Virus record (IMG/VR): IMGVR_UViG_3300032291_002524
Span: 42,316-106,315 of that record
Direction: 5' to 3' (one strand)
DNA: 64,000 nucleotides
Origin: a virus
Under the pieces are notes generated by a model. The model was not told where the DNA came from. It worked only from the letters and a program-made list of their open reading frames with translations, and ran no database searches. How positions within the stretch are numbered: the first letter of the stretch is position 1; every line of letters begins with the position of its first letter. The translations under genes were made by a program, and so were the position numbers. Positions 1 through 64,000 of the stretch are shown here, piece by piece.

Positions 1-2
1 AC

Positions 3-1229
3 TCATAAAATTTCGCCTCTTGGAGATACTTTAATTTGTTTTCCTTCTGATTCAAATATTAAATTTTTCAAATTAGTTTTACCCAAAAATTTAATATTTT
101 GATTTTCACTTAAAATAAATTCAGATGTTAATTCTTGTTCGATAGTTTCTGATAAATTTTTAATTTCATCTAAAACACCAACTTTATTTATTTTCTTTTT
201 AATAAAGTTATTAACTTTTTTAGTTTCAATTTGTTTTTGTTCTTCTTCAGTTATTACGAAGTACTTAGATAATACTTTATCAACTTTAGATTCATTAAAC
301 ATTTCATCCATTACTCTATGTAAAGGGTTCGCAGCTTCACCGACTTCAGGTTCAACACTAATTTCATCGGAACCCATCTCATCACCCAAATCCATTGGCG
401 GATTAGAATCTGACGGTGTCATAGCAATATCTAAATCGTAATTTGAATCATCTTCATCACCTTCAAATTTAGACATAATATCTTCAACATCTTCATCAGT
501 TAAACTTGATAAATCAAGTGCTGACAATATCGAATTAATGACATATTTAATATCTTCAGATGTCATTTCTTCTTTTTCACTATAACTTCTAATTTTTTGA
601 CCTAACTTCCCGGTTATCTTTTGAATCGTTTTAAATGTAGTAACATCATCACCATTTTCATCAGACCCCGCATCAACATTAGTATCATCCATAGACGGCT
701 CATCAATTGATAAATCGTCCATACCCATATCGTCACCCATGTCCATATCTGAATCCATTTCAGGTTCAGAAACTTCAGGTGATGGTGTCATTTCAGGTTC
801 AGAAACTTCAGGTGATGGTGTCATTTCAGGTTCCATCTGTGGTGCTGATTGTTTAGGAAGTCTTAAAACTTTTTTTTGTTCACCAAACATTTCAGTTCCC
901 GATTCATTTTCATTCAATCTGTTCAGTTCACCAGCAATTAAATTTAATTTCTTTAATGCTTGTGAATATGATGAATGATATTTTCTATTTTTCATAGGTT
1001 CTGAATAATCTAACGAAGACTCATCAAGACCTTTCTTAATTATATATCCTTGTCTTTCTTTAACAATTCCATATGTATAACCATCAACTAAAACACGTGA
1101 ATAGTTTAAAGTTTGATTTTCGTTTATTTCCTTATGAGGTTTTTCACCATATGTTGCAATTTCCATAATACGGGAAATTTTATCGATTCCTTGAAGTTTT
1201 TCACTTCCTATTGGTTTTAAATCTGCCAT
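3..1229 (-). CDS. Acidic hypothetical protein, possible virion protein
   Basis: Complete 408-residue gene whose TGA stop lies at the left edge. I do not recognise the family. The middle (about residues 125-190) is low-complexity and acidic, rich in Asp, Met, Glu and Pro, and holds two exact copies of an 11-residue Pro/Glu unit. A helical, non-acidic block follows (about residues 200-255). The C-terminal 100 residues are Lys-rich and look helical. The mix of a structured tail and an acidic linker suits a virion or scaffolding component, but this is inference. It starts a minus-strand run of genes. No TATTTAT or TAnnTTTG motif was seen directly before its ATG. Confidence 0.75.
   Translation of the reverse strand: MADLKPIGSEKLQGIDKISRIMEIATYGEKPHKEINENQTLNYSRVLVDGYTYGIVKERQGYIIKKGLDESSLDYSEPMKNRKYHSSYSQALKKLNLIAGELNRLNENESGTEMFGEQKKVLRLPKQSAPQMEPEMTPSPEVSEPEMTPSPEVSEPEMDSDMDMGDDMGMDDLSIDEPSMDDTNVDAGSDENGDDVTTFKTIQKITGKLGQKIRSYSEKEEMTSEDIKYVINSILSALDLSSLTDEDVEDIMSKFEGDEDDSNYDLDIAMTPSDSNPPMDLGDEMGSDEISVEPEVGEAANPLHRVMDEMFNESKVDKVLSKYFVITEEEQKQIETKKVNNFIKKKINKVGVLDEIKNLSETIEQELTSEFILSENQNIKFLGKTNLKNLIFESEGKQIKVSPRGEIL
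756..821. repeat. Two 33-bp tandem repeats inside the acidic gene
   Basis: Units at 756-788 and 789-821 are identical at the base level and encode an 11-residue Glu/Pro/Met/Ser unit twice. Identity in DNA as well as protein suggests recent slippage or duplication. Confidence 0.85.
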
Positions 1230-1253
1230 TATCTATATATATATTTTTCTAGT

Positions 1254-1442
1254 TTAAGAATTTAATCCGTTAAATCCGCCAATTGCAACTGACATACATT
1301 GAAGTGAGACTTGATTATCACTGTCAGTCCACACAGGTTTAGGCGTGTTAAACGTAACCACAGAACCTGGTGTTGTCCCAGAACCTTCAACAATCCCTCT
1401 CAATACGTAGGTATAATTGGATGTACATGCCGTTGTTGCCAT
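1254..1442 (-). CDS. Small hypothetical protein (62 aa)
   Basis: Short, Thr/Gly/Val-rich protein with no charged clusters, probably a beta-rich small domain. It lies between the acidic protein and the nucleotidyltransferase in a minus-strand run. A TATTTAT motif lies about 15 bases before the ATG. No family recognised. A small head or tail decoration protein is possible but unsupported. Confidence 0.6.
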   Translation of the reverse strand: MATTACTSNYTYVLRGIVEGSGTTPGSVVTFNTPKPVWTDSDNQVSLQCMSVAIGGFNGLNS

Positions 1443-1444
1443 AA

Positions 1445-2248
1445 TTATTTTTTCTTTATAAATATATTATTTTGTTTATAAAGTTCATTTTCTTTTAATG
1501 ATAATTTCTTATCTATAATGTTATTTTCCAATTTTTGCAATTTTTCCAAATATCCATTTCTTCTTAAAACTTTATATACCAAGTTTTCATAAGAATATTC
1601 ACCACCATTGTTTAATCCTGACGTTCTATAATTTCTTAATTTTTCTTTATGTTTGTTAATAACATCTTTTGCAACATCGATTTCTTCATCTTCAAGATTT
1701 CTTACCAATTCATCAATGATTGACATCCAATTTTCAGTCTTTTCTTTAAGTTTTTTATTATCTATTACGACTTCTTCTTTTTTGGGTTTTTCAATCCATT
1801 CATCATTCATTACCGAATAAACGCCTGTGGAAAAATGAGGTTCAGTTGCGTTCTGAACATATAGTTCAACATCAAAACCTTTTATTTTAATGTCATGCAT
1901 TAAATTGAAATAATTTTTCTTTAACCTAAAAAGGTCTTCATAAAGGTCTTTGTTTTCATCATAATTGTCAAAATCACTAATAATGTGTAAATCAACATCT
2001 GAAAACTCTGACCAATTATAATTTGAAAGGGAACCCGTCATAATAATATCTTCAATAAAGATATCAACATTAAGAAACTCGATAAATTCTATCGCTATTT
2101 CTATTAACCTTTCACGAATTTCGGGTTTCATTTTTTCGCTCTGAGCGTCAGAATCACCCGTAAATTTTCCATTTGGCGTATACCAAATATCTGGACATAA
2201 ATTATCCTGTACTTTAAAACTTTGTGCTATTGTTTTGAAATCACTCAC
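1445..2248 (-). CDS. Nucleotidyltransferase-fold protein (pol beta-like)
   Basis: The protein carries the signature of the minimal nucleotidyltransferase superfamily: a GS motif (GSLSNY) followed by SDVDLHI, giving the two metal-binding Asp residues, and a later VELYV strand that could supply the third acid. The family transfers nucleotides to protein, RNA or small-molecule acceptors; the substrate here is unknown. The C-terminal third is Lys/Glu-rich helix. The start is GTG, and it is supported by a TATTTAT motif four bases upstream, the same spacing as in many neighbours. The 267-residue length is usual for phage members. Confidence 0.75.
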   Translation of the reverse strand: MSDFKTIAQSFKVQDNLCPDIWYTPNGKFTGDSDAQSEKMKPEIRERLIEIAIEFIEFLNVDIFIEDIIMTGSLSNYNWSEFSDVDLHIISDFDNYDENKDLYEDLFRLKKNYFNLMHDIKIKGFDVELYVQNATEPHFSTGVYSVMNDEWIEKPKKEEVVIDNKKLKEKTENWMSIIDELVRNLEDEEIDVAKDVINKHKEKLRNYRTSGLNNGGEYSYENLVYKVLRRNGYLEKLQKLENNIIDKKLSLKENELYKQNNIFIKKK

Positions 2249-2268
2249 AAATATAAATACATCAAATA

Positions 2269-2511
2269 TTATAATTTTCTAAATTCATAATTTTTACTAA
2301 TCTCATTTGTAAAAAATTTACCTTGGGATTCCGATAATCTGAATTGGGCATAAACTTTATGTGGAACATTTTTATATTCATATTGTAACCCGTTGTTAAA
2401 GGTTACTGTCATGATTTGTGTTGAAACATTGTAGGTACTTTCCTTAATGTTTGATGACTTAATGATATTATAAATCATATCGCCTTTGATTTCTTCTTTA
2501 ATAATACTCAT
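2269..2511 (-). CDS. KTSC domain protein
   Basis: An 80-residue protein that matches the KTSC domain pattern: strand with V-x-F, a G-x-x-Y-x-Y hairpin, then VP and a C-terminal S-x-G-x-FF segment. KTSC domains are small beta folds found in phage and bacterial proteins; their role is not well established. TATTTAT lies four bases before the ATG, so it is probably transcribed from its own promoter as a leaderless message. Confidence 0.75.
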   Translation of the reverse strand: MSIIKEEIKGDMIYNIIKSSNIKESTYNVSTQIMTVTFNNGLQYEYKNVPHKVYAQFRLSESQGKFFTNEISKNYEFRKL

Positions 2512-2542
2512 GTCAATAAATATAGAATCAATTTAAAATAAG

Positions 2543-2568
2543 AAACCCCTTCTTTTGAAAGGGGTTTT
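2543..2568 (-). terminator. Intrinsic terminator after the UVR-motif gene
   Basis: Stem AAACCCCTT / AAGGGGTTT with a short loop and T-rich flanks on both strands. It sits just past the stop of the minus-strand UVR-motif gene. Confidence 0.8.
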
Positions 2569-2574
2569 TCATTG

Positions 2575-3033
2575 TTATTCGTATTTTTTAAGTTCGTCCC
2601 TAACCTTAATGGCTTCTTCGAATTCTTGTTTTTCAATATGAGATTTTAATTTTTCTTGTAATTCATTAATTAAACCTTCATTTTCTTCAAGGTCTTTAAT
2701 TGTATCACGAAGTTTAATCGCCAATAGAAAATCTTCATTCTTAACCGCAATATCCAATTCTTTCTTTAAAGATTCGATTTTTGATGTTGGTTTGTTTTCT
2801 TTTCTTTTATCACTACCATCATATGTTTTTATATAAGTTGTGATTTTATAAAAACCATCTTTTGATGTGTATGTTTGTTTGGTCCAATCCCCATTAGAAT
2901 CTGAACCATTTTCGGTTTTTGTTTCACCTTTAAAAGTTAATGGTGAATCATAACCACCAATCATTTCATTTAATTCATCCATAAGTTCTTTTAAACTTTT
3001 ACTGTTTCTTCCAAATAAATCGAACATATTCAT
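2575..3033 (-). CDS. Protein with two UVR motifs, McsA-like Clp adaptor candidate
   Basis: The C-terminal half (about residues 85-152) holds two helical-hairpin UVR motifs, each with the A-I-K-(L/V)-R-D core typical of UvrB/UvrC and of the ClpC partner McsA. The N-terminal half is polar and of unknown fold, and the Cys-rich zinc sites of McsA are absent. It is divergent from a ClpC-type ATPase whose middle domain also carries a UVR-like segment. The pairing suggests an adaptor or regulator of that unfoldase. An alternative is a nucleic-acid-binding UVR protein. The adaptor role is inferred from motif and neighbourhood only. Confidence 0.7.
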   Translation of the reverse strand: MNMFDLFGRNSKSLKELMDELNEMIGGYDSPLTFKGETKTENGSDSNGDWTKQTYTSKDGFYKITTYIKTYDGSDKRKENKPTSKIESLKKELDIAVKNEDFLLAIKLRDTIKDLEENEGLINELQEKLKSHIEKQEFEEAIKVRDELKKYE

Positions 3034-3108
3034 AATATTATTATTTTTGTTTATATTTTTTTTTCAGGTTTACTAAAACCGTGCCAAAAGATTTTTGTAT
3101 GGAAAAAA

Positions 3109-3153
3109 TGACATAATGTCGTATTATCATTATTTTATACTGACATATTGTCA
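3109..3153. promoter_or_regulatory. Two operator-like inverted repeats
   Basis: TGACATAATGTC (3109-3120) and TGACATATTGTCA (3141-3153) are near-perfect palindromes with starts 32 bp apart, about three helical turns. The second ends just before the -33 element of the ClpC-like gene. This is the arrangement expected for cooperative repressor or activator binding. Confidence 0.55.
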
Positions 3154-3155
3154 TG

Positions 3156-3185
3156 TTGATTATCTAAAAATTAATTTTATATTTG
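3156..3185 (+). promoter_or_regulatory. Bacteroidota-type promoter for the ClpC-like gene
   Basis: TTG at 3156-3158 and TATATTTG at 3178-3185 match the TTG / TAnnTTTG pattern with 19 bases between. The ATG at 3192 is six bases past the -7 box, so the message would be nearly leaderless. Confidence 0.65.
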
Positions 3186-3191
3186 TGGTGT

Positions 3192-5252
3192 ATGATAGAT
3201 TTTGACGATAATCAAGAAGCAGGAAAGAAGAAAACTTCCAAATCAGAAAATACGGGAAGTTCAACCCCCGTTTTAGATAATTTTTCTCGTGATTTAATTA
3301 AATTGGCATCCGAAGGTAAATTAGACCCCGTTATTGGTCGAGATATTGAAATTAATAGACTTGCCCAAATTATATCAAGGAGAAAGAAAAATAACCCAAT
3401 ATTAATCGGTGAGCCCGGTTGTGGAAAAACAGCTGTGGTTGAAGGATTGGCCATCAAAATTTTTGAAGGTAATTGCCCTCAAAATTTGTTAGATAAACGA
3501 ATTGTTAGTTTGGATATGACATCAATCGTTGCAGGTACCAAATATCGTGGTCAATTTGAAGAACGTTTAAAAGTTATTTTAGATGAACTTCGAGATAATC
3601 ATGAAACCATTGTGTTTATTGATGAAATTCACACAATTATAGGTGCGGGTAATTCTTCGGGGTCACTTGACGCATCCAACATCTTTAAACCTGCACTTGC
3701 ACGTGGAGAACTCCAATGTATCGGAGCAACAACCTTGGACGAATATCGGGAACATATTGAAAAGGACGGAGCATTGGAAAGACGGTTCCAAAAGGTTTTA
3801 GTTGAACCATCTTCAATTGAAGATACAATCACAATCCTAATGAGAGCCAAGGAAAACTATGAAAAACACCATAAAGTTTTCTTCAGTGAAGAATCAATTA
3901 AAGCATGTGTTCATTTGGCCGATAGGTATATAACTGACCGAAGTTTTCCTGATAAAGCAATTGATATCATGGATGAAGTCGGAGCTCGTAGTCAAATCGC
4001 TGTTAAATTACCGGAAGTTATTGAACAGTTAAAAGAAGAAGCTGAAAAAATAAAACAGAGTAAGTTAGATGTTGTTAGAAATCAGAGATTTGAGGAAGCC
4101 GCAGAACTTCGTGACCGTGAACGAAAAGTGTTAAAACAATTACAAGAAGAAAAAGAAAAGTTTGAAAATGACCGTTTAACAAATAAAAAACTTGTCGATG
4201 AGAACATGGTGTATGAAGTGGTTGCATCAATGACAAAGATACCAATCACCAAATTGACACAGTCAGAATCAGAATCACTACTTCAATTAGAACAAAATTT
4301 ACAAAATTCAGTTATTGGTCAAGATGATGCTGTTAGTAAAATTGCAAAGGCAATCCGACGAAATCGTGTTGGGATTAAAGAACCTAACAAACCAATTGGT
4401 TCATTTATTTTTCTTGGGTCCACAGGTATTGGTAAAACCCATTTGGCTAAACAATTAGCAAAAGAAGTTTTTGGTGATTCGGACGCATTAATTCGAATGG
4501 ATATGTCAGAATATCAAGAAAAATTTACAATGTCTCGTTTGATTGGTTCACCTCCGGGTTATGTTGGATTTAATGAAGGAGGTCAATTGACTGAACAGGT
4601 TAGAAATAAACCATATTCGGTAATATTATTTGACGAAATCGAAAAGGCCCATAAAGATATCTTCACTTTATTGTTACAAACAATGGACGAAGGGTTCTTA
4701 ACCGATAGTAATGGTAGAAAAATTAATTTCAAAAATACCGTTATTATTATGACATCTAACATTGGTGCTAGAAAAGTTCAAGAATTCGGTGCTGGTGTTG
4801 GTTTTGGCACAAGTGCTAAAATGGATAAAGAACTTGAAATAAAGAAAATGGCAGTAGAGGATGAACTGAAGAAGTTTTTCCCACCTGAATTTATAAATCG
4901 TGTTGATGATATTGTATTCTTTAATTCATTAAAAGAAGATGAAGTGAATCAGATTGTTAAAATTGAATTATCAAAATTAACCAACAGACTTTCATCTATG
5001 AACTATAAAATCGAAATAGGTGACGAAATGTTGAAACATATTTGTGAAATTGGTTTCGATGAAAAGTTTGGGGCCAGACCTATTAAAAGAGCAATTCAAA
5101 GTCAAATTGAAGACTTTATTTCCGATGAAATATTAAAAGGTAATTTAATCACTGATATTGAATATACTGTGGATTATATAGATGGTTCACCTTTATTAAT
5201 AACCAAAGATTCAAAACCGAAACGAGTAAAGAAAAAGAAAGAAACTGAATAA
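3192..5252 (+). CDS. ClpC/ClpA-type AAA+ unfoldase
   Basis: Double AAA+ ATPase of 686 residues starting at the ATG after the promoter box. The first AAA+ module has Walker A GEPGCGKT (about 73-80) and Walker B with FIDEIH. A middle coiled segment (about 275-325) resembles the ClpC M-domain and contains a UVR-like FEEAAELRDR stretch. The second module has Walker A GSTGIGKT, Walker B FDEIEKAH and a TSNIG sensor. After it comes GVGFG, placed like the VGF ClpP-docking loop of ClpC. The usual N-terminal substrate domain (about 140 residues) is missing and replaced by a short Lys/Ser tail. It should unfold substrates for ClpP, and a clpP gene lies at 19.9 kb. Confidence is high for family, moderate for partner. 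Confidence 0.92.
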   Translation: MIDFDDNQEAGKKKTSKSENTGSSTPVLDNFSRDLIKLASEGKLDPVIGRDIEINRLAQIISRRKKNNPILIGEPGCGKTAVVEGLAIKIFEGNCPQNLLDKRIVSLDMTSIVAGTKYRGQFEERLKVILDELRDNHETIVFIDEIHTIIGAGNSSGSLDASNIFKPALARGELQCIGATTLDEYREHIEKDGALERRFQKVLVEPSSIEDTITILMRAKENYEKHHKVFFSEESIKACVHLADRYITDRSFPDKAIDIMDEVGARSQIAVKLPEVIEQLKEEAEKIKQSKLDVVRNQRFEEAAELRDRERKVLKQLQEEKEKFENDRLTNKKLVDENMVYEVVASMTKIPITKLTQSESESLLQLEQNLQNSVIGQDDAVSKIAKAIRRNRVGIKEPNKPIGSFIFLGSTGIGKTHLAKQLAKEVFGDSDALIRMDMSEYQEKFTMSRLIGSPPGYVGFNEGGQLTEQVRNKPYSVILFDEIEKAHKDIFTLLLQTMDEGFLTDSNGRKINFKNTVIIMTSNIGARKVQEFGAGVGFGTSAKMDKELEIKKMAVEDELKKFFPPEFINRVDDIVFFNSLKEDEVNQIVKIELSKLTNRLSSMNYKIEIGDEMLKHICEIGFDEKFGARPIKRAIQSQIEDFISDEILKGNLITDIEYTVDYIDGSPLLITKDSKPKRVKKKKETE

Positions 5253-5282
5253 AAAAAGGGGGTTGAAAAACCCCCTTTTTTT
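5252..5282 (+). terminator. Intrinsic terminator of the ClpC-like gene
   Basis: GGGGG / CCCCC stem flanked by A- and T-tracts directly after the stop codon. Confidence 0.9.
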
Positions 5283-5319
5283 ATTCTTAATATTAAACTT
5301 TTTGATAAAAATACCGCAC

Positions 5320-5349
5320 AAAAAAAAGGGTCGTAATCGACCCTTTTTA
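5320..5349 (-). terminator. Intrinsic terminator of the M20 peptidase gene
   Basis: Perfect stem AAAAAGGGTCG / CGACCCTTTTT with a four-base loop, one base past the stop of the minus-strand peptidase. Symmetric tracts make it potentially bidirectional. Confidence 0.85.
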
Positions 5350-5350
5350 T

Positions 5351-6172
5351 TTAACTAAATAACATCCACCGTTCCATTTTTGGTTGATGGTCGTATTTAA
5401 CATTACCCAAAGATTCAATCATTTTTTTACCCATTTCAATCGAGTTAAATAAATCTTCAATTACCACATATTCATTCGGTGTGTGATAATCATAATACCC
5501 ACAAGATACATTAATACATGAAATGTTAAATTTACCTGTAATCTGAGATACATCGGTATAAGGATGTTTCATCAATTCATGTTTAGGTCCCATGTATTGT
5601 TCTAATAATGGACCAACTTTTTCGAAAAATTCAGAATCACGGTCAAATAACTTAACCCCCCAACAATATTCAGTAACCATCCAAGATTCGGGTGCGTCGT
5701 ATTGAATTGCATATCCAACATTCGAAAAGAATTCAGGGTCTGCTTTTCTTGAACCGTGACAACCTGTTTCTTCCGCTACGAAAAATGCGACTTTTAAAAC
5801 ATCTAATTGTTCTAAAAGGTCTAAACCTGCGTAAACACCACATTTATCGTCACCACCAATACCAACTGGTCTTCCTGTATATTTGTGATATGCTTTAAAT
5901 GAAGGTTTTTCAACACCATATACATTTGGTAACATTTCTTCTCTAACAACCATATCGGTTATTGAGTGTACAGTATCTGTGTGAGCAATAACACATGGGT
6001 ACCACTCAGCAGTACCTTTGGTTACATAAATGTTTCCATTTTCTTGAACTTTGTAATCGTAATTTTTTGATTGCAAGTACTCAACCAAGTATTGAATCAT
6101 CAAATCTTCTTGATAAGTTTTTGTAGGTATGGATAATACCTCTTTCAGGTGGGCAATTTTTTCTTCTGTCAT
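5351..6172 (-). CDS. M20-family zinc peptidase (PepT-like)
   Basis: A 273-residue metallopeptidase with the metal ligands of the M20/M28 clan in order: AHTDTVH (His, Asp), GGDDKCG (bridging Asp), AEETGCHG (catalytic Glu-Glu) and a C-terminal YHTPNEY histidine. Family members cleave tripeptides, dipeptides or acylated amino acids in the cytoplasm. Its length fits a catalytic core lacking most of the dimerisation lid. TATATTTG lies seven bases before the ATG. It is next to the Clp ATPase, so it could finish digestion of Clp products and recycle amino acids. The fold is well supported; the substrate is unknown. Confidence 0.85.
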   Translation of the reverse strand: MTEEKIAHLKEVLSIPTKTYQEDLMIQYLVEYLQSKNYDYKVQENGNIYVTKGTAEWYPCVIAHTDTVHSITDMVVREEMLPNVYGVEKPSFKAYHKYTGRPVGIGGDDKCGVYAGLDLLEQLDVLKVAFFVAEETGCHGSRKADPEFFSNVGYAIQYDAPESWMVTEYCWGVKLFDRDSEFFEKVGPLLEQYMGPKHELMKHPYTDVSQITGKFNISCINVSCGYYDYHTPNEYVVIEDLFNSIEMGKKMIESLGNVKYDHQPKMERWMLFS

Positions 6173-6205
6173 TTATCCACAAATATACGACAAAATTACA
6201 ACTTA

Positions 6206-8359
6206 TCAAAATAATTTATAGTTTCTCATTAAAGATTCCAACTGTTCCAAAGATAATGAATATCTTTTTTTAGTATAAGAACCTGATGATGACATTTCAA
6301 TAATCACATCATTGTCAGGTTCAACACTTACAACAGACATGTATGTACCTGGCATTGTTTTAACTTCTTTTTTAACATTAAATCCAAAATTCTTAATTAC
6401 GTAATCAATTGTCTCTTTATATTGGTCTATATTATCAAATATACCATCTTCATCATCAACTAAAGACTCATAAAATTCTTTTAAATAATATGTTGACTCT
6501 TTATGCCAAGATTCAATGAATTTAGTATCATCTCTATGTTCCCAATAATTTTCAGTAACATCGGTAGGACCATAATCTTCAACTTTTATTGCCAATAATT
6601 TACGTACTGAATAATTTGGGTCTTTACCATCTATTTTTTTATCTTCATAGAGTTTTAAAATATTATCGACCGTACTTACATAGTGTCTATATAGTTTCAC
6701 TTTATTAACACCAAACGCAGACATTACATCACCGTATTCTGTATTAATTGCATCTTTAACACCGGATTGAAATCCTATTTCCATTGAATATGTGTATTCA
6801 TCAACTAATCGACTATATAATTTTTCATTTGATGATAATAAATTTGCAACTTCTGAATAATATTTTGTTGAATCTTTATCTGATTTAGTTGAAAAAAGTT
6901 TTGGGTCCAATAATTTTACGATGTTATCCAAAATATCATTACCCTCATCACTTAAATACTCAAGAGCGTATCCTGCATCAAAATCTTGTTCAGCAGTGTA
7001 ACTATCAAAAAACTCATAATCACTACCATAATGACCAATTATACTTTGTATTACCGATATCGAATGTGAGTAAATTGAATATTTAAGAATGCTTTCTAAA
7101 TAATCATTACTTGATTCAAAAAATATGTGTAAATCATTACCATCAATTTCCAAATTTTCATCATACGCAAAGGCCTCATCCGCACTAATTTTTCCCGATT
7201 TAAAATTCAATAAAGTCTTATAATCGTTTGTGTTTATATTTAAAACATTAGAAATGATATCATCCATTCCTGGCATATTTGAATATAACGTATCAAAATT
7301 ACTTCTATTGTCTTGTTGGTCCCAAACCTCAATAGACTTTATCGACCCACGTTCATTTTTATTTACAGGTATCCTTAGGGCAAATTTTGAATATTTGTCA
7401 TCTCTTCCTTTTTTATTGATAACATAATAAAATTTAGAATTAGAGGTATAATCGTCAAAATATCTCGATGAATCCTTAGACGCGACACACCATTTGGTTT
7501 CACGACCATAGACACATGACGCATTATGTGTTAATGGTTGAACTATTAAATAATTTGAATCTTCATATATTTTTTTAGATTCTTTCTTTGCATTTTTTAT
7601 TTGTTCTCTTGTTGCCGTAAATTGTTTTAAGTGGTTGTAAAATTCTCTAAGAGATTGTATATCAGGATACGAATTAATGTCTTTTGGGGCTTTGCCAATT
7701 TTATCCCAAATATTTCCATAATTTGTTAAATCACCATTTTTAATTCGATTATTCCAATCATCAATTGAATACTGGTTGGTTTTATTTTCGATAAAATCCA
7801 TATATTCCGATACTCGCCTTAATGTTGTATCCAATCCTACGGGTGCTGGCTTGTTTCTTTCATCTTTTATTCGTTTAAAAAACCAAGGAATGTATTTTTT
7901 GTTATTTGATAAATCGGCAGCCCAAAGAGCATCAAAGAAAGATTTCTTAACCAATTCATCATCCCTTTCTTCCCAATCGATAGGTAATTCCAAATATTTT
8001 TGAAAAAAGTCGGACCGTTTATCTTCTCTAATTAAACCTTCAAATAGATTACTTAAATCTTCATCAGGACCATTTAGTATTACGTCGATATAATGTGATG
8101 TTTCAGAAATATCATCATTAATATCACCAATAAACTCTGTTTTATCACCATATTCGACGTAATATTTTCCGTCATTATCAATTATTAGTGTAAATATATC
8201 ATCGCCCTCAATAACATATTGTTCAGTACCAAGTGAATATATACCATCATAAACACAAGTTATATTTTTAGGTATAAAATCAAAATATTCAAGAATATCT
8301 AAAACTCTATCTAAATGTGAAAAATATGATTGGTCCTGTCCGTAATAAGTAATTTCCAT
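6206..8359 (-). CDS. Large TKWC-motif protein, paralogue 1 (717 aa)
   Basis: Uncharacterised 717-residue protein. Around residues 260-345 it holds a block with the order PLT-x(2)-(A/S)S-x(2)-YG-x(2)-TKWC-(A/T) followed by an aromatic Y-x-S/K-x(3)-F/L-YY strand. The same block occurs in the proteins at 48650 and 52288. The conserved Trp-Cys and its surroundings suggest an enzymatic or ligand-binding domain, but I cannot name a family. The rest of the protein is helical, acidic and Tyr/Asn-rich. TATTTATTTAT sits just before the ATG, as in the probable late genes. Confidence 0.7.
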   Translation of the reverse strand: MEITYYGQDQSYFSHLDRVLDILEYFDFIPKNITCVYDGIYSLGTEQYVIEGDDIFTLIIDNDGKYYVEYGDKTEFIGDINDDISETSHYIDVILNGPDEDLSNLFEGLIREDKRSDFFQKYLELPIDWEERDDELVKKSFFDALWAADLSNNKKYIPWFFKRIKDERNKPAPVGLDTTLRRVSEYMDFIENKTNQYSIDDWNNRIKNGDLTNYGNIWDKIGKAPKDINSYPDIQSLREFYNHLKQFTATREQIKNAKKESKKIYEDSNYLIVQPLTHNASCVYGRETKWCVASKDSSRYFDDYTSNSKFYYVINKKGRDDKYSKFALRIPVNKNERGSIKSIEVWDQQDNRSNFDTLYSNMPGMDDIISNVLNINTNDYKTLLNFKSGKISADEAFAYDENLEIDGNDLHIFFESSNDYLESILKYSIYSHSISVIQSIIGHYGSDYEFFDSYTAEQDFDAGYALEYLSDEGNDILDNIVKLLDPKLFSTKSDKDSTKYYSEVANLLSSNEKLYSRLVDEYTYSMEIGFQSGVKDAINTEYGDVMSAFGVNKVKLYRHYVSTVDNILKLYEDKKIDGKDPNYSVRKLLAIKVEDYGPTDVTENYWEHRDDTKFIESWHKESTYYLKEFYESLVDDEDGIFDNIDQYKETIDYVIKNFGFNVKKEVKTMPGTYMSVVSVEPDNDVIIEMSSSGSYTKKRYSLSLEQLESLMRNYKLF

Positions 8360-8379
8360 ATATAAATAAATACTTGTAT

Positions 8380-8410
8380 TTGGAAGTTTAATAAAGTATT
8401 TATATATTTG
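8380..8410 (+). promoter_or_regulatory. Promoter for the tmRNA transcript
   Basis: TTG (8380-8382) and TATATTTG (8403-8410), 20 bases apart, about 110 bases before the mature tmRNA 5' end. It overlaps the start region of the divergent TKWC gene. Confidence 0.6.
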
Positions 8411-8415
8411 TATAA

Positions 8416-8518
8416 GAAATCACGGGTGGCTCCCTTAATAGTTAAGGCTGACCTTAAGCATCTGACGTTATGTCTATACAGGGGGCGAAAGTGATTTTCA
8501 TAAGTTCTTTGAAAATAT
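8416..8518 (+). ncRNA. Structured tmRNA leader
   Basis: The transcribed leader contains three mutually related segments, CCTTAA, TTAAGG and CCTTAA (about 8433-8457). They can fold as either of two overlapping hairpins. ATCAC and GTGAT could close the leader. GTTCTTTGAAAA at 8504-8515 is a boxA-like antitermination element three bases before the tmRNA. No T-run follows the hairpins, so a processing or antitermination role is more likely than termination. Confidence 0.5.
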
Positions 8519-8901
8519 GGGGATGACACAGAATTGATTGGCGTGGTTAGTCAATTGGTGCACGTATGAGCTGAATTAACTCATTAAAAACTGATTTAAA
8601 AACACAAACGGCAACGTTTTAAATAAAATGGCTGCTTGCGGTTTAATCCGTGAAGACGCTGCTGTTGTAGCTTAATCAGCACAACACACTCAGGTCGGGG
8701 GACATATAACCTAGGAACAGAAGTCTTTAGAGGTGTGGTTTCTATCTTAAAAGAAACAAGTGGAGGATTAGTTCTCAGTAAACCGAACCACTATAAAATA
8801 AGGGAATTGTGAATTTCGGAACATTAGCAAATGTTGACCTAAACGTGTAGGACCTTTTGGTTAAGACGAACAAGACCGCGGGGCAGTGCCGCGCATCTCC
8901 A
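8519..8901 (+). ncRNA. ssrA: tmRNA (SsrA), phage-encoded
   Basis: The ends pair as an alanine-type acceptor stem: GGGGATG (8519-8525) with CATCTCC (8894-8900) and discriminator A, including a G3-U70 wobble, the alanyl-tRNA synthetase determinant. A T-arm, CGCGG / CCGCG with a seven-base loop, precedes it. The 5' part has a GACACAGAATTGATTGGCG stretch resembling the tRNA-like start of bacterial tmRNA. An open tag frame runs to TAA at 8673-8675 and ends in E-D-A-A-V-V-A, the small hydrophobic end expected of a degron. Length is 383. CCA is not encoded. Odd: the T-loop is GGCAGTG instead of TTCRANN. It would tag products on stalled ribosomes for Clp proteolysis. Confidence 0.85.
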
Positions 8902-8982
8902 GGCTCACAATTGAATACCTCCACGTGGTGTGAGCTGGGTAACGCTAAATTCAATAATCATTACAGTTATTAATTAAAAATT
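8902..8982 (+). other. tmRNA 3' trailer
   Basis: GCTCACA / TGTGAGC can form a perfect seven-base stem around a CCACGTGG palindrome just after the tmRNA. It is probably a processing structure. Nothing else is seen here. Confidence 0.4.
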
Positions 8983-9012
8983 AAAGTGGTCAAATTCGAC
9001 CACTTTTTTTTT
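8983..9012 (+). terminator. Terminator of the tmRNA transcript
   Basis: AAAGTGGTC / GACCACTTT stem followed by nine T residues. The -33 TTG of the next promoter lies in its tail. Confidence 0.85.
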
Positions 9013-9041
9013 GTGCATTTAAAATCTATTTAGTATCTTTG
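9011..9041 (+). promoter_or_regulatory. Promoter before the 9062 gene
   Basis: TTG at 9011-9013 and TATCTTTG at 9034-9041, spacing 20. Start codon 20 bases downstream. Confidence 0.7.
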
Positions 9042-9061
9042 TATTACTAAACACCACCACT

Positions 9062-9799
9062 ATGAACACAATCATTAAACACAACACAAGAGTAAGAAAT
9101 TACAACGGGCAAAACGATTTTATCCGTAAAATGAAAGAAGTTGTATATCAGTACGGAGGATTAACAGAAAAACAAGCATTGGCAGTTGAAAAGGCACTTA
9201 GTGAGAAAACAAATGTCGATACTCGTTCCTTACCAGATAATCTAAAATCGATTGCCGATTATTCGGGGGATAATGTATTCGTGTTGGATGTTAAAAGTAA
9301 ATTCCTTAAATATGGTACTTTAACAGATGCCCAAGTATCTGCGGCGAATAAACAAATTAAAAAAGAAGACGAATCAAAACAACGTATTGATGTCAATATT
9401 GATGTGATTGGTGAAACAGTAATTGTTGGTCGAAACACGGGTGAAAAGTTGAAGAAAGATAAAGGTTTAAATTTTAACCCTGTTCTATTGGATATTACCG
9501 AAGTTATGACCTTAACTGCTAAGGCAATTAAATTTAAAGGTAAATTAACAACTAAAAACGGTAACATTTGTAAGTCTTGCGGACGAGTATTAACTGATGA
9601 ATTTTCACGGTTAACGGGTTATGGTAAGACTTGTGCGAAACATTTGGGTGTTGAATATATTAAAGACGAATCTGAAGTTGAGCGTTTTAATCAGGAAGCA
9701 CTTCAAAAAGTTGAAGAAATTGGTGAAATGGAATTTTGGGTTCCTCGTCGTCAAATCAAAGTATGGAATGGTGAAAGTGCAATTTTAATGAAAATGTAA
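9062..9799 (+). CDS. DUF6011-like zinc-knuckle protein
   Basis: A 245-residue protein. The N-terminal half has two helical segments of the (Y-G-x-LT-x-x-Q) type often seen in phage helicase-primase-associated proteins. The C-terminal part has C-x2-CGR-x-LT-x(4)-S-x(3)-GYG-x2-C, the zinc-knuckle pattern of DUF6011-like domains. It probably binds nucleic acid; no enzyme motif is seen. It begins a plus-strand operon, with the next ATG directly after its stop. Confidence 0.65.
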   Translation: MNTIIKHNTRVRNYNGQNDFIRKMKEVVYQYGGLTEKQALAVEKALSEKTNVDTRSLPDNLKSIADYSGDNVFVLDVKSKFLKYGTLTDAQVSAANKQIKKEDESKQRIDVNIDVIGETVIVGRNTGEKLKKDKGLNFNPVLLDITEVMTLTAKAIKFKGKLTTKNGNICKSCGRVLTDEFSRLTGYGKTCAKHLGVEYIKDESEVERFNQEALQKVEEIGEMEFWVPRRQIKVWNGESAILMKM

Positions 9800-10279
9800 A
9801 TGCAGACGTTCCTACCTTATCCCGATTTTAAAGAAAGTTTCCGAGCCTTAGATAATAAAAGACTCGGAAAACAAAGAGTTGAATCATTTCAAATTTTAAA
9901 TGCGATATTAGGTCGACCAAAAAAAGACGGTAAACCATATAAAGGGTGGTTAAATCATCCGTGTTCGATTATGTGGAAAGAGCACGTTCCGGCCCTTCAA
10001 ATGTATTTTAATGAATGTATTGATGTATGGATTGAACGCGGATTTAAAAATTCGATGGAATATGAAGAATATGTTGGTGAAATAATCTTACCTGATTGGA
10101 TAGGATACGAAGCATTTCACGCATCTCACAGAGCCAATTTACTTAGGAAGGATTTAACATATTATTCACAACATAATTGGGATGAAAATCCTGATGACCC
10201 ATACTTATGGCTAGACGATAACAAAACTTGGTATCAACAAATAGTTGGGTCGAAAAAAAGGGTTTATTTGATTAAATAA
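9800..10279 (+). CDS. Pyrimidine-dimer glycosylase-like protein (MSMEG_6728 type)
   Basis: The N-terminus, MQTFLPYPDF then LDNKRLGKQRVE and a W-x-x-HP-x(3)-MW motif, matches a family distantly related to T4 endonuclease V (Pyr_excise). Members are predicted DNA-damage glycosylases or lyases; activity of this branch is not proven. At 159 residues it is full length. The ATG immediately follows the stop of the upstream gene, so the two are probably co-translated. It may protect phage DNA from UV lesions. Confidence 0.7.
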   Translation: MQTFLPYPDFKESFRALDNKRLGKQRVESFQILNAILGRPKKDGKPYKGWLNHPCSIMWKEHVPALQMYFNECIDVWIERGFKNSMEYEEYVGEIILPDWIGYEAFHASHRANLLRKDLTYYSQHNWDENPDDPYLWLDDNKTWYQQIVGSKKRVYLIK

Positions 10280-10307
10280 ACAAAAACAATTAACATTACT
10301 CTGAATT

Positions 10308-10805
10308 ATGGAGACTGTAATAGTATTAAATTTTGATTATACACCATTAAACGTAACTTCTATACGTAGAGGTTTTGTATTAGTGGACAAAGGAAAGGCG
10401 GAGATTTTAAAAGAATATGATGACCCAATTATCACAACAGTTGGTAGGTTGGTGAAACCATTAATTATACGATTATTAAAATTTATCAATTATCATAATA
10501 AGAAAGATTTAAAAATTTCAAGACAAAGAATCTATCAAAGGGATGGATTTCAATGTGTGTATTGCGGTACGTATAAAAATTTAACAATTGACCATGTAAT
10601 GCCTAAGTCACGTGGTGGTGCCAATTCTTGGGAAAATATGGTTACTTGTTGTTTTACTTGTAATTCAAAAAAAGGTAGTAAAACACCTGAAGAGGCAAAT
10701 ATGTCAATGAGAGTTCGTCCGTATAAACCATCGGTATTCTCAGAATTGGTTGCAGGAAGGGCTGCAAATATTTGGCAAAGTCTTCAGAAAGAAATTTTTA
10801 ATTAA
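10308..10805 (+). CDS. HNH endonuclease (McrA-like)
   Basis: A 165-residue protein with a classic HNH core: a CVYCG zinc pair, the IDHVMPKSRGG catalytic His segment, N-x-V-x-x-C and the second C-x-x-CN zinc pair. An N-terminal beta domain (about 1-70) resembles that of the common bacterial family starting with V-L-N-x-x-Y-x-P-L. It is likely a DNA endonuclease for recombination or defence, or a free-standing mobile one. It ends in a strong terminator. Confidence 0.85.
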   Translation: METVIVLNFDYTPLNVTSIRRGFVLVDKGKAEILKEYDDPIITTVGRLVKPLIIRLLKFINYHNKKDLKISRQRIYQRDGFQCVYCGTYKNLTIDHVMPKSRGGANSWENMVTCCFTCNSKKGSKTPEEANMSMRVRPYKPSVFSELVAGRAANIWQSLQKEIFN

Positions 10806-10837
10806 AAAAAAAAGGTGTCTCACGACACCTTCTTTTT
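10806..10837 (+). terminator. Intrinsic terminator
   Basis: AAGGTGTC / GACACCTT stem with a four-base loop, A-tract before and T-tract after. It ends the 9062-10805 operon. Confidence 0.9.
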
Positions 10838-10868
10838 AGATTTGGACCCCTCCTCCCTGTTAGACAGT

Positions 10869-11516
10869 TTATCCGATAACAGTACTTCTAATCTGTTCGG
10901 CTTTTGAATCCATTTTATCATTAATTTTGTTCAAATCGTCTCCAATTTGTGAACTGATTTTACCTGATAAATTTGCCAAGTATCTTTCATCGTTCATTAA
11001 TGACATAACAGTATTTTTAAATACTTGTCCGGTTTTACCCCCTAACTGTTGGTCGATTCCTGATGTTACTATATTATCTTGAAATCCTTTAATGTATCCT
11101 TTCGCAATTTTATCGGCAATAAAATCATTATCAGAAAAAAGTTTTGGTACTTCTTCATTCGGAGTTGAAACAATTTCGGTTTTAACTGATTCAGATGCCC
11201 ATGGGTCGATATCCATTTTTGTTGTTACCCAATCACCCATTCTATTTTTAACTGTGTCCCAAAAATCTGAATCAAAATCACCAAATAAAGATTGTAATAT
11301 ATTGAATAACGATTCGTTAATATTTTGTTTATTGAATTTCTTATTATTGAACTTAACAACTTTATATTGTATCTGTTCGAATAATGAATCCAAATCATCA
11401 CATGATTTTAAAGTTGAGAATTGGTTATTCAATATTTTTGTTTCCAAAATAAAAGAACTTTTTTTTTGGTTATTCTCTTTTAATAATTCTTTATGAATTT
11501 TCCCTTTTAAGTCCAT
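10869..11516 (-). CDS. Hypothetical protein with N-terminal packaging-type peptide (215 aa)
   Basis: Unknown family. The N-terminus, IHKELLKEN, carries an L-x-E site in the first 15 residues, like 17 other proteins here. The remainder is helical and polar, with a Gly-containing segment near residue 160. TATTTAT lies four bases before the ATG. It is the last gene of a minus-strand cluster of large probable virion proteins. Function unknown; a capsid-internal protein is my inference. Confidence 0.65.
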   Translation of the reverse strand: MDLKGKIHKELLKENNQKKSSFILETKILNNQFSTLKSCDDLDSLFEQIQYKVVKFNNKKFNKQNINESLFNILQSLFGDFDSDFWDTVKNRMGDWVTTKMDIDPWASESVKTEIVSTPNEEVPKLFSDNDFIADKIAKGYIKGFQDNIVTSGIDQQLGGKTGQVFKNTVMSLMNDERYLANLSGKISSQIGDDLNKINDKMDSKAEQIRSTVIG

Positions 11517-11529
11517 AATAATAAATATC

Positions 11530-14394
11530 TTAACTTGTTGAATTATTTACTGTGGGTGTTTCGGGTTTATTAAAAATATCTTTATTAATGTTGAATGGGT
11601 TTTGTAAATTACCAATTCTATTCATGTCAGATATTTTTAATCTGAATTTATTTCTGTGTTTGGCAATACACCACTCAACCGAGTTTTTAATACTTGTCAA
11701 AGTAACATCAGTTTCAATACCCTTCATATTACCAACTGATATTGATTGTTGTATAACAGGTATTTTCTTAGAATATGTATCAATCAACATTCTACACGTA
11801 TCCCAATCAGGGTTACCTGTTAAATCAACTCGTTTGGAATATATTAAAATGTCTTTAACATTTTTATTGTTCGCAAATTCTGAAGATACTATTGGTTTTT
11901 GATTACTTGTTGGAGGTGTTTCAGATGTTGTTTTTGGTTTCGATTTTAAATTTGGGTAGAGATTAATAACTAAATCAGTATCAATTTCACCTGTCACGGG
12001 TAATTGATTTTGTTTCTGATATTCAATAATAAAATTAGAAAACTCTTTTGTCATCACAGGACCTTGTTCGGTCTCATAACCCATTTGTGTTTTAATTTTC
12101 GAAATAGTATCTGATTTATCTGGATATTGATAGTTATCACTATTGGTTTTTAGTGATATATTACCATCGTTGGCGATAGTATTAATGGTTATGTTAGATT
12201 TATCATTATATGACTTTGGTACCAACACATTATTAATAATCCTTAAAACAACGTATTCATCGGATTGTTCCAAAATTAAATTTAATAGACTATTAAACCT
12301 TTCTAATTGTAAGTCTATTGATATTTTTTTCCCCGATAAATCTTTTTCATATTCTTTGGGTATTGCAATTTGATAAATATTATTTCCATATTTTTCATAA
12401 ATTGTTCTAACATATGCTAATGGAACTGATATATTTAAATCTTTAGATTTTGTAAGAATTTCGGTAATTAGATTTGTATCTAATGGAATAGTAATCGGTT
12501 CTCTCGAATTTTTAGTGTAAAACTTAAATAATCTGTTTAATTTTTCAATTTCAGAACCACCAGTTATGTTGGTATCATCTTTAACATTAGATTTAACCGA
12601 TAAATAATCATCTTTATATAGATTCCAAGCTTTTGACGTTGATGGCCCGTAATAACCATATCCCTGACCTTTATTTAATTTACCACCCTTTAACCATGTT
12701 GGGTAATTAGTGTCTAGCCAATCTTGAAATTGTTGTACTTTACCCGGACCTGGAAAAGTTTTAACATCACCACCTGATGTTTTAACTTTATTTAATTTTG
12801 TATTATCTTTTTTTTTTGTTTTGTTTAAAACAGGTTGTTCTTTTAATATTCTAGCCAAACCAATAACATTTTCGTTCATTTTTTGAACCCAAGGCCAAGT
12901 AAATATAATTTTACTAAACTCAGGATGGTCTTTCATTAATTCAGTAGAAACTTCAGTATATACTGTTTCTGGGTCTAATGATAATTCTAATAAATCTTGG
13001 TTATTTGGTACTTTTTTATTTTTAATAATTTCATTAAATAAATTACTAATCTTTTCATTTTCCTTATTTGTACCTGCTTTTGACCAAATTCTATCAACAT
13101 ATCTTTTTAAATCATTAAGAATTTTAGTTCTTGTATTATAATCAAAAGTAATTGTTTCACCATCACGATTTATGGCTTTTAATATCACATTTTTATCGGA
13201 ATTATTGAATGGAATCCAATCAGAATTTTCATTTCTTGAATCTAATTTAATTTGCATTTGTGAGTATCCATCGACACCACCATAAGATTTTGTAACTGCC
13301 TTCATAACAGTGTTTATGGATTCTAATGTTGAAACATCACTTGTCATAACCGTTAAAAATTGAAAGTCAGGATTTATACTATTTTCACTAAAAACAATAT
13401 TATCAATATTTTTAATATTTTGTTCACGTAAAAACCTTAAAAGACTTTGTCCTCCTGAAAGTTCTTGAAATTTTGATAAAAAATAAATAAAATTAATTCC
13501 GTCAAAATTTGTCGTTATATTGTTAAATAACTCCTCAACTTCACCTGTTGTTGTTTTAAACCAACTTTTTGTGTTGAAAAAATCTTGAGCGTATTTATCC
13601 ATTTCCGCTTTATTTTCTTCTGTAATGCCATAAATATTTGATATTTCTTCAGGTGATAAACCTGATGTTAAAATATCTTGATTATTTAAAAGTAGTTTAA
13701 ATAACTTAGCTCCTTTTGTTTTTAACGACTCATCAATAATAGTATTTAAAGAACTTCCACCTTCATTAAGAAGTCTATATAACGGTTTTAGAAGACCCGT
13801 AGACGCTAAAATAGACAAACCCCAAAAATATTTTGATTTTAACATTGGAACAACCAATTCTTTTGAGCCTTTAATAACATCTTTTAAAATTGGTAATATA
13901 CCAACTTTAAGTGTAAATCCTTGTATTTCCTTTTCAAATCTACCATATTGTTCTCCCTCTAATAATTGTTTAAAAGTACTTAAAAATTTTCCTTTAGTTA
14001 AATCATCAGAATTTTTAAAATCACTTTTAAATGTTTCCGCTAATTCTTTAATATACTTAGGGTCAATGTCATCTAACCTACTATTTAATTCTTTAATAAA
14101 ATTTTTTTGATTTGTATTAAAATTTTTAATATCAATATTATCTAATTTATTTAATTCATCTAACAATTTTGTTTTAGTATCTATTTTTTCGGTAACTTCA
14201 ACGCCACTTCTATATGGTGATTCTTTCTTTATTTCAAGATTAAAACCTTTCACATCGTTATCGTCAAGAGCATTTAACTTATTAATTAGTTTTGGCTTAA
14301 TTCCGTCTGAGAATTTAAATTTAATTATTGACGCTTCATTAATTGCCATCAAATTTTTTATATGAGTTATTTCATTAATAATATTATTTTTCAT
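11530..14394 (-). CDS. Very large probable virion protein with peptidoglycan-binding-like segments (954 aa)
   Basis: The start carries an (I/L)-x-E peptide (IINEITHIKNLM). A hydrophobic stretch at about 185-205 could insert into a membrane. Two segments look like degenerate peptidoglycan-binding repeats: one around 575-610 with VQQFQDWL and YGPSTSKAW, the other around 830-860 with a Q-x-L-P-V-TG-E-I-D pattern. The rest is helical, Asn/Lys-rich and unassigned. Size, position and PG-binding-like parts fit a virion protein acting at the cell envelope during DNA entry. That role is inferred. Confidence 0.65.
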   Translation of the reverse strand: MKNNIINEITHIKNLMAINEASIIKFKFSDGIKPKLINKLNALDDNDVKGFNLEIKKESPYRSGVEVTEKIDTKTKLLDELNKLDNIDIKNFNTNQKNFIKELNSRLDDIDPKYIKELAETFKSDFKNSDDLTKGKFLSTFKQLLEGEQYGRFEKEIQGFTLKVGILPILKDVIKGSKELVVPMLKSKYFWGLSILASTGLLKPLYRLLNEGGSSLNTIIDESLKTKGAKLFKLLLNNQDILTSGLSPEEISNIYGITEENKAEMDKYAQDFFNTKSWFKTTTGEVEELFNNITTNFDGINFIYFLSKFQELSGGQSLLRFLREQNIKNIDNIVFSENSINPDFQFLTVMTSDVSTLESINTVMKAVTKSYGGVDGYSQMQIKLDSRNENSDWIPFNNSDKNVILKAINRDGETITFDYNTRTKILNDLKRYVDRIWSKAGTNKENEKISNLFNEIIKNKKVPNNQDLLELSLDPETVYTEVSTELMKDHPEFSKIIFTWPWVQKMNENVIGLARILKEQPVLNKTKKKDNTKLNKVKTSGGDVKTFPGPGKVQQFQDWLDTNYPTWLKGGKLNKGQGYGYYGPSTSKAWNLYKDDYLSVKSNVKDDTNITGGSEIEKLNRLFKFYTKNSREPITIPLDTNLITEILTKSKDLNISVPLAYVRTIYEKYGNNIYQIAIPKEYEKDLSGKKISIDLQLERFNSLLNLILEQSDEYVVLRIINNVLVPKSYNDKSNITINTIANDGNISLKTNSDNYQYPDKSDTISKIKTQMGYETEQGPVMTKEFSNFIIEYQKQNQLPVTGEIDTDLVINLYPNLKSKPKTTSETPPTSNQKPIVSSEFANNKNVKDILIYSKRVDLTGNPDWDTCRMLIDTYSKKIPVIQQSISVGNMKGIETDVTLTSIKNSVEWCIAKHRNKFRLKISDMNRIGNLQNPFNINKDIFNKPETPTVNNSTS

Positions 14395-14446
14395 ATTTTA
14401 TAAATATATATTTTTTTTATTTAGTGTACCTATTAAACTTTAGAAA

Positions 14447-15901
14447 TTAAACACAAACATTTTTACCATTAATTTGAATTGAGTCTGGGTCACCATAAAT
14501 TAAAGACGCCGGAATATTGTTTATCATTAAAATAGTTCCTTTTTCACCTCCTAAAACATACTTAGCACTACCTTTCTTATATTGGTTTTGTAAATATTGA
14601 TTACAAGGTGAATCAATTACTTGTAAAACTTCCTCCATATATGTGTTTGGATTTTCATTTGCAATTTTAATAGATTCTTCTTTCAACTCAGATAATAATT
14701 CATTTCCTTTACTTATTATAATTTCTTTTGTTGGATTTTCTAAGTTTTTAACTTCATCATTTGAAGTATTACCTAAATTAATAATGTTTGTTGTGTCTTT
14801 TTCAGGTACTATTTTACCAGCTAATCTAAATTGTTCAGATGACGGTGTAACACCTTTTTTCTGCCATAAATCAGGTCCTCCTGCAATTAATCTTAATTCA
14901 TCAATACCTAAACCAATTGTTGAATTTAATAATGGACTAACCGTTTGTGAGATTTTTTCTTCATTAATTTTAATTAATGCAACCATAGCACCTGCAACAG
15001 GTAATGCATTTAAAAATAAAATACTAACATATCCGGCAATTGCGGTACCAAGTAATTGAGATAATTTTTTATTAATGTATTCTACAACTTTTTTAATTGG
15101 TTCTGTTATTGGTTTACCAATGTTACCAAAACTTTTAATAAATTTTGTTATCCAAACTTTAATGGTTTGAATTAACCCATCAATTTGTTTTACATTTTTT
15201 CTAATCCATTGTGAAGCGTTTTTAGCCCCTTTAAATGACGCACCTATTGTACCAAATAACGCAACGGTATATGCACTTTCTTTAACTCTATTCCATTTTT
15301 CATCACTATTCGGGTCATTAATCGCATATAAAAAATCAATTAATAATATTAAAACGTCAACACCCCAATCAATTATTTGAACTGCAAGAAATCCAAGACC
15401 TTCTGTGACTGAACCAAATGCAACACTAATTGCTGTTTGCATAACCTGCATGGATGTTGATTGCCATATACTTCTAAATTCTAAAAACCATTTATATAGT
15501 GTTGATATGTCTGATGGAATAGTTCTTAGTGGTTTTAATTTGCTGGCAATTTCTAAAGTTTGTTTATCAATACCTAAACTTCTTGGGTACCATCCTTGTG
15601 GACCTAAAACATCTGATTGTGGTATTTCAGGTTCATTAATCGGTATCGGTTTTGCAATTATACCTAAAGAAGGCTGTATTTTTTTAGGATATTGTGACGG
15701 TGTTAAATTAGGATATAATGTTGACGCTCTACGAACATTCGAAGGTATTTGTATTGGTCCACCACCTTTTAAATTACCTGAATTATCATAATAAAAAGTA
15801 TTTTGTTCTAAAATTAATATTTTATTTTCCGATAATGTTTTTGATGAATCATAATTCATCTTTAATAAAATATCTCTTAAAATTTCTTGATGATTGTTCA
15901 T
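14447..15901 (-). CDS. Probable virion membrane-interacting protein (484 aa)
   Basis: The N-terminus has ILILEQ, an L-x-E site. Several hydrophobic or amphipathic stretches are visible: about 160-190 (alternating A/V/I/L), 210-225 and 285-310. These alternate with Pro/Ser-rich linkers. No catalytic motif. The architecture suggests a pore or tape-like protein carried in the particle. Its start overlaps the stop of the upstream gene by four bases, and an AAAGGAAA purine run precedes it, one of few Shine-Dalgarno-like sites. Confidence 0.6.
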   Translation of the reverse strand: MNNHQEILRDILLKMNYDSSKTLSENKILILEQNTFYYDNSGNLKGGGPIQIPSNVRRASTLYPNLTPSQYPKKIQPSLGIIAKPIPINEPEIPQSDVLGPQGWYPRSLGIDKQTLEIASKLKPLRTIPSDISTLYKWFLEFRSIWQSTSMQVMQTAISVAFGSVTEGLGFLAVQIIDWGVDVLILLIDFLYAINDPNSDEKWNRVKESAYTVALFGTIGASFKGAKNASQWIRKNVKQIDGLIQTIKVWITKFIKSFGNIGKPITEPIKKVVEYINKKLSQLLGTAIAGYVSILFLNALPVAGAMVALIKINEEKISQTVSPLLNSTIGLGIDELRLIAGGPDLWQKKGVTPSSEQFRLAGKIVPEKDTTNIINLGNTSNDEVKNLENPTKEIIISKGNELLSELKEESIKIANENPNTYMEEVLQVIDSPCNQYLQNQYKKGSAKYVLGGEKGTILMINNIPASLIYGDPDSIQINGKNVCV

Positions 15902-16200
15902 AATAATGTATTTCCTTTACCTCTGACAACACCTGAATCCCATTTAGTGTTACCAATTTGGTTCCCTTTACCTCTTTTAACACCCGACTCCCATTTAGTA
16001 TTACCAATTTGATTACCTTTACCTCTTTTAACACCCGAATCCCACTTTGTCACAGTTGGATAACCTTCTTTTCCCCCACCACTAGATGGCGTTGGTGTTT
16101 CAATCTCATCTTCTGATAATTCTTCATCTTCTGATAATTCTTCATCTTCAGATAGAAATCTAATCAAATCTTTAATTTTTTTTATTTCGTCATTTATCAT
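15898..16200 (-). CDS. Repeat-rich small protein (100 aa)
   Basis: Residues 15-35 are an acidic Ser-Glu-Asp-Glu repeat (units of six). Residues 48-100 are three near-identical 17-residue units with the core KW(D/E)SGV-x-RGKGN. The protein is thus an acidic head and a basic Gly/Lys tail, almost certainly disordered or fibrous. TATTTAT lies five bases before the ATG. An L-x-E site lies near residue 17. Function unknown. Confidence 0.65.
   Translation of the reverse strand: MINDEIKKIKDLIRFLSEDEELSEDEELSEDEIETPTPSSGGGKEGYPTVTKWDSGVKRGKGNQIGNTKWESGVKRGKGNQIGNTKWDSGVVRGKGNTLL
15913..16047. repeat. 51-bp tandem repeats (about 2.6 units)
   Basis: Repeated DNA encoding the 17-residue KW-x-SGV units of the small repeat protein. 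Units differ at scattered third positions, so they are older than a fresh slippage event. Confidence 0.75.
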
Positions 16201-16227
16201 TAAATATAAATATCGTTCAACAATTAA

Positions 16228-16521
16228 TTATTCATATTCTAATGATGGTAACTTATCAGGATAGACAACGTAGAACTCATTTAAAAAAGATATCAATTCA
16301 TCTTCATCGATATAATCAAAAAAATCATTGTCATCCGATGAATCATCATCTTCAAATAAAAACTCAGTTATAGGTGTTAAAAATCCATATCCAAATTCAT
16401 CAAAGTATGTATTTTCGATTTCATCGATTCTAACCATATCTTCATCGTCATTAACTAATCTAAAAACAACCTCAGTTGTTTTTTCATTTTGATTATATGA
16501 TAATAGTTCTAAAATTTCCAT
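16228..16521 (-). CDS. Acidic hypothetical protein (97 aa)
   Basis: A very acidic protein: the last third is dominated by Asp/Glu (DDDSSDDNDFFDYIDEDE). It could mimic DNA or bind a basic partner; anti-restriction DNA mimics share such composition. No family is recognised. It lies in a minus-strand run of probable virion genes. Confidence 0.6.
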   Translation of the reverse strand: MEILELLSYNQNEKTTEVVFRLVNDDEDMVRIDEIENTYFDEFGYGFLTPITEFLFEDDDSSDDNDFFDYIDEDELISFLNEFYVVYPDKLPSLEYE

Positions 16522-16579
16522 TTTTAGTTTTATTATTGTGTTCTAAGTAAAATATTTAGTTTTTATCTAAAAGATAGGT

Positions 16580-17236
16580 TTAATTATAATTAGTAAATCT
16601 TTTAAACCAATTTAACGATTCTTTAATTGATTCTTTAACGTCTTCAATTTGTTCATCGTCTTCCATTTCGGCGAACATTCCATCTGTTGCCAAAGGTCCG
16701 TCAGAATCGAATTCATAGGCCGGTTTTTCGTTAGGATACATTTCCATACCGTCGGCAGATAAATCCAAACTTAGGTCATCTTTATCTTCTAATGAATATT
16801 TTAAATCATCATCGAATTGTTCAGGACCTTTTGAATCAAAGTCATATGCACCGAAATCAATATCACCGTAAGGTTCTTGAATACCAGCATAAACTTCTTC
16901 ATCAACTTCCTGTTCAACATAATCAAATGAACCATATTTAGGTTCAGCAACCTGCCCTTCCATTTTATACCCACATTTCATACATTCACCTTCATACATT
17001 GTGCCGCCACATTCGCATGTCATTTCTTTACTTTCGCGTAAGTTCAGATTCGAGTATGTTCTTACATTACCATTAGAAGTAACTTGAACTCCGTTTTTAT
17101 CACCTGCAGGGTCATAAACACGAATTCTATTATCGGGTTTGGGTAGTTGCATGGTTTGATAACCATTATATATTGAACTGTGTTGTGATAACAACGCTTG
17201 TTTTTCTTCTTCTGATATATTTAACATGTATTTCAT
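16580..17236 (-). CDS. Hypothetical protein with zinc ribbon and acidic tail (218 aa)
   Basis: The N-terminus (LNISEEEKQALL) has an I-x-E site. At about residues 73-88 a C-x-CGG-x(5)-C-x2-CG motif forms a rubredoxin-like zinc ribbon. The C-terminal 110 residues are Asp/Glu/Tyr-rich with recurring F-D-S-(D/K)-GP units. TATTTAT lies four bases before the ATG. A probable internal or tail protein; function unknown. Confidence 0.6.
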   Translation of the reverse strand: MKYMLNISEEEKQALLSQHSSIYNGYQTMQLPKPDNRIRVYDPAGDKNGVQVTSNGNVRTYSNLNLRESKEMTCECGGTMYEGECMKCGYKMEGQVAEPKYGSFDYVEQEVDEEVYAGIQEPYGDIDFGAYDFDSKGPEQFDDDLKYSLEDKDDLSLDLSADGMEMYPNEKPAYEFDSDGPLATDGMFAEMEDDEQIEDVKESIKESLNWFKRFTNYN

Positions 17237-17286
17237 AACAATAAATATAGTTGATTATGATAAATGTATTTCATATCATTTTTCTT

Positions 17287-17682
17287 ATGAAAAAATATTT
17301 ACTATTACTTTTTAGTTTTCTAACCACAAGTGTATTCGCACAATATTCAACATCTAAAATTAAAACCAATTTCATCAGCTCATCGAAAATGATTTGGAAC
17401 TACCAAGAAGATAAATGGGATTTTAAACCAAATAATGACATTGAAAGTTTTACCACAAATTGGACATTTTCTGTGAATAGTTCAAACCAAGGAATGGTGA
17501 CTAATGGGACAATAAATTATGATATTTTAGAATATAACTATGTGGATGAAACCACGGTCTTATTAAGACTTTATAATGTTAATGTTTCAAGAGAAATGCA
17601 TATGGTCGTTTTGAAAAAAGACGGTAAATTTGTAATATCCATTTTTGACTATAACCAAAGAATTGCCTACTTTTTCTTATGA
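17287..17682 (+). CDS. Secreted hypothetical protein (131 aa)
   Basis: The start chosen begins a typical flavobacterial signal peptide: MKK, a Leu/Phe core and a cleavage site after VFA-Q. The mature part is beta-rich with Trp/Tyr residues. Translation overlaps the next gene by four bases (ATGA), so it heads a small operon of three hypothetical genes. Function unknown; an exported modifier of the host envelope is possible. Confidence 0.65.
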   Translation: MKKYLLLLFSFLTTSVFAQYSTSKIKTNFISSSKMIWNYQEDKWDFKPNNDIESFTTNWTFSVNSSNQGMVTNGTINYDILEYNYVDETTVLLRLYNVNVSREMHMVVLKKDGKFVISIFDYNQRIAYFFL

Positions 17683-17978
17683 TTAATAAAGAAATAGATT
17701 TAGACGATTACGCCGAAGGTGCGGTAATGCTTGATGGATTTGAAGATTGTATAATTGGAGTTGTTGAAGAATTTGGCAATGGTCGAAGATTATTATATGA
17801 TAAACAAAAAATGATTAATAAACTTTGTTCAGATAATTTAATGACCAAACATGAATCCGAAGAGTTTTTCATTTATAACATATTGGGGTTACATGTTAAC
17901 GAACAAAACGCGTTGTTCTTAGACCAAAAGATAACACCAGTAATTTCTGAAGGTCATATAACTTATAATGTTGAATGA
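17679..17978 (+). CDS. Hypothetical protein (99 aa)
   Basis: Soluble acidic protein without a recognised motif. ATGA overlaps with both neighbours indicate translational coupling in a three-gene operon. Its N-terminal half has the look of a small alpha/beta domain (D-G-F-E-D-C-I-I-G-V-V-E-E-F). Confidence 0.6.
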   Translation: MINKEIDLDDYAEGAVMLDGFEDCIIGVVEEFGNGRRLLYDKQKMINKLCSDNLMTKHESEEFFIYNILGLHVNEQNALFLDQKITPVISEGHITYNVE

Positions 17979-18334
17979 AACGAAATCAATTAACATATGG
18001 GACTGAAATCGGTTCACAACTTGTTAAAGTTGATTTAAATATGTTTGAACTATATAAAGAACAAAAATTAAATATAACCGACAAACATTATCATCAAAAA
18101 ATCGAAGACATAAAACAAGATATAATTGATTTATTGAATGAAAAAAAATGGAACGATATTGTGTGGATGACAATCAAATTCAAACCACAAGAAACCGTAA
18201 AAGTTCATTTATATATTAAAGAAGATGGTGAATATTTAACATCTTTAATAGGTCCAAAAGAATGGAATAAGAATTACGAGCATATTGGTCAATTTGTTTT
18301 ATCATCAGAATCAAATACTTTTAGGAAAATTTAA
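17975..18334 (+). CDS. Hypothetical protein (119 aa)
   Basis: Soluble mixed alpha/beta protein, coupled by an ATGA overlap to the gene before it. No motif recognised. It ends shortly before a separate promoter. Confidence 0.6.
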   Translation: MKRNQLTYGTEIGSQLVKVDLNMFELYKEQKLNITDKHYHQKIEDIKQDIIDLLNEKKWNDIVWMTIKFKPQETVKVHLYIKEDGEYLTSLIGPKEWNKNYEHIGQFVLSSESNTFRKI

Positions 18335-18344
18335 TTTTTTTGAT

Positions 18345-18352
18345 TAACTTTG
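18345..18352 (+). promoter_or_regulatory. TAACTTTG promoter box, leaderless start
   Basis: TAACTTTG ends four bases before the ATG of the phosphoesterase gene. Confidence 0.6.
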
Positions 18353-18356
18353 TAAT

Positions 18357-19007
18357 ATGAAATTAGTTTTAAAACCAGGACAAAAATTATTTTTTACCAG
18401 TGATACGCATTATAATCACTCAAATATTTGTCGAGCGACCACAAATTGGGTTGGTTCTGAAAATTTGACTCGTGATTTTAAATCTTTGGAGCACATGAAT
18501 TCAACTTTGGTTAATAATATTAATGAAGTTGTTGGTGAAGATGATATTTTAATCCACTTGGGAGACTGGTCTTTCGGCGGATTTGAACAAATTGAAGAAT
18601 TTAGAAATAAAATCTTGTGTAAGAATATTCATTTGATTTATGGTAATCATGACCATCACATTAGAAGAAATAAAGAAAATATTCAACGATTATTTTCTTC
18701 AACCCAAGATTATTTAAATCTTGATTTAAGAATTCCTAATGGGAAAAATACTGATAAATTAACATTAGTTTGTATGCACTACCCAATCGCAAGTTGGGAC
18801 AGCATGAACAACGGTGTTATACATTTACACGGTCACGTTCACTTACCACCAAACCTGAGAATTGCGGAAGGTAGAGCCATGGATGTCGGTGTTGATGGTA
18901 ATAACCTATATCCAATTTCGATTCAAGAAATCAAATCTTTAATGAAAGGTAGACCGGTTAAAAAATTGGTTTTACCGAAAGACCATCACGAAACAAATAA
19001 TAAATAA
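18357..19007 (+). CDS. Calcineurin-like metallophosphoesterase
   Basis: The ordered metal-binding motifs are clear: SDTHYNH (D-x-H), HLGDWS (GD), YGNHDHH (GNH[DE]), a CMHYP strand and a final HLHGHVH (GHxH). The 216-residue size is that of stand-alone phage and bacterial phosphoesterases. Substrates in the family range from cyclic nucleotides and nucleotide ends to phosphoproteins. The P-loop kinase gene follows 12 bases after. The two may act on RNA or nucleotide ends together, which is inferred. Confidence 0.85.
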   Translation: MKLVLKPGQKLFFTSDTHYNHSNICRATTNWVGSENLTRDFKSLEHMNSTLVNNINEVVGEDDILIHLGDWSFGGFEQIEEFRNKILCKNIHLIYGNHDHHIRRNKENIQRLFSSTQDYLNLDLRIPNGKNTDKLTLVCMHYPIASWDSMNNGVIHLHGHVHLPPNLRIAEGRAMDVGVDGNNLYPISIQEIKSLMKGRPVKKLVLPKDHHETNNK

Positions 19008-19019
19008 TAAAATTAAAAC

Positions 19020-19439
19020 ATGGAAAATATCACAAACGATAAAGTAATTATACTATTGCGTGGAATTCCTGGCTCGGGCAAATCCACTATAGCTAAAATG
19101 ATTGTGGGAAATGAAAAAGAGTACCGTCACAAAGAAGCTGACATGTATTTTGTTGACGAAAATGGTGATTATAAGTTTAAACCAAGTCAAATAAGAGATG
19201 CTCATCAATGGTGTCAAGAAAGTGTTGATTTTTTAATGAGTCATTCTCATTCCCCTGTCGTGGTATCAAACACATTCACACAAGAATGGGAAATGGAACC
19301 ATATTACAAAATGGCTGAAAAGTATGGTTATAGAGTTCACTCACTAATTGTTGAAAACCGCCACGGTGGTATAAATGAACACGGTGTTCCTGAAGACAAG
19401 TTACAAGCGATGAGAGACCGATTTGAAGTAAAATTATAA
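19020..19439 (+). CDS. P-loop kinase (AAA_33 / polynucleotide-kinase-like)
   Basis: Walker A GIPGSGKS lies at residues 15-22. A DMYF motif at about residue 40 and an SNTFTQEWEM segment (about 87-96) match the zeta-toxin / T4 Pnk-like kinase fold. At 139 residues it is a kinase domain alone, without the T4 Pnk phosphatase domain. It could phosphorylate 5'-OH nucleic acid ends and so work with the RNA ligase at 22168. Small-molecule kinase activity is also possible. Confidence 0.7.
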   Translation: MENITNDKVIILLRGIPGSGKSTIAKMIVGNEKEYRHKEADMYFVDENGDYKFKPSQIRDAHQWCQESVDFLMSHSHSPVVVSNTFTQEWEMEPYYKMAEKYGYRVHSLIVENRHGGINEHGVPEDKLQAMRDRFEVKL

Positions 19440-19457
19440 AAAAATTATAAAAAAATT

Positions 19458-19856
19458 ATGAAAAAAATATTATTTCTATTATTCTTGTTACCCATGTCTA
19501 TATTTGGACAATATGTAATGACACCAACCCATTATGATTCGGAGCACGCGGCCAAACATATAATGAAAGGACATATTAAAATGTTTGTTTCAGACACTGT
19601 AAAGTTTGTGACTGAAAAAAAACGTGAGAGATATATTACTGATTGCGACGCAACACCAAATCAAGTAAAGACCAAATTAGATAAAGTATTTAAACAAGGT
19701 ATTCTTGAACATGTTAGCAAACGAGATGGTGGATACATTTTTACCATTGCTGTTATTGACCCAAACGATAATACCAAAATTATTAATTATTGTACCTTTC
19801 ATGTTGATGAATTAAATCAAAAAATTACTGAAATTGAAATTTTACTAGGAGAATAA
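19458..19856 (+). CDS. Secreted hypothetical protein (132 aa)
   Basis: The N-terminus is a clear signal peptide (MKK, Leu/Phe core, IFG-Q). The mature region is a small alpha/beta domain with two Cys that could pair in the periplasm. The intergenic sequence contains a repeated AAAAATTAT direct repeat. Function unknown. Confidence 0.65.
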   Translation: MKKILFLLFLLPMSIFGQYVMTPTHYDSEHAAKHIMKGHIKMFVSDTVKFVTEKKRERYITDCDATPNQVKTKLDKVFKQGILEHVSKRDGGYIFTIAVIDPNDNTKIINYCTFHVDELNQKITEIEILLGE

Positions 19857-19865
19857 AAACAAACT

Positions 19866-20546
19866 ATGAACAATACAGATTTTAAAAACTATTTTACCAA
19901 ACACTTGGGTAAAGGCTCATTAATGTTGGATTATTACAACCAAAGAATTGAAGATTCGATGACACCTTATATTTTGGAAGAAAGAGAGATGAGAGTGACC
20001 CAGATGGATATTTTTTCACGATTAATGAGGGACCGTTTACTATGGGTGGCGGGGCCTGTTGATGATAACATGTCCACAGTTGTCCAAGCACAATTAATGT
20101 ATTTAGATTCGGTTAATAATATGGACATAACGATGCACATTGATTCGCCAGGTGGCTCTGTTAAATCCGGTTTATCGATGATTGACGTTATGGATTATAT
20201 ATCATGTGATATTCACACCATTAATACCGGTATGGCAGCATCCATGGGTTCCGTGTTGTTAGGCGCTGGAACCAAAGGTAAACGTTCGTCTTTAAGATTT
20301 TCACGTACCATGTTACACCAATCTTCAGGGGGTTTCCGTGGAAATATCCAAGACGCTAAGATTGATATGATTGAGTGGGAGAAAGTGAATAAGATTTTAT
20401 TTGATTTGTTAGGTTCATATTGTGATAAATCGGCAGAACAAGTAATGGAAGACGCTTCTCGTGACCTGTGGTTAGATTCCAAATCTGCGTTAGAATACGG
20501 AATTATTGACGAAATTATTACATCAAAAAATAAAATGAAAAAATAA
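19866..20546 (+). CDS. clpP: ClpP serine protease
   Basis: The catalytic triad is visible with family spacing: Ser126 in MAASMGS, His151 in MLHQSSGG (25 later) and Asp200 in SRDLWLD (49 later), the same intervals as in bacterial ClpP. The SPGGSV oxyanion strand and the YGIIDEI end are also present. The N-terminus is about 15-20 residues longer than in E. coli ClpP. It would form the barrel protease fed by the ClpC-like unfoldase at 3192 and might degrade tmRNA-tagged products. It may alternatively mix with or replace host ClpP. Confidence 0.92.
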   Translation: MNNTDFKNYFTKHLGKGSLMLDYYNQRIEDSMTPYILEEREMRVTQMDIFSRLMRDRLLWVAGPVDDNMSTVVQAQLMYLDSVNNMDITMHIDSPGGSVKSGLSMIDVMDYISCDIHTINTGMAASMGSVLLGAGTKGKRSSLRFSRTMLHQSSGGFRGNIQDAKIDMIEWEKVNKILFDLLGSYCDKSAEQVMEDASRDLWLDSKSALEYGIIDEIITSKNKMKK

Positions 20547-20547
20547 A

Positions 20548-21399
20548 ATGAAAAAGTTATTATTAGGGTTGCTAATGATGTTGTCGATGACAGCACAAGC
20601 ACAGACAAAATGCGATTGGTCAGGGTATGAAATGAGAAAAACTTATCAAAGTTATAATCATTTTGAATTTAGAACTAACTTATATGATGATACTTGTATC
20701 ACATACAACTGGTTAGTTTATGATTATCAGACAAGAAAAGTAGATACATTATATGAGATTATTACAGGAGCTGTTCAAGTACGGTTTAACGTAAAAGGAA
20801 GATATAAATTAGGAATCAGAGCATACAATCGATGTACTGATTGTGATACTACATTCCAAACAGAAATTGATATTACAGTGTATGGTGAAAAAGCTAAATT
20901 GAGTTATAAACCATCAATTAAAGACTGTAAAACATATACCTTTGAAATGGAGAATATGAAGGATTCTTGTATGTCTTATATGTATGAAATTTGGGATGCT
21001 ACTGAATATGCATCTAAAATGACAGATAAGGAATGGAAATCGCATTCAGATAGTATGTTTTATTTTGATTACGAGTTTAATGAAAATAATATAGAATACT
21101 ACTCTCAGAAATCAGAACGAGTGCTGGACTTTACATTTCCTGATTCAGGACGTTATATGATTTTAACATACTTACAAAATGCCTGTACTGAAATTGACAC
21201 GTTTATTTTTACTAAAATTGTGGTATGTCCATCTGAAGTAACTACTAGTGTTAAAAATATTGTTAAAAACAATGATATTAAAATTATCGGGTATTATGAC
21301 CTAATGGGTAGACAAGTTGATTATATGAGACCTAATGAGGTATATATCGTACTATATAGTAATGGACATCGTAGAAAAGTAATGCAAGTACAGAACTAA
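20548..21399 (+). CDS. Secreted protein with type IX sorting-domain-like C-terminus
   Basis: The signal peptide is MKK with a Leu/Met core ending AQA-Q. The body (about 20-235) is Cys- and Tyr-rich and looks like repeated beta-sandwich (PKD-like) domains with C-D-T cysteine spacing. The last 40 residues contain YYDLMGRQV followed by V-Y-I-V and G-x-x-x-K-V, the pattern of the type IX secretion C-terminal domain of Bacteroidota. If exported this way, it would be released or attached to the surface of the infected cell. The start follows the clpP stop by one base. Confidence 0.75.
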   Translation: MKKLLLGLLMMLSMTAQAQTKCDWSGYEMRKTYQSYNHFEFRTNLYDDTCITYNWLVYDYQTRKVDTLYEIITGAVQVRFNVKGRYKLGIRAYNRCTDCDTTFQTEIDITVYGEKAKLSYKPSIKDCKTYTFEMENMKDSCMSYMYEIWDATEYASKMTDKEWKSHSDSMFYFDYEFNENNIEYYSQKSERVLDFTFPDSGRYMILTYLQNACTEIDTFIFTKIVVCPSEVTTSVKNIVKNNDIKIIGYYDLMGRQVDYMRPNEVYIVLYSNGHRRKVMQVQN

Positions 21400-21412
21400 A
21401 TAAATTTTTACA

Positions 21413-21444
21413 AACCCCAATCTTTAAAGGTTGGGGTTTTTTTC
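21413..21444 (+). terminator. Intrinsic terminator
   Basis: AACCCCAA / TTGGGGTT stem followed by seven T residues, after the secreted-protein gene. Confidence 0.85.
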
Positions 21445-21457
21445 TTATATTTTAAAT

Positions 21458-22150
21458 ATGATGAAAAATTCACCAACAATAACTGTAATGTTTGCATACC
21501 TACTAACGATATTTTCTTTAGTTATGGTATCATCTTACGTTTCACCAACCAATACGACACGGTTAGATAAAATTGACACAATTAAAGTTATTGATACAAT
21601 AAAACAAATCGATGTTAAAAACAAAGTATCACTTTTTATTGGTGATTCACATACAACAAATTTTAAAAATGGTTGGCAGAAGATTTTATGTGATAAAACA
21701 GGAATGGTGTGTATAAATTCGGCCATGGGTGGTAAAACAACATATTATATGTTGGACGTTGCTGTCCTTAAATTGAATAAAAATATTGATTATTGTTTTA
21801 TTTATGGTGGAGCAAATGACATGTATTCGAATTCGATATCACCTCAGGACGCTTTTGATAATATTAAATCCATATCAAGATTATGTAATTCACATGGTAT
21901 TAAGTGTTATATTTTAACAGGTTTTGACGCAACAAAATGCACAAAAACATCAAATATAAATTATCCAAAAAGATATTCAAAGTTTCAGGAATTATTATTA
22001 ACCGAAAAAATTAATGGTGCCAAAGTTATTGATACAAGAATTATTGAACGTAGTGATTGTTGGGATAATCTATGTCATATGAATCCAAAAGGTCATAAGA
22101 AAATTGCCGATAAAATTATTAAAGATTTAAACTTGAAAATCACACAATAA
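21458..22150 (+). CDS. Membrane-anchored SGNH/GDSL hydrolase
   Basis: The start at 21458 lies after the terminator. An N-terminal hydrophobic segment (about 8-28) is a signal anchor. The hydrolase motifs follow: IGDSHT (nucleophile Ser), GGKT (oxyanion Gly), YGGANDM (Asn) and a C-terminal CHMNPKGH (Asp/His-type block). SGNH enzymes remove acyl groups from lipids or polysaccharides in the periplasm. It could modify surface polysaccharide to block superinfection or assist release, which is inferred. Confidence 0.8.
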   Translation: MMKNSPTITVMFAYLLTIFSLVMVSSYVSPTNTTRLDKIDTIKVIDTIKQIDVKNKVSLFIGDSHTTNFKNGWQKILCDKTGMVCINSAMGGKTTYYMLDVAVLKLNKNIDYCFIYGGANDMYSNSISPQDAFDNIKSISRLCNSHGIKCYILTGFDATKCTKTSNINYPKRYSKFQELLLTEKINGAKVIDTRIIERSDCWDNLCHMNPKGHKKIADKIIKDLNLKITQ

Positions 22151-22155
22151 TTTAT

Positions 22156-22163
22156 TATTTTTG
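22156..22163 (+). promoter_or_regulatory. TATTTTTG promoter box, leaderless start
   Basis: The box ends four bases before the RNA ligase ATG. Confidence 0.55.
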
Positions 22164-22167
22164 TAAA

Positions 22168-23187
22168 ATGGATTTAAACACCCTAAATAGATATTATGAA
22201 GATGGTTTACTTTACAAACAAGTACACCCAACACTTCCATTAACCATTTGGAACTATACAGAAAAAGTTCAATATAATGGTTTATGGGATGAAATCACAT
22301 TGTCCTGTCGTGGATTAGTAACCGATAATCTTGGTAATATTGTTGCAAGACCATTTAAAAAGTTCTTTAATCTTGAAGAGGGTAAACACACACCGACACA
22401 AGATTTTGAAGTTTTCGAAAAAATGGACGGTTCAATGGGTATAATGTTCAAATACTCAGGTGAAACAATATTTGCAACTCGAGGGTCGTTCATTTCTGAA
22501 CAATCAAAATGGATGTCCGATTTTGCAACCACCTATAATTATCAAGACATCATTGTCGATGGATTCACTTATTTATTTGAAATTATATATGAAAACAATA
22601 GGATTGTTGTCGATTACGGTAACCAAGAAAGATTAGTATTATTAGGGATTATCAATACTGAAACAGGTGAAGAACTACCATATAACGATATTTATTCTGA
22701 TGGTTGGGATATTGTTCAAAGATATGACGGAATTAAAGATTATTCTAATTTAAAGAATCTTGTTGAAGCTAATCATGAAGGATTCGTCATTCGTTTTTCT
22801 AATGGGGACCGAATGAAAATTAAGGGTGAAGAATATATTCGTCTTCACAGAATTATGACTAATTTATCAACAACTTCAATATGGGACGTATTGTCTAATG
22901 GTGGTAATATGGAAAATTTACTTATAAATGTTCCAGATGAGTTTTATAATAAAATTAAGGAATATGAAGATGAACTTAAGTTTATGTTTAACTCATTGAG
23001 TAATGATTATTGGATTCATTTTAGAGACATTCAAAATTTGATGGAAAAAGTTGGTGGTGACCGTAAGAACTTTGCTCACGCAGCAAAACAATATCAGTAC
23101 CCATCATTGTTGTTTGGTCTATTGGATGGTAAAGATGTTTCACCTATTATTTGGAAAATTATTAAACCTGAATTTAAAAAATTATAA
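22168..23187 (+). CDS. T4 Rnl1-type RNA ligase
   Basis: The adenylation motif KMDGS is at residues 85-89 (Lys85 is the AMP acceptor). SCRGLV stands upstream, as in Rnl1-type ligases, and the later EGFVIRF and KIKGEEY match motifs IV and V of covalent nucleotidyltransferases. At 339 residues it is close to T4 RNA ligase 1 length. T4 Rnl1 reseals tRNA cut by host anticodon nuclease. In a phage with this many tRNAs, tRNA repair is the likeliest role, together with the kinase at 19020. Confidence 0.85.
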   Translation: MDLNTLNRYYEDGLLYKQVHPTLPLTIWNYTEKVQYNGLWDEITLSCRGLVTDNLGNIVARPFKKFFNLEEGKHTPTQDFEVFEKMDGSMGIMFKYSGETIFATRGSFISEQSKWMSDFATTYNYQDIIVDGFTYLFEIIYENNRIVVDYGNQERLVLLGIINTETGEELPYNDIYSDGWDIVQRYDGIKDYSNLKNLVEANHEGFVIRFSNGDRMKIKGEEYIRLHRIMTNLSTTSIWDVLSNGGNMENLLINVPDEFYNKIKEYEDELKFMFNSLSNDYWIHFRDIQNLMEKVGGDRKNFAHAAKQYQYPSLLFGLLDGKDVSPIIWKIIKPEFKKL

Positions 23188-23196
23188 ATAAAAAAA

Positions 23197-23412
23197 ATGA
23201 ATAATATAGACAAAAAATATATCATTGACGGAATTACTATCAATAAAACAAAAGAGGGTTATAGAGTTTTTACAATACCGACCCAACATTTTGATATTAT
23301 TGATTTAGATGAACTAACTAATGATAGATTTGATTTTGAAATTAAACGACAGGAAAAATATGAAGAAGATGGTTCCGAATTAGTTAAATTATGGGTAAAT
23401 GAAAATGAATAA
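23197..23412 (+). CDS. Hypothetical protein (71 aa)
   Basis: Small acidic protein without a recognised motif. Its last bases overlap the ATG of the truncated thymidylate synthase remnant, so it was probably coupled to the original gene. Confidence 0.55.
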   Translation: MNNIDKKYIIDGITINKTKEGYRVFTIPTQHFDIIDLDELTNDRFDFEIKRQEKYEEDGSELVKLWVNENE

Positions 23413-23485
23413 TTTAGATAAACAATACAAAGCATTACTCCAGGATATTTTAGATAACGGAGTTGAAAAAAAAGATAGAAACTGA
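23405..23485 (+). pseudogene. 5' remnant of a thymidylate synthase gene
   Basis: This 26-residue frame matches the first 26 residues of the intact thymidylate synthase at 24373. Both read LD-x-QY-x(2)-LL-x-DIL-x-NGV-x-K-x2-RN, but the remnant stops at TGA exactly where the intact protein continues with Gly. A GIY-YIG endonuclease gene lies between the two. This is best explained by mobile-endonuclease insertion that left the 5' end of the resident gene behind. Confidence 0.8.
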
Positions 23486-23524
23486 GTAGAAAAGTTAGAT
23501 TGTAGATATTTATAATAAAAGAGT

Positions 23525-24376
23525 ATGATTATCTATAAAACAACCAACACTATAAACGGCAAAATATATGTAGGCCAGGATAAAAACAACAACCCTAATT
23601 ATTACGGTAGTGGTAAGTTATTACAAAAAGCCGTAAGGAAATACGGTAAAGAAAAATTCAAGAAAGAGGTGTTAGAGGTTTGTGAAAGCGAATCACACTT
23701 AAATAACAGAGAGGTTTTTTGGATACGTGAGCTGAACTCAACTGATAGGAGTATCGGATATAATATTAGTGATGGTAGTAAGGAAGGTGATAGAAAAATT
23801 GGACATGATATCGCCAAAGGTGGTATATACAATTACTGGGTAAAAAAGTACGGGGTTGAGGAAGCAGAACGTAGAAACCAGATTAAGATTGAAAAGATAA
23901 GAAAAAGAAATCATGATAATGGCACCAGCTTAACAAAAAAAGGTAGATACGCTATATGGTTGGAGAAGTATGGTGAAGAGGATGCTAATAGAAGATATGA
24001 TGAATGGAGGATAAAGATATCTCAGTATCAACAATATAAAATAGAGAGTGGTTGGAAACATAGTGATGATGCAAAGAAAAAAATATCTGAATCTTCTAAA
24101 GGTAGAGTATGTAGCGATGAGACTAAACAAAAACTGAGGAAGCCTAAACCAACAGGATTTTCAGATAAGATATCTAAAAGTAAAAAGGGAGTTAAGTTGG
24201 GCCCGTCTAAGAAAAGAAAACCAATACTTCAATTCGATATGGATAATATCTTCATTAAAGAATGGGAAAGTGTTAGTAGTGCAGAATCGGAGTTAAAAAT
24301 ATACAACATAAACGCTGTTTGTAAAGGTAAACAACAAACAGCTGGTGGTTATAAATGGAAATATAAAACAATATGA
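23525..24376 (+). CDS. GIY-YIG homing endonuclease next to thyA
   Basis: The N-terminal nuclease domain has IYKTTNTINGKIYVGQD and a later YYGSG, with the catalytic Arg/Glu region E-x-x-(L/H)-L-N-N-R-E. The C-terminal half holds NUMOD-type DNA-binding modules: S-x-E-T-K-x-K-L (NUMOD3-like, twice) and a final ILQFD...W-E-S-x-x-x-A domain (NUMOD1-like), as in I-TevI relatives. At 283 residues it is complete. Its stop overlaps the thyA ATG. T4 td carries the GIY-YIG enzyme I-TevI, so targeting of this gene has precedent. Confidence 0.9.
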   Translation: MIIYKTTNTINGKIYVGQDKNNNPNYYGSGKLLQKAVRKYGKEKFKKEVLEVCESESHLNNREVFWIRELNSTDRSIGYNISDGSKEGDRKIGHDIAKGGIYNYWVKKYGVEEAERRNQIKIEKIRKRNHDNGTSLTKKGRYAIWLEKYGEEDANRRYDEWRIKISQYQQYKIESGWKHSDDAKKKISESSKGRVCSDETKQKLRKPKPTGFSDKISKSKKGVKLGPSKKRKPILQFDMDNIFIKEWESVSSAESELKIYNINAVCKGKQQTAGGYKWKYKTI

Positions 24377-25521
24377 AAAATGGATTAGATGAACAATATA
24401 TAGACCTTTTAAAGGATATATTAGAAAATGGGGTAAAGAAGAATACTCGTAATGGTGAGGTTTTGAGCGTATTTGGACGTACTATTAGATATAAGTTTAA
24501 AGATGGTAAATTTCCACTTCTTACAACCAAGAAGATGGCTTGGAAAACTATGGTGACCGAGTTGTTATGGTTCTTACGTGGTAGCACAAACATTAAATAT
24601 TTAGTAGATAATAATTGTCATATTTGGGATGGTGATTGCTTCTTTCATTATCTGAAGAATGTAGATGACACTATAAAAAATAAATTTGGAATCGGACCTA
24701 TAATCTATGGCAAAGAAGAATTCATCAACAAAATCAAAACTGATGATGAGTTTGCTAATAAGTGGGGTGAACTCGGACCCGTGTATGGTAAGCAATGGAG
24801 AAGTTGGGGTAAGGATTTCAAACAAATACCAAATGAAACTGGGAATGGTGTTTACAATATTACAACAACAGGTATAGACCAAATCGCAAACCTAATCAAC
24901 GACCTTAAAACAAATCCAGACTCAAGACGATTAATGGTTAGTGCTTGGAATGTAAGTGAAATTGATTCGATGGTACTACCACCTTGTCATTATGGATTTC
25001 AAGTTTATACAAGAGAGTTGAGTGAAGGTGAGAGAGGACTATTGTTACAACCTTACGGATTAGACCCTTTAACAAAAGAAGGTAGAGATAGGTTATGGAA
25101 AGAAAATAATTTACCAACCAGAGCAATCTCTTTAATGTGGAACCAACGTTCATGCGATGTTCCACTCGGGATTCCAATGAACATTGCATCGTATGGGTTA
25201 TTATTGGAAATTATTGCCAAACTAGTTAATATGGTTCCTGACGAATTGATTGGTAATTTGGGTGATTGTCATATATACCTAAATCAAATTGAAGGTACAA
25301 AAGAACAAATCGGAAGAGAACCATTTGAATTACCTAAATTAAATATCAACACCGAGTTTTGGCCTTACGAAAGTGGCGAATGCGGTGTAGGACCAATTGA
25401 TAGTACTTCGGTATTAAATAGTTTTAATGATGATAATTTTTGTAAGTGTCTCTTAAATGACGATATCCAACTAAGTAATTACCAATCTCATCCCAAGATT
25501 TATTTTCCACTATCTAATTGA
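24373..25521 (+). CDS. thyA: Thymidylate synthase
   Basis: A ThyA-type enzyme that methylates dUMP to dTMP using methylene-tetrahydrofolate. Motifs: ELLWFLRGSTN, W-G-x-L-GPVYGKQWR, RRLMVSAWN, the active-site Cys in LPPCHYGFQ, QRSCDVPLGIPMNIASY and GDCHIYLNQ. At 382 residues it exceeds the usual 264, mainly from an insert around residues 90-130 and one before LMWNQRS. It is in frame and intact. Its N-terminus is duplicated upstream (23405), so this copy may have arrived with the endonuclease. Confidence 0.95.
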   Translation: MKNGLDEQYIDLLKDILENGVKKNTRNGEVLSVFGRTIRYKFKDGKFPLLTTKKMAWKTMVTELLWFLRGSTNIKYLVDNNCHIWDGDCFFHYLKNVDDTIKNKFGIGPIIYGKEEFINKIKTDDEFANKWGELGPVYGKQWRSWGKDFKQIPNETGNGVYNITTTGIDQIANLINDLKTNPDSRRLMVSAWNVSEIDSMVLPPCHYGFQVYTRELSEGERGLLLQPYGLDPLTKEGRDRLWKENNLPTRAISLMWNQRSCDVPLGIPMNIASYGLLLEIIAKLVNMVPDELIGNLGDCHIYLNQIEGTKEQIGREPFELPKLNINTEFWPYESGECGVGPIDSTSVLNSFNDDNFCKCLLNDDIQLSNYQSHPKIYFPLSN

Positions 25522-25524
25522 TTT

Positions 25525-26205
25525 TTAGGACTGCCAATGTTCGAATAATTCACTTACAACCATGGTTGCTAATTTTTGTAGTTTTCGATTAAATTGATTC
25601 ATTTCAAAATCTTTATTATTAAAACTTCTTAAAGTAATATTAATTAATGTATTTCTAGCTTCTTCATGAGAAGATTTCATCCTTTCAATTGCGTCTTCTT
25701 GTTCGTCTGATAAGTCGAGCCATTTCGTTTGGTCCTGAATCCACTCCCAAGGTGCATATAAATATGGTGGTGATGCCCACATATTTACAATTCCTGAGTT
25801 TCTTAAATCATCTAAAAAATTTTTAATTATATCCCATTCATTAACTTCTATATTTGAATATAAAACATCCCTGTTGAAAAACTTACTAAGGTTGTCAACT
25901 TCATTAAGTAAATCTAATCTTTTATGTTCGGATAATTCACTAAAGACTTTAACCTTCTTTTTTTCCCCGATTTTTGTTTCTGAAAGAACATTTTCATCTT
26001 CAAAATCCCACGCATCTGAATCGGGTATTAAATCTAATGTCGAACCATTATCCCAGTTTACTGAGTATTGAAATCCCATCCCAAAAGGAACTTGGACTAT
26101 TTTTTTAACTGTGCCTGTGGTTCCAATTGGGACACTTATAGTATCACCGTCCATATAATAACAAACTATTCTGTCACCAGGTTTTAATTTAGGATTTAAC
26201 GCCAT
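25525..26205 (-). CDS. Hypothetical protein with SH3-like N-terminal domain (226 aa)
   Basis: The start at 26205 is preferred over an upstream ATG because the longer frame would run through the divergent gene at 26231 and adds an unlikely hydrophobic leader. Residues 5-60 (LKPGDRIV, G-T-T-G-T-V-K, Y-S-V-N-W-D-N-G) look like a small SH3/KOW-type barrel. The rest is helical. It faces thyA tail to tail. Function unknown. Confidence 0.65.
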   Translation of the reverse strand: MALNPKLKPGDRIVCYYMDGDTISVPIGTTGTVKKIVQVPFGMGFQYSVNWDNGSTLDLIPDSDAWDFEDENVLSETKIGEKKKVKVFSELSEHKRLDLLNEVDNLSKFFNRDVLYSNIEVNEWDIIKNFLDDLRNSGIVNMWASPPYLYAPWEWIQDQTKWLDLSDEQEDAIERMKSSHEEARNTLINITLRSFNNKDFEMNQFNRKLQKLATMVVSELFEHWQS

Positions 26206-26230
26206 ATTATAATATTTATTATTAATAAAT

Positions 26231-26842
26231 ATGAAGATTATTATTAGAGAAGAACAATATAGAATTATTTTGGAAGAAAATTTTAAATCTAATATTGTTA
26301 AAAAACTTGACGAATTAAAAGATTTCACATCTAACGTGATTGATGATTTAAGAAAATCATTTAATTTCAATGTTAAATTTGGTATAACCTACGGTGTTGG
26401 TATTGGGGTCATATTATCACATATTATCGATTATTTACAAGGTAAATACACTTCATTAACAGACAATGAAATTAAGATGTTAGCCATGGCGGCAATAATG
26501 GTTGTTTTTTATGAAACAAAGGATGTTTTAAAATTGGAAGAAAAAATCGATTCGAATGGATTATCTAATGAATTTGCAGATGTTACAACATTTACCGACA
26601 ATTTAAAGTTAAGATATTCTAAAATACTTAAGTCATTAGGTATGAGTTTGTGGAGAGGGACCGACATCTTGGGATACGCCTTTTTATTACCAATAATTGG
26701 TGAAATAGGGAAATTCTTAAATAGTAATAATATTAATGATATTGACTTTGAAGTGATATCTAAAAGTATTAGTATTTCAACAGGTATAATTATTACAGGT
26801 CATATACTTAGACGAATGTTTGATAAATTTTCAAAATCATAA
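26231..26842 (+). CDS. Membrane protein with N-terminal packaging-type peptide (203 aa)
   Basis: The N-terminus MKIIIREEQYRIILEE is closely related to those of the repeat proteins at 37-38 kb and has two (I/L)-x-E sites. Hydrophobic segments at about 52-70, 86-100, 150-165 and 180-192 suggest up to four membrane helices. A TATTTATT motif lies 11 bases upstream, shared with the divergent gene. It may be carried in the capsid and delivered to the inner membrane. Function unknown. Confidence 0.65.
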   Translation: MKIIIREEQYRIILEENFKSNIVKKLDELKDFTSNVIDDLRKSFNFNVKFGITYGVGIGVILSHIIDYLQGKYTSLTDNEIKMLAMAAIMVVFYETKDVLKLEEKIDSNGLSNEFADVTTFTDNLKLRYSKILKSLGMSLWRGTDILGYAFLLPIIGEIGKFLNSNNINDIDFEVISKSISISTGIIITGHILRRMFDKFSKS

Positions 26843-27127
26843 ATACTCAAAAACGATACAATCGTTTGCATAATACAATCTTCTAACCTGTCTCTTATCT
26901 ACCTGTTTACCCATTTCAATCATAGTATCCTTATCTGATAATTTTACACTCTTTGTTTTTGGTTTTTTGTTTTGGGTGTTATTTGTAGGTTTTGTTCTCA
27001 TTGGTTTAAAATATTCATCAAGAGCAAAAATAAGTTCTTCTCTTGATTTATCAAAATTCAAACCTTCTTTTTTACAAATATTTTTCAGTTGAGTAGTTTC
27101 CAATTTATCAAGTTCAAATTTTTCCAT
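26837..27127 (-). CDS. Hypothetical SAP-like protein (96 aa)
   Basis: The first 45 residues (LETTQLKNICKKEG then REELIFALDEYF) resemble a SAP/LEM-type two-helix DNA-binding motif. A Lys-rich linker follows. The start overlaps the upstream gene by 14 bases, so it is operonic. The DNA-binding role is a guess from pattern only. Confidence 0.55.
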   Translation of the reverse strand: MEKFELDKLETTQLKNICKKEGLNFDKSREELIFALDEYFKPMRTKPTNNTQNKKPKTKSVKLSDKDTMIEMGKQVDKRQVRRLYYANDCIVFEYL

Positions 27128-27722
27128 ATCTTTCTTCGTATTTCTTCATCAATTCATTTTTTAATTTTTCAAAATCTTTTTTAGACATATCAGATTCTGT
27201 AAAATTTCTTGAATACCATTGATTTAAAGCGGTATCTAAATCAATATTTCTGAGTTTCATGACCCTACGCAAACCTCTAAACAATGCCGGTATTTCATGT
27301 GGTTGTAGATAATATTTATAGTTTTTTGGTTGTTTTTTGTACGGTACTGAAGGTAATTCACTATTTTTTCTAAGACCCAAGTATTGATAATGATGCTCGT
27401 ATTCATGAGCAATGATATCATTTAAATCTGCTATTAAATCATATAAAAGTTCGGGGTAATAATCTTCATTGATAAATAAAACCACCTGAATTGTTTCGGT
27501 TTCATCGTCATAATTACCATCAACAAAAAATTTATGGTCATCCTCTTTCCAATTATTATTCCAATCAAAATATACTTTAATTTCTTTGTCGTAATATTCA
27601 TCACCATCTAAATCAGAGGGTAATTCCCAACTACCAACTTCACCACTTCTAACAATTTTAATAATATCTCTAACGATTTTACGGGTAGTAAAATCTATAC
27701 TTTCATTTATCATACGCTCCAT
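27114..27722 (-). CDS. Zincin-like protein (HEYEHH), packaging-type N-terminus
   Basis: Contains IIAHEYEHHYQYLG at about residue 115, an HExxH zinc site followed by a third His in a helix, as in metallopeptidases. The N-terminus MERMINESID has an I-x-E site. The protein is acidic with Trp-rich beta strands before the active-site helix. If packaged, it could be an injected protease; substrate unknown. The start overlaps the upstream gene by 13 bases. Confidence 0.65.
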   Translation of the reverse strand: MERMINESIDFTTRKIVRDIIKIVRSGEVGSWELPSDLDGDEYYDKEIKVYFDWNNNWKEDDHKFFVDGNYDDETETIQVVLFINEDYYPELLYDLIADLNDIIAHEYEHHYQYLGLRKNSELPSVPYKKQPKNYKYYLQPHEIPALFRGLRRVMKLRNIDLDTALNQWYSRNFTESDMSKKDFEKLKNELMKKYEERYGKI

Positions 27723-28162
27723 CTTACTTCATTTATTAATATATTACCTTCAACATTACATAGTTTTTCAAAAAAAAATAATTCATATTCCATAACCCTA
27801 ATAAAATGTGAATACCTTATCATTTCTTTGTTGAATTTACCATTTTGCAAATCACTAATCTTAAAAAACAAATCTATAAACTCATTTGAATTTAAATTAT
27901 GTTCAACAATATCAACATCAAAATAATAATGTAAAACCCAATCACCAATACTTATCATCGGTCTGATATTATTAAGACTAAATTTAATTTTCATTGTCCC
28001 AAGAACTATCGGGTCATCAAAAATTTTCGATTTTAACGGTAAATACATTGGGACTTCAAAAGTATCATCAGAAACCATTTCTAAACAAGGTACAACGGTC
28101 TTTTTAACATTTTCAATATCTTCAAGTGCACTTTCTATATCAGGATAAATTTTTATTGACAT
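27710..28162 (-). CDS. Hypothetical protein (150 aa)
   Basis: Mixed alpha/beta acidic protein, first gene of a three-gene minus-strand operon with the zincin-like and SAP-like genes. TATTTAT lies five bases before its ATG. No motif recognised. Confidence 0.6.
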   Translation of the reverse strand: MSIKIYPDIESALEDIENVKKTVVPCLEMVSDDTFEVPMYLPLKSKIFDDPIVLGTMKIKFSLNNIRPMISIGDWVLHYYFDVDIVEHNLNSNEFIDLFFKISDLQNGKFNKEMIRYSHFIRVMEYELFFFEKLCNVEGNILINEVRWSV

Positions 28163-28210
28163 AATATATAAATATCTTGAATAATCATAATAAAATATTA
28201 TATTTTTTGT

Positions 28211-28624
28211 ATGGAATTAATATCAACCCACCCCGTAAAAAAATCTGATTTAGGTTTTCATGGTAATTTGTTTGGCGGGACTTGTTTATCGTGGTTAGAT
28301 GCTGCGGCGGCCGGATATGCTATGCAATTGTGTGACACCCCAAGAATGGTTACAGTATTGATAGATGAATGTTATTTTGAAAAACCGGCAAGAGAAGGAG
28401 ACCTATTAAAAATCTACGCATATCCAAAGAAAATTGGTAATAGTTCGATTACTATTTATATGGAAGCTCGTGCACATAATGTATATAATGGAGAACAGTC
28501 AATTGTTATTCGAACTAATATTAAATTTGTTAGAATCGATGATGATGGTAAATCAACGCCAATTAATCAAGTAGCCAAAGACAGAGTATCCAAATTGATT
28601 GAAAATTTTGACATTATAAATTAA
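28211..28624 (+). CDS. Hotdog-fold acyl-CoA thioesterase
   Basis: A 137-residue protein of YciA-like type: an N-terminal HGNLFGGTCLSWLD helix with the catalytic Asp, a V-T-V-L-I-D-x-x-x-F-x-K-P-A-R-x-G-D strand region and the S-I-T-I-Y-M-E-A hotdog strand. It would hydrolyse acyl-CoA in the cytoplasm. Such an enzyme is unusual in a phage and could shift host lipid or CoA pools. A near-match to the promoter box (TATTTTTTG, one base too long) precedes the ATG. Confidence 0.85.
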   Translation: MELISTHPVKKSDLGFHGNLFGGTCLSWLDAAAAGYAMQLCDTPRMVTVLIDECYFEKPAREGDLLKIYAYPKKIGNSSITIYMEARAHNVYNGEQSIVIRTNIKFVRIDDDGKSTPINQVAKDRVSKLIENFDIIN

Positions 28625-28642
28625 ATTGTTTAACATAGGGTT

Positions 28643-28969
28643 ATGGAAACAATTAAAGAAAAAATCAAAACCCTATTAAAACAAGTATCAATTTATGTAA
28701 TGATTGCCGTTAGTTTTTTAGTTGGAATATCAATTGGTTATTATTATGATGTTGTAAAAACAGGTTTGGTCAATAATAAATCAGAATCTATTAAAAGGTC
28801 AGAAGTTAATTTAGCATTAGACGAACATAATAGATTGATGATAGTTAAAAAACAAAACGGAACCTACACTGTTTATGAAGATTCAATCGGATATGTCATT
28901 TTTAATTTATACGCCAAAAGTATTTGGGGTCAGGCAACTCATCAAAAATCTGTAATCGATGGTAAATAA
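28643..28969 (+). CDS. Single-pass membrane protein (108 aa)
   Basis: One hydrophobic helix at about residues 15-35, then a short extramembrane domain. Its stop overlaps the start of the transglycosylase by 11 bases. The coupling suggests a lysis-accessory role such as a holin or spanin-like partner, but this is not shown by sequence. Confidence 0.6.
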   Translation: METIKEKIKTLLKQVSIYVMIAVSFLVGISIGYYYDVVKTGLVNNKSESIKRSEVNLALDEHNRLMIVKKQNGTYTVYEDSIGYVIFNLYAKSIWGQATHQKSVIDGK

Positions 28970-29501
28970 GGCGATTAAATTTACTTATCTTCTCTTCACT
29001 ATTGGTATTCTATTAACCTCATTTTCCCTTCTTAATTATTTAGATTGTGATTCCAAACCGGATTTGAACGATATCGGACGTAACCCTAAATCTCCATCAT
29101 GCCTTCAAATGTATTCGTCTATTGAAAAATACTCAAAAAAATATAATGTCCCTAAGTATGTTGCATACAATGTGGCATTTCTTGAAACTGGGTATCGGGG
29201 ACCATTTCATTGGGGATATCATCCGTCACATATATCAAGTGCGGGGGCGGTCGGCCCAATGCAAATTATCACAAAATATTCGCACAAATTTGCGGGAAAA
29301 CATGTTTCACCAAATGAACTAATGAACAACATTGATTTAAATGTGATGGTAAGTATGAAAATGTTGAGAGTTTGGTATAATAAATACCAAACATGGGATT
29401 TAGCTTGTGGTGGGTATAACACCGGTAGACCAACAATCAACTCATATGCAATCTTTTGTTCATCAAATATGGATTACAAAAAAAATTGGGTTTCATATTA
29501 A
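28959..29501 (+). CDS. Lytic transglycosylase (SLT domain)
   Basis: An N-terminal hydrophobic segment (about 8-26) is a signal anchor, placing the enzyme in the periplasm. The SLT fold is recognisable: FLETGY with the catalytic Glu, then SSAGAVGPMQI and later YNTG. It cleaves glycan strands of peptidoglycan. At 180 residues it is a compact domain. It likely takes part in lysis, alongside the GH19 enzyme at 55396. Confidence 0.85.
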   Translation: MVNKAIKFTYLLFTIGILLTSFSLLNYLDCDSKPDLNDIGRNPKSPSCLQMYSSIEKYSKKYNVPKYVAYNVAFLETGYRGPFHWGYHPSHISSAGAVGPMQIITKYSHKFAGKHVSPNELMNNIDLNVMVSMKMLRVWYNKYQTWDLACGGYNTGRPTINSYAIFCSSNMDYKKNWVSY

Positions 29502-29513
29502 TAAAAAAATAAC

Positions 29514-29521
29514 TATCTTTG
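29514..29521 (+). promoter_or_regulatory. TATCTTTG promoter box
   Basis: Ends seven bases before the ATG of the second phosphoesterase. Confidence 0.6.
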
Positions 29522-29528
29522 TACTATA

Positions 29529-30221
29529 ATGAAAATAACATTTATTTCCGACACACATAATAAACATAAACAACTAAATGGTCTATTACCAGGTGGTGAC
29601 ATGATTATTCACGCGGGTGATATGTCAGGTATGGGATATAAACACGAAATTCAACAATTTTTAAAGTGGTATAATAATTTAGATAATTACACTCATAAGG
29701 TGTTTATCGCTGGTAACCATGATTGGGGATTTCAAACCGAACCCAAAATGTGTAAAGAACAATTGGATTTTTACGATAAGGTAACATACATCCAAGATAA
29801 CACAAAATTAATCGGTAATGAACATCAAACACCTGTTAAAGTTTATGGTTCTCCATGGCAACCTGAGTTTTATGATTGGGCATTTAACTTACCAAGAATG
29901 GGTTGGGAATTAGAACAAAAGTGGAATGATATTCCATTAGATACTGATATTTTAATTACACACGGACCTGCTTGGGGTCACTTAGACACAGTTAAAAGTT
30001 TAGGTGTTCCTTTGGGTTGTGAATTATTATCAGAAAGAATTAAAGTTGTTAAACCTAAAATTCACGTTTGTGGTCATATCCATACGGGATATGGTTATAA
30101 ATTTGATGGTGATACCCACTATTTTAATGCTGCGGTATTAGATGAGCAATATAATTTAACTCAAAAACCATTCACCGTGGAATGGAATCCTGAAACTAAT
30201 GAAATCGAATTTATAGATTAA
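29529..30221 (+). CDS. Calcineurin-like metallophosphoesterase 2
   Basis: All metal motifs are present: SDTHNKH, HAGDMS, AGNHDWG, ITHGP and CGHIHTG. The spacing and W-rich middle resemble the MPPED1/239AB-type branch that acts on small phosphodiesters in vitro. It is a different branch from the 18357 enzyme. The substrate is unknown. It heads a run that continues to the receiver-domain gene. Confidence 0.88.
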   Translation: MKITFISDTHNKHKQLNGLLPGGDMIIHAGDMSGMGYKHEIQQFLKWYNNLDNYTHKVFIAGNHDWGFQTEPKMCKEQLDFYDKVTYIQDNTKLIGNEHQTPVKVYGSPWQPEFYDWAFNLPRMGWELEQKWNDIPLDTDILITHGPAWGHLDTVKSLGVPLGCELLSERIKVVKPKIHVCGHIHTGYGYKFDGDTHYFNAAVLDEQYNLTQKPFTVEWNPETNEIEFID

Positions 30222-30222
30222 T

Positions 30223-30801
30223 ATGAAAAAAGAATATAATCAATGGTATTGGAAATTATATAGATGGTTTAAGTGGGACGCAAAACATCTCCATAGAGAT
30301 GTAATTATAGGGGTTAAAAACCTTTGGAAATGGTTTCCTATTATTTGGAAAGACCGTGATTGGGATGATTTTTATATTTTTGAAGCTCTGAAACATAAGA
30401 TTAAAAATACTGCCGATTATACAGAAAAAAAACAAAGGTTTGTTGGTTGGGAAAAGGAAGTACGTTATATGAGAATATCCGTAAAGTTAATAGATAAGAT
30501 TCAAGATGAATTTTATTCGGCAGAATACTGTAACTATTTTGATATGGATGTTTCTTTCACCCCATCTAAAAATCACAAGGATTCATTTGAAGTCGATACT
30601 ACCATAAATAATGATAATGTTGACAAGTACATTTCAATGTACCCCCACGCTTATCGTAGGTTAATGAATGATAAGAATTTAATAAACTTTCAAAAAAGTT
30701 CTCGTTCAGTTGCTATGGGTATGGGTATTATACGTCATCGTAAAGCGAAAAAACTTCTTTTTAAGATATTAGAAGAAAGAATAGAAAATTGGTGGGATTA
30801 A
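30223..30801 (+). CDS. Hypothetical protein (192 aa)
   Basis: Trp/Lys-rich N-terminus, then a mixed domain. No motif recognised. It follows the phosphoesterase stop by one base and overlaps an alternative start of the next gene, so it is part of the same operon. Confidence 0.6.
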   Translation: MKKEYNQWYWKLYRWFKWDAKHLHRDVIIGVKNLWKWFPIIWKDRDWDDFYIFEALKHKIKNTADYTEKKQRFVGWEKEVRYMRISVKLIDKIQDEFYSAEYCNYFDMDVSFTPSKNHKDSFEVDTTINNDNVDKYISMYPHAYRRLMNDKNLINFQKSSRSVAMGMGIIRHRKAKKLLFKILEERIENWWD

Positions 30802-30821
30802 ATAATTATAATAAAAAGAAA

Positions 30822-31250
30822 ATGAAAATGAAAAAATTATACTTGGACGATGTTAGAATACCTCGTCATTCATATCCGGCAATGTCAAGAAGAATTGGTT
30901 CAGATTCTGCCATATATCAAAATGATGATTGGAATATTGTTAGGACATATGATGAATTTGTAAATTGGATTAGTGAAAATGGGTTACCTGATATTGTGTC
31001 ATTCGACCACGACTTGGCGGATGAACACATTCAATATTATTTTGATAATGGTGGTAACGCAAACCCACCTGACCCCCAAAAAACAACTTTTGAGGAAAAA
31101 ACGGGGTATGATTGTGCTAAATGGTTGGTAGATTATTGTGTTAAAACGCAACAAAAATTACCTGAATATTTGGTTCATTCTGCAAATCCTGTTGGTGGAT
31201 ATAATATCTTGACGTATCTAAACAACGCAAAAAAACACACGAACATCTAA
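30822..31250 (+). CDS. Cyclic-phosphate-processing receiver-domain protein (cREC-like)
   Basis: The start at ATG 30822 places KLYLDDVRIP at the very N-terminus, the usual beginning of this family. VSFDHDLAD, KTGYDCAKWLVDYC and VHSANPVGGYNI follow in order. Comparative genomics has linked such receiver-like domains to RNA repair and 2',3'-cyclic phosphate processing; biochemistry is limited. In this genome it sits among phosphoesterase, kinase and RNA ligase genes, which fits RNA-end healing. Confidence 0.75.
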   Translation: MKMKKLYLDDVRIPRHSYPAMSRRIGSDSAIYQNDDWNIVRTYDEFVNWISENGLPDIVSFDHDLADEHIQYYFDNGGNANPPDPQKTTFEEKTGYDCAKWLVDYCVKTQQKLPEYLVHSANPVGGYNILTYLNNAKKHTNI

Positions 31251-31525
31251 TGGAAGTTCTTAAGGATGGTGACATATTGCAGGAAAGTGATAAGGTTAAA
31301 AAAATACATATTAACCAGCATAACATTCGTTCAAATAAAACGAAAGAAACTGACCTTCCTGTAATCACCATTAAAATAGGTAGTAAAAACTATTATTGTA
31401 ATGAAATAGAAATTATGGGACCATCCAAAGTTATCTATTGCGGTAGTGGTAACCAAAAACCGTTGATGAGTTGTGGGGCCAGAGTGGTAATTGAAACAAC
31501 ATCAGAAATAAAAATTAAAAAATAA
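31250..31525 (+). CDS. Hypothetical protein (91 aa)
   Basis: Small, beta-rich, basic protein without a recognised motif. Its start overlaps the stop of the receiver-domain gene by one base. It is the last gene before the leader of tRNA array 1. Confidence 0.55.
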   Translation: MEVLKDGDILQESDKVKKIHINQHNIRSNKTKETDLPVITIKIGSKNYYCNEIEIMGPSKVIYCGSGNQKPLMSCGARVVIETTSEIKIKK

Positions 31526-31526
31526 T

Positions 31527-31556
31527 TTGACACTTAAAGAAACTTTTGTATCTTTG
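31527..31556 (+). promoter_or_regulatory. Promoter of tRNA array 1 leader
   Basis: TTG in TTTGACA (31527-31529) and TATCTTTG (31549-31556), spacing 19. It is the best match to the Bacteroidota consensus near the array. Confidence 0.75.
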
Positions 31557-31587
31557 TATCATATTTAGAAAGAAAGGAAATAATAAA

Positions 31588-31683
31588 ATGACACTCGTGA
31601 AAAAACATATTGTGAAATCGTTTATTCAGTTATGTAATAACTGGTATATTCGCTTGTCAATAAGTTCGGGTGTTGTTGTATAA
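31588..31683 (+). CDS. Leader peptide 1 (31 aa) of tRNA array 1
   Basis: Short ORF with a good ribosome site (AAAGGAAA, rare in this window). Its 31 residues use 16 different amino acids: M, T, L, V, K, H, I, S, F, Q, C, N, W, Y, R and G. That covers all 14 amino acids with a canonical tRNA in the array downstream. Residues 2-24 hold almost all the diversity. The last codons overlap the antiterminator segment AGTTCGGGT (31663-31671). The codon for Arg is CGC, decoded by the array's Arg(ACG) tRNA. I interpret it as a sensor of tRNA supply, not as a functional protein. Confidence 0.75.
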   Translation: MTLVKKHIVKSFIQLCNNWYIRLSISSGVVV

Positions 31684-31737
31684 CAACTTTTAGCCTTAAA
31701 TAAGGAAACCCGAACTCACAAGGTTCGGGTTTTTTTT
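31663..31737 (+). promoter_or_regulatory. Attenuator 1: antiterminator / terminator switch
   Basis: Segment 1 AGTTCGGGT (31663-31671) pairs perfectly with segment 2 ACCCGAACT (31708-31716). Segment 2 pairs with segment 3 GTTCGGGT (31723-31730), followed by eight T residues. The 1:2 and 2:3 stems exclude each other. A ribosome at the leader stop (31681-31683) would cover segment 1 and favour termination; one stalled earlier would leave it free. Confidence 0.75.
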
Positions 31738-31754
31738 GTTCTTTGACATGTTGG
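31738..31754 (+). promoter_or_regulatory. boxA-like antitermination element 1
   Basis: GTTCTTTGACATGTTGG directly after the attenuator and 11 bases before tRNA-Phe. It resembles the rRNA-leader boxA bound by NusB/S10, and a near-identical copy precedes array 2. Confidence 0.6.
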
Positions 31755-31765
31755 TAACCAAAAAT

Positions 31766-31838
31766 GGGGTAGTGGCAGATGAGGTCATTGCGACGGACTG
31801 AAAATCCGTAGGAACAGGCTCGATACCTGTCTACCCCA
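31766..31838 (+). tRNA. trnF: tRNA-Phe(GAA)
   Basis: Acceptor GGGGTAG / CTACCCC, anticodon stem ACGGA / TCCGT with loop CTGAAAA, T-arm ACAGG / CCTGT. T-loop is CTCGATA (C54). Discriminator A; CCA not encoded. First gene of array 1. Confidence 0.9.
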
Positions 31839-31844
31839 CAATAT

Positions 31845-31922
31845 TGGGATATAGCTCAGTTGGTTTAGAGCATCTGTCTGATACACAGAAGGTCATCGGT
31901 TCAAGTCCGGTTATCCCAACCA
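31845..31922 (+). tRNA. trnI: tRNA-Ile(GAT)
   Basis: Acceptor TGGGATA / TATCCCA, anticodon loop CTGATAC in stem TCTGT / ACAGA, canonical T-loop TTCAAGT. CCA is encoded. Confidence 0.92.
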
Positions 31923-31927
31923 TATAT

Positions 31928-32003
31928 TGTCCTGTGGTGTAATTGGCAACACATCTCACTTTGACTGAGAAGAGTCCAGGTTCGAACCCTGGCGGGATAA
32001 CCA
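31928..32003 (+). tRNA. trnQ: tRNA-Gln(TTG)
   Basis: Acceptor TGTCCTG / CGGGATA with wobble pairs, anticodon loop CTTTGAC, T-loop TTCGAAC, discriminator A and encoded CCA. Confidence 0.9.
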
Positions 32004-32014
32004 AAAAAAAGTAT

Positions 32015-32022
32015 TATATTTG
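32015..32022 (+). promoter_or_regulatory. TATATTTG promoter box, leaderless start
   Basis: Ends four bases before the ATG at 32027; lies between tRNA-Gln and that gene. Confidence 0.6.
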
Positions 32023-32026
32023 TAAT

Positions 32027-32587
32027 ATGAAAATAAACAGAAAGGACCTAAATTGGTTTCTCCAAAACATCCGTAGGGGAAATGAGGGTCAGGAACTAAC
32101 GGATGAACAGTTGGTTGACAAACTGGCTTCCTATATGGAAACCAACCCATCCTGTATTGATATGGAAGGTGTTAGTAATCCTGGTAGGTTTAGTTATTCA
32201 ACTGTTGGTTATGGTGTTTTTTCACTTATGGGTGAAAAATACCGAATGGGTAGAATTGAAATCTTTGATAGTGAAGATGAATCAGGATATGCGGTTAGTG
32301 AAGGTATTTACACAATGCCATTCGTTGCGGCAAGTCAATTTGAAGATTTTATCGAGTCTTTGGAAACTGACCTTCCAATTAATATTGAAATTGGGTCTCA
32401 TAAGTGGTGTGAAGATGAATGTGCAAAATCTCTTGGTTTTGAAAATGAGGAAGAGATGAGAAACCCTGAAAAAGTGAAAGAATATCGTAGAAAGAAAAAC
32501 GATGAATTTGCACAAGAAGAGGGTTATAAAGATTGGGACGATTTGTTGGCAAACAGTAAATTTGCACCATTAAAAAAAGAAATTTAA
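32027..32587 (+). CDS. Hypothetical protein inside tRNA array 1 (186 aa)
   Basis: The start is set by the promoter box; a longer frame would run back into tRNA-Gln. Acidic soluble protein with no recognised motif. A C-terminal helical part contains C-x(3)-C and A-K-S-L-G-F. It sits between tRNA-Gln and tRNA-Lys with its own promoter, so it can be expressed when the array is attenuated. Confidence 0.65.
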   Translation: MKINRKDLNWFLQNIRRGNEGQELTDEQLVDKLASYMETNPSCIDMEGVSNPGRFSYSTVGYGVFSLMGEKYRMGRIEIFDSEDESGYAVSEGIYTMPFVAASQFEDFIESLETDLPINIEIGSHKWCEDECAKSLGFENEEEMRNPEKVKEYRRKKNDEFAQEEGYKDWDDLLANSKFAPLKKEI

Positions 32588-32648
32588 AAAATGTTCATTA
32601 TATTTGTATGTTTATTGTTACTGAACAGATGAATATAATGAACAATAT

Positions 32649-32723
32649 GACTTCGTAGCTCAATTGGTTTAGAGCACCTCACTTTTAATGAGGGGGTTTC
32701 GGGTTCGAGTCCCGACGGGGTCA
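32649..32723 (+). tRNA. trnK: tRNA-Lys(TTT)
   Basis: Acceptor GACTTCG / CGGGGTC, anticodon loop CTTTTAA in stem CCTCA / TGAGG, T-loop TTCGAGT. Discriminator A. Confidence 0.92.
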
Positions 32724-32905
32724 CAAAACACAATGTTGGGTTCCCTAGTGGTAACGGTATGAACTTAAGTAAGTAAGCCACAAGAATCTAGTAAGAAGCG
32801 GAAGATGGGTTCCCCGCGACTAAAGTGTATTACCACCGAGACGTGGCCGACGGGTCCGCTGACGAGCTGAGGAGGTGGTTTAGAAATATCCCTAAATACG
32901 TACCA
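32724..32905 (+). other. Non-coding spacer with tRNA-like D-arm fragment
   Basis: Two copies of GGGTTCCC (about 32741 and 32810) and an ACCACC / GGTGGT stem (about 32831-32880) are visible. CTAGTGGTAACGG resembles a tRNA D-arm, but no T-arm or acceptor partner could be found. Probably a decayed tRNA or a spacer RNA. Confidence 0.35.
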
Positions 32906-32978
32906 CTTTCCTTAGCTCAGTTGGTAGAGCACTTGGCTTACATCCAAGGTGTCGTTGGTTCGAATCCAGCAGGAAAGA
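32906..32978 (+). tRNA. trnV: tRNA-Val(TAC)
   Basis: Perfect acceptor CTTTCCT / AGGAAAG, anticodon loop CTTACAT in stem CTTGG / CCAAG, T-loop TTCGAAT. Discriminator A. Confidence 0.92.
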
Positions 32979-32986
32979 CAAAAAAT

Positions 32987-33067
32987 GAGTCAGTTGAGCA
33001 ATTGGTCCGCTCGCTTGTCTGTAAAACAAGTCCTTCGGGGGTGTAGGTTCGAATCCTACCTGGCTCA
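32987..33067 (+). tRNA. trnY: tRNA-Tyr(GTA)
   Basis: Acceptor GAGTCAG / CTGGCTC, anticodon loop CTGTAAA in stem CTTGT / ACAAG, long variable arm as expected for Tyr, T-loop TTCGAAT. Confidence 0.93.
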
Positions 33068-33080
33068 CAAACTTATATTT

Positions 33081-33113
33081 CTCCAAAACTAGTAAAAAAA
33101 GTGAGTTTTGGAG
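33081..33113 (+). other. Hairpin between tRNA-Tyr and tRNA-Cys
   Basis: CTCCAAAAC (33081-33089) pairs perfectly with GTTTTGGAG (33105-33113). No T-run, so a processing or stability hairpin is more likely than a terminator. Confidence 0.5.
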
Positions 33114-33128
33114 GATTATAAAGTAAAT

Positions 33129-33216
33129 GGTGGGGTTGCAGAGTGGTTGAATGCATCGGTCTGCAAAACCGAAAAACTGAAAACGTTTCACGTGGGTTCA
33201 AATCCCACCTCCACCT
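33129..33216 (+). tRNA. trnC: tRNA-Cys(GCA) with extended variable arm
   Basis: Acceptor GGTGGGG / CTCCACC, anticodon loop CTGCAAA in stem TCGGT / ACCGA, T-loop TTCAAAT, discriminator T as usual for Cys. The variable region is about 19 bases and can form a GAAA / TTTC hairpin, unlike the short loop of ordinary tRNA-Cys. Confidence 0.85.
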
Positions 33217-33267
33217 CAAATTTATAGTTCAAATATTGATTTTTACTCTTATTGAGTATTTATTTAT

Positions 33268-34011
33268 ATGAAATGGACTGATGATAAAATTGAAAATTTA
33301 ACACGTTTCGTTGAATTGGGTTTTAAACCACAAGAAATTGCAAAAATGTTAAAAACTACTTACAAATCAATTACAAGTAAAATGTTTTTATTAGGATTAA
33401 AAGTTGTTTACACAGAAAAAAAAACATGTAAAAATTGTGATATTCAATTTGACACACATATCACCAACGGTAAAATATTTTGTTCGTCAAGTTGTTCGGC
33501 GATTTACAATAATAAAAAACGTACACTAAGTGATGAAACGAAAAGTAAAATATCCAATACATTAAAAAATAAACCAAAAAAAGACAAACTAATAAAAAAC
33601 AAAATATGTAAAGTATGTAAAGTATGTAAAGTTCGTGAAATTAATGAAAAACATAAAAGGATTTGTAATAACTGTAAATTAGATTATTATGAGTATTACA
33701 GACCTTCGTGTGTTTTTAATTTTAACCCTTACGATTTTCCTGAAGAGTTTAACTTAAATTTAGTAAAAAATAATGGGTGGTACTCACCATCCAACAAAAA
33801 AAATAATTTATATGGTGTGAGTAAAGACCATAAATTATCAATAATGGATGGGTACCGAAATAAAATAAACACAAACATCATATCACATCCGGCAAATTGT
33901 GAATTAATATTATTTTCGGATAATTCAGTAAAAAAAGATAAATCATCAATAACTCTAAATGAATTACTAAAAAAAATTGAGGAGTGGAATGTAAAATATG
34001 GTAAAAGTTAA
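33268..34011 (+). CDS. HNH homing endonuclease in tRNA array 1
   Basis: 247 residues. An N-terminal HTH-like region (about 1-45), a treble-clef C-x2-C...C-x3-C zinc finger (about 52-75) and a S-D-E-T-K-S-K-I NUMOD3-like segment precede the nuclease domain. The nuclease core has SKDHKLSIMDGY and ISHPANCEL, with N and K residues downstream, and is shared with the gene at 47693. It is a free-standing mobile endonuclease lying between tRNA-Cys and tRNA-His. TATTTAT-type sequence abuts its ATG. Confidence 0.85.
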   Translation: MKWTDDKIENLTRFVELGFKPQEIAKMLKTTYKSITSKMFLLGLKVVYTEKKTCKNCDIQFDTHITNGKIFCSSSCSAIYNNKKRTLSDETKSKISNTLKNKPKKDKLIKNKICKVCKVCKVREINEKHKRICNNCKLDYYEYYRPSCVFNFNPYDFPEEFNLNLVKNNGWYSPSNKKNNLYGVSKDHKLSIMDGYRNKINTNIISHPANCELILFSDNSVKKDKSSITLNELLKKIEEWNVKYGKS

Positions 34012-34052
34012 TTATTTTTGTTTTAATTTTCACATAAAAACACAAAATACAT

Positions 34053-34125
34053 GGTGGTTATAGTTCAGAGGAAGAACACTTGGTTGTGGTCCAAGATGTC
34101 GTGGGTTCGAGTCCCATTAATCACC
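34053..34125 (+). tRNA. trnH: tRNA-His(GTG)
   Basis: Acceptor GTGGTTA / TAATCAC with the His-specific extra G(-1) at 34053 opposite C73. Anticodon loop TTGTGGT in stem CTTGG / CCAAG, T-loop TTCGAGT. Confidence 0.92.
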
Positions 34126-34134
34126 CCAAAATAC

Positions 34135-34221
34135 GGAAGATTAGCCTAATTGGTAAGGCAGCTGACTTGAAATCAGCCGTTACGTGAAAGCGTATTGTGG
34201 GTTCGAGTCCTACATCTTCCG
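34135..34221 (+). tRNA. trnS: tRNA-Ser(TGA)
   Basis: Acceptor GGAAGAT / ATCTTCC, anticodon loop CTTGAAA, long variable arm, T-loop TTCGAGT and discriminator G, all typical of Ser. Confidence 0.93.
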
Positions 34222-34268
34222 CAATATGAAAAAGGAAAATGACTTCTATTGACTAAACTCAATAGAAT

Positions 34269-34490
34269 ATGTCAACAAACAGAAAACGAACTAAATTAAA
34301 ATTCGCGGAATGTGGTAGAGATTATCACATACTTTCCCTAAACGAATGGTACCCTCTTTATTGGGATGAAGGGTACAACTTTTATCCTTATTGGAGAAGA
34401 GGTTTTAAAAATCCCAACAAAACAATTCCAATCTTCAAAGTACGTGAGTACAGAACTTGGAAACACAACAGAAAAACACAGTGGAAGTAA
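34269..34490 (+). CDS. Small basic hypothetical protein (73 aa)
   Basis: Very rich in Arg, Lys, Trp and Tyr, so it probably binds nucleic acid. It fills the gap between tRNA-Ser and tRNA-Arg. No motif recognised and the start is uncertain. Confidence 0.5.
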   Translation: MSTNRKRTKLKFAECGRDYHILSLNEWYPLYWDEGYNFYPYWRRGFKNPNKTIPIFKVREYRTWKHNRKTQWK

Positions 34491-34501
34491 TTCCACTATT
34501 T

Positions 34502-34576
34502 GGTTCCTTAGTTTAATTGGATAAAACATCTCGATACGGACGAGAAGATGTGGGGGTTCGAGTCCCTCAGGAATCA
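34502..34576 (+). tRNA. trnR: tRNA-Arg(ACG)
   Basis: Acceptor GGTTCCT / AGGAATC, anticodon loop ATACGGA in stem TCTCG / CGAGA, T-loop TTCGAGT. A34 would need deamination by host TadA to read CGC. Confidence 0.9.
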
Positions 34577-34582
34577 CAACAC

Positions 34583-34654
34583 ACGGATGTAGCTCAGGGG
34601 CAGAGCACTTGTCTCCAAAACAAGGTGTCGGGATATCGTAATTCTCCATCCGTG
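34583..34654 (+). tRNA. trnW: tRNA-Trp(CCA) with unusual T-loop
   Basis: Acceptor ACGGATG / CATCCGT, anticodon loop CTCCAAA in stem CTTGT / ACAAG, discriminator G as in Trp. The T-loop reads ATCGTAA, so positions 54 and 58 are A and T rather than T and A, and the T-stem has a T-T mismatch. Confidence 0.85.
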
Positions 34655-34660
34655 CTAAAT

Positions 34661-34734
34661 GCCGAGGTAGCTCAATTGGTTAGAGCGTCTGTTTCATACG
34701 CAGAAGGTCAGCGGTTCGACTCCGCTCCTCGGTA
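34661..34734 (+). tRNA. trnM: tRNA-Met(CAT), elongator type
   Basis: Acceptor GCCGAGG / CCTCGGT, anticodon loop TTCATAC in stem TCTGT / GCAGA, T-loop TTCGACT, discriminator A. No initiator-type GGG/CCC anticodon stem. Confidence 0.88.
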
Positions 34735-34803
34735 CAAAAAATATAATTTGATAATTCGAAATTTTATAATTAATTTTTTTATTGTTGTTTTTTAAAAGAT
34801 ATT

Positions 34804-34983
34804 GGTTGGTGGCATAGATGCGTAGATTGATAAGCGTGGAGAGACGTGACGCGAGGGTACACACTAAGGATAGGTTGACAATCTTAATTGTATTGTTGTA
34901 AATCCCGACTCTCTAATGGTGTGTGAAGCTTAGTACTTCAGTGTACGGGCAAGATTCCTGATAAAGTCAATCACTACCAACCT
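34804..34983 (+). ncRNA. Structured 180-nt RNA with tRNA-like ends
   Basis: GGTTGGT (34804-34810) pairs perfectly with ACCAACC (34976-34982), so the ends close like an acceptor stem. Inside, GCGT / ACGC and ACACAC / GTGTGT stems are visible. No T-loop or anticodon arm was found. It is either a tRNA-derived novel RNA or a highly expanded tRNA. Confidence 0.5.
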
Positions 34984-34987
34984 AAAT

Positions 34988-35068
34988 GCCGAAGTGGTGG
35001 AACGGTAGACACGAATGCCTTAGAAGCATTTGCTATATGGTGTGTGGGTTCGAATCCCACCTTCGGTA
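34988..35068 (+). tRNA. trnL: tRNA-Leu(TAG)
   Basis: Acceptor GCCGAAG / CTTCGGT, anticodon loop CTTAGAA in stem AATGC / GCATT, class II variable arm, T-loop TTCGAAT, discriminator A. The only canonical tRNA-Leu in the window. Confidence 0.93.
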
Positions 35069-35079
35069 CAAATATGAAT

Positions 35080-35163
35080 TGGCATGTCGCTCAGAGGCCG
35101 AGAGCATCAGGCTGTTAACCTGACTGGGAAACCACACCGTAGGTTCGAATCCTACCATGTCAG
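35080..35163 (+). tRNA. trnN: tRNA-Asn(GTT)
   Basis: Acceptor TGGCATG / CATGTCA, anticodon loop CTGTTAA in stem TCAGG / CCTGA, T-loop TTCGAAT, discriminator G. The variable region is longer than normal (about 15 bases, CTGGGAAACCACACC). Confidence 0.88.
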
Positions 35164-35194
35164 CAATAATTTTTCATAAGTCAAATATTTGTTT

Positions 35195-35202
35195 TATATT
35201 TG
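35195..35202 (+). promoter_or_regulatory. TATATTTG promoter box, leaderless start
   Basis: Ends four bases before the ATG at 35207. Confidence 0.6.
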
Positions 35203-35206
35203 TAAT

Positions 35207-35683
35207 ATGGAAAAGGGGTTTATATCAGCATCGAAAGCAATTAAAGGATATACCGAATCTATGATTGCCAAGTCTGAAAACAACGATTGTGTTGTTAGAG
35301 CAATCGCATCGGCATCTGAAATGGATTATAATTCCGCACATCAATTCGTTAAAGAAACATTCAATAGAGAAAATGGTAGGCCAACATTTGGATTCGGTAC
35401 TGGTATGAATTTGTTATCAAAAAATGGTAAACAAATTAACGGTAAAAACGTTCAAATTATTTCTGAAGAATATAACACCATGTCGTATTATGTGGTAGTC
35501 AAAGGTGTTAAAAAATTAAGAGCAACAACAACATCAACATTTATCAAAAAATATCCGGTTGGTACTTATGTGGTACTTGTTAGAGGTCACGCATTTACTA
35601 TCAAAGATGGAATTGTTATTGGTAACCCCGATGACAGTAAAAAAATGAAAAAACATATCGTAAGGGTTTGGAAAATTGGATAA
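35207..35683 (+). CDS. Putative papain-like cysteine peptidase-fold protein (158 aa)
   Basis: Contains NNDCVVRA at about residue 22, in a helix start, and GHAFTIKDG near residue 125. The Cys-then-His order with these contexts resembles papain-like or C39-like folds found in phage proteins of unknown role. The start is fixed by the promoter box four bases upstream. It could be a protease or an inactive relative; no substrate can be suggested. Confidence 0.55.
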   Translation: MEKGFISASKAIKGYTESMIAKSENNDCVVRAIASASEMDYNSAHQFVKETFNRENGRPTFGFGTGMNLLSKNGKQINGKNVQIISEEYNTMSYYVVVKGVKKLRATTTSTFIKKYPVGTYVVLVRGHAFTIKDGIVIGNPDDSKKMKKHIVRVWKIG

Positions 35684-35710
35684 TATGTTTTAACTTTGTA
35701 TAACAATAAT

Positions 35711-35788
35711 GGTGTCGGTAGCTCAGTAGGTAGAGCAACGGCTTGAAACACCGTGTGCCGAGTGGTTCGATTCCCTCCCACACCACCA
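35711..35788 (+). tRNA. Degenerate tRNA, Phe-like (GAA?)
   Basis: The acceptor GGTGTCG / CCACACC has a C-C mismatch, the T-stem has a bulged T, and the anticodon stem needs a C-A mismatch to give loop TTGAAAC (anticodon GAA). CCA is encoded. Either an unusual second tRNA-Phe or a decaying gene. Confidence 0.5.
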
Positions 35789-35789
35789 A

Positions 35790-35925
35790 ATAATTAGATG
35801 GGCGTAATGAGGGAGGGTCCCGAGTCCCCAAGACACCACGGTCCATAACCATTTGGATGCGAGACGTTGTAAGGTAGTCTAATCCGTCCTGAACGGTATC
35901 CGGTTCGAGTCCGGCTCTGATTATG
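35790..35925 (+). tRNA. Expanded tRNA-like gene (136 nt)
   Basis: ATAATTAGA (35790-35798) pairs over nine bases with TCTGATTAT (35916-35924). A T-arm with CCGG-TTCGAGT-CCGG precedes the 3' strand. The middle is about 50 bases longer than a normal tRNA. A TCCATAA loop with possible anticodon CAT is visible but its stem is poor. Confidence 0.45.
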
Positions 35926-35999
35926 AACTAACCCAGTTTTCACAATGAAGGCCAATACCTTCGGAGTGGGGGTGACGGTCAGGAAAGACTGACAAACAT

Positions 36000-36112
36000 A
36001 GTCAGGTGGCGGAATGGTAGACGCTTAAGGTCATAAGGTATAGTACATAGCTCCGTATTAAAGAGTCAGTTGCCGAATCTATACCATACAGGTTCGAATC
36101 CTGTCTTGACTG
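36000..36112 (+). tRNA. AGTCAGG-family tRNA-like gene A (113 nt)
   Basis: Acceptor AGTCAGG / CTTGACT, Leu-type D-arm and perfect T-arm (ACAGG-TTCGAAT-CCTGT). The central part has a GGTATAG / CTATACC stem around 35 extra bases and no standard anticodon arm. One of eight such genes. Confidence 0.6.
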
Positions 36113-36248
36113 CAGACTCTCATCTATAGCTGTGTAGAGAACTGATGAGTATTGTTGGAGGACACAGACCTCACGAACATTGGTTTAGGGCAAACGTAGG
36201 ACCCCTATCACAAAGAGTACCAACCCATAGGGTAAAGCTCTTTAAAAT
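36113..36248 (+). other. Structured spacer between AGTCAGG genes A and B
   Basis: Stems CTCAT / ATGAG, CCCTAT / ATAGGG and AAAGAG / CTCTTT are visible. No coding potential seen. Confidence 0.35.
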
Positions 36249-36326
36249 AGTCAGGTGGCGGAATGGATAGACGCAACCACATAAGTGGTCAAACCGGTAC
36301 TACAGGTTCGAATCCTGTCCTGACTA
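36249..36326 (+). tRNA. AGTCAGG-family tRNA-like gene B (78 nt)
   Basis: Conserved acceptor, D-arm and T-arm. The anticodon stem ACCAC / GTGGT closes a loop of only four bases (ATAA), so it cannot present a normal anticodon. Confidence 0.6.
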
Positions 36327-36465
36327 CGCTCCTTTCTGGCGTTTTTAACAATAGGACGTGGTACAGATGCACCAGATGGATGTACCAACCCAGCATCAGG
36401 GACTTGGCAAGTTTTCGGTAGCCAATCAGATGTAACCGATGACAGCTCGGAAAGTACGAGCAATA
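36327..36465 (+). other. Structured spacer with shared hairpin
   Basis: GGTACA / TGTACC stem, and GCTCG-GAAAGTA-CGAGC at 36445-36461. The latter hairpin recurs exactly at 47428-47444, again just before a tRNA-like gene. Confidence 0.4.
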
Positions 36466-36536
36466 TACCGAAGTAGTGTATGGAGCACGTTGGGAGGCTT
36501 TTCCCAAAAGAATTGGGTCGCAACCAATCTCGGTAC
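36466..36536 (+). tRNA. tRNA-like gene with GTCGCAA T-loop
   Basis: Acceptor TACCGAA / CTCGGTA (one mismatch), D-arm GTG / CAC, anticodon stem TTGGG / CCCAA with an eight-base loop AGGCTTTT, and T-arm ATTGG-GTCGCAA-CCAAT. Normal size (71). The T-loop has G54 and C58. Anticodon unclear. Confidence 0.5.
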
Positions 36537-36541
36537 AAAAT

Positions 36542-36653
36542 AGTCAGGTGGCGGAATGGTAGACGCAAAGATGTTGTGAGTTGGTAGGTAATAACTACTT
36601 GGATGGTGTCCACATTAGAACTCTCTATACAGGTTCAAGTCCTGTCCTGACTA
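36542..36653 (+). tRNA. AGTCAGG-family tRNA-like gene C (112 nt)
   Basis: Conserved ends. The centre contains GGTAG-GTAATAA-CTACT, a possible anticodon arm (AAT), and a GGA / TCC mini-arm. Both are enclosed by an extra GAGTT / AACTC stem. About 29 bases longer than a class II tRNA. Confidence 0.6.
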
Positions 36654-36667
36654 CAAAAAATAAAGAA

Positions 36668-37090
36668 ATGAAAATAACTAAACATAATATACGTGAAATA
36701 ATTGAAAATTATCTTAAATCTAAAAAAATTAAGTATAGTATTGACGATGAGGATAACTTTGGATTGGTGTACGAAATTTACGTAGGGTCATTAGAATGTT
36801 ATTTACAGGTTGAATATGATTTAGAAAAAATAGAAGATGATTATGTTGTTGCTCAATTATTTACGGAAATTGATGATTTGGGTAATTCTCTTTACAGTGT
36901 AACATGGGAAAACGACGAACATCATGATTCCATTGAAAGCGAAATCGATACATTAATTGATGAAACTAAACAGTTAAATAGGGCCGTTATAAAAATTGGT
37001 AAAAAAATTGAAGATATTATTGAAATATGTGAGGAACATGGGTTATCTTCCGAAGATTTTATTCAAATTAACTATGATTTCAATAAGTAG
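36668..37090 (+). CDS. Acidic hypothetical protein (140 aa)
   Basis: The start at 36668 lies after tRNA-like gene C; a longer frame would run into it. Helical, acidic, with the N-terminus IREIIENYL, which has an I-x-E site. No family recognised. Its 3' end overlaps the end of the convergent repeat protein by 11 bases. Confidence 0.6.
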   Translation: MKITKHNIREIIENYLKSKKIKYSIDDEDNFGLVYEIYVGSLECYLQVEYDLEKIEDDYVVAQLFTEIDDLGNSLYSVTWENDEHHDSIESEIDTLIDETKQLNRAVIKIGKKIEDIIEICEEHGLSSEDFIQINYDFNK

Positions 37091-37643
37091 ATTTATAAAA
37101 AATCTTACCACCAACGTGAACCATTTCTCTTATTTCTTCTTCTGAATATTTTTCGGACAATGGGGTCCCTACTATAAACAAATTACCACCAACGGATTGA
37201 AGGTTTCCAAATGATTCGATATTAGTTCCTTGTAAACTCAAAAAACCACCAACGGATTGAAGGTTTCCAAGGAATTCGATATTGGATTCACGTAAATCCA
37301 ACCAGTCACCAACGGATTGAAGAGCACCGAGGGAGTTGATTTTGGTTTCATATAAATCCAAATAACCACCAACTGAGCGAAGGTTTCCAAGGGATTCGAT
37401 TTCGACATATCGTAAATCCAAATAACCACCAACAGAGCGAAGGTTTCCAAGGGATTCGATTTTGGTATCCATCAAATTCAAATCACCATCAATTGTATAT
37501 GGTGGATTTCCTTCGGATTCCAGATATTCTTGCAGAAAATTCCAATCATTATTAAAATATTTGAATGATGGAATATGGTGAACTTCTGGTTTCTCTTGCT
37601 CGATTAATCTTTTATATTGTGATTCGGTGATAATTATTTTCAT
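37080..37643 (-). CDS. Leucine-rich-like repeat protein 1 (187 aa)
   Basis: N-terminus MKIIITESQYKRLIEQE (packaging-type peptide with (I/L)-x-E sites), then a conserved domain (about 20-50, HIPSFKYFNNDWNFLQEYL). About six tandem 20-residue units follow with the pattern SLGNLxSVGGxLxLxxTxIE. The C-terminal cap has YSEEEIREMV. The units resemble a beta-solenoid or leucine-rich repeat of the kind seen in phage effector-like proteins. TATTTAT lies five bases before the ATG. A binding role is likely; the target is unknown. Confidence 0.75.
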   Translation of the reverse strand: MKIIITESQYKRLIEQEKPEVHHIPSFKYFNNDWNFLQEYLESEGNPPYTIDGDLNLMDTKIESLGNLRSVGGYLDLRYVEIESLGNLRSVGGYLDLYETKINSLGALQSVGDWLDLRESNIEFLGNLQSVGGFLSLQGTNIESFGNLQSVGGNLFIVGTPLSEKYSEEEIREMVHVGGKIFYKSTY

Positions 37644-38640
37644 TGCATATAAATATTACCACTAACATTAACCATTTCTCTTATTTCTTCTTCTGAATAT
37701 TTTTCGGACAATGGAGTTTCACGCAACATCAAATCACCACCAACGGATTGGAGATTTCCTAAAGAGTTGATACTAGTTCGATTTAGATATAACCCATCAC
37801 CAACGGATATTAGACTCCCGAAGGATTTGAGTTGACTGTTGAAGGATACTGTTAAATAACCACCAACGGATTTAAGATTTCCAAGGGATTCGATATTACT
37901 TCCTCGTAAATCCGCCTTACCAATAACATATTGAAGATTTCCAAGGGATTCGATATTAGTACTGCTTAAACTCAAATCACCACCAACGGAGCGAAGATTT
38001 CCAAGGGATTTGATAATAGTCCCATATAATTCCAAATTACCACCAACGGATTGAAGATTTCCAAGGGATTCAATGTCATTTTCAATTAATATCAAATCAC
38101 CACCAACGGAGCGAAGATTTCCAAGGGATTTGATTTTGGTATCTATCAAATCCAAATTACCATCAATTGTATAAGGTGGATTTCCTTCGGATTCCAGATA
38201 TTCTTGCAGAAAATTCCAATCATTGTTAAAATATTTTAATGATGGAATATGAAGAACCTCAGGTTCTTCCTGTTCTATTAATCTTCTATATTGAGATTCA
38301 GTTATTATTATTTTCATTACATATAAATATTACCACCAACCTGAACCATTTGCATTATTTCTTCTTTGGAATGTTTTTTAGATATCTGTGTCTTACGTAA
38401 AAACAAATTACCACCAACGAATTGAAGGTTTCCAAGGGATTGGACTTCAGTTTCTTCTAAATTCATATCATGACCAACGGAGCGAAGGTTTCCGATAGAT
38501 TTGATATTGGATTCAAATAAGACCAAACCACCACCAATGGATTGAAGGTTTCCAAGGGATTCGATTTCGACATATCGTAAATACAAATCACCACCAACGG
38601 TTTGGATATTTCCAAGAGATTTGATTTTGGTTCCATATAA
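37190..38640. repeat. 60-bp repeats of the leucine-rich-like genes
   Basis: About 18 units of 60 bp across three genes, with the near-invariant core GGATTGAAGGTTTCCAAGGG or GAGCGAAGGTTTCCAAGGG on the plus strand. High DNA identity between units and genes makes recombination and unit gain or loss likely. Confidence 0.85.
37640..38317 (-). CDS. Leucine-rich-like repeat protein 2 (225 aa)
   Basis: Same layout as the neighbour: N-terminal MKIIITESQYRRLIEQEE, HIPSLKYFNNDW domain, about eight 20-residue repeats and a YSEEEIREMV cap. Its last four bases overlap the start of repeat protein 1. TATTTAT precedes the ATG. The two share long identical DNA blocks, so one is a duplicate of the other. Confidence 0.75.
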   Translation of the reverse strand: MKIIITESQYRRLIEQEEPEVLHIPSLKYFNNDWNFLQEYLESEGNPPYTIDGNLDLIDTKIKSLGNLRSVGGDLILIENDIESLGNLQSVGGNLELYGTIIKSLGNLRSVGGDLSLSSTNIESLGNLQYVIGKADLRGSNIESLGNLKSVGGYLTVSFNSQLKSFGSLISVGDGLYLNRTSINSLGNLQSVGGDLMLRETPLSEKYSEEEIREMVNVSGNIYMQ

Positions 38641-38799
38641 ATAGAAATCATCATCAATTGTGTATGGTGGATTTCCTTCAGATTCCAAATATTCTTGCAG
38701 AAAATTCCAATCATTATTAAAATATTTGAATGATGGAATATGGATAACATCCAAGTGCACAGTTTCTTCTTTTAATATTTTCTTAATCAAATATTTCAT
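38317..38799 (-). CDS. Leucine-rich-like repeat protein 3 (160 aa)
   Basis: The start at 38799 is chosen because MKYLIKKILKEE is the packaging-type N-terminus and TATTTAT lies five bases before it; the longer frame has no such support. It has the HIPSFKYFNNDW domain, about five repeats and a HSKEEIMQMV cap. It directly abuts gene 2. Confidence 0.75.
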   Translation of the reverse strand: MKYLIKKILKEETVHLDVIHIPSFKYFNNDWNFLQEYLESEGNPPYTIDDDFYLYGTKIKSLGNIQTVGGDLYLRYVEIESLGNLQSIGGGLVLFESNIKSIGNLRSVGHDMNLEETEVQSLGNLQFVGGNLFLRKTQISKKHSKEEIMQMVQVGGNIYM

Positions 38800-38853
38800 T
38801 AAATATAAATAGTAAAGGAATGATATAATTTTGGATTTGTAATAGAAATTTGT

Positions 38854-38861
38854 TATCTTTG
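38854..38861 (+). promoter_or_regulatory. TATCTTTG promoter box, leaderless start
   Basis: Ends four bases before the ATG at 38866. Confidence 0.6.
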
Positions 38862-38865
38862 AATT

Positions 38866-39156
38866 ATGAATAAAGTGATATTCAAATATAGTACACTTCC
38901 TAATTCCGTGTTTCAATCCAATTTTGTTATACCGATACCAAAGGGAGCGGAGATTTTAACAATTCAAGTTGACAAAAAAAATAACCACCCAACTATTTGG
39001 GCGTTGGTTGATATTAACGAACCTCTCGAAGACCGAAAATTTGAATTGGTTGGGACAGGTCATACATTCACCATGGACGATTCCAAAAAATATATTGGGA
39101 CATATCAGTACCAAAATGGTGAATTTGTTGGACATCTTTTTGAAGTAATTAGATAA
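38866..39156 (+). CDS. Hypothetical protein (96 aa)
   Basis: Small beta-rich protein, probably a single barrel or sandwich: an N-terminal strand, a P-x-G-A-E-I-L turn and a GTGHTF segment. This pattern recurs in many phages as a protein of unknown function. First gene of a five-gene plus-strand run. Confidence 0.6.
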   Translation: MNKVIFKYSTLPNSVFQSNFVIPIPKGAEILTIQVDKKNNHPTIWALVDINEPLEDRKFELVGTGHTFTMDDSKKYIGTYQYQNGEFVGHLFEVIR

Positions 39157-39162
39157 ACCGTT

Positions 39163-39582
39163 ATGGAAAAAATATATATAACCAAAACCGTAAAATTTAA
39201 GGATTCAATTAATGAATTGGATTTTGTAAATAGAGAAGCGTTCGGATGGGAAGATTGGGACCGCCACGATTTTATTGAAATTAATAAAGGGAATGTAAAC
39301 AGAGATGATGAACCTATTGAGATTAATTCTATGATTGAATTGCTCCAAAAAGCAAAAGATGCTGGTTCTACTCACGTAAACATTAATTACTATACTGACC
39401 ATCATGGGTATGACATTTCTGGTGTTGAGATGAGAAAATCCACTCAAGAAGAAATTGATAATTACGAGGAATTCAAATCTTCAATTAAAGATATTGACGC
39501 TCAAATCAAAAAACTTAATGGTGAGTTAAGTAAATTAACTACCGAGAAAATGGAACTTTTTAGAAAAAGAAATAAACAATAA
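39163..39582 (+). CDS. Hypothetical protein with C-terminal coiled coil (139 aa)
   Basis: An N-terminal alpha/beta domain of about 95 residues is followed by a Lys/Glu heptad-like helix (about 100-139). No motif recognised. Follows the previous gene by six bases. Confidence 0.6.
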   Translation: MEKIYITKTVKFKDSINELDFVNREAFGWEDWDRHDFIEINKGNVNRDDEPIEINSMIELLQKAKDAGSTHVNINYYTDHHGYDISGVEMRKSTQEEIDNYEEFKSSIKDIDAQIKKLNGELSKLTTEKMELFRKRNKQ

Positions 39583-39589
39583 GATTATA

Positions 39590-39832
39590 ATGAAAAAAAT
39601 ATTTTACTTAATTATGTTAGGTACATTGTCAGTATCTTGTACCGAAAACCAAAGAGCCAAAAATTTTGGTGGAACAGAAGAAGTTCGATTAAAGAAAAAT
39701 GAAATTCTCTTGAATGTGACTTGGAAGGGAGACCAAATGTGGATTTGTACTAAAGACACCTCAACAGGAACATCCTATTTCCGTGAAAAATCTAATTGGG
39801 GAGTAATGGAGGGTACCATTATCTTAAAATAA
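39590..39832 (+). CDS. Lipoprotein (80 aa)
   Basis: N-terminal signal with lipobox LSVSC (Cys at about residue 17), so it is lipidated and probably in the outer or inner membrane. The mature part is small and basic. Phage lipoproteins of this size often act in superinfection exclusion or as spanins, but neither is shown here. Confidence 0.7.
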   Translation: MKKIFYLIMLGTLSVSCTENQRAKNFGGTEEVRLKKNEILLNVTWKGDQMWICTKDTSTGTSYFREKSNWGVMEGTIILK

Positions 39833-39839
39833 GATTATT

Positions 39840-40298
39840 ATGTTAAAAATAGATTTATCAGACATTGCTGACATTACTAGGTCGATATCCGAGTATGAAA
39901 TGTTAACCAATTCATTCACTCAACGAGGAACTAAAGAAGAAAAGGAACTTTTGACAGATTTTTGGAATAAAAAGGTTGTTAAAAGGGAAACATCGACTTG
40001 GATGACCTCACATGAATATGAACAATGGAAAGAAATTAATTTTCATGTCGTCGCTCAAACTTGGGGTAACACCTCATGTGGATGGCAAGGTATTGGTGGA
40101 GCTTCAATGACAAAAGCATATACCGTTATTATTGAAAATGGTTGGGCCGGGTTGGTATGTGTCTTCTATTTCGGTAAATTGGCTTACATGTGTGAAATGG
40201 ATGACAAATACAAAGTGTATGTCGAAAAAGGGTTTAGAGGATTACCAGGTCATGGTGATTGTCATGAAAAATTAACCGTGTTATATAAATCAAAATAA
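39840..40298 (+). CDS. Hypothetical protein (152 aa)
   Basis: Soluble, Trp-rich protein with a TWGNTSCGWQGIGG segment near residue 75 and several Cys residues. No family recognised. Confidence 0.6.
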   Translation: MLKIDLSDIADITRSISEYEMLTNSFTQRGTKEEKELLTDFWNKKVVKRETSTWMTSHEYEQWKEINFHVVAQTWGNTSCGWQGIGGASMTKAYTVIIENGWAGLVCVFYFGKLAYMCEMDDKYKVYVEKGFRGLPGHGDCHEKLTVLYKSK

Positions 40299-40323
40299 TT
40301 TTGTAATTCCAAAAAAAAAGTAT

Positions 40324-40331
40324 TATCTTTG
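40324..40331 (+). promoter_or_regulatory. TATCTTTG promoter box
   Basis: Ends seven bases before the ATG at 40339. Confidence 0.6.
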
Positions 40332-40338
40332 TATTGTT

Positions 40339-40620
40339 ATGGCAAAACAACTAAAAATTTGGAACGGTAGGGGACATGGTCGAAAATATAGTAGAGGTCA
40401 TGTTTATGTTGCGGCATACACACAAAAACAAGCAGCAGAATTGGTAAGTAAGGCATGTTTTGGTGAAGAATATCCAGATTTAGTTTCGGTGAATGAAATT
40501 AGAACTTATTACAGTTCGGGTTCGTGGGGCAATTCGATGAATGGTATCGAACCAACAGAACCTTGTGTTTACATTCAAGAAACTAGTTTTTCAAATGAAA
40601 AACCTGTAAGAATTATATAA
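40339..40620 (+). CDS. Hypothetical protein (93 aa)
   Basis: Small basic protein starting MAKQLKIWNGRG, with a Y-x-x-A-x-T-x-K-Q-A-x-E-L helix. Seen as a pattern in phage proteins but without known role. It precedes the first non-coding stretch of the second RNA region. Confidence 0.6.
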   Translation: MAKQLKIWNGRGHGRKYSRGHVYVAAYTQKQAAELVSKACFGEEYPDLVSVNEIRTYYSSGSWGNSMNGIEPTEPCVYIQETSFSNEKPVRII

Positions 40621-40630
40621 AAGATAATAT

Positions 40631-40713
40631 TGTGATAATGGTGTAGGGTCGGTCTCATGAGCCGAGTTGGTAGATATACCCCCCGTGTGGTTCGAATCCA
40701 CAAATCACAACCA
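40631..40713 (+). tRNA. Aberrant tRNA-Met (CAT) with reduced D-arm
   Basis: Acceptor TGTGATA / AATCACA (one mismatch), anticodon arm TCGGT-CTCATGA-GCCGA, T-arm TGTGG-TTCGAAT-CCACA, encoded CCA. Only 11 bases separate acceptor and anticodon stem, too few for a D-arm. A D-loop-like AGTTGGTAGA lies after the anticodon arm instead. Confidence 0.6.
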
Positions 40714-41243
40714 AAGACCCCACGATAACAGATAACTCGTCTGTTTGTATGTGAACCCGACTAGAAGTCTTCAGGGCTATGGGGGATAGATACATAGAGT
40801 GAAACACATATAACCCCTCATAAACGGGGTTAAGCAAGAAGGGGGAAGGTCCTTTTACGTATGTGGGAATCTCAAATTAAAAACGAGTCCCCCATTATGG
40901 GTAAAGGGGGTTAGGGACCTTAAGTGGTCGTGACATAACCCACAAGTTGTAGAAATACTGGACAATTCTACAATACACGCTCTATCTTCCGAGCGAGACT
41001 GTCACGTAACTATGATGGTAGGGTGGAGATGTCCTGAGGGTAGCACTGAACGCTAATATGAAAAGCCTATGACGCACATGATTAGGTAAGTACTTTTGGA
41101 CGGAGTGTGAGAGTATAGGCCTACCTTGGATGGTTACTATGTTCCAACGAATCTTGGGAATATGGGTAGGAATATTATGTCGCCAACTATAAAACTAAAA
41201 GGTCTTCCCAAAATGGCGTGGGGGTGATTCAAGACCTTTTTTA
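40714..41243 (+). ncRNA. Large ornate structured RNA (about 530 nt)
   Basis: No ORF of note, but many perfect stems: TAACCCC / GGGGTTA, AAGGTCC / GGACCTT, GTGACA / TGTCAC enclosing TTGTAGAA / TTCTACAA, and CGCTC / GAGCG. A strong terminator closes the region (AAAAGGTCTT 41197-41206 with AAGACCTTTT 41231-41240). Placement beside phage tRNAs and this size recall the GOLLD and ROOL classes of large phage RNAs. I cannot confirm membership by eye. Confidence 0.6.
41197..41243 (+). terminator. Terminator of the large structured RNA
   Basis: Ten-base stem AAAAGGTCTT / AAGACCTTTT plus T-run. The loop is long (24 bases), so the stem may also belong to the RNA fold. Confidence 0.65.
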
Positions 41244-41244
41244 A

Positions 41245-41320
41245 TACTGAAGTGGCTCAATTGGTTAAAGTGTCGTTTCATTATCGGAAGATTATCAGTT
41301 TGATTCTCTTTTCCTACACT
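41245..41320 (+). pseudogene. Decayed tRNA-Met-like gene
   Basis: Has a D-arm-like GTGGCTCAATTGGTTAAAG, a TTCATTA loop (CAT) and a TTTGATT T-loop. The anticodon stem, T-stem and acceptor do not pair well. Confidence 0.4.
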
Positions 41321-41358
41321 AATTGATTTTTTATCCTATAAGACTTATAATTAAATTA

Positions 41359-42624
41359 ATGGAAACGTTATCAAATATAGGAAACAATATTGTTGGTTCC
41401 GAGATTATCAAAATCTCACAACAAATTAAAGAGATTTCAAAGACAACCCCCGTGGCAAATCTAACCATTGGTGATTTTAACTCAAAATTATGGCCAATTC
41501 CAAGTGGTCTCAGAAATAGAATTATTGACTCATATAACGAAGATTTAACCAATTACCCCAACTCAATGGGCGAGATAAATCTTCGTGAATCAATTTCAAA
41601 ACACATCAAACATCAATTTGGTCTTAATTATTCTACTGATGAGATTTTGGTAGGTGGTGGAGTTCGTCCTTTGATTTATACCGTATATAAATCTACGGTA
41701 AATTCTGATGATGAGGTTATTTACCCAACACCATCTTGGAATAACAACCACTATTGTTTCTTACACGGAGCGTCCAAACAGGAAATTCAGTGCTTACCTG
41801 AAAACTCATTTTTTCCTACTGTTGAAGACATTGATAGTAGGATAAATGTCAACACATCATTAATTTGTATTTGTTCACCACAAAATCCAACAGGTCGTGT
41901 AATTAATCCTGAAGTTTTAAAAGGTATATGTGAATTAATTGTTAAGGAAAATAAATTTAGAGAAACCCGAATGAATTCAAGACCGTTATATTTGTTCTTT
42001 GACCAAATATACTCTGACTTGAGTTTTGGTGATAATTTTGTTCATCCTTTACATGTTTGTCCTGAAATTAGGGATTATTTAATTTGTGCTGATGGTATTT
42101 CCAAATCACTTAACGCCACGGGTGTAAGAGTTGGTTGGGTTTTTGGTCCAAAAGATGTTATTGGTAAGATGAGTGAGATATTATCACACATCGGAGCATG
42201 GGCACCAAAAGCGGAACAACATGCCGTATCCCGTTTTATCGATGAGTCATATGATGAATATCAAAGTCACTTGACATACGTTAAAAATGAATACGAAACC
42301 ATCTCAAATGAGATTTGTGGAAAGTTTCAAGAACTTAAAGATAGGGGATACAGTGTTGATTATCAAAAACCCGAAGGTGGGATTTATATTTCAGTTTATT
42401 TGGGTTACGTTCACCAATTCCCATCAACTGAAGAATATATTTCATTCTTAATTAACAAATGTGGACTAGGGATTGTACCATTTGAGTATTTTGGTTCAAA
42501 CCAAAAAGGGTGGTTTAGAATATCGATTGGTAATATAGCTTCATTAAATTTGAACTTTATTAAGGAAACAATTGAAAATTCTGTATTAAAATCAAAAAGT
42601 TTTGTAAATTCTATGGTCATGTAA
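41359..42624 (+). CDS. PLP-dependent aminotransferase (class I/II)
   Basis: A 421-residue protein with the fold-type I aminotransferase pattern: N-x-P-N-S-M-G-x-x-x-LR at the start, GGGVRPL for cofactor phosphate binding, SPQNPTGRV, FFDQIYSDL (Asp for the PLP nitrogen), GISKSLNATGVRVGW with the Schiff-base Lys, and a C-terminal WFRISIG with the substrate-binding Arg. It transfers amino groups between amino and keto acids, most like the aspartate/aromatic group. A phage copy suggests amino-acid supply during infection. The start avoids an upstream hydrophobic extension. Confidence 0.88.
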   Translation: METLSNIGNNIVGSEIIKISQQIKEISKTTPVANLTIGDFNSKLWPIPSGLRNRIIDSYNEDLTNYPNSMGEINLRESISKHIKHQFGLNYSTDEILVGGGVRPLIYTVYKSTVNSDDEVIYPTPSWNNNHYCFLHGASKQEIQCLPENSFFPTVEDIDSRINVNTSLICICSPQNPTGRVINPEVLKGICELIVKENKFRETRMNSRPLYLFFDQIYSDLSFGDNFVHPLHVCPEIRDYLICADGISKSLNATGVRVGWVFGPKDVIGKMSEILSHIGAWAPKAEQHAVSRFIDESYDEYQSHLTYVKNEYETISNEICGKFQELKDRGYSVDYQKPEGGIYISVYLGYVHQFPSTEEYISFLINKCGLGIVPFEYFGSNQKGWFRISIGNIASLNLNFIKETIENSVLKSKSFVNSMVM

Positions 42625-42653
42625 TTGACTTTTCGTAAAATTGACTATATTTA
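42625..42653 (+). promoter_or_regulatory. Possible promoter of array 2 leader
   Basis: TTG (42625-42627) and TATATTTA (42646-42653), the latter one base off TAnnTTTG; spacing 18. Confidence 0.5.
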
Positions 42654-42679
42654 TATCACAAACAAAATTACAACATTCA

Positions 42680-42748
42680 ATGAGAACCATTTTCATATTC
42701 GGAACACCAGCAACAGAGGGTGATACTTCCAAAGTGGAGATGGGATAA
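42680..42748 (+). CDS. Leader peptide 2 (22 aa) of tRNA array 2
   Basis: Short ORF. Its 22 residues use M, R, T, I, F, G, P, A, E, D, S, K and V, which covers every amino acid with a canonical tRNA in the second array (E, T, M, G, D, A, P, I, R, S). Its Arg codon is AGA, matching the array's Arg(TCT). Its Gly codons are GGA and GGT, matching Gly(TCC) and Gly(GCC). The last codons contain the antiterminator segment (42736-42744). No good ribosome site is visible. Interpreted as a regulatory leader, not a functional protein. Confidence 0.65.
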   Translation: MRTIFIFGTPATEGDTSKVEMG

Positions 42749-42802
42749 TATTGTCTTTTAGACCTTAAAGAAACCCATCTCCAAAAAAGATGGGTTTTTT
42801 TT
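42736..42802 (+). promoter_or_regulatory. Attenuator 2: antiterminator / terminator switch
   Basis: GGAGATGGG (42736-42744) pairs perfectly with CCCATCTCC (42774-42782). The same strand's CCCATCT alternatively pairs with AGATGGG (42788-42794), followed by eight T residues. The leader stop (42746-42748) is two bases after the first segment, so a terminating ribosome masks it. Confidence 0.72.
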
Positions 42803-42810
42803 GTTACCTA

Positions 42811-42842
42811 TTTGGCAAATCAAAAATAATGTTGTATCTTTG
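42811..42842 (+). promoter_or_regulatory. Second promoter of array 2
   Basis: TTTGG (42811-42815) and TATCTTTG (42835-42842), downstream of attenuator 2 and upstream of boxA. Confidence 0.6.
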
Positions 42843-42875
42843 TATTGTTGTTGATGATAACAACATAACAAAAGA

Positions 42876-42892
42876 GTTCTTTGACATATTGG
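42876..42892 (+). promoter_or_regulatory. boxA-like antitermination element 2
   Basis: GTTCTTTGACATATTGG, differing from the array 1 copy at one position. Confidence 0.6.
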
Positions 42893-42911
42893 AAACCAAA
42901 AAAAAAATAAA

Positions 42912-42936
42912 TTGGTTAGGATAACCAACTTTTTTA
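42912..42936 (+). terminator. Terminator between boxA 2 and the endonuclease gene
   Basis: TTGGTT / AACCAA stem with T-run. Antitermination at boxA could allow read-through to array 2. Confidence 0.6.
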
Positions 42937-42970
42937 AGGGTTCGTAATATTTATCATTAAATGATATATT

Positions 42971-43876
42971 ATGTATAAATGTGGATATTGCGAAAAAGAT
43001 TTTAAGAATAAGGGAGGTTATGTAAGACATAATAAAACCTGTAAAATTGTTGATAATATTAGAGATGATGTTTACCGATTATATGTTGATGATTTGTGGA
43101 GTATAAAAGACATTGAAAAAAAATATAAGATTGGCCATAATACGGTCAATCAGATTTTAGGAGATTCAAAAAGAACACAATCTGAAGGTAATAAAACAGC
43201 TCGTAAGAAATATCCTGAAAATTTTAAACATACTGAAAAATCTAAACAAATTTTAAGGGAGAAACGATTAAAATTTATGAAAGATAATCCCGACAAAACT
43301 GCTTGGAGATTAAAGAATATATCATACCCTGAAAAATTGTTTTATAACAAAGTTATTGAATTAGGGTGGGATAAGAAGTATTCAATTAAACGAGAATACT
43401 CAGTATTTCCATATTTTATTGATTTTGCGTTTTTAAATGAAAAAGTTGCCGTTGAAATTGACGGTTCTCAACACCTTCTTCCTGAACGAAAATTAAAAGA
43501 CAGTGAAAAAGACGATTTATTAATTTCAAATGGATGGAATGTTATTAGGATATCTGAATATAAAATAAAAACCGAAATTGAAAATGTCTTTGTTGAAATA
43601 TTACAAGTTTTAAATAAAAATGTTAAACCTAAATTACATAGAGTTGGAATCGTATTACACCCAAAGAAAAACCAAAAGAAAAAACGAGAAAAAAATGGAT
43701 TGACAAAAGAACAACTAAATTCTATTAAATCTCAAAGAAAAATTAACAGACCTGATTATAAAACATTAATTAACGAAGTAAAAGAATTTGGTTTTAATAA
43801 AACAGGTAAAAAATACGGGGTTAGTGATAACGCGATTAGAAAATGGGTTAAATTTTATGAAAAATATGAAAATTAA
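42971..43876 (+). CDS. Zinc-finger / Vsr-like homing endonuclease
   Basis: 301 residues. N-terminal C2H2-type finger (C-x2-C-x(12)-H-x(4)-C), an HTH-like segment (about 40-70), then a Vsr/EDxHD-like nuclease core: SYPEKLFYNKV (Glu), YFIDFAFL (Asp), VEIDGSQH, and NGWNVIRISEYKI. A second HTH-like region closes the protein. Such enzymes occur as free-standing homing endonucleases in phages. TATTTAT lies near the start. It separates boxA 2 from tRNA-Glu. Confidence 0.8.
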   Translation: MYKCGYCEKDFKNKGGYVRHNKTCKIVDNIRDDVYRLYVDDLWSIKDIEKKYKIGHNTVNQILGDSKRTQSEGNKTARKKYPENFKHTEKSKQILREKRLKFMKDNPDKTAWRLKNISYPEKLFYNKVIELGWDKKYSIKREYSVFPYFIDFAFLNEKVAVEIDGSQHLLPERKLKDSEKDDLLISNGWNVIRISEYKIKTEIENVFVEILQVLNKNVKPKLHRVGIVLHPKKNQKKKREKNGLTKEQLNSIKSQRKINRPDYKTLINEVKEFGFNKTGKKYGVSDNAIRKWVKFYEKYEN

Positions 43877-43879
43877 TCT

Positions 43880-43887
43880 TATCTTTG
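43880..43887 (+). promoter_or_regulatory. TATCTTTG box before tRNA-Glu
   Basis: Fifteen bases before tRNA-Glu, so at least part of array 2 can be started here. Confidence 0.55.
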
Positions 43888-43901
43888 TCCTATAATTTTA
43901 A

Positions 43902-43975
43902 GGTCCTGTGGAGAACGATAGCTATCTCATCACCCTTTCACGGTGGAGTATCGGGGGCGGCACCCGACAGGACTA
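43902..43975 (+). tRNA. trnE: tRNA-Glu(TTC) with unusual T-loop
   Basis: Acceptor GGTCCTG / CAGGACT, D-stem GAGA / TCTC, anticodon loop CTTTCAC in stem TCACC / GGTGG. T-arm TCGGG-GGCGGCA-CCCGA: stem perfect, loop not TTCRANN. Confidence 0.85.
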
Positions 43976-44012
43976 CAAAAAAAAAAGATTTGGTAAATTA
44001 AAAAATTATCAT

Positions 44013-44020
44013 TATCTTTG
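44013..44020 (+). promoter_or_regulatory. TATCTTTG box before AGTCAGG gene D
   Basis: Eleven bases before the tRNA-like gene, showing that this family is driven from its own promoter. Confidence 0.55.
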
Positions 44021-44031
44021 AATTATCAAAT

Positions 44032-44124
44032 AGTCAGGTGGCGGAATGGTAGACGCTTTTGGATTCTCTGTCCGATACCTTTGTTAAGGCAAAAAGCTTA
44101 CAGGTTCGAATCCTGTCCTGACTA
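44032..44124 (+). tRNA. AGTCAGG-family tRNA-like gene D (93 nt)
   Basis: The most tRNA-like of the family: acceptor AGTCAGG / CCTGACT, anticodon stem TTGGA / TCCGA with seven-base loop TTCTCTG (anticodon CTC), variable arm CCTT / AAGG, perfect T-arm, discriminator A. A Leu-type body with a Glu anticodon is unexpected. Confidence 0.65.
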
Positions 44125-44198
44125 CAAAAATATTGGGTCCCGTACGGAATCGGGTGATGAGTGAAGGGTTGCCGACTCTGTTTCACCGCTCAAAGCAT

Positions 44199-44290
44199 AG
44201 TCAGCTAGGAAGAAGGTCGGTTCGAGTCCGATGGAAGGTCATGGATGACGGGTAGCTCCCTGCAGAGAGGTTCGAATCCTCTCCTGACTA
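44199..44290 (+). tRNA. AGTCAGG-family tRNA-like gene E (92 nt, rearranged)
   Basis: Ends AGTCAG / CTGACT and 3' T-arm AGAGG-TTCGAAT-CCTCT are present. The D-arm is lost, and a second T-arm-like hairpin (TCGG-TTCGAGT-CCGA) sits in the middle. Looks like a recombinant of two tRNA genes. Confidence 0.5.
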
Positions 44291-44681
44291 CAAAGTGTTG
44301 TTCCCTTGATAAAGGAAATGTAAAGATTAGTGATATTACTTGAATTATGGAAAACATAATCGTACACTACAACACTGAGGGATTATCATCCTCACTTTCT
44401 GTATCTCACGTGGAAAAACTTCTTACGGAAGCGGTAAAATGGAGATTAAGGATTCGCAATCCTCTCTGACGTAAGATGTGAAACCACACTGATTATTAAA
44501 ACTGCTTGTTAAAGTGATTTACGCTAGTTGGAAATAACTGGTATTGTCTAAACCTTAATCAGTCTCCCAAGGGTGAGCAAGTTGTAATACAATACAGAGT
44601 GAACAGTACGGCTGCGAATTGTGAGTGTTACAACTGAGTGCAGATGGAAACACCTAGTCATGTGTATAAACTAACTAACAT
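44291..44681 (+). ncRNA. Structured non-coding region (about 390 nt)
   Basis: No ORF. Perfect stems include GTGTTG / CAACAC, AGGATT-CGC-AATCCT, CTTACG / CGTAAG, ACTGATTA / TAATCAGT and GTTGTAA / TTACAAC, in nested order. Suggests one or more folded RNAs between tRNA-like genes E and F. Confidence 0.5.
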
Positions 44682-44862
44682 AGTCAGGTGGCGAAATGGT
44701 TAGACGCTACCAGCGAGAGGTACTCCACCCATGGTAAATAACCCTATTTAGTGATTCAAATAGGTGCTGGGTTATTGGACACACGATTGAAACATACCAT
44801 CAAATGTGTTAGACGTGACCGATGTGCGAGAGAGGTTACAGGTTCGAATCCTGTCCTGACTA
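44682..44862 (+). tRNA. AGTCAGG-family tRNA-like gene F (181 nt)
   Basis: Conserved ends and D-arm with about 100 extra bases in the centre. The insert has a long hairpin (AATAACCC / GGGTTATT enclosing CCTATTT / AAATAGG) and ACACA / TGTGT. The longest family member. Confidence 0.55.
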
Positions 44863-44914
44863 CAAAATTCAGGATTAATTACCCTGAAATAATGGAAGGT
44901 TCGAAACTTCCGAT

Positions 44915-45002
44915 TGATTATGGTGTAAAGGCGCACAGCGAACTGAGTAGGTCGGTGGACCGGAAGGAACGCGGGATTAAGGTTCGAATCCTTATTAATC
45001 AG
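44915..45002 (+). tRNA. tRNA-like gene with rearranged centre (88 nt)
   Basis: Acceptor TGATTAT / TTAATCA (six pairs), D-arm GTG / CAC, T-arm TAAGG-TTCGAAT-CCTTA, discriminator G. The centre holds GGTC-GGTG-GACC and a GCG / CGC outer stem but no standard anticodon loop. A TTCAGG / CCTGAA hairpin and a T-arm-like hairpin lie just upstream. Confidence 0.45.
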
Positions 45003-45010
45003 CAAAATTA

Positions 45011-45085
45011 GCTTCTGTAGTTTAGCAGGTAAAATAACTGACTTGTAATCAGTAGTCCCCAGTTCAAATCTGGGTGGAAGCTCCA
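45011..45085 (+). tRNA. trnT: tRNA-Thr(TGT)
   Basis: Acceptor GCTTCTG / TGGAAGC, anticodon loop CTTGTAA in stem ACTGA / TCAGT, T-loop TTCAAAT, encoded CCA. Confidence 0.9.
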
Positions 45086-45092
45086 AACAAAT

Positions 45093-45167
45093 AGCGGGGT
45101 AGAGCAGAGGTAGCTTACAAGGCTCATAATCTTGTGGTCAGTGGTTCGAATCCACTCCCCGCCACCA
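45093..45167 (+). tRNA. trnM: tRNA-Met(CAT)
   Basis: Acceptor AGCGGGG / CCCCGCC with an A1-C72 mismatch, anticodon loop CTCATAA, T-loop TTCGAAT, encoded CCA. The 1-72 mismatch recalls initiator tRNA, but the three G-C anticodon-stem pairs are absent. Confidence 0.8.
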
Positions 45168-45279
45168 AATAATTCAATAGTGTAAACAAGTAATAGGCCG
45201 GCACATGATGGTCTCTCTATATTAAGAGTAGAGTTAAACTCAGCCACAAAGAGGAACGGTAAGGCCTCCTTGAATTATT
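45168..45279 (+). ncRNA. Small structured RNA closed by a 10-bp stem
   Basis: AATAATTCAA (45168-45177) pairs perfectly with TTGAATTATT (45270-45279). Inside are AGGCC / GGCCT and CTCT / AGAG stems. No coding potential. Confidence 0.45.
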
Positions 45280-45286
45280 AACAAAT

Positions 45287-45428
45287 AACTCTATAACAGA
45301 ATTAATTCTGTGAAATTGGGTAAATGAGGGTTAAATGGTTTGACAATCCTGAGACGCGTTTGGAATAAACCGTTAGAGCATTTAACAAGTAGTTTACATT
45401 GTAGGTTCGATTCCTACTAGAGTTACCA
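45287..45428 (+). tRNA. Expanded tRNA-like gene with CCA (142 nt)
   Basis: Perfect acceptor AACTCTA / TAGAGTT, T-arm GTAGG-TTCGATT-CCTAC, discriminator A and encoded CCA. The D-arm is a six-pair hairpin ACAGAA-TTAA-TTCTGT. The centre is a long stem (GTTAAATG / CATTTAAC enclosing GGTTT / AAACC). No anticodon arm was found. Confidence 0.5.
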
Positions 45429-45522
45429 AAAAGTTATGTGTTAATACATCTGACGGCAATTAGATATTAATATGTTAACTTCTATCGTTCTTAATCTTTG
45501 CCGAGATAAAGGGTGGTAGTTA
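45429..45522 (+). other. Structured spacer
   Basis: CGGCA / TGCCG stem around an AT-rich loop. No gene seen. Confidence 0.3.
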
Positions 45523-45595
45523 TTCCTGTAAGTGTGATGGCAAAACACCGGACACGGAGTCCGGAGTCGGAGGTTCGAGTCCCCCACAGGAACCA
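45523..45595 (+). tRNA. tRNA-like, possibly Pro(CGG)
   Basis: Perfect acceptor TTCCTGT / ACAGGAA, D-arm GTG / CAC, anticodon stem CCGGA / TCCGG with loop CACGGAG (CGG if read in the standard place, but U33 is replaced by A). T-loop TTCGAGT with one A-C mismatch in the stem. Could also be a modified Arg(ACG). Confidence 0.55.
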
Positions 45596-45602
45596 AATAT
45601 AT

Positions 45603-45689
45603 GCAGGTTAGAGTAGAGGACAAACTCACTGGGCTCATAACCCAGAGTCTCTGAAAGGGGACACGTCTGGTTCGAATCCAGCACCTGCT
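45603..45689 (+). tRNA. tRNA-Met-like (CAT) with long variable arm
   Basis: Acceptor GCAGGT / ACCTGC, anticodon stem CTGGG / CCCAG with loop CTCATAA, variable hairpin GTCTCT-GAAA-GGGGAC, T-loop TTCGAAT. A class II variable arm on a CAT tRNA is not normal. The anticodon stem is initiator-like (GGG/CCC). Confidence 0.6.
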
Positions 45690-45754
45690 ACCAAAATGTC
45701 GTTCGTACTTGACTCCAATCGATTATTACACTTGTCATGTACGGGCAACTCCAC

Positions 45755-45830
45755 GCGAGTGTCGTATAGTGGCTTATTATGTTAGACTTCCAATCTAAAG
45801 ACGAGATTTCGATTATCTCCACTCGCTCCA
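45755..45830 (+). tRNA. trnG: tRNA-Gly(TCC)
   Basis: Perfect acceptor GCGAGTG / CACTCGC, anticodon loop CTTCCAA in stem TTAGA / TCTAA, T-arm GAGAT-TTCGATT-ATCTC, discriminator T, encoded CCA. Confidence 0.9.
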
Positions 45831-46105
45831 AAAGAACCTTTCCTTACATAGGACGGATTAGCACCGTTGAAAGACAATCTTTGGCTTCGTGGGAGTATCT
45901 ACCCAATGAAGTATAAATGGCCCAAAGTGTGATGTGATGGACCCTGCTCTGTAGTGCACTTACACCAGGTGAACAGTAAACTATGTTCAGTCAAATCCAC
46001 AACTACGGTGAGCGTAGAAGGAAAGTTTCTTTTTTAAGTGGACCTTTCAGTTGAAAGGGACCAATCCGAAGTCGTCCTACAAGATTAGAAACGTCTTCGG
46101 CATTT
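45831..46105 (+). ncRNA. Structured RNA closed by AGGAC/GTCCT and GGATT/AATCC
   Basis: AGGAC (45850-45854) with GTCCT (46074-46078) and GGATT (45855-45859) with AATCC (46063-46067) close a domain of about 230 nt. CTTCGTGGG can pair with CCCA-x-TGAAG and GGTGAAC with GTTCA inside. No ORF. Lies between the two Gly tRNAs. Confidence 0.5.
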
Positions 46106-46177
46106 GCGGGAGTAGCTCAGGGGTAGAGCGTCTGCTTGCCAAGCAGAAAGTCGAAGGTTCAAATCCTTTTTCCCGCT
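46106..46177 (+). tRNA. trnG: tRNA-Gly(GCC)
   Basis: Acceptor GCGGGAG / TTCCCGC, anticodon loop TTGCCAA in stem TCTGC / GCAGA, T-loop TTCAAAT, discriminator T. Confidence 0.92.
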
Positions 46178-46216
46178 CTGGGTTGGTTTTTGGACCAATT
46201 TATAATATATATAAAT

Positions 46217-46894
46217 ATGGGTAGAAAACCTTACAAATATCATTATCTGTATAAAACTACTAATATGTTAAATAACAAATATTACATTGGGATGCACTCT
46301 ACTAATAATTTAGAAGATGGATACATAGGTAGTGGTGATAGAATTAGAAGAAGTTTGAAAAAATATGGTAAAGAAAATTTTAATTTTGAAATTATAAATT
46401 TTTTTGAAAATAGGGAATTGTTAAAACAAGCCGAAAAAGAAATAATAACTGATGAAATATTGAATGATGATTTATGTATGAACATTTGTTATGGTGGTGG
46501 GGGTGGATATATAAGTCCTGATGGGGTTAAAAAGGGAAGAATAAAAACTGATAAAATTCTTAAGGAGAAATACGGTGAAAATTTTAGAAATGTAATTTTT
46601 AGGCAATACTACGATAATTTATCTGACGAAGAAAAAAAAGAATGGAAGAAAAAAATATCCAAATCTTTGAAAATTTATTATGAAACACATTTGAATTCTT
46701 TTACAGGTAAAAAACATACCGAACTTACTAAAAAAAAGATAGGAGAAAAAAATTCTATTCATCAAAAAGGGGAAAAAAACTCTCAATTTGGAACTTGTTG
46801 GATAACAAATGGTGAAATAAATTTAAAAATTAAAAAATGTGATGTATATCAATATCCTGAATGGAATAAAGGTAGAACATTAAAAAAGAAATAA
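46217..46894 (+). CDS. GIY-YIG homing endonuclease in tRNA array 2
   Basis: 226 residues. The start lies after tRNA-Gly; a longer frame would overlap it. The nuclease domain has HYLYKTTNMLNNKYYIGMHS, then D-G-Y-IGSG and the KKYGKENF block with catalytic Glu downstream. The C-terminal half is Lys-rich with a GKKHTELTKKKIGE (NUMOD3-like) DNA-binding segment and a final TN-G-E-x-N domain. A free-standing mobile endonuclease between tRNA-Gly and tRNA-Asp. Confidence 0.88.
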   Translation: MGRKPYKYHYLYKTTNMLNNKYYIGMHSTNNLEDGYIGSGDRIRRSLKKYGKENFNFEIINFFENRELLKQAEKEIITDEILNDDLCMNICYGGGGGYISPDGVKKGRIKTDKILKEKYGENFRNVIFRQYYDNLSDEEKKEWKKKISKSLKIYYETHLNSFTGKKHTELTKKKIGEKNSIHQKGEKNSQFGTCWITNGEINLKIKKCDVYQYPEWNKGRTLKKK

Positions 46895-46942
46895 GGGTCC
46901 GAGGGAGTCCCTGAAAGGAATAAATATCCTGTCCCTATCCAT

Positions 46943-47014
46943 GGTCTATTGGTGAAATAGTTATCATATCTGCCTGTCACGCAGAAGTCCTCGGAGCGTA
47001 ACCGGGATAGACCG
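46943..47014 (+). tRNA. trnD: tRNA-Asp(GTC) with swapped T-loop
   Basis: Perfect acceptor GGTCTAT / ATAGACC, anticodon loop CTGTCAC in stem TCTGC / GCAGA, discriminator G as in Asp. T-arm CTCGG-AGCGTAA-CCGGG: positions 54 and 58 are A and T. Confidence 0.88.
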
Positions 47015-47238
47015 CAATGAGTAAGAGATACTCAGTAGTCTTTCATCCAAGACTCATTTAACAATGGATGGGGTTAAAAAACACCACCCTAAGGTAATCG
47101 GTTCGGGATAAAACAGCATCAGGCCTGATGACTGCCGACGTATTGGGCTGACGTTTTCAAGGGGGTAAGACTCCGCAGGGTTACAAACAGGAAACCGGGA
47201 AAAATCTACTTATCCGTAATCTCAGGGTGGGGTAATAT
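47015..47238 (+). ncRNA. Structured non-coding region (about 220 nt)
   Basis: TGAGT / ACTCA, CATCCA / TGGATG, CATCAGG / CCTGATG and a long-range CCACCCT / AGGGTGG stem. No ORF. Confidence 0.45.
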
Positions 47239-47324
47239 AGTCAGGTGGCGGAATGGTAACGCAATGTTTCTAGACGAAGTTCAGCCGGGGGAGGCTGTTG
47301 CAGGTTCGAATCCTGTCCTGACTA
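47239..47324 (+). tRNA. AGTCAGG-family tRNA-like gene G (86 nt)
   Basis: Acceptor AGTCAGG / CCTGACT, variable arm CAGCC / GGCTG, T-arm GCAGG-TTCGAAT-CCTGT. Normal class II size. In standard register the loop TCTAGAC gives TAG (Leu) with C33 and an imperfect stem, so decoding is doubtful. Confidence 0.6.
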
Positions 47325-47427
47325 CATTGATGGGTGGTTCTTCTCCCTGAACAGGTGGCTTGGTAATCAAGGAACTGAATGTTTTTAGAACATTTGCAGA
47401 AATACTGGTAGAACAGTGAAGATGACG

Positions 47428-47444
47428 GCTCGGAAAGTACGAGC
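47428..47444 (+). repeat. Second copy of the GCTCG-CGAGC hairpin
   Basis: GCTCGGAAAGTACGAGC, identical to 36445-36461, six bases before tRNA-like gene H. Confidence 0.6.
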
Positions 47445-47449
47445 AAAAT

Positions 47450-47612
47450 AGTCAGGTGGTGGAATTGGTATACACTACCGTTAAGGGCTTAGAGATATGA
47501 TAAGATGTGGAAACGCACCCCTTCCTTGAACGGTTGTCCGATGAATGAATCGGGCTGTGTGATGTAAAGCGCACGGATGCAATCAATACAGGTTCGAGTC
47601 CTGTCCTGACTA
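47450..47612 (+). tRNA. AGTCAGG-family tRNA-like gene H (163 nt)
   Basis: Conserved acceptor and T-arm. The anticodon stem ACCGTT / AACGGT is intact, but about 46 bases interrupt its loop. The variable region also carries CCGAT / AATCGG and GTG / CAC hairpins. Resembles a tRNA with an intron-like insert in the anticodon loop. Confidence 0.6.
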
Positions 47613-47692
47613 CATAAGAATAATTACTTAAATAAAAACGATAATGTTTAGATTCGGCTCGTTTTTTCTCCATTCTAAAGATATTTATAGAT

Positions 47693-48469
47693 ATGAAAAA
47701 ATGTAAAAACATTGAATGTGAAAATAGTGTTTTGAAACATAGAGTATATTGTTCATTAACTTGTCGTAATATCTATGTTAATAGATATATGAGGGATTAT
47801 TCTAAAGCAGGTCAAACTATTAGTAATAAATCAATTGATTTATATATGAAGAATATAAAACATTGTCAAAACCCTAAATGTGGTAAAGAAATACCATATG
47901 AAAAAAGGAGAAATAATTATTGTGACAGTAGTTGTAGTACTTCACACATTAATATTAAAAGGCCACATACATGGGGTGATAAGATAAAAAAGGGGGTGAT
48001 TAATTATCACATAAAAAATGGTCATATTAAAACTAAAATATGTGGTTTTTGTGGTAATGAATTTTCAAATAGAAATAAATATTGTTCAATAGATTGTTAT
48101 AAACACAAACGAAGAGAACATATTAATGAATATGAAAAATATAAATTAGACTGTAAATTCAAATTTAACGTGTATGACTATCCGCAAGAATTTGATTTGT
48201 CTTTAATTGATAAGTATGGTTGGTACAAAGCAATAAATAATGGCAATAATTTACGAGGTATTAGTAGGGACCATATGTTATCAATCAATGAAGGGTACAT
48301 GTTAGGTATTGACCCATATTTAATTTCTCATCCTGCAAATTGTAAATTAATGATTCATACTGACAATATTAGTAAGAATAAAAAATCGTCAATAACAAAA
48401 GAAGAGTTAATTAAAAAAATAGATAGTTGGAACATTAAATATCCATTAATAAATGGGGTTGTCGTATAA
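47693..48469 (+). CDS. HNH homing endonuclease overlapping tRNA-Ala
   Basis: 258 residues. Two zinc-finger segments (C-x(4)-C...C-x3-C, and C-x2-C-G-K near residue 60, repeated near 118) precede the nuclease core ISRDHMLSINEGY and LISHPANCKLM, the same type as at 33268. TATTTAT lies four bases before the ATG. Its last 15 bases, including the TAA stop, form the 5' acceptor strand of tRNA-Ala. The gene therefore invaded or evolved flush against the tRNA without destroying it. Confidence 0.88.
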   Translation: MKKCKNIECENSVLKHRVYCSLTCRNIYVNRYMRDYSKAGQTISNKSIDLYMKNIKHCQNPKCGKEIPYEKRRNNYCDSSCSTSHINIKRPHTWGDKIKKGVINYHIKNGHIKTKICGFCGNEFSNRNKYCSIDCYKHKRREHINEYEKYKLDCKFKFNVYDYPQEFDLSLIDKYGWYKAINNGNNLRGISRDHMLSINEGYMLGIDPYLISHPANCKLMIHTDNISKNKKSSITKEELIKKIDSWNIKYPLINGVVV

Positions 48470-48526
48470 AAGATATTACAATGGTTTTGCAAACCATAAA
48501 ACACGGAGCGTTACCGTGCGACTCCA
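48455..48526 (+). tRNA. trnA: tRNA-Ala(TGC), starts inside the HNH gene
   Basis: Acceptor GGGGTTG / CGACTCC with the G3-T70 alanine determinant, anticodon arm ATGGT-TTTGCAA-ACCAT, T-arm CACGG-AGCGTTA-CCGTG, discriminator A. Positions 54 and 58 of the T-loop are A and T. The overlap means processing would cut the endonuclease message. Confidence 0.85.
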
Positions 48527-48540
48527 CAAAAAAAACATTT

Positions 48541-48618
48541 CGGGATGTTGGGGAGTCAGGTCACCCCGCTTCGTTTGGGACGAAGAAAATTTCGCAGGTT
48601 CGAATCCTGCCATCCCGA
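48541..48618 (+). tRNA. trnP: tRNA-Pro(TGG)
   Basis: Perfect acceptor CGGGATG / CATCCCG, anticodon loop TTTGGGA in stem CTTCG / CGAAG, T-loop TTCGAAT, discriminator A. Confidence 0.93.
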
Positions 48619-48649
48619 CAAATTAAAGTTTCCAATATATTTATATCAT

Positions 48650-50254
48650 ATGATACTAACTGAAGGTCGTAAGGAAGACGTTTACAACAAATATAAAGAT
48701 AAAATCGATACTGAAAGAAAATTAAGGTCATTGGTTGAACCAAAATCATTCTATGATATTTTGTTGGAAGAACCTTTTATGGAACAAACCAACTACAAAT
48801 ATTTAGAACCTTTAGTAGCTCAACATTTTATTTGGAATGAAGTTTATCCAAGACAAGGTAATGAACTTGAAGAATTGGAACCAAATAAGGCGTCCACAAC
48901 AAGGGATGCTCTTATTAGTGATAGGACTTTTGTGGCTAATATTATCCCAAAATTAGAATTTTTTGAAAGAAACAAAGACAAATATCCTAAAAAAGATTTT
49001 AAACAATATGTTGGTTGGGATTTTGAAAATGAATTCATAAATTTTACCGATAAATTAATGTCAGAAATCTCCAAAAGGAAGGAAAAAGAAATCGCCAAAA
49101 AGGATTCAATCAAACTTTACGAGGACAATGACATATTGGTTGTAAAACCTTTAACACATCAATCGTCTTGTTATTATGGTTCAGGTACCAAGTGGTGCAC
49201 AACCATGGCAGGAACACCCAGTTATTTCGATAACTATACGAGTAAAGGTAATTTATATTACATTATCCTTAAAAAAATGACCCGTGATAATAAGTTTTCA
49301 AAAATTGCTTTATATCTTAAACCGGGAACTAATTTTGATAATGGTGATTATTACAATACCAAAGATGATTTATTAACAAAAAATGAAATTGAGTTATTTA
49401 AAAATTTTGTAATTCAAAGGGCTATTGATTCGATTAATGAGGACAATGATAAATCAAATAAGGGAAAATGGTTTTCACAAATTGAACGTGGGTTTAAAGA
49501 TACCAAATGGACCGATAGTATCACTTATAAAATTGAAATTGGAAAAGGGTTTTCAATTGAAGTTAAAATATCTGAATTATACGATTATTCAGATTTAGGT
49601 GATATTGATGAAATTGATGAAGGTAATCATATTACATATTCTATGAATTTAAACCTAATATCCGACCAAGATTCAAGTTTAAATGATTATATATTTGTTG
49701 ATGGTATTATATTCGATTTAAATAACACAGACTATGCCGTTCAGTACCAAACGGAATCTCAGAACGGTAATTATAGTTTTATTGATGGGTGGACCGATAT
49801 AAAAAAATTTGAAAAGACTGGAAGTGATAATTTACAAAAAATAATTGAGAAAGTTATTAATATTTTTTCAATTAAAATATCTAAATCTAATAATGTTCAA
49901 AATAAATATGAAGATTGGTTAGAAACCCAAAATGTTAAACCAAAATCTGAAACAGGATATGTTTCCCAAGGAGGAGGTAAATTAACCAAAGAAATGATTA
50001 ACTATTTAGACGCACTTGGTGACGGTGAAAAAGGGAATAGATTGGACTTCTTCCAAAAAACAGGTGTTATTACCACAACACCCGAGGGTAACTTTAATAA
50101 ATATGGAAATAAAGTATCTCTTCAAGGTTATTATGGGGCATGGTTTTCAGGTTTAAATAAGGCAGGGATTATAACAACAAAACCAGGTGTTAAAGGATTT
50201 ACAAAAGGTCCAAATTTTGAAAAGTTTAAAGAAAAAATTTTATCAAAAAAATAA
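48650..50254 (+). CDS. TKWC-motif protein, paralogue 2 (534 aa)
   Basis: The start is fixed by TATTTAT five bases upstream; longer frames run into tRNA-Pro. The conserved block (about 150-235) reads KPLTHQSS-x-YYGSGTKWCTT, then an S-x-G-x-LYYII strand. N-terminal region helical; C-terminal 70 residues (GYVSQGGGKLTKEM, LQGYYGAWFSGLNKAG) look like a separate winged-helix-like domain. A probable late or virion gene. Function unknown. Confidence 0.7.
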   Translation: MILTEGRKEDVYNKYKDKIDTERKLRSLVEPKSFYDILLEEPFMEQTNYKYLEPLVAQHFIWNEVYPRQGNELEELEPNKASTTRDALISDRTFVANIIPKLEFFERNKDKYPKKDFKQYVGWDFENEFINFTDKLMSEISKRKEKEIAKKDSIKLYEDNDILVVKPLTHQSSCYYGSGTKWCTTMAGTPSYFDNYTSKGNLYYIILKKMTRDNKFSKIALYLKPGTNFDNGDYYNTKDDLLTKNEIELFKNFVIQRAIDSINEDNDKSNKGKWFSQIERGFKDTKWTDSITYKIEIGKGFSIEVKISELYDYSDLGDIDEIDEGNHITYSMNLNLISDQDSSLNDYIFVDGIIFDLNNTDYAVQYQTESQNGNYSFIDGWTDIKKFEKTGSDNLQKIIEKVINIFSIKISKSNNVQNKYEDWLETQNVKPKSETGYVSQGGGKLTKEMINYLDALGDGEKGNRLDFFQKTGVITTTPEGNFNKYGNKVSLQGYYGAWFSGLNKAGIITTKPGVKGFTKGPNFEKFKEKILSKK

Positions 50255-50331
50255 CTTAAAAATTATTGCTGGTATTGTCAATAAATAAACTTTTTGATAT
50301 ATTTATTGTTGAAAAAAAAATCACAATTCTT

Positions 50332-50508
50332 ATGGACCCAAACATCACAAACATCGAAAATGTAGAGGAAATGTCTGCTCAAAACCAAATTGGGCATTTC
50401 ATTGATAATTTCTGTAATGACATACAGGACAATTATCATATATTTGAAAATATATGTTGTGAGGATGACTACGACAATATTCAGGGGGATTTAGTTCTTT
50501 TTATATAA
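50332..50508 (+). CDS. Small acidic protein (58 aa)
   Basis: Short acidic protein with three Cys residues. The start at 50332 is chosen over an upstream TTG frame. A TATTTATTG motif lies about 25 bases before it. No family recognised. Confidence 0.5.
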   Translation: MDPNITNIENVEEMSAQNQIGHFIDNFCNDIQDNYHIFENICCEDDYDNIQGDLVLFI

Positions 50509-50536
50509 TAAATTTGTTTTTTCATTTTTTTTGAAT

Positions 50537-50544
50537 TAACTTTG
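50537..50544 (+). promoter_or_regulatory. TAACTTTG promoter box
   Basis: Ends eight bases before the ATG at 50553. Confidence 0.55.
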
Positions 50545-50552
50545 TTTTGTTT

Positions 50553-50957
50553 ATGACTTACAAACATCAATTCAAGAGATTTTTACAGAAGATAGCGGTA
50601 GACCTAACTAGAAAGTTTAATCCTTCTATTATACAAGGTACCCAACACGGTCGTGAGTGTTTATCAATATGTCAAAAATTAATCACCAATCCCGAAACTG
50701 ATTTATATGTATCACCATTATCAGCTAAGAAATATATTAAAAACGACGAACATAAGATATTTATAATTCTTCAAGGAAAAACGGTTCAAATTATAAACCA
50801 TGTTTATAGTTATTTAATTTTGACGGATGATAGAACATGGGAAAAAATAATGGAATTCTTCAATGAAGAACAAGAACGTAGATGTTTGAAATTAGAATCG
50901 GAAATAAACGTAAACATTAAACAATCATTAAAAAACATAAGTAATAATCTTAAATAA
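50553..50957 (+). CDS. Hypothetical protein (134 aa)
   Basis: Basic soluble protein; the start is set by the promoter box. Mixed alpha/beta core with a conserved-looking I-F-I-I-L-Q-G-K strand and a Glu-rich C-terminal helix. No motif recognised. Followed after one base by a membrane protein gene. Confidence 0.6.
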   Translation: MTYKHQFKRFLQKIAVDLTRKFNPSIIQGTQHGRECLSICQKLITNPETDLYVSPLSAKKYIKNDEHKIFIILQGKTVQIINHVYSYLILTDDRTWEKIMEFFNEEQERRCLKLESEINVNIKQSLKNISNNLK

Positions 50958-50958
50958 A

Positions 50959-51246
50959 ATGGGAACAAATTCATTTAAATCGACATACCGTTTTGGTGGT
51001 ACAATATTTGTAATTTCGGTATTAACAATGTCAATAATTTTTGGAACATTGTTTAGGTCTTGTGGTGTTTCTGATAATGTTGTTAATGTAAATTTACCTG
51101 AAAGTGTCGACGGAAAAAGTGATACCGTTTTTATCGAAAAAGAAGTTGAAAGGGTAATTAGAGATACTGTCAGAATACCTTACACATCAAAAATAAAACA
51201 ATCGAATGATAATGGTTCATTTTTAAAAAAAGACACCATAAAATAA
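50959..51246 (+). CDS. Single-pass membrane protein (95 aa)
   Basis: One hydrophobic helix at about residues 12-32 with a following Cys, then a periplasmic-type domain with a V-E-K-E-V-E-R-V helix. Topology and size are those of small phage envelope proteins such as i-spanins, but no o-spanin partner overlaps it. Confidence 0.6.
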   Translation: MGTNSFKSTYRFGGTIFVISVLTMSIIFGTLFRSCGVSDNVVNVNLPESVDGKSDTVFIEKEVERVIRDTVRIPYTSKIKQSNDNGSFLKKDTIK

Positions 51247-51252
51247 AGTTCA

Positions 51253-51326
51253 GGACCCTTAGCTCAGTTGGTCAGAGCAACTGACTCATAATCAGTAGGT
51301 CGATGGTTCAAGCCCATCAGGGTCCA
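51253..51326 (+). tRNA. tRNA with CAT anticodon, Ile2-like or Met
   Basis: Perfect acceptor GGACCCT / AGGGTCC, anticodon loop CTCATAA in stem ACTGA / TCAGT, T-loop TTCAAGC. The overall sequence resembles bacterial tRNA-Ile2, whose C34 is changed to lysidine by TilS to read AUA. Elongator Met is the alternative. Confidence 0.85.
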
Positions 51327-51332
51327 CTAAAT

Positions 51333-51406
51333 GCTCACGTAGCTCAGTTGGTAAGAGCAGATGTCTTATACACATCAGGTCACAGGTTCAATTCCTGTCG
51401 TGAGTA
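51333..51406 (+). tRNA. trnI: tRNA-Ile(TAT)
   Basis: Acceptor GCTCACG / CGTGAGT, anticodon loop CTTATAC in stem GATGT / ACATC, T-loop TTCAATT. A T34 isoleucine tRNA reading AUA without lysidine is uncommon in bacteria. Confidence 0.85.
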
Positions 51407-51421
51407 CTAAATATTATTGTT

Positions 51422-51598
51422 ATGTATTGTATTGTGAAATTAGTTAAAACTATTGATGGTAAAGAATTACCGGTTATTATGTTAGATTCATCAGATGAGG
51501 TTTGGGAATTTGAAAATATGAGTGACGCTTCTGAAATATCTGAGATATTAACAAAAAATTCAGATTCTGGGTATACATATACCGCAAAAAAGATTTAA
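51422..51598 (+). CDS. Small hypothetical protein (58 aa)
   Basis: An acidic small protein in the gap between tRNA-Ile and tRNA-Arg, with codon use like its neighbours. No motif or clear promoter, so support is modest. Confidence 0.5.
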   Translation: MYCIVKLVKTIDGKELPVIMLDSSDEVWEFENMSDASEISEILTKNSDSGYTYTAKKI

Positions 51599-51616
51599 AT
51601 TTGTAATTATATACAT

Positions 51617-51688
51617 GGCCCTGTAGGTAAATGGATATACCAACTCTCTTCTAAAGAGTAATTCGTGGTTCGATTCCACGTAGGGCTA
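51617..51688 (+). tRNA. trnR: tRNA-Arg(TCT)
   Basis: Acceptor GGCCCTG / TAGGGCT, anticodon loop CTTCTAA in stem ACTCT / AGAGT, T-loop TTCGATT, discriminator A. Confidence 0.92.
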
Positions 51689-51696
51689 CAAAATAC

Positions 51697-51784
51697 GGAA
51701 GGTTGTCAGAGCGGTAATGAAGCGGTTTGCTAAACCGTACATCTATAAGTAGATGCGATGGTTCGAATCCATCACCTTCCGCCA
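51697..51784 (+). tRNA. trnS: tRNA-Ser(GCT)
   Basis: Perfect acceptor GGAAGGT / ACCTTCC, anticodon loop TTGCTAA in stem GCGGT / ACCGT, long variable arm CATCTA / TAGATG, discriminator G, encoded CCA. Confidence 0.94.
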
Positions 51785-51805
51785 AACTTAACAGTATTTA
51801 TTAAT

Positions 51806-52216
51806 ATGTTAAGTTTATTGTTAATCATATTTGCCGGAATATTCAATTCCATTATGGATAAGGTGAATTTTAATTTTTCAAAAAGTATTTTTAAAAATAA
51901 AAACCCTAAATTTTGGAATATTAAGGATTCTTGGAAAAATCAATGGAAATGGCCATTAAAACCTTATAATGGTTGGTATTATTTTGGGTTATATACGCCA
52001 AAATATATCGAAAATTTCCCATATTCGAGTACATTTTTAGTGTTCATTACCGATGCATGGCATTTATCAAAGGCATTAATGTTATTTTGTATTTCATTAT
52101 CAATAGTATTATACACACCAATTATAAACCCAATAATTGACATATTTTTAATGTTTTGTGGATTTACAGTGACTTTCACATATTTTTACGAATACATATT
52201 AAATTCTAAAGATTAA
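51806..52216 (+). CDS. Polytopic membrane protein (136 aa)
   Basis: TATTTAT lies four bases before the chosen ATG. Hydrophobic helices at about 1-16, 82-100 and 105-125, with a Trp-rich loop (about 40-70). No family recognised. A membrane-remodelling or exclusion role is possible. Confidence 0.6.
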   Translation: MLSLLLIIFAGIFNSIMDKVNFNFSKSIFKNKNPKFWNIKDSWKNQWKWPLKPYNGWYYFGLYTPKYIENFPYSSTFLVFITDAWHLSKALMLFCISLSIVLYTPIINPIIDIFLMFCGFTVTFTYFYEYILNSKD

Positions 52217-52287
52217 TTCTATTAAAAACACTTTTAAAGACAGGTTCTATTGAATCTGTCTTTTTTATTTATTATTCTTTAAACATT

Positions 52288-53184
52288 ATGGCAAGACTAA
52301 AAGAAATTAAAGAAAAATATTCAAACTGGGACATTTCAATTATCGATATTTTATCCGAATTAGACACCACAGGAACTAATAAATATACGGAATTATTTCT
52401 TAAATCGATTCAAAATGAACATAATTATTTATATAAAAACGAGGTTAATATTGATTCTGATTGGTATTTGAATAAATTAAATGAATGGTTCGATTTGGAA
52501 CTAAATTCTGAAAATAATATTAATGATGGTGAATTACAATTTATTAAATTTAAATTATTGAATACCTTCATTAATGAAGCTAATTTTTTGAAAATTAAAA
52601 AATTTATAGATTACTCTGAAAGAAAACTAATTAAAACAGACGTTAATCAAATAAAAACGATTGAAGATATTGATAGATTAATATGTATATCTGATTTTAA
52701 GAATATTGATAAAGAATTATCAAAAGATGTATTAATCGAGTTTAAAGATGAAAATTGGTTATTAATTAGACCGTTAACATACGAGTCGTCACTTAAGTAT
52801 GGCGCGTCGACGAAATGGTGTACAGCATCAAAAGATACGTATGACCATTTTTTTAGATATACAGAATCCGGTATTTTAATCTACTGTATTGATTTAAAAA
52901 GAGGTGATAAGTTTGGTTTCCATAGAGATATACCTCAAAGTGATAATCGCCATAACAATGAGATTTCATTTTGGAACACTGCCGATTATAGGGTTGATTC
53001 TATGCAGTGTAACTTTTCACCTGATGTTATTAATCATTTAATGAATATCGAACTTAAATCAAATAAAGAAATGTCAAATGGAAAATGGGAAGAAAGTTTA
53101 ATTAACCTTGAAAAGGGATTGGGTATTCATCGTAAAAGACGAATAGAGGCTAATGAAACAATGCCCTTATTAGTAGAGGGATAA
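52288..53184 (+). CDS. TKWC-motif protein, paralogue 3 (298 aa)
   Basis: The conserved block at about 150-215 reads IRPLTYESS-x-KYGASTKWCTAS, then Y-D-H-F-F-R-Y and G-x-L-I-Y-C-I. It is the shortest paralogue and shows the block is the core domain. The N-terminal half is helical and acidic. A TATTTATT motif precedes the ATG. Function unknown. Confidence 0.7.
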   Translation: MARLKEIKEKYSNWDISIIDILSELDTTGTNKYTELFLKSIQNEHNYLYKNEVNIDSDWYLNKLNEWFDLELNSENNINDGELQFIKFKLLNTFINEANFLKIKKFIDYSERKLIKTDVNQIKTIEDIDRLICISDFKNIDKELSKDVLIEFKDENWLLIRPLTYESSLKYGASTKWCTASKDTYDHFFRYTESGILIYCIDLKRGDKFGFHRDIPQSDNRHNNEISFWNTADYRVDSMQCNFSPDVINHLMNIELKSNKEMSNGKWEESLINLEKGLGIHRKRRIEANETMPLLVEG

Positions 53185-53234
53185 TATAACGTCAACTTAA
53201 ATGTTACAATAATGATTTATCATATATTTATAAT

Positions 53235-53867
53235 ATGATAAAAATCATGGATTGGACACAAATCATCATAACAATTTTAACATCGATTAGTTCAGTTATT
53301 GTTGCATTAATAACTGCTGGGTATTTTAAACGTAAACAAGAAAAGACGAAGGAAATAGCTTCTAAGAAACAATTAATGAAACAAATTCAACATGATGAAA
53401 TTATTCATTATGCGTTAAGAGAATTAAGAAGAAAGTACAACGCAGACCGAGTTTATATTTGGCAGTTCCACAACGGTGGAAATTTTTATACAACATCACC
53501 AATGCAAAGAACTTCAATCACATATGAAAGATGTTCAGAAGGTTTAGAAAGAAAGGCTGAAAAATATCAGGGTGTTTTAATCAGTAATTTTACTAATTAT
53601 ATAAAAAGCACAATGGATGGTAACATGTACTACTACGATGTTGATTCTATTCCCGATTTTGCATTAAGAGCGTTAATATTAAGTCACGGTACGTTTGCCC
53701 ATGCTGCAACACCATTATTTGACAAAGAAAACCATTTAATAGGTATTGTTTGTTTGGATTGGGTGTTTTCTGAGATAGGTGAAGAATATTTATTAAATAA
53801 TAATTTTACTGAAGATTTTAAAAATATCCTAAAACAAGAAAGTTCATCGTTAACTGTATATCTATGA
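53235..53867 (+). CDS. Membrane-anchored GAF-like protein (210 aa)
   Basis: N-terminal membrane helix (about 9-28), a Lys-rich helix, then a domain (about 60-195) with VYIWQFHNGG, a central helix and TPLFDKENHLIGIVCLDW, which reads like a GAF/PAS-type ligand-binding fold. The domain would face the cytoplasm. TATTTAT three bases before the ATG. It overlaps the next gene by four bases. Confidence 0.65.
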   Translation: MIKIMDWTQIIITILTSISSVIVALITAGYFKRKQEKTKEIASKKQLMKQIQHDEIIHYALRELRRKYNADRVYIWQFHNGGNFYTTSPMQRTSITYERCSEGLERKAEKYQGVLISNFTNYIKSTMDGNMYYYDVDSIPDFALRALILSHGTFAHAATPLFDKENHLIGIVCLDWVFSEIGEEYLLNNNFTEDFKNILKQESSSLTVYL

Positions 53868-54352
53868 GTTTAAGAAAAATAATTAAAGAAGAGTTAAATA
53901 ATCATAGTGATGAAACTATGAATAATCGATATCCTGAGCGAAAACTATTAAAATTAGATAAGGATATTTTATCTATGTTTTTATCAGATTTTAATGGTGA
54001 ATTTGATGAAGATAAGGCAAGGGCTTTTTTAAAATATTTAAATATCAGACCATATAGTACAACATTAACTTTTTTTGAGGAGTTAGTAAAATTAAACCCT
54101 GATTCTAATGTTGACCCTTCATCTATTATTTTACCCGAATACAACAAATACGAAATTTTATTTGATGTTGTTGAGACTCAGTGGGTTTCCTCAAGACACA
54201 AGGTAATTGCTTATGCTTTTACGGAAAAAGAAATTGACGAAAGAATCGGTGATGATATTGATTGGTGGAACGGAAAAGAAATTAGTTCTGAGATTACAGA
54301 TAGTCAAACAGAAAGTAGTGAAATTATTTCAATGGGTAAAATCGATTCTTAA
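53864..54352 (+). CDS. Hypothetical protein with packaging-type N-terminus (162 aa)
   Basis: The start MSLRKIIKEEL has an I-x-E site. Acidic protein with a beta-strand-rich centre (YEILFDVVETQWVSS) and a Ser/Glu tail. Translationally coupled to the GAF-like gene by an ATGA-type overlap. Function unknown. Confidence 0.6.
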   Translation: MSLRKIIKEELNNHSDETMNNRYPERKLLKLDKDILSMFLSDFNGEFDEDKARAFLKYLNIRPYSTTLTFFEELVKLNPDSNVDPSSIILPEYNKYEILFDVVETQWVSSRHKVIAYAFTEKEIDERIGDDIDWWNGKEISSEITDSQTESSEIISMGKIDS

Positions 54353-54374
54353 ATAATATTTTTTTATTTATTAT

Positions 54375-54929
54375 ATGAGATACAATATTGTTGTCGAAGG
54401 GATTTATCAAAGTATTAATTTTTGTCCTATTACAAATACACAAAAAGAAAAGTTAAATGATTTCTCAGAAAGAAATGATGTTTCTTTTAGTGAAACACTT
54501 TTCAACGATTCTAATGAAATATTAGGAATAGAATGGCCTGATTTATGTGATGTTGAATTGATTAAAGGTATGATACCTGAAAAATCAGAAATTATAATTT
54601 ATGATGAATACGATAAAATCGTATATAATCGAAAGATTTCAGAAATGAAATCAGTTAATGATGTTATTGTTTATGAAAACGAATTAACAACAAATTTAGA
54701 CCATAAATTATTAGTAATTCATAAAGAAAAGGGTGAATTTTTGGACGATTTAATTGATTTTGAAGAAAAATTTGACGGTAGAAAAATTAAAGTTATTTTG
54801 GATACATTAACAATGGAAAATGGTATCAACTATGTTTGTTGTTATGGTTTTGAATATAAAAATACCCAATTTTGGATAAATCCGACCGATACTCATTATT
54901 TTTCTTTTAATGTTATGACATTATCTTGA
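54375..54929 (+). CDS. Hypothetical protein (184 aa)
   Basis: Acidic alpha/beta protein with TATTTAT three bases before the ATG. Two Cys in VCCYGFEY near the end. No family recognised. Confidence 0.6.
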   Translation: MRYNIVVEGIYQSINFCPITNTQKEKLNDFSERNDVSFSETLFNDSNEILGIEWPDLCDVELIKGMIPEKSEIIIYDEYDKIVYNRKISEMKSVNDVIVYENELTTNLDHKLLVIHKEKGEFLDDLIDFEEKFDGRKIKVILDTLTMENGINYVCCYGFEYKNTQFWINPTDTHYFSFNVMTLS

Positions 54930-54964
54930 TATTTACATTTTAAAACAATATAATTTAATATAAT

Positions 54965-55135
54965 ATGAAAAAAGTACTTTTTACCCTAATTATGGTTGCC
55001 TTTGCGGCTTGTAACAACTCAACCGAAACGTCAGTTTCAGATTCAATTGTGTGTGATTCTTCACAACTGTGTGACACGATGAGTGTTGACACGTTGAAAA
55101 ATACAACAATTGTTGATACTACCGCGGTTAAATAA
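54965..55135 (+). CDS. Small lipoprotein (56 aa)
   Basis: Signal peptide with lipobox FAAC (Cys16), then a short Ser/Thr/Asp-rich mature part with two more Cys. Overlooked easily because of its size. It ends just before a strong terminator. Could be an o-spanin or exclusion lipoprotein; unproven. Confidence 0.7.
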   Translation: MKKVLFTLIMVAFAACNNSTETSVSDSIVCDSSQLCDTMSVDTLKNTTIVDTTAVK

Positions 55136-55154
55136 CCATTTTAACACAATTAAA

Positions 55155-55185
55155 CAAAAAAACCCCTAAATAAAGGGGTTTTTTT
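55155..55185 (+). terminator. Intrinsic terminator
   Basis: ACCCCT / AGGGGT stem in A- and T-tracts, after the small lipoprotein gene. Confidence 0.88.
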
Positions 55186-55207
55186 GTTTTTAATATATTT
55201 ATTCATC

Positions 55208-55414
55208 ATGAGAGATGCTTATGTTATCCACGGTCAAAAAATTACATATATGGATAAAGAATGGACAATCGGTGTTATATATTTTATACCAAACAATCCT
55301 AAATTATATGTTCAATTAAAAAATGGGATAACGTCAATGAATGTCGAATTATTAAGTGTAATTAACCTAATTACAAATAATGTCGAAAACTATCATTATG
55401 ATAATAAAGTATAA
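55208..55414 (+). CDS. Small hypothetical protein (68 aa)
   Basis: The start is supported by TATTTAT five bases upstream. Probably a small beta barrel (V-I-H-G-Q-K-I-T-Y-M-D-K-E-W). Its end overlaps the convergent endolysin by 19 bases. Confidence 0.55.
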   Translation: MRDAYVIHGQKITYMDKEWTIGVIYFIPNNPKLYVQLKNGITSMNVELLSVINLITNNVENYHYDNKV

Positions 55415-56241
55415 AAATATTTAAATTTTTTTATACGGTCGTCTAATCCTATCGTACCACCATTTACCCTTTTACTAACTAATGTTATTACATCGACGTT
55501 ACTACCTTTGTCAGCAATTTTGTTTAATCCATTCTTACTGAAAAACCATGCGGCCGATAATAATGGATATTTTGTCGATACTAAATCAGGATTGGTAATA
55601 ATATCATCAGCAACGAACTGGTCAAAAGATGCATAATTTGCTCTACCGGTAAGTTGAATATATCCTCTACCTCTATATTTCCATCCATCACCTGATTTTT
55701 CATTACCATTTCCATTTTGATTTGCATATACAAAATTGGCAATTGCTTGTGGTTTTCTACTTAACTGTTTTGCCTTTAATTTTTCATCGGCTTCGATAAT
55801 TCTATTTCGATTTGTGTCAAAATCGCTCTTGAATGTACTGATTAATCCGTTTTCAGTGTAATTTAAATTTTCACTAACCACCTTAAAATTACCCGATTCG
55901 TGTGAACACTGTGCCAAAAAATGAGATAATCTTAGTGGGGTGTTAATTCCGAACTTATCCATAACCATCGGAATTTCTTCAATTACTGAATCGGGAATAT
56001 GATTTTTTAGTTTTTCAAAAAAATTAACCTGATTTGACTCGGTAACATCATCAAATAACATTCCTAACATTTTTAATGTTTCAGGGCCAGCAATACCATT
56101 ATCAGGTAATCCATTTGACTTTTGCCATTCCTTTAATCTTTTTTCCGTTTTTGGTCCAAAGTCCCCATCAGGGTTTTCAAATCCAAGTTTCACTTGAAGT
56201 ATTTTTACTTCATTACCTTCAGAACCTAATTTTAGTACCAT
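55396..56241 (-). CDS. GH19 endolysin with peptidoglycan-binding domain
   Basis: An N-terminal PG_binding_1 domain (about 1-60: LGSEGNEVKILQ, then DGDFGPKTEKRLKEWQ and NGIAGPETL) is joined to a GH19 lysozyme/chitinase-like domain (about 75-281). The latter has HFLAQCSHESGNF with the catalytic Glu, YRGRGYIQLTGRANY and LSAAWFF. It cleaves the glycan backbone of peptidoglycan at lysis. There is no signal peptide, so it would need a holin. TATTTAT lies upstream of the ATG. Confidence 0.92.
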   Translation of the reverse strand: MVLKLGSEGNEVKILQVKLGFENPDGDFGPKTEKRLKEWQKSNGLPDNGIAGPETLKMLGMLFDDVTESNQVNFFEKLKNHIPDSVIEEIPMVMDKFGINTPLRLSHFLAQCSHESGNFKVVSENLNYTENGLISTFKSDFDTNRNRIIEADEKLKAKQLSRKPQAIANFVYANQNGNGNEKSGDGWKYRGRGYIQLTGRANYASFDQFVADDIITNPDLVSTKYPLLSAAWFFSKNGLNKIADKGSNVDVITLVSKRVNGGTIGLDDRIKKFKYFYTLLS

Positions 56242-56285
56242 AATTTTTTATTTATAAATATCATTGCAATTACGAATATTTGCTT

Positions 56286-56293
56286 TATATTTG
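56286..56293 (+). promoter_or_regulatory. TATATTTG promoter box
   Basis: Twenty-one bases before the ATG at 56315, with AAAGGAAG as a ribosome site between: one of few conventional leaders here. Confidence 0.6.
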
Positions 56294-56314
56294 TATAAGA
56301 AAGGAAGACAAACT

Positions 56315-56740
56315 ATGAAAAACATCATCACAACCATCGCAATGTTCATCTTGACTATCGGAGCTCAAGCACAACAAACCACTGTTAAACTCAACAACTA
56401 CTACTTTTTCAAACATGACGCACAATATACAACAGTAGATGCGTTCAATAATAACTTGGAAACTTCTCTTGGTAGTATCGAAAATAAAGAAACTGTTTTA
56501 GTTTTTGACGAGACTAACATGACTGTTAACCTTAAAACCGAATTGAATGATAATAGTGGGGTTTCAAAAATTGACAGTATTATCGTTTTAGGACCTAAAA
56601 CTGTCATGTACTTACTTAAAGATGAAAAAACTAATGTAGTTTATAGTTACACTGTTTTTGAAAATCGACCAAACCAAATGATGGTGTTGTGTGTTTGGAG
56701 AAAAGGGTTGTTTGAATTTGAGGGATGGCAGGGTTATTAA
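56315..56740 (+). CDS. Secreted hypothetical protein (141 aa)
   Basis: Signal peptide MKN with an Ile/Met/Phe core and AQAQ cleavage. The mature domain is beta-rich with repeated T-V-x-L strands. The start is supported by both a promoter and a purine-rich ribosome site. Function unknown; the second-best example of a phage-encoded exported protein here after the 20548 gene. Confidence 0.65.
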   Translation: MKNIITTIAMFILTIGAQAQQTTVKLNNYYFFKHDAQYTTVDAFNNNLETSLGSIENKETVLVFDETNMTVNLKTELNDNSGVSKIDSIIVLGPKTVMYLLKDEKTNVVYSYTVFENRPNQMMVLCVWRKGLFEFEGWQGY

Positions 56741-56747
56741 ATAGTGA

Positions 56748-56777
56748 AAAAAAAAAGGGTCTCAGGACCCTTTTTTT
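56748..56777 (+). terminator. Intrinsic terminator
   Basis: AAAGGGTC / GACCCTTT stem with four-base loop, flanked by long A and T tracts; could serve both convergent genes. Confidence 0.88.
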
Positions 56778-56807
56778 ATTTTATTTTGTTTGGTGTATAT
56801 AATCTGA

Positions 56808-57380
56808 TTAAGATATTCCTAAGTCTTTAGCGTAAATATCTATGGCAGACTTAGCTTTAGGTGATTGTACCCATGTCGGTAAAGTTACCGACTCTCCTGA
56901 TTTTTGTGCTGCTCTATATTTCAACCCATTTTTTAATTTAATAACATCATCTAACATCATTTGATATACACTACTTTTACTACAACTACTACAATTTGGA
57001 TTACTTATTAAACTAGTATAATTTGTGAATTGTGAATTTATTGCTTCATCATACCCTTTAGGGTTTATTTTTTTGATTAACTCTTGACCTTCATTCTTAA
57101 AAAACTGTTGAACAACGTCAAGGTTCGTTATATTACCCCCCTCTTTAGTACCTGATTTAAGAGTTGCCACCATACCATTTAATTGTTTAACATCAAAAGG
57201 TATAAGAGTGTTTATCTTTTGGAGATACTGATTGTATAATTCATCTCTTTTATTCATCGACTGAGGATTGGTGTTTGTGCTACTTACAGATTGTTCACCT
57301 AAATAATGTCTTTTAGTTGCATCTTGGTGCATCCCTAAAATTCTATTTTTTTCTTCTTCAGATATTATCATTCTTTTCAT
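56808..57380 (-). CDS. Hypothetical protein with packaging-type N-terminus (190 aa)
   Basis: N-terminus MKRMIISEEEKNRILGMHQ, with an I-x-E site and close to those of the 16580 and 58201 proteins. The rest is helical with a C-x2-C pair at about residue 135. TATTTAT upstream. Function unknown; probable capsid-internal protein. Confidence 0.62.
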   Translation of the reverse strand: MKRMIISEEEKNRILGMHQDATKRHYLGEQSVSSTNTNPQSMNKRDELYNQYLQKINTLIPFDVKQLNGMVATLKSGTKEGGNITNLDVVQQFFKNEGQELIKKINPKGYDEAINSQFTNYTSLISNPNCSSCSKSSVYQMMLDDVIKLKNGLKYRAAQKSGESVTLPTWVQSPKAKSAIDIYAKDLGIS

Positions 57381-57421
57381 ATTAATATTTTACTTATAAA
57401 TATAATCCAAGTTAAAAAAAC

Positions 57422-57808
57422 TCACTCATATAGATGATTTTCTTTTTTTGGATATTCTTTATTATATTGTTTCAATAATCTTCCTGATTCCGCATTTGCT
57501 TCATCCTCATCAGGACCCCCAATATCTTGATTACCCTTTTTTCTATCAAATTGATGTTGGTGTTCATGTACCCACTCATGGGCTAATGTTCTCAAAATAT
57601 CGATAAACATTCTACCATCATCTAATACTTTTATAATACCTTCTTGATTTGACCCGGTGGTCATTCCATTTTCACTTTTATTTGTGAATTGTATTGTTAC
57701 ATTATTTTTAAGTTTATATTCACGATTTAAAAACTTAACAAAGTTCTGTAAGATGTCCAGTCTTTCTGGTTTCATGTTTTTTTTATCGTATTTAAATATA
57801 ACTTTCAT
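57422..57808 (-). CDS. Zincin-like protein (HEWVHEHQH, 128 aa)
   Basis: Contains LAHEWVHEHQHQ at about residue 78, an HExxH zinc site with a further His three residues on, and a DEDEANAESG segment after it that could supply the third ligand. The size fits a minimal metallopeptidase (SprT/WSS1-like) domain. It is coupled to the upstream gene by a four-base overlap. Confidence 0.65.
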   Translation of the reverse strand: MKVIFKYDKKNMKPERLDILQNFVKFLNREYKLKNNVTIQFTNKSENGMTTGSNQEGIIKVLDDGRMFIDILRTLAHEWVHEHQHQFDRKKGNQDIGGPDEDEANAESGRLLKQYNKEYPKKENHLYE

Positions 57809-58149
57809 AGTATGTAATTAGTTTTAATAATACCAATACCTAATAATTTTATATCAGTTAATTCTTTAAAAGATTTTTCAAGTTCTTTTTCCAAATCAAT
57901 TAGATTAAGTTTTTTCTTTGTACATATTGCCATAATCCAAAAGTTTAAAGATTCTCCCTGATTTAATTTATCGTAACAATCTTTATCAATATGTTTCTTT
58001 ATTTTTGGTGATAATTTAATTGTAAAATCCCCGTAGAATGAACTCATCTTATGTCCAACTTTATTAACTGTGACTGACGCAACAAAATCAAACTTTCTTG
58101 GAATCAAGAAATTAAGTAATTTTTCATATGCAGAAACAGAAAATTCCAT
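57805..58149 (-). CDS. Hypothetical protein (114 aa)
   Basis: The start at 58149 is chosen because TATTTAT lies five bases before it. Small alpha/beta protein, basic centre. Four-base overlap with the zincin-like gene suggests joint function, perhaps as its partner or inhibitor, which is speculative. Confidence 0.58.
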   Translation of the reverse strand: MEFSVSAYEKLLNFLIPRKFDFVASVTVNKVGHKMSSFYGDFTIKLSPKIKKHIDKDCYDKLNQGESLNFWIMAICTKKKLNLIDLEKELEKSFKELTDIKLLGIGIIKTNYIL

Positions 58150-58200
58150 GTTAATAAATATCATTTAATTCGAATATGATATTTATATTTATATATTATT

Positions 58201-58926
58201 ATGGAAAATAAAAAATTACAAGAACAAATAACAATTATGAAAACCCTAATGTCTGAACAAGAGACTAAAGAGGGTATGGTCGATGACATTAAAAAATTCT
58301 TGTACGATAAAATCAGTGGTGTTGTTAGTGGTACTAAATTAGGTAACGCTTTGGATGATTTATTACAAGGTGATACGCCAACTAAGGATGAATTATCATT
58401 TTTTGATTCAGACTCTAAAAATCTAAATGACAATGAAAAAAAAGAAGTATATTCTAAGGTAATGACTGACGATGACTTCTATAAAGCTATTTTATGGGGT
58501 TTGGGGTTACCTGTAACACAACGTAATATAGATTTCTTCAAGTTATGGAGAATTGCTGAGATGGGGGTTGAAAAAAATGGGACAGGTAAAGAAACCGCTA
58601 CTAATAATCCATTTAATACAACTTTTGATAATTTTTCAGATAAAAACCAGAGTAAATTTAACTTTGTTGGTGTTAAAAACTATTCTAAACCTGAATATGG
58701 TATTGAATCAACAGTTAAAACATTGAAAAATGGTTATTACAATTGTATCTTAGATGGGTTAAGAAATGGTTCCGATTATAAAGAAATTGCGTCTTGCAGT
58801 AGACGTGATGGTAAGAAAACGGCGATGGATACTTGGGGAACAACAACAAAAGGTTTGTTATCCGTTATTGAAAAATTCAAAAACAATCCAGGTGTTGCCA
58901 AAAAAATTGATATGAATTTAGAATAA
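58201..58926 (+). CDS. Peptidoglycan-hydrolase-like virion protein (241 aa)
   Basis: N-terminus MENKKLQEQITIMKTLMSEQ carries an L-x-E site. The domain at about 110-205 (LWRIAEMG, ATNNPFNTTF, VKNYSKPEYGIESTVKTL, NGYYNCILDGL) matches lysozyme-like folds found in phage tail-associated muralytic proteins. TATTTAT is upstream. If packaged, it could open peptidoglycan at DNA entry. Family assignment is by pattern, so moderate. Confidence 0.65.
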   Translation: MENKKLQEQITIMKTLMSEQETKEGMVDDIKKFLYDKISGVVSGTKLGNALDDLLQGDTPTKDELSFFDSDSKNLNDNEKKEVYSKVMTDDDFYKAILWGLGLPVTQRNIDFFKLWRIAEMGVEKNGTGKETATNNPFNTTFDNFSDKNQSKFNFVGVKNYSKPEYGIESTVKTLKNGYYNCILDGLRNGSDYKEIASCSRRDGKKTAMDTWGTTTKGLLSVIEKFKNNPGVAKKIDMNLE

Positions 58927-59178
58927 TTCTGTATCAATATCACAATTTAAGATAATTCTATCCATATTCAACAATTTCAACAATCTACTTTTGATGTCGG
59001 AAATTATTGTTTGAAAACTTTTATGTTGGAATCTATATTCTTGTAAAAAAAGAACAATATATAACATGTTTTGATTTTCGGGTCCAACAAAAAATTTGAA
59101 TTCTTTTAATCCGAACTTATATAAAGGATTTTCCTCAAAGTTATGTATAATTTGCAAAATTGATGTTTCATCTATCAT
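58918..59178 (-). CDS. Hypothetical protein (86 aa)
   Basis: The start at 59178 is preferred over a longer hydrophobic frame. Small helical protein, convergent with the 58201 gene with a nine-base overlap. No motif recognised. Confidence 0.5.
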   Translation of the reverse strand: MIDETSILQIIHNFEENPLYKFGLKEFKFFVGPENQNMLYIVLFLQEYRFQHKSFQTIISDIKSRLLKLLNMDRIILNCDIDTELF

Positions 59179-59212
59179 GTTTAAAAATTTACACAAAAAT
59201 AATTTTAGTGTA

Positions 59213-59245
59213 AATAAAAAATCCCCCACAATTGTGGAGGATTAT
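59213..59245 (-). terminator. Intrinsic terminator of the 59267 gene
   Basis: On the minus strand CCTCCACAATTGTGGGGG forms a hairpin followed by a T-run. Confidence 0.7.
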
Positions 59246-59266
59246 CTAAAAAATATTTTTAATTGA

Positions 59267-59605
59267 TTACATTTTATTTACATCGTCTCTTTTACCTAAA
59301 AGTTCTTGTATTTCTTTCATTTGTTTTTCAATCATACTGAACTTATTTTTGATGACAGCGTTTTTATCACCGGTTAAACTATCATTTAATTTTTCAAGTT
59401 CGGTCTTAGTGCTGATGATTTTATCATAATATTTTTGAGCCGTTGATTTCTCTTTTTTTGGTTTTTTATCCATAGCAGGTTTGTTTGATGATTCAGTATT
59501 TTCAGGTGATGACATTCCGTGAGCACCAATGAACTGATTTTCTTTAACTACTTTTTCTATGATTGAAATCAATTGTGATTCTGTAAGTGTTACTGTCTTT
59601 TTCAT
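59267..59605 (-). CDS. Small protein with packaging-type N-terminus (112 aa)
   Basis: N-terminus MKKTVTLTESQLISIIEK (L-x-E, I-x-E), then a Pro/Lys linker and a C-terminal coiled-coil helix (about 60-105). TATTTAT upstream. A possible core or internal protein. Confidence 0.6.
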   Translation of the reverse strand: MKKTVTLTESQLISIIEKVVKENQFIGAHGMSSPENTESSNKPAMDKKPKKEKSTAQKYYDKIISTKTELEKLNDSLTGDKNAVIKNKFSMIEKQMKEIQELLGKRDDVNKM

Positions 59606-59633
59606 AATCTTATACTAATAAATATCTCGTATT

Positions 59634-60626
59634 TTATATTTTTTTCTTTCTTTGTAATTTATCAATTAAAATTTGTATGTCAATAATCTTTTTTTGTAAT
59701 CTATCGATTTCACTATCAACATTGGAACCGTATGAAAATTGTTTTTTAATATCTTTAATTAACACATTTTCCGACTCTTTTCTTGGTTTAAAATCCATGT
59801 TTGTTTGTAATGGTTCTTCATAAAATCTAACGAACGATTTATTATCGAAAATCTTATTTGGCTCATTTGCAAATACCATATATTTTTCACCATCAACAAA
59901 CATAATTCCTTTAACAAACCTTGGTTTATATTGTGTTGGGTTGTAATATTGTGATTTTACTTTATAATAAATTGAACCTTCACTATCTATATATTTTTGA
60001 GTCTTAGTTGAATCAAATGGTTTTACTTGAATTGAAAATGACGAACCGTCTTTTAATGTTACTACTAAATCTTGTCCGTGTGAAAAATCGGCCTTGGAAC
60101 CCGAACAAAACTTTTTAATATCTAAATCGCCAAATTTAGAGTTTAATATTTCAATTGCCTTTCTTTCCCTTATTTCACCTTTTTCAAATGTCGATTTATT
60201 TAAATCGACCAATATATTTGTGTATTTACCACCGGGTGATAAAAAGTCAGATGCGTTTTTTTCAAACCAAGTGTAAATATTATCATCACTACCCGATTCG
60301 TTATGAATTTCTTTGATTTTAGAATGAACCAAACCATTGGTATCAAAACGATTTACAATTGACCAATTGAATTTTTCTTCACCAGGATGTGAATATGAAA
60401 CAGGTCCGATAACACCTTCTTTTGTTTGACAAACGTCACTATATTCAGGATAAACTTCTTGTACGGTTCCCCATCTACTATTTGCAGGAATTGAATAACC
60501 ATTTAATCCATTATATATTTTATATAGATTATCTCTAATAATATTCGATAAAGTTTTGTCGTAAAGATATGCCTCAGTAATAATTTGAAGAACATGTTCG
60601 TCCAAAACTTTTAACATTTTCATCAT
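59634..60626 (-). CDS. PD-(D/E)xK nuclease-like protein with packaging-type N-terminus (330 aa)
   Basis: N-terminus LQIITEAY has an I-x-E site and TATTTAT lies four bases before the start. Around residues 155-205 an ERKAIEIL helix, a KADFSHGQDLVV strand (Asp) and SIQVKPF (Q-x-K) resemble the core of restriction-endonuclease-like folds. The C-terminus is a coiled coil. If packaged and injected it could act on host DNA, or the nuclease site may be structural. Moderate to low certainty for activity. Confidence 0.6.
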   Translation of the reverse strand: MMKMLKVLDEHVLQIITEAYLYDKTLSNIIRDNLYKIYNGLNGYSIPANSRWGTVQEVYPEYSDVCQTKEGVIGPVSYSHPGEEKFNWSIVNRFDTNGLVHSKIKEIHNESGSDDNIYTWFEKNASDFLSPGGKYTNILVDLNKSTFEKGEIRERKAIEILNSKFGDLDIKKFCSGSKADFSHGQDLVVTLKDGSSFSIQVKPFDSTKTQKYIDSEGSIYYKVKSQYYNPTQYKPRFVKGIMFVDGEKYMVFANEPNKIFDNKSFVRFYEEPLQTNMDFKPRKESENVLIKDIKKQFSYGSNVDSEIDRLQKKIIDIQILIDKLQRKKKI

Positions 60627-60639
60627 ACGTATAAATAGT

Positions 60640-60770
60640 TTTATTTTTTTTTAAAATTCTTTGTCTTTTCTGAAAATCGAAAATAATTATTATATTTTAT
60701 TAATAATATATATAATATATAATATTAATATATTAATTATTTATTATTATAGAACTTCTAGGCGTTTTTT
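60640..60770. other. AT-only low-complexity spacer
   Basis: About 70 bases of almost pure A/T with alternating TATA and TAATAT runs. No gene. It may contain promoters for the flanking genes or a DNA-unwinding element, but no repeats typical of an origin are seen. Confidence 0.4.
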
Positions 60771-61277
60771 TTAAACAAAAAATTCATCATCATTATCACC
60801 GTCTGAATAATCATCATCACCACTTCTATATAATCTTATGAAATTATCACTATAAACATCTTTAATATAACCAAACAATTCATCATAAAAATCGTAACCT
60901 TCAAATTCAGATATTAAAGAATTTATAATTTGATGAGTATATTCTAATTCATCTTCAAAATCAGTTGCATACGTTTTTGTTAAAATGTCATCCAATCTTG
61001 AAGAAGACATTAATGAGTCCCCCAAATCTTCAATGTTATCTTCAGGACCCATCATCATTTCCATCACAGGACCTGGTGTTATCGTATCTTTGGGTGCAAC
61101 ACCAGCAGAATAATTAACTTCCAATTGACGTGTAATTGCGTTTAACAACATTCTGCCTCTGTCAGGACCGAAGTCATCAAAATATTTTTTAATTGTCTTA
61201 TAAACATGAATTTCACGAGCATTATTTTCTTCAACCTCTTTAATAGATTTTCTAATCGATTCTTTGATATTCTTCAT
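60771..61277 (-). CDS. Acidic protein with packaging-type N-terminus (168 aa)
   Basis: N-terminus MKNIKESIRKSIKEVEE has I-x-E sites; the remainder is acidic, Met-rich in the middle (MEMMMGPEDN) and ends in an Asp-rich tail. TATTTAT upstream. Resembles a scaffold or core protein in composition. Function unknown. Confidence 0.62.
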   Translation of the reverse strand: MKNIKESIRKSIKEVEENNAREIHVYKTIKKYFDDFGPDRGRMLLNAITRQLEVNYSAGVAPKDTITPGPVMEMMMGPEDNIEDLGDSLMSSSRLDDILTKTYATDFEDELEYTHQIINSLISEFEGYDFYDELFGYIKDVYSDNFIRLYRSGDDDYSDGDNDDEFFV

Positions 61278-61314
61278 AATTGTTTTTATAAATAAATACT
61301 TCTATATTTCACTT

Positions 61315-61485
61315 ATGACGGATTTAATCACACTTATATGGTCATTCTCCTTGCATAGATTATTAACGTTGAAAAGAAACCCTGTAATTAGTCTTAAACA
61401 CGAACTTGTAAAGTTCCTTGGATATGGTGTATTCTTCTTTATTGTTTTAACCGCAATATCATTAATTATGGTGTTATTTAATTAA
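61315..61485 (+). CDS. Small membrane protein (56 aa)
   Basis: The start at 61315 avoids a longer hydrophobic frame. One strong membrane helix at about 32-54 after a basic segment. Size and topology fit a holin-like or regulatory membrane peptide, but nothing specific supports it. Confidence 0.5.
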   Translation: MTDLITLIWSFSLHRLLTLKRNPVISLKHELVKFLGYGVFFFIVLTAISLIMVLFN

Positions 61486-61508
61486 TGATAGACTATTTAT
61501 CGTAAGAC

Positions 61509-62732
61509 ATGAGAGATTTAATAAAGAAAATTTTAAAAGAAGCTGTTGGGGTTCCTTCTGATATTGAAAAAGCATCGGAAAACTTATATAATGATTTGAT
61601 TAACGAAATACGAGCACTTGATAATAGTGAATTAGAAGATATCGACTTGGATAATATTAAGTTTATGTTTATTAATCGGGATGGAAGATATTCATTTTCC
61701 GATTTTAAACCAAAACAAATTTTTATCAAAATAAATATAGGGTTTTATGACTCTACAGAATATACTGACCCGATGATTATTGGTATGGCACATGCGAATC
61801 GAGCAAAGATTGATGATGACTTAAGGATAGTTAGTGAACCGACCGATAATGTTAATTTAGAAATAAGTTATGTACAACCTAAAACTGATAATGATGTGAC
61901 CACGGATAAAATTATTAACACTTTAAATAATGATAAATCCGAGCATATAAGTTCATTATCACATGAATTAAAACACGCATACGACACAATAAAAAAACCC
62001 GAACAAACATTAAAATCAAGAACTAAATATGGTGCATATTCAGGAATTAGAACAAATATAAGACCACTTGATGAGTTTATGTATAATCTTTATTTTATTC
62101 ATGATGTTGAAAATTTGGTTAGACCCGTTGAAGTTTATACTGATATGATTCAAAACGGTGTTAAAACTAAACAAGAATTTTTGGATTTTTTTAAAAATCA
62201 AAAGGTGTTAAAAACACTAAAAAGGATATCGACATATACTTTTGACGAATTAATTGATGATTTGTCAAAACATGAATCAGATATTGATGATTTTTTAAGT
62301 GTAAAATTAAAATTAAATATTGATGGTTTGGATTTAGAACAAAAAGTACTCTTAACTTTAGAGTATTTCCATAAAATCATAAGAAATTATCTCTTATCCA
62401 ATTATGATAATACGTTAATAGAAAAAATGAGTGGTATGGATAGAATACTAAGTTTAGTATTTGGTGGGGGTACGGCATTATCAGAAAGAAATAAAAAATT
62501 AATGTCAAAATTAAATAATGACGCGTCAAAATTTGACAATAACCCGTTAGATTTCTATGATTATGAGATGAAAAAGTCAAAAATGGTTGCAGATAAGATG
62601 ATTAAAAAACTTTCTAAGTTATTTTCTTTACTTAATAACACTAAAACAATCAAAAATGAGATTTTTGACCCAAAAAATTTCGAGATGGACCAATTACTTC
62701 AAAAAATTAAACCAAGAAAATCACTTAAGTAA
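61509..62732 (+). CDS. Zincin-like protein (HELKHAYD) with packaging-type N-terminus (407 aa)
   Basis: N-terminus MRDLIKKILKEA (L-x-E), TATTTAT ten bases upstream. At about residue 157, LSHELKHAYD gives an HExxH-x-x-x-D zinc site, followed by a helical domain. A third candidate metallopeptidase in this window, with a larger helical C-terminal region (about 240-400). Likely carried in the particle; target unknown. Confidence 0.65.
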   Translation: MRDLIKKILKEAVGVPSDIEKASENLYNDLINEIRALDNSELEDIDLDNIKFMFINRDGRYSFSDFKPKQIFIKINIGFYDSTEYTDPMIIGMAHANRAKIDDDLRIVSEPTDNVNLEISYVQPKTDNDVTTDKIINTLNNDKSEHISSLSHELKHAYDTIKKPEQTLKSRTKYGAYSGIRTNIRPLDEFMYNLYFIHDVENLVRPVEVYTDMIQNGVKTKQEFLDFFKNQKVLKTLKRISTYTFDELIDDLSKHESDIDDFLSVKLKLNIDGLDLEQKVLLTLEYFHKIIRNYLLSNYDNTLIEKMSGMDRILSLVFGGGTALSERNKKLMSKLNNDASKFDNNPLDFYDYEMKKSKMVADKMIKKLSKLFSLLNNTKTIKNEIFDPKNFEMDQLLQKIKPRKSLK

Positions 62733-62906
62733 TTGATTTATTTGGGATAAAATATTTTTTTGTTCTATTTCTAGTTTTTTAATTTGAAATTCTTGTTCTT
62801 CGGTTAGATTAACTTGTGTAAGTTTAATATCGGCGATTTTATTTCTAATATTATCAAAATTAGACATTAATTTTGAATACATATTTGCTTTTTGTTCGTT
62901 TGTCAT
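62721..62906 (-). CDS. Small coiled-coil protein (61 aa)
   Basis: Almost entirely one helix with Leu/Ile/Gln heptads. Convergent overlap of 12 bases with the zincin-like gene. Function unknown. Confidence 0.5.
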   Translation of the reverse strand: MTNEQKANMYSKLMSNFDNIRNKIADIKLTQVNLTEEQEFQIKKLEIEQKNILSQINQLLK

Positions 62907-63045
62907 AATTATAATATAGTTTTTTATCTTAAAAAGTATACACTTAAAAAGTTGTACTGATGTCTATTGAAATACGTATTTCTCTATATGTCACCATGTG
63001 ATAGTTTTATTAACATAAATAATGTTCATATCTATTATGAACATA

Positions 63046-63318
63046 TTAAAGCAATAGTAATTCATCCTCAAGAATTTTAATTTGATTATTTATGTAATCC
63101 AGAATTAAATCTTTCATAATTTTCCCTTCAATTGAATCATCAATACTTATTTCGACATCTTTGTGTTTTAAACAAATTGGAAACGGATAACAATAGGAAA
63201 AAAAACCATCATCGGTTTTCTTTTGACTTAAAAATGTGTCAAGAGTGTGTTTAACCTCTTCAAGTTTTTCTAATTTATCATTAATAAAATTGGCTCGATA
63301 AAGGTTTTTCCGGTTCAT
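63046..63318 (-). CDS. Hypothetical protein (90 aa)
   Basis: Small helical protein starting MNRKNLYRANFIND; acidic C-terminus. Its start overlaps the stop of the upstream gene by four bases, so the two are coupled. Confidence 0.55.
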   Translation of the reverse strand: MNRKNLYRANFINDKLEKLEEVKHTLDTFLSQKKTDDGFFSYCYPFPICLKHKDVEISIDDSIEGKIMKDLILDYINNQIKILEDELLLL

Positions 63319-63569
63319 AACTTAATAATTCTTCGGTCCTCAAATGAATCAGGATTAATAAATTCATTCTCAAGGTATGACATTACGGTTCTCATCAATT
63401 CGGCCTCATGTTCTGATGAACGAATACATAAGGCAACAGCACCTGATAAAAATCTTGCCATTTGCTCAATCGTTAATTCTTGTTCTTTTGGATGAGATAG
63501 CTCAAAAGAAGTTTTTTTACTATCAACATCTACCTTAATATCAACAATAACTCTATAATTTTTCGTCAT
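63315..63569 (-). CDS. Hypothetical protein (84 aa)
   Basis: Mixed alpha/beta protein starting MTKNYRVIVDIKVDVD; first gene of a two-gene minus-strand pair. No family recognised. Confidence 0.55.
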   Translation of the reverse strand: MTKNYRVIVDIKVDVDSKKTSFELSHPKEQELTIEQMARFLSGAVALCIRSSEHEAELMRTVMSYLENEFINPDSFEDRRIIKL

Positions 63570-63617
63570 AAAATTTTTTCAAAAAATATGAAAAATAAAT
63601 AACTAAATCAAATTCGT

Positions 63618-63824
63618 TTAATATCTAATATATAACCGCTTACTTCCCATTCTACCTAATTCTTCATCAAATGTAGAACCCAATCCAATAACATATGGAC
63701 TTGAAAATGATACACCAATAATTAATGGGTAATTTGTTAATAGAAACTCCTTTATTTCAGGTTTCAAATATATAGTTTCTACTTCTTTCAATATTTTTTT
63801 AATTATAAATTTTACCACTAACAT
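63618..63824 (-). CDS. Small protein with packaging-type N-terminus (68 aa)
   Basis: Residues 5-15 read KFIIKKILKEV, the same signal-like peptide with an L-x-E site. Its start lies within the 3' end of the repeat gene, in another frame, so the two overlap by 26 bases. Short body of unknown function. Confidence 0.5.
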   Translation of the reverse strand: MLVVKFIIKKILKEVETIYLKPEIKEFLLTNYPLIIGVSFSSPYVIGLGSTFDEELGRMGSKRLYIRY

Positions 63825-64000
63825 TAACCATTTCTCTTATTTCTTTTTCAGAATATTTTATAGATATTGGGGTTTTTCGTAAATCCAAATCACCACCAAC
63901 GGATTGAAGGTTTCCAAGGGATTCGATTTCAGTTCCTAGTAAATCCAAATCACCACCAACGGATTGAAGGTTTCCAAGGGATTCGATTTCAGTTCCTAGT
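63799..64000 (-). CDS. Leucine-rich-like repeat protein 4 (partial, runs off the right edge)
   Basis: Only the C-terminal part is in the window. It has the same 20-residue SLGNLQSVGGDLDL units and a YSEKEIREMVNVSG cap as the 37-38 kb genes, and ends at TAA (complement of 63799-63801). The last two 60-bp units in the window are identical, a sign of recent unit duplication. Confidence 0.75.
   Translation of the reverse strand, partial: LGTEIESLGNLQSVGGDLDLLGTEIESLGNLQSVGGDLDLRKTPISIKYSEKEIREMVNVSGKIYN

Follow-up and report, generated by a model that had tools for sequence, protein, structure and literature searches.

Phage leader peptides that list the tRNAs of their own arrays: a probable multiplexed attenuator upstream of tRNA operons

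The window analysed here is a 64,000-nt stretch of phage DNA, positions 42316-106315 of a 106,315-nt IMG/VR virus record; among the proteins encoded by this record are a T4 Rnl1-type RNA ligase, a thymidylate synthase, a head maturation protease and an endolysin. The window carries two tRNA arrays on the plus strand. Array 1 (31766-36327) contains tRNAs for Phe, Ile, Gln, Lys, Val, Tyr, Cys, His, Ser(TGA), Arg(ACG), Trp(CCA, 34583-34654), Met, Leu(TAG), Asn and Phe, together with two tRNA-like elements. Array 2 (44032-51784) comprises Thr, Met, Met, Gly(TCC), Gly(GCC), Asp, Ala(TGC, 48455-48526) and Pro, and then, at 51253-51784, Met, Ile(TAT), Arg(TCT) and Ser(GCT). The Trp and Ala tRNAs (starting at 34583 and 48455, respectively) were missed by ARAGORN and recovered by Rfam, while two ARAGORN calls in array 2, Glu(ctc) and Ser(aga), are doubtful and correspond to tRNA-like elements. 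Four tRNA-like elements with odd anticodon calls (36000-36112, 36249-36327, 44032-44125 and 47239-47325) have common acceptor, D and T arms (AGTCAGGTGGCGGAATGG...CAGGTTCGAATCCTGTC.TGACT) and a variable anticodon region; all four resemble diverged copies of a single Leu-type tRNA. Two genes upstream of array 1 lies a gene for a protein with a cyclic-phosphate processing receiver domain (PF20274, 30825-31250). A 91-aa gene near array 1 was considered as a linked partner and rejected, its relatives being found in 43 loci with no conserved link to arrays.

Array 1 is preceded, on the same strand, by a compact set of signals. The promoter P1 (31526-31556) consists of TTTG (31526-31529), 19 nt and TATCTTTG (31549-31556), and has the -33/-7 form TTTG-N19-TAnnTTTG; we take the TTTG-N19-TATCTTTG type to be that of Bacteroidota promoters. 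The first-pass annotation had described a consensus promoter here. A promoter is indeed present, but since the window holds six matches to the -33/-7 type against 0.86 expected, P1 is not simply a sigma-70 consensus. The 31-codon leader ORF that the same annotation proposed is found at 31588-31683; it encodes MTLVKKHIVKSFIQLCNNWYIRLSISSGVVV, followed by a stop codon, and contains F, I, Q, K, V, Y, C, H, S, R, W, L and N, i.e. all 13 non-Met identities of array 1. The last leader codons overlap segment 1, AGTTCGGGT (31663-31671), the 5′ side of the predicted antiterminator, whose complement ACCCGAACT (31708-31716) is segment 2. The sequence AGTTCGGGT or its complement occurs three times in the 64 kb, with 0.27 expected. 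Besides being the antiterminator partner, segment 2 forms part of an intrinsic terminator (31702-31737) with segment 3 at 31722-31730 and a U-run at 31730-31737. The three segments had been placed correctly to within a base and the eight T residues are there, but the terminator stem, previously given as 8 bp, reaches up to 15 bp (31702-31736; fold z -3.6). A boxA, GTTCTTTGACATGTTGG (31738-31754), lies between this attenuator and the first tRNA.

A de novo scan of the window for terminators with an upstream copy of their own 3′ arm returned two strong plus-strand sites, at 31663 and 42735; the same scan on 10 shuffled sequences gave no strong site. The second site, which is new relative to the first-pass annotation, precedes array 2, and its leader is unrelated to leader 1. 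It consists of a promoter, TTG-N18-TATATTT (42625-42652), a 22-codon leader ORF encoding MRTIFIFGTPATEGDTSKVEMG and a stop (42680-42748), segment 1, TGGAGATGGG (42735-42744), terminator 2 (42767-42802) with segment 2, CCCATCTCCA (42774-42783), segment 3, GATGGG from 42789, and a U-run, and finally a boxA, GTTCTTTGACATATTGG (42876-42892), all on the plus strand. The set of TGGAGATGGG, CCCATCTCCA and GATGGG differs from that of attenuator 1; a search with the exact pattern of attenuator 2 gave zero matches, the pattern being too strict. Leader 2 holds T, G, D, P, A, S, R and I (and E), and so covers all eight confident non-Met identities of array 2, while three of the 10 identities exclusive to array 1 are present in it. 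A candidate second promoter, P2 (TTTG-N20-TATCTTTG, 42811-42842), is located between terminator 2 and boxA; lying past the terminator, it would possibly supply basal expression of array 2. In three relatives (L067, L109 and L111) a Glu(TTC) tRNA follows the boxA. This tRNA is missing from 42893-44031 of the window, where a nuclease-like ORF (DUF559, 42971-43876) follows the boxA of array 2; Glu codons are nonetheless kept in leader 2.

The same architecture was found in relatives. A pattern for the three-segment motif matched 17 virus contigs, and all 17 matches lie 32-113 nt upstream of a tRNA array and are accompanied by a short ORF. To avoid selection by the attenuator itself, a later scan was keyed on the downstream GTTCTTTGACATRTTGGNA. 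Among boxA-type sites in IMG/VR contigs located at most 60 nt from an array of at least three identities, 62 out of 77 have a leader and an attenuator, recognised as a terminator at which a short ORF ends, a rate that is somewhat optimistic because the 77 include sites behind the first 17, attenuator-found contigs. Of 3000 random regions drawn from these contigs, at most 54 (~2%) had the full leader/terminator combination, and some of the 54 are perhaps real sites. Leaders were picked by ORF position and length, and composition was never used; the few entries trimmed or dropped by hand were likewise handled regardless of composition. Grouping the 72 leaders whose arrays have three or more tRNA identities gave 36 families dissimilar to one another, and across all 36 the order is kept: first the short ORF, with segment 1 at its end, then segments 2 and 3 forming the terminator, boxA, and the tRNA array. 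The search for a short ORF with an overlapping terminator before the tRNA arrays of relatives, which the first-pass annotation had suggested as a check, thus reveals a conserved arrangement. A match to the -33/-7 promoter lies upstream of the leader in 22 of the 36 families and in 7.5% of random places.

Two results of the survey count against attenuation: 15 of the 77 boxA arrays are without a leader, and a candidate second promoter, which would bypass attenuation, follows the terminator in 8-11 of the 36 families (array 2 of the window included). Both would suit an alternative in which the leader is a small gene without regulation that has a promoter and a terminator to itself, the array being expressed through leaky read-through or from other promoters. 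Such a gene fails to predict that the codons match the tRNAs of their own array in 36 families and in the ORF frame only, or that segment 1 is complementary specifically to its own terminator arm (see below), and we consider this explanation very unlikely.

All leader-bearing relatives are metagenomic contigs, and many of the arrays are truncated at a contig end or at the limit of the fetched stretch. A DNA search for close relatives with the whole leader region as a query returned mainly tRNA fragments. Three leaders used as tblastn queries had zero matches among 50,697 phage records, so that no cultured phage with these leaders was found. Neither a leader nor a terminator nor a boxA accompanies the tRNA arrays of crAss001 and cr116_1; in T4, inspected by eye, the tRNAs are preceded by annotated protein genes; and Lak phages have a sequence close to boxA and no leader. 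In two Lak megaphages (L353 and L354) this near-boxA, at position 5001, is in a tRNA-containing region, with an upstream -7 element resembling TATCTTTG. None of 395 cellular genomes, from the class to which a Pedobacter genome belongs, has the GTTCGGGT form of the motif. The hosts of the large phage group that carries the leader-plus-attenuator elements are probably Bacteroidota.

Both elements of the window are followed by a boxA that matches those of Bacteroidota rRNA operons. Cellular matches to GTTCTTTGACATATTGG (A at position 13; exact at 42876) are mostly in Bacteroidota genomes. In 62 of 120 exact cellular matches the sequence lies 51-300 nt upstream of 23S rRNA, and 54 of these 62 have a tRNA in the upstream spacer. 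It is known from E. coli rrn that rRNA operons carry a boxA in the spacer before 23S. In Prevotella/Dysgonomonas-type genomes (L229, L236, L245, L290, L304 and others) GTTCTTTGACATATTGGTTTACACG is distant from the 23S start, and these sites may be other transcripts that use boxA. In most phage arrays boxA is positioned 25-31 nt before the next tRNA. It is not always ahead of the first tRNA, because in five loci (L063, L139, L177, L202 and L138) an extra tRNA apparently lies between the terminator and boxA. Judging from its sequence and position, the phage boxA probably shields the untranslated array from termination via host NusB/S10.

The families allowed us to compare the codons of each leader with the content of its array. 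Taking one leader from each of the 36 families and excluding Met, 99.1% of array identities are present in their own leader (recall). When arrays were permuted among leaders, recall was 79.1% (sd 2.2) and did not exceed 88.0% in 20,000 permutations; for windows taken from ordinary proteins of the same contigs it was 71.7%. Precision was 0.645 vs 0.471 for permuted arrays (z 10.7), and phi 0.43 vs 0.03 (z 9.3). The match is confined to the frame of the ORF, with z values from -1.9 to 2.1 in the other two forward and the three reverse frames. Individual amino acids illustrate the match between leader and array: Trp occurs in 19/19 leaders whose array has tRNA-Trp and in 4/17 of the others, Tyr in 18/18 vs 5/18, Pro in 15/15 vs 6/21, and Glu in 16/17 vs 5/19. 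Within the MKQNS family the two co-vary, an Ala codon being present in the leader solely in the two members whose array has tRNA-Ala. Within families, 257 of 615 substitutions fall at codon position 3, a modest bias that is not part of the main evidence.

The composition of the leaders could also be read in another way. They contain more Cys, Trp, His, Asn, Gln and Arg than ordinary proteins do, and about one-third of leader residues are absent from their own array, many leaders having such residues, which counts against a strict correspondence. Both properties would be expected of a generic stall or stress sensor, in which any translation block induces the array and the match in composition is a by-product of composition shared within a clade. 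We consider a sensor of this kind unlikely, however, because the match breaks when leaders are swapped within a genome, where clade composition is constant. Eight genomes or contigs have two leaders each; of their 114 array-specific identities, the array's own leader contains 113 and the other leader 53 (Fisher's test, P = 2.6e-22, an optimistic value because families recur among the two-leader genomes). In addition, leaders of short arrays consist mostly of their own residues, as for the array Asp-Glu-Val-Leu-Ala-Trp, and the choice of isoacceptors tracks the array. AGR codons are found in 6/6 leaders of arrays with Arg(TCT) only, and CGN codons in 12/14 leaders of arrays with Arg(ACG) only. 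Isoacceptor matching is significant for Arg (P = 0.0007), Ser (0.02) and Ile (0.015), and in combination (CMH test, P = 2.4e-6), while for Leu alone it is not significant. The isoacceptor-level match therefore indicates that the signal is decoding capacity, beyond amino acid supply. The earlier proposal of a broad shortage sensor holds as far as the sensing of many amino acids is concerned, but what the leader lists is matched to the tRNAs of its own array and is not the near-universal sample that had been assumed.

The matching codons are concentrated at a particular distance from segment 1. The share of residues that match the array is 76-81% at 4-11 codons upstream of segment 1, 63% at 1-3 codons upstream and 43% at the segment 1 start. 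In a fold model that represents the RNA state just before synthesis of segment 3, the antiterminator is formed at 0.79-0.86 with the ribosome A site at least two codons upstream and at 0.10 with the ribosome at the stop codon. For leader 1 the modelled values are lower, 0.57-0.59 in a permissive zone that spans codons 2-22 and holds all 13 identities, and zero from codon 25. The computed folds contain a mutually exclusive antiterminator and intrinsic terminator, with the position of the ribosome deciding between them. In equilibrium folds of the full-length free RNA, the terminator prevails for both leaders of the window even without a ribosome, which counts against the model; the antiterminator decision must therefore be kinetic, as is the decision in classical attenuation.

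Segment 1 pairs far better with its own terminator arm than with those of others: the mean energy of the segment 1:2 duplex is -15.6 kcal/mol for own partners and -10.1 kcal/mol for swapped ones, and the lowest value in 5000 permutations was -11.6. Because families use different segment sequences (GTTCGGGT, GAGATGGG, GGGTGGG, GTGTTCAG, GTCGGGT and others), complementarity has been maintained despite sequence change. Together with the order conserved in 36 families, this strongly supports the trp/his-like logic that the first-pass annotation had read from element 1. Since the regulated products are tRNAs, and T-box riboswitches sense uncharged tRNA, we also considered a riboswitch-like RNA, of T-box type or protein-bound, that senses tRNA directly and in which the ORF is incidental. 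Against it, a scan of the window with Rfam 15 at gathering thresholds gave tRNA matches only, with no T-box, no common aptamer is seen among the families, the signal resides in the codons of a single frame, and segment 1 is placed at the end of the ORF or close to it. We regard such a riboswitch as extremely unlikely.

We conclude that these elements are very probably ribosome-mediated attenuators of the trp/his type, multiplexed over up to ~15 amino acids, which would induce an array when one of its own tRNAs is short. From the anatomy and the folds we infer translation of the leader, stalling, co-transcriptional folding and read-through in vivo, as follows. When all tRNAs of the array are charged and plentiful, the ribosome would reach the stop codon and cover segment 1, leaving segments 2 and 3 to form the terminator, so that transcription would end before the array. 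Shortage of any one of these tRNAs would stall the ribosome upstream, and segment 1 would then pair with segment 2; the resulting antiterminator would block the terminator and let RNA polymerase continue into the array. Shortage might arise because host tRNAs are cut by defence nucleases, are lost in infection, or were never abundant enough. The RNA ligase of the phage (PF09511, phrog_562; 22168-23187), a candidate tRNA repair enzyme, fits nuclease-cleaved tRNAs as a cause of shortage, being compatible with it and no proof. Past the terminator, boxA probably recruits the host NusB/S10 antitermination complex, which would allow the long untranslated array to be transcribed to its end. Fresh tRNAs would lift the stall and close a negative feedback loop.

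The phage elements resemble Salmonella hisL and E. coli trpL, and the multivalent ilv and thr leaders, in having a short leader ORF with regulatory codons, and they share with the his and trp attenuators a mutually exclusive antiterminator and terminator in which a stall would favour read-through. They differ in that the product is a tRNA array and not a biosynthetic operon. Furthermore, phage leaders present up to ~15 amino acids with one or a few codons each, whereas leaders of the his/trp type contain runs of one to three kinds. In the his leader, changing one codon is known to alter de-attenuation, with stop codons giving up to 24-27-fold effects and rare Arg codons also being strong (PMC4046918). 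Unlike the trp and his leaders, the phage elements show just three segments, in sequences and in folds alike, with no protector hairpin in a four-segment layout, and boxA then follows. The four-segment layout, which is typical of trp and his but not shared by every attenuator, causes termination if the leader is not translated; in an untranslated phage leader RNA, the antiterminator is predicted to be able to form ahead of segment 3 synthesis, and read-through is expected by default. The missing protector hairpin weakens membership in the strict trp/his layout, not the attenuator-like way of working. The phage boxA has the same sequence as that upstream of Bacteroidota 23S rRNA, in the manner of the rRNA operon boxA on which NusB/S10 act, and in both cases precedes a long structured untranslated RNA, but in the phage it is located after a conditional terminator and before phage tRNAs. 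T-boxes likewise sense the state of tRNA through a terminator and an antiterminator, whereas in the phage elements sensing would proceed via the codons of the leader ORF.

Phage tRNAs have been reported to help against tRNA-cleaving defences of the host (PMC10264068, PMC11555353), and the strength of the tRNA promoter matters (PMC11555353). Supply of tRNA as protection is common to those systems and to our proposal; a term search of both papers found no attenuation or leader peptide. The open-access literature yielded no precedent for a tRNA operon under leader-peptide attenuation, in line with the first-pass annotation, which knew of none. If our interpretation is true, these would be the first known tRNA operons controlled in this way and the most multivalent attenuators known, and attenuation would be extended to tRNA genes and to many amino acids simultaneously. 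The leader, attenuator and boxA would also provide a sequence signature for functional tRNA operons and suggest a design for multi-tRNA sensors. The purpose of phage tRNA genes has been debated for decades, between codon compensation and the replacement of tRNAs cut by host defences. A leader that lists the tRNAs of its own array implies that the phage monitors their supply and makes tRNAs when it is exhausted, and the role of phage tRNAs thereby becomes directly testable. With somewhat better than even confidence, we propose that this is a widespread phage strategy, in which each array would be headed by a test strip that reads its content codon by codon, and would be induced on demand once any of its tRNAs is depleted by host defence or by infection.
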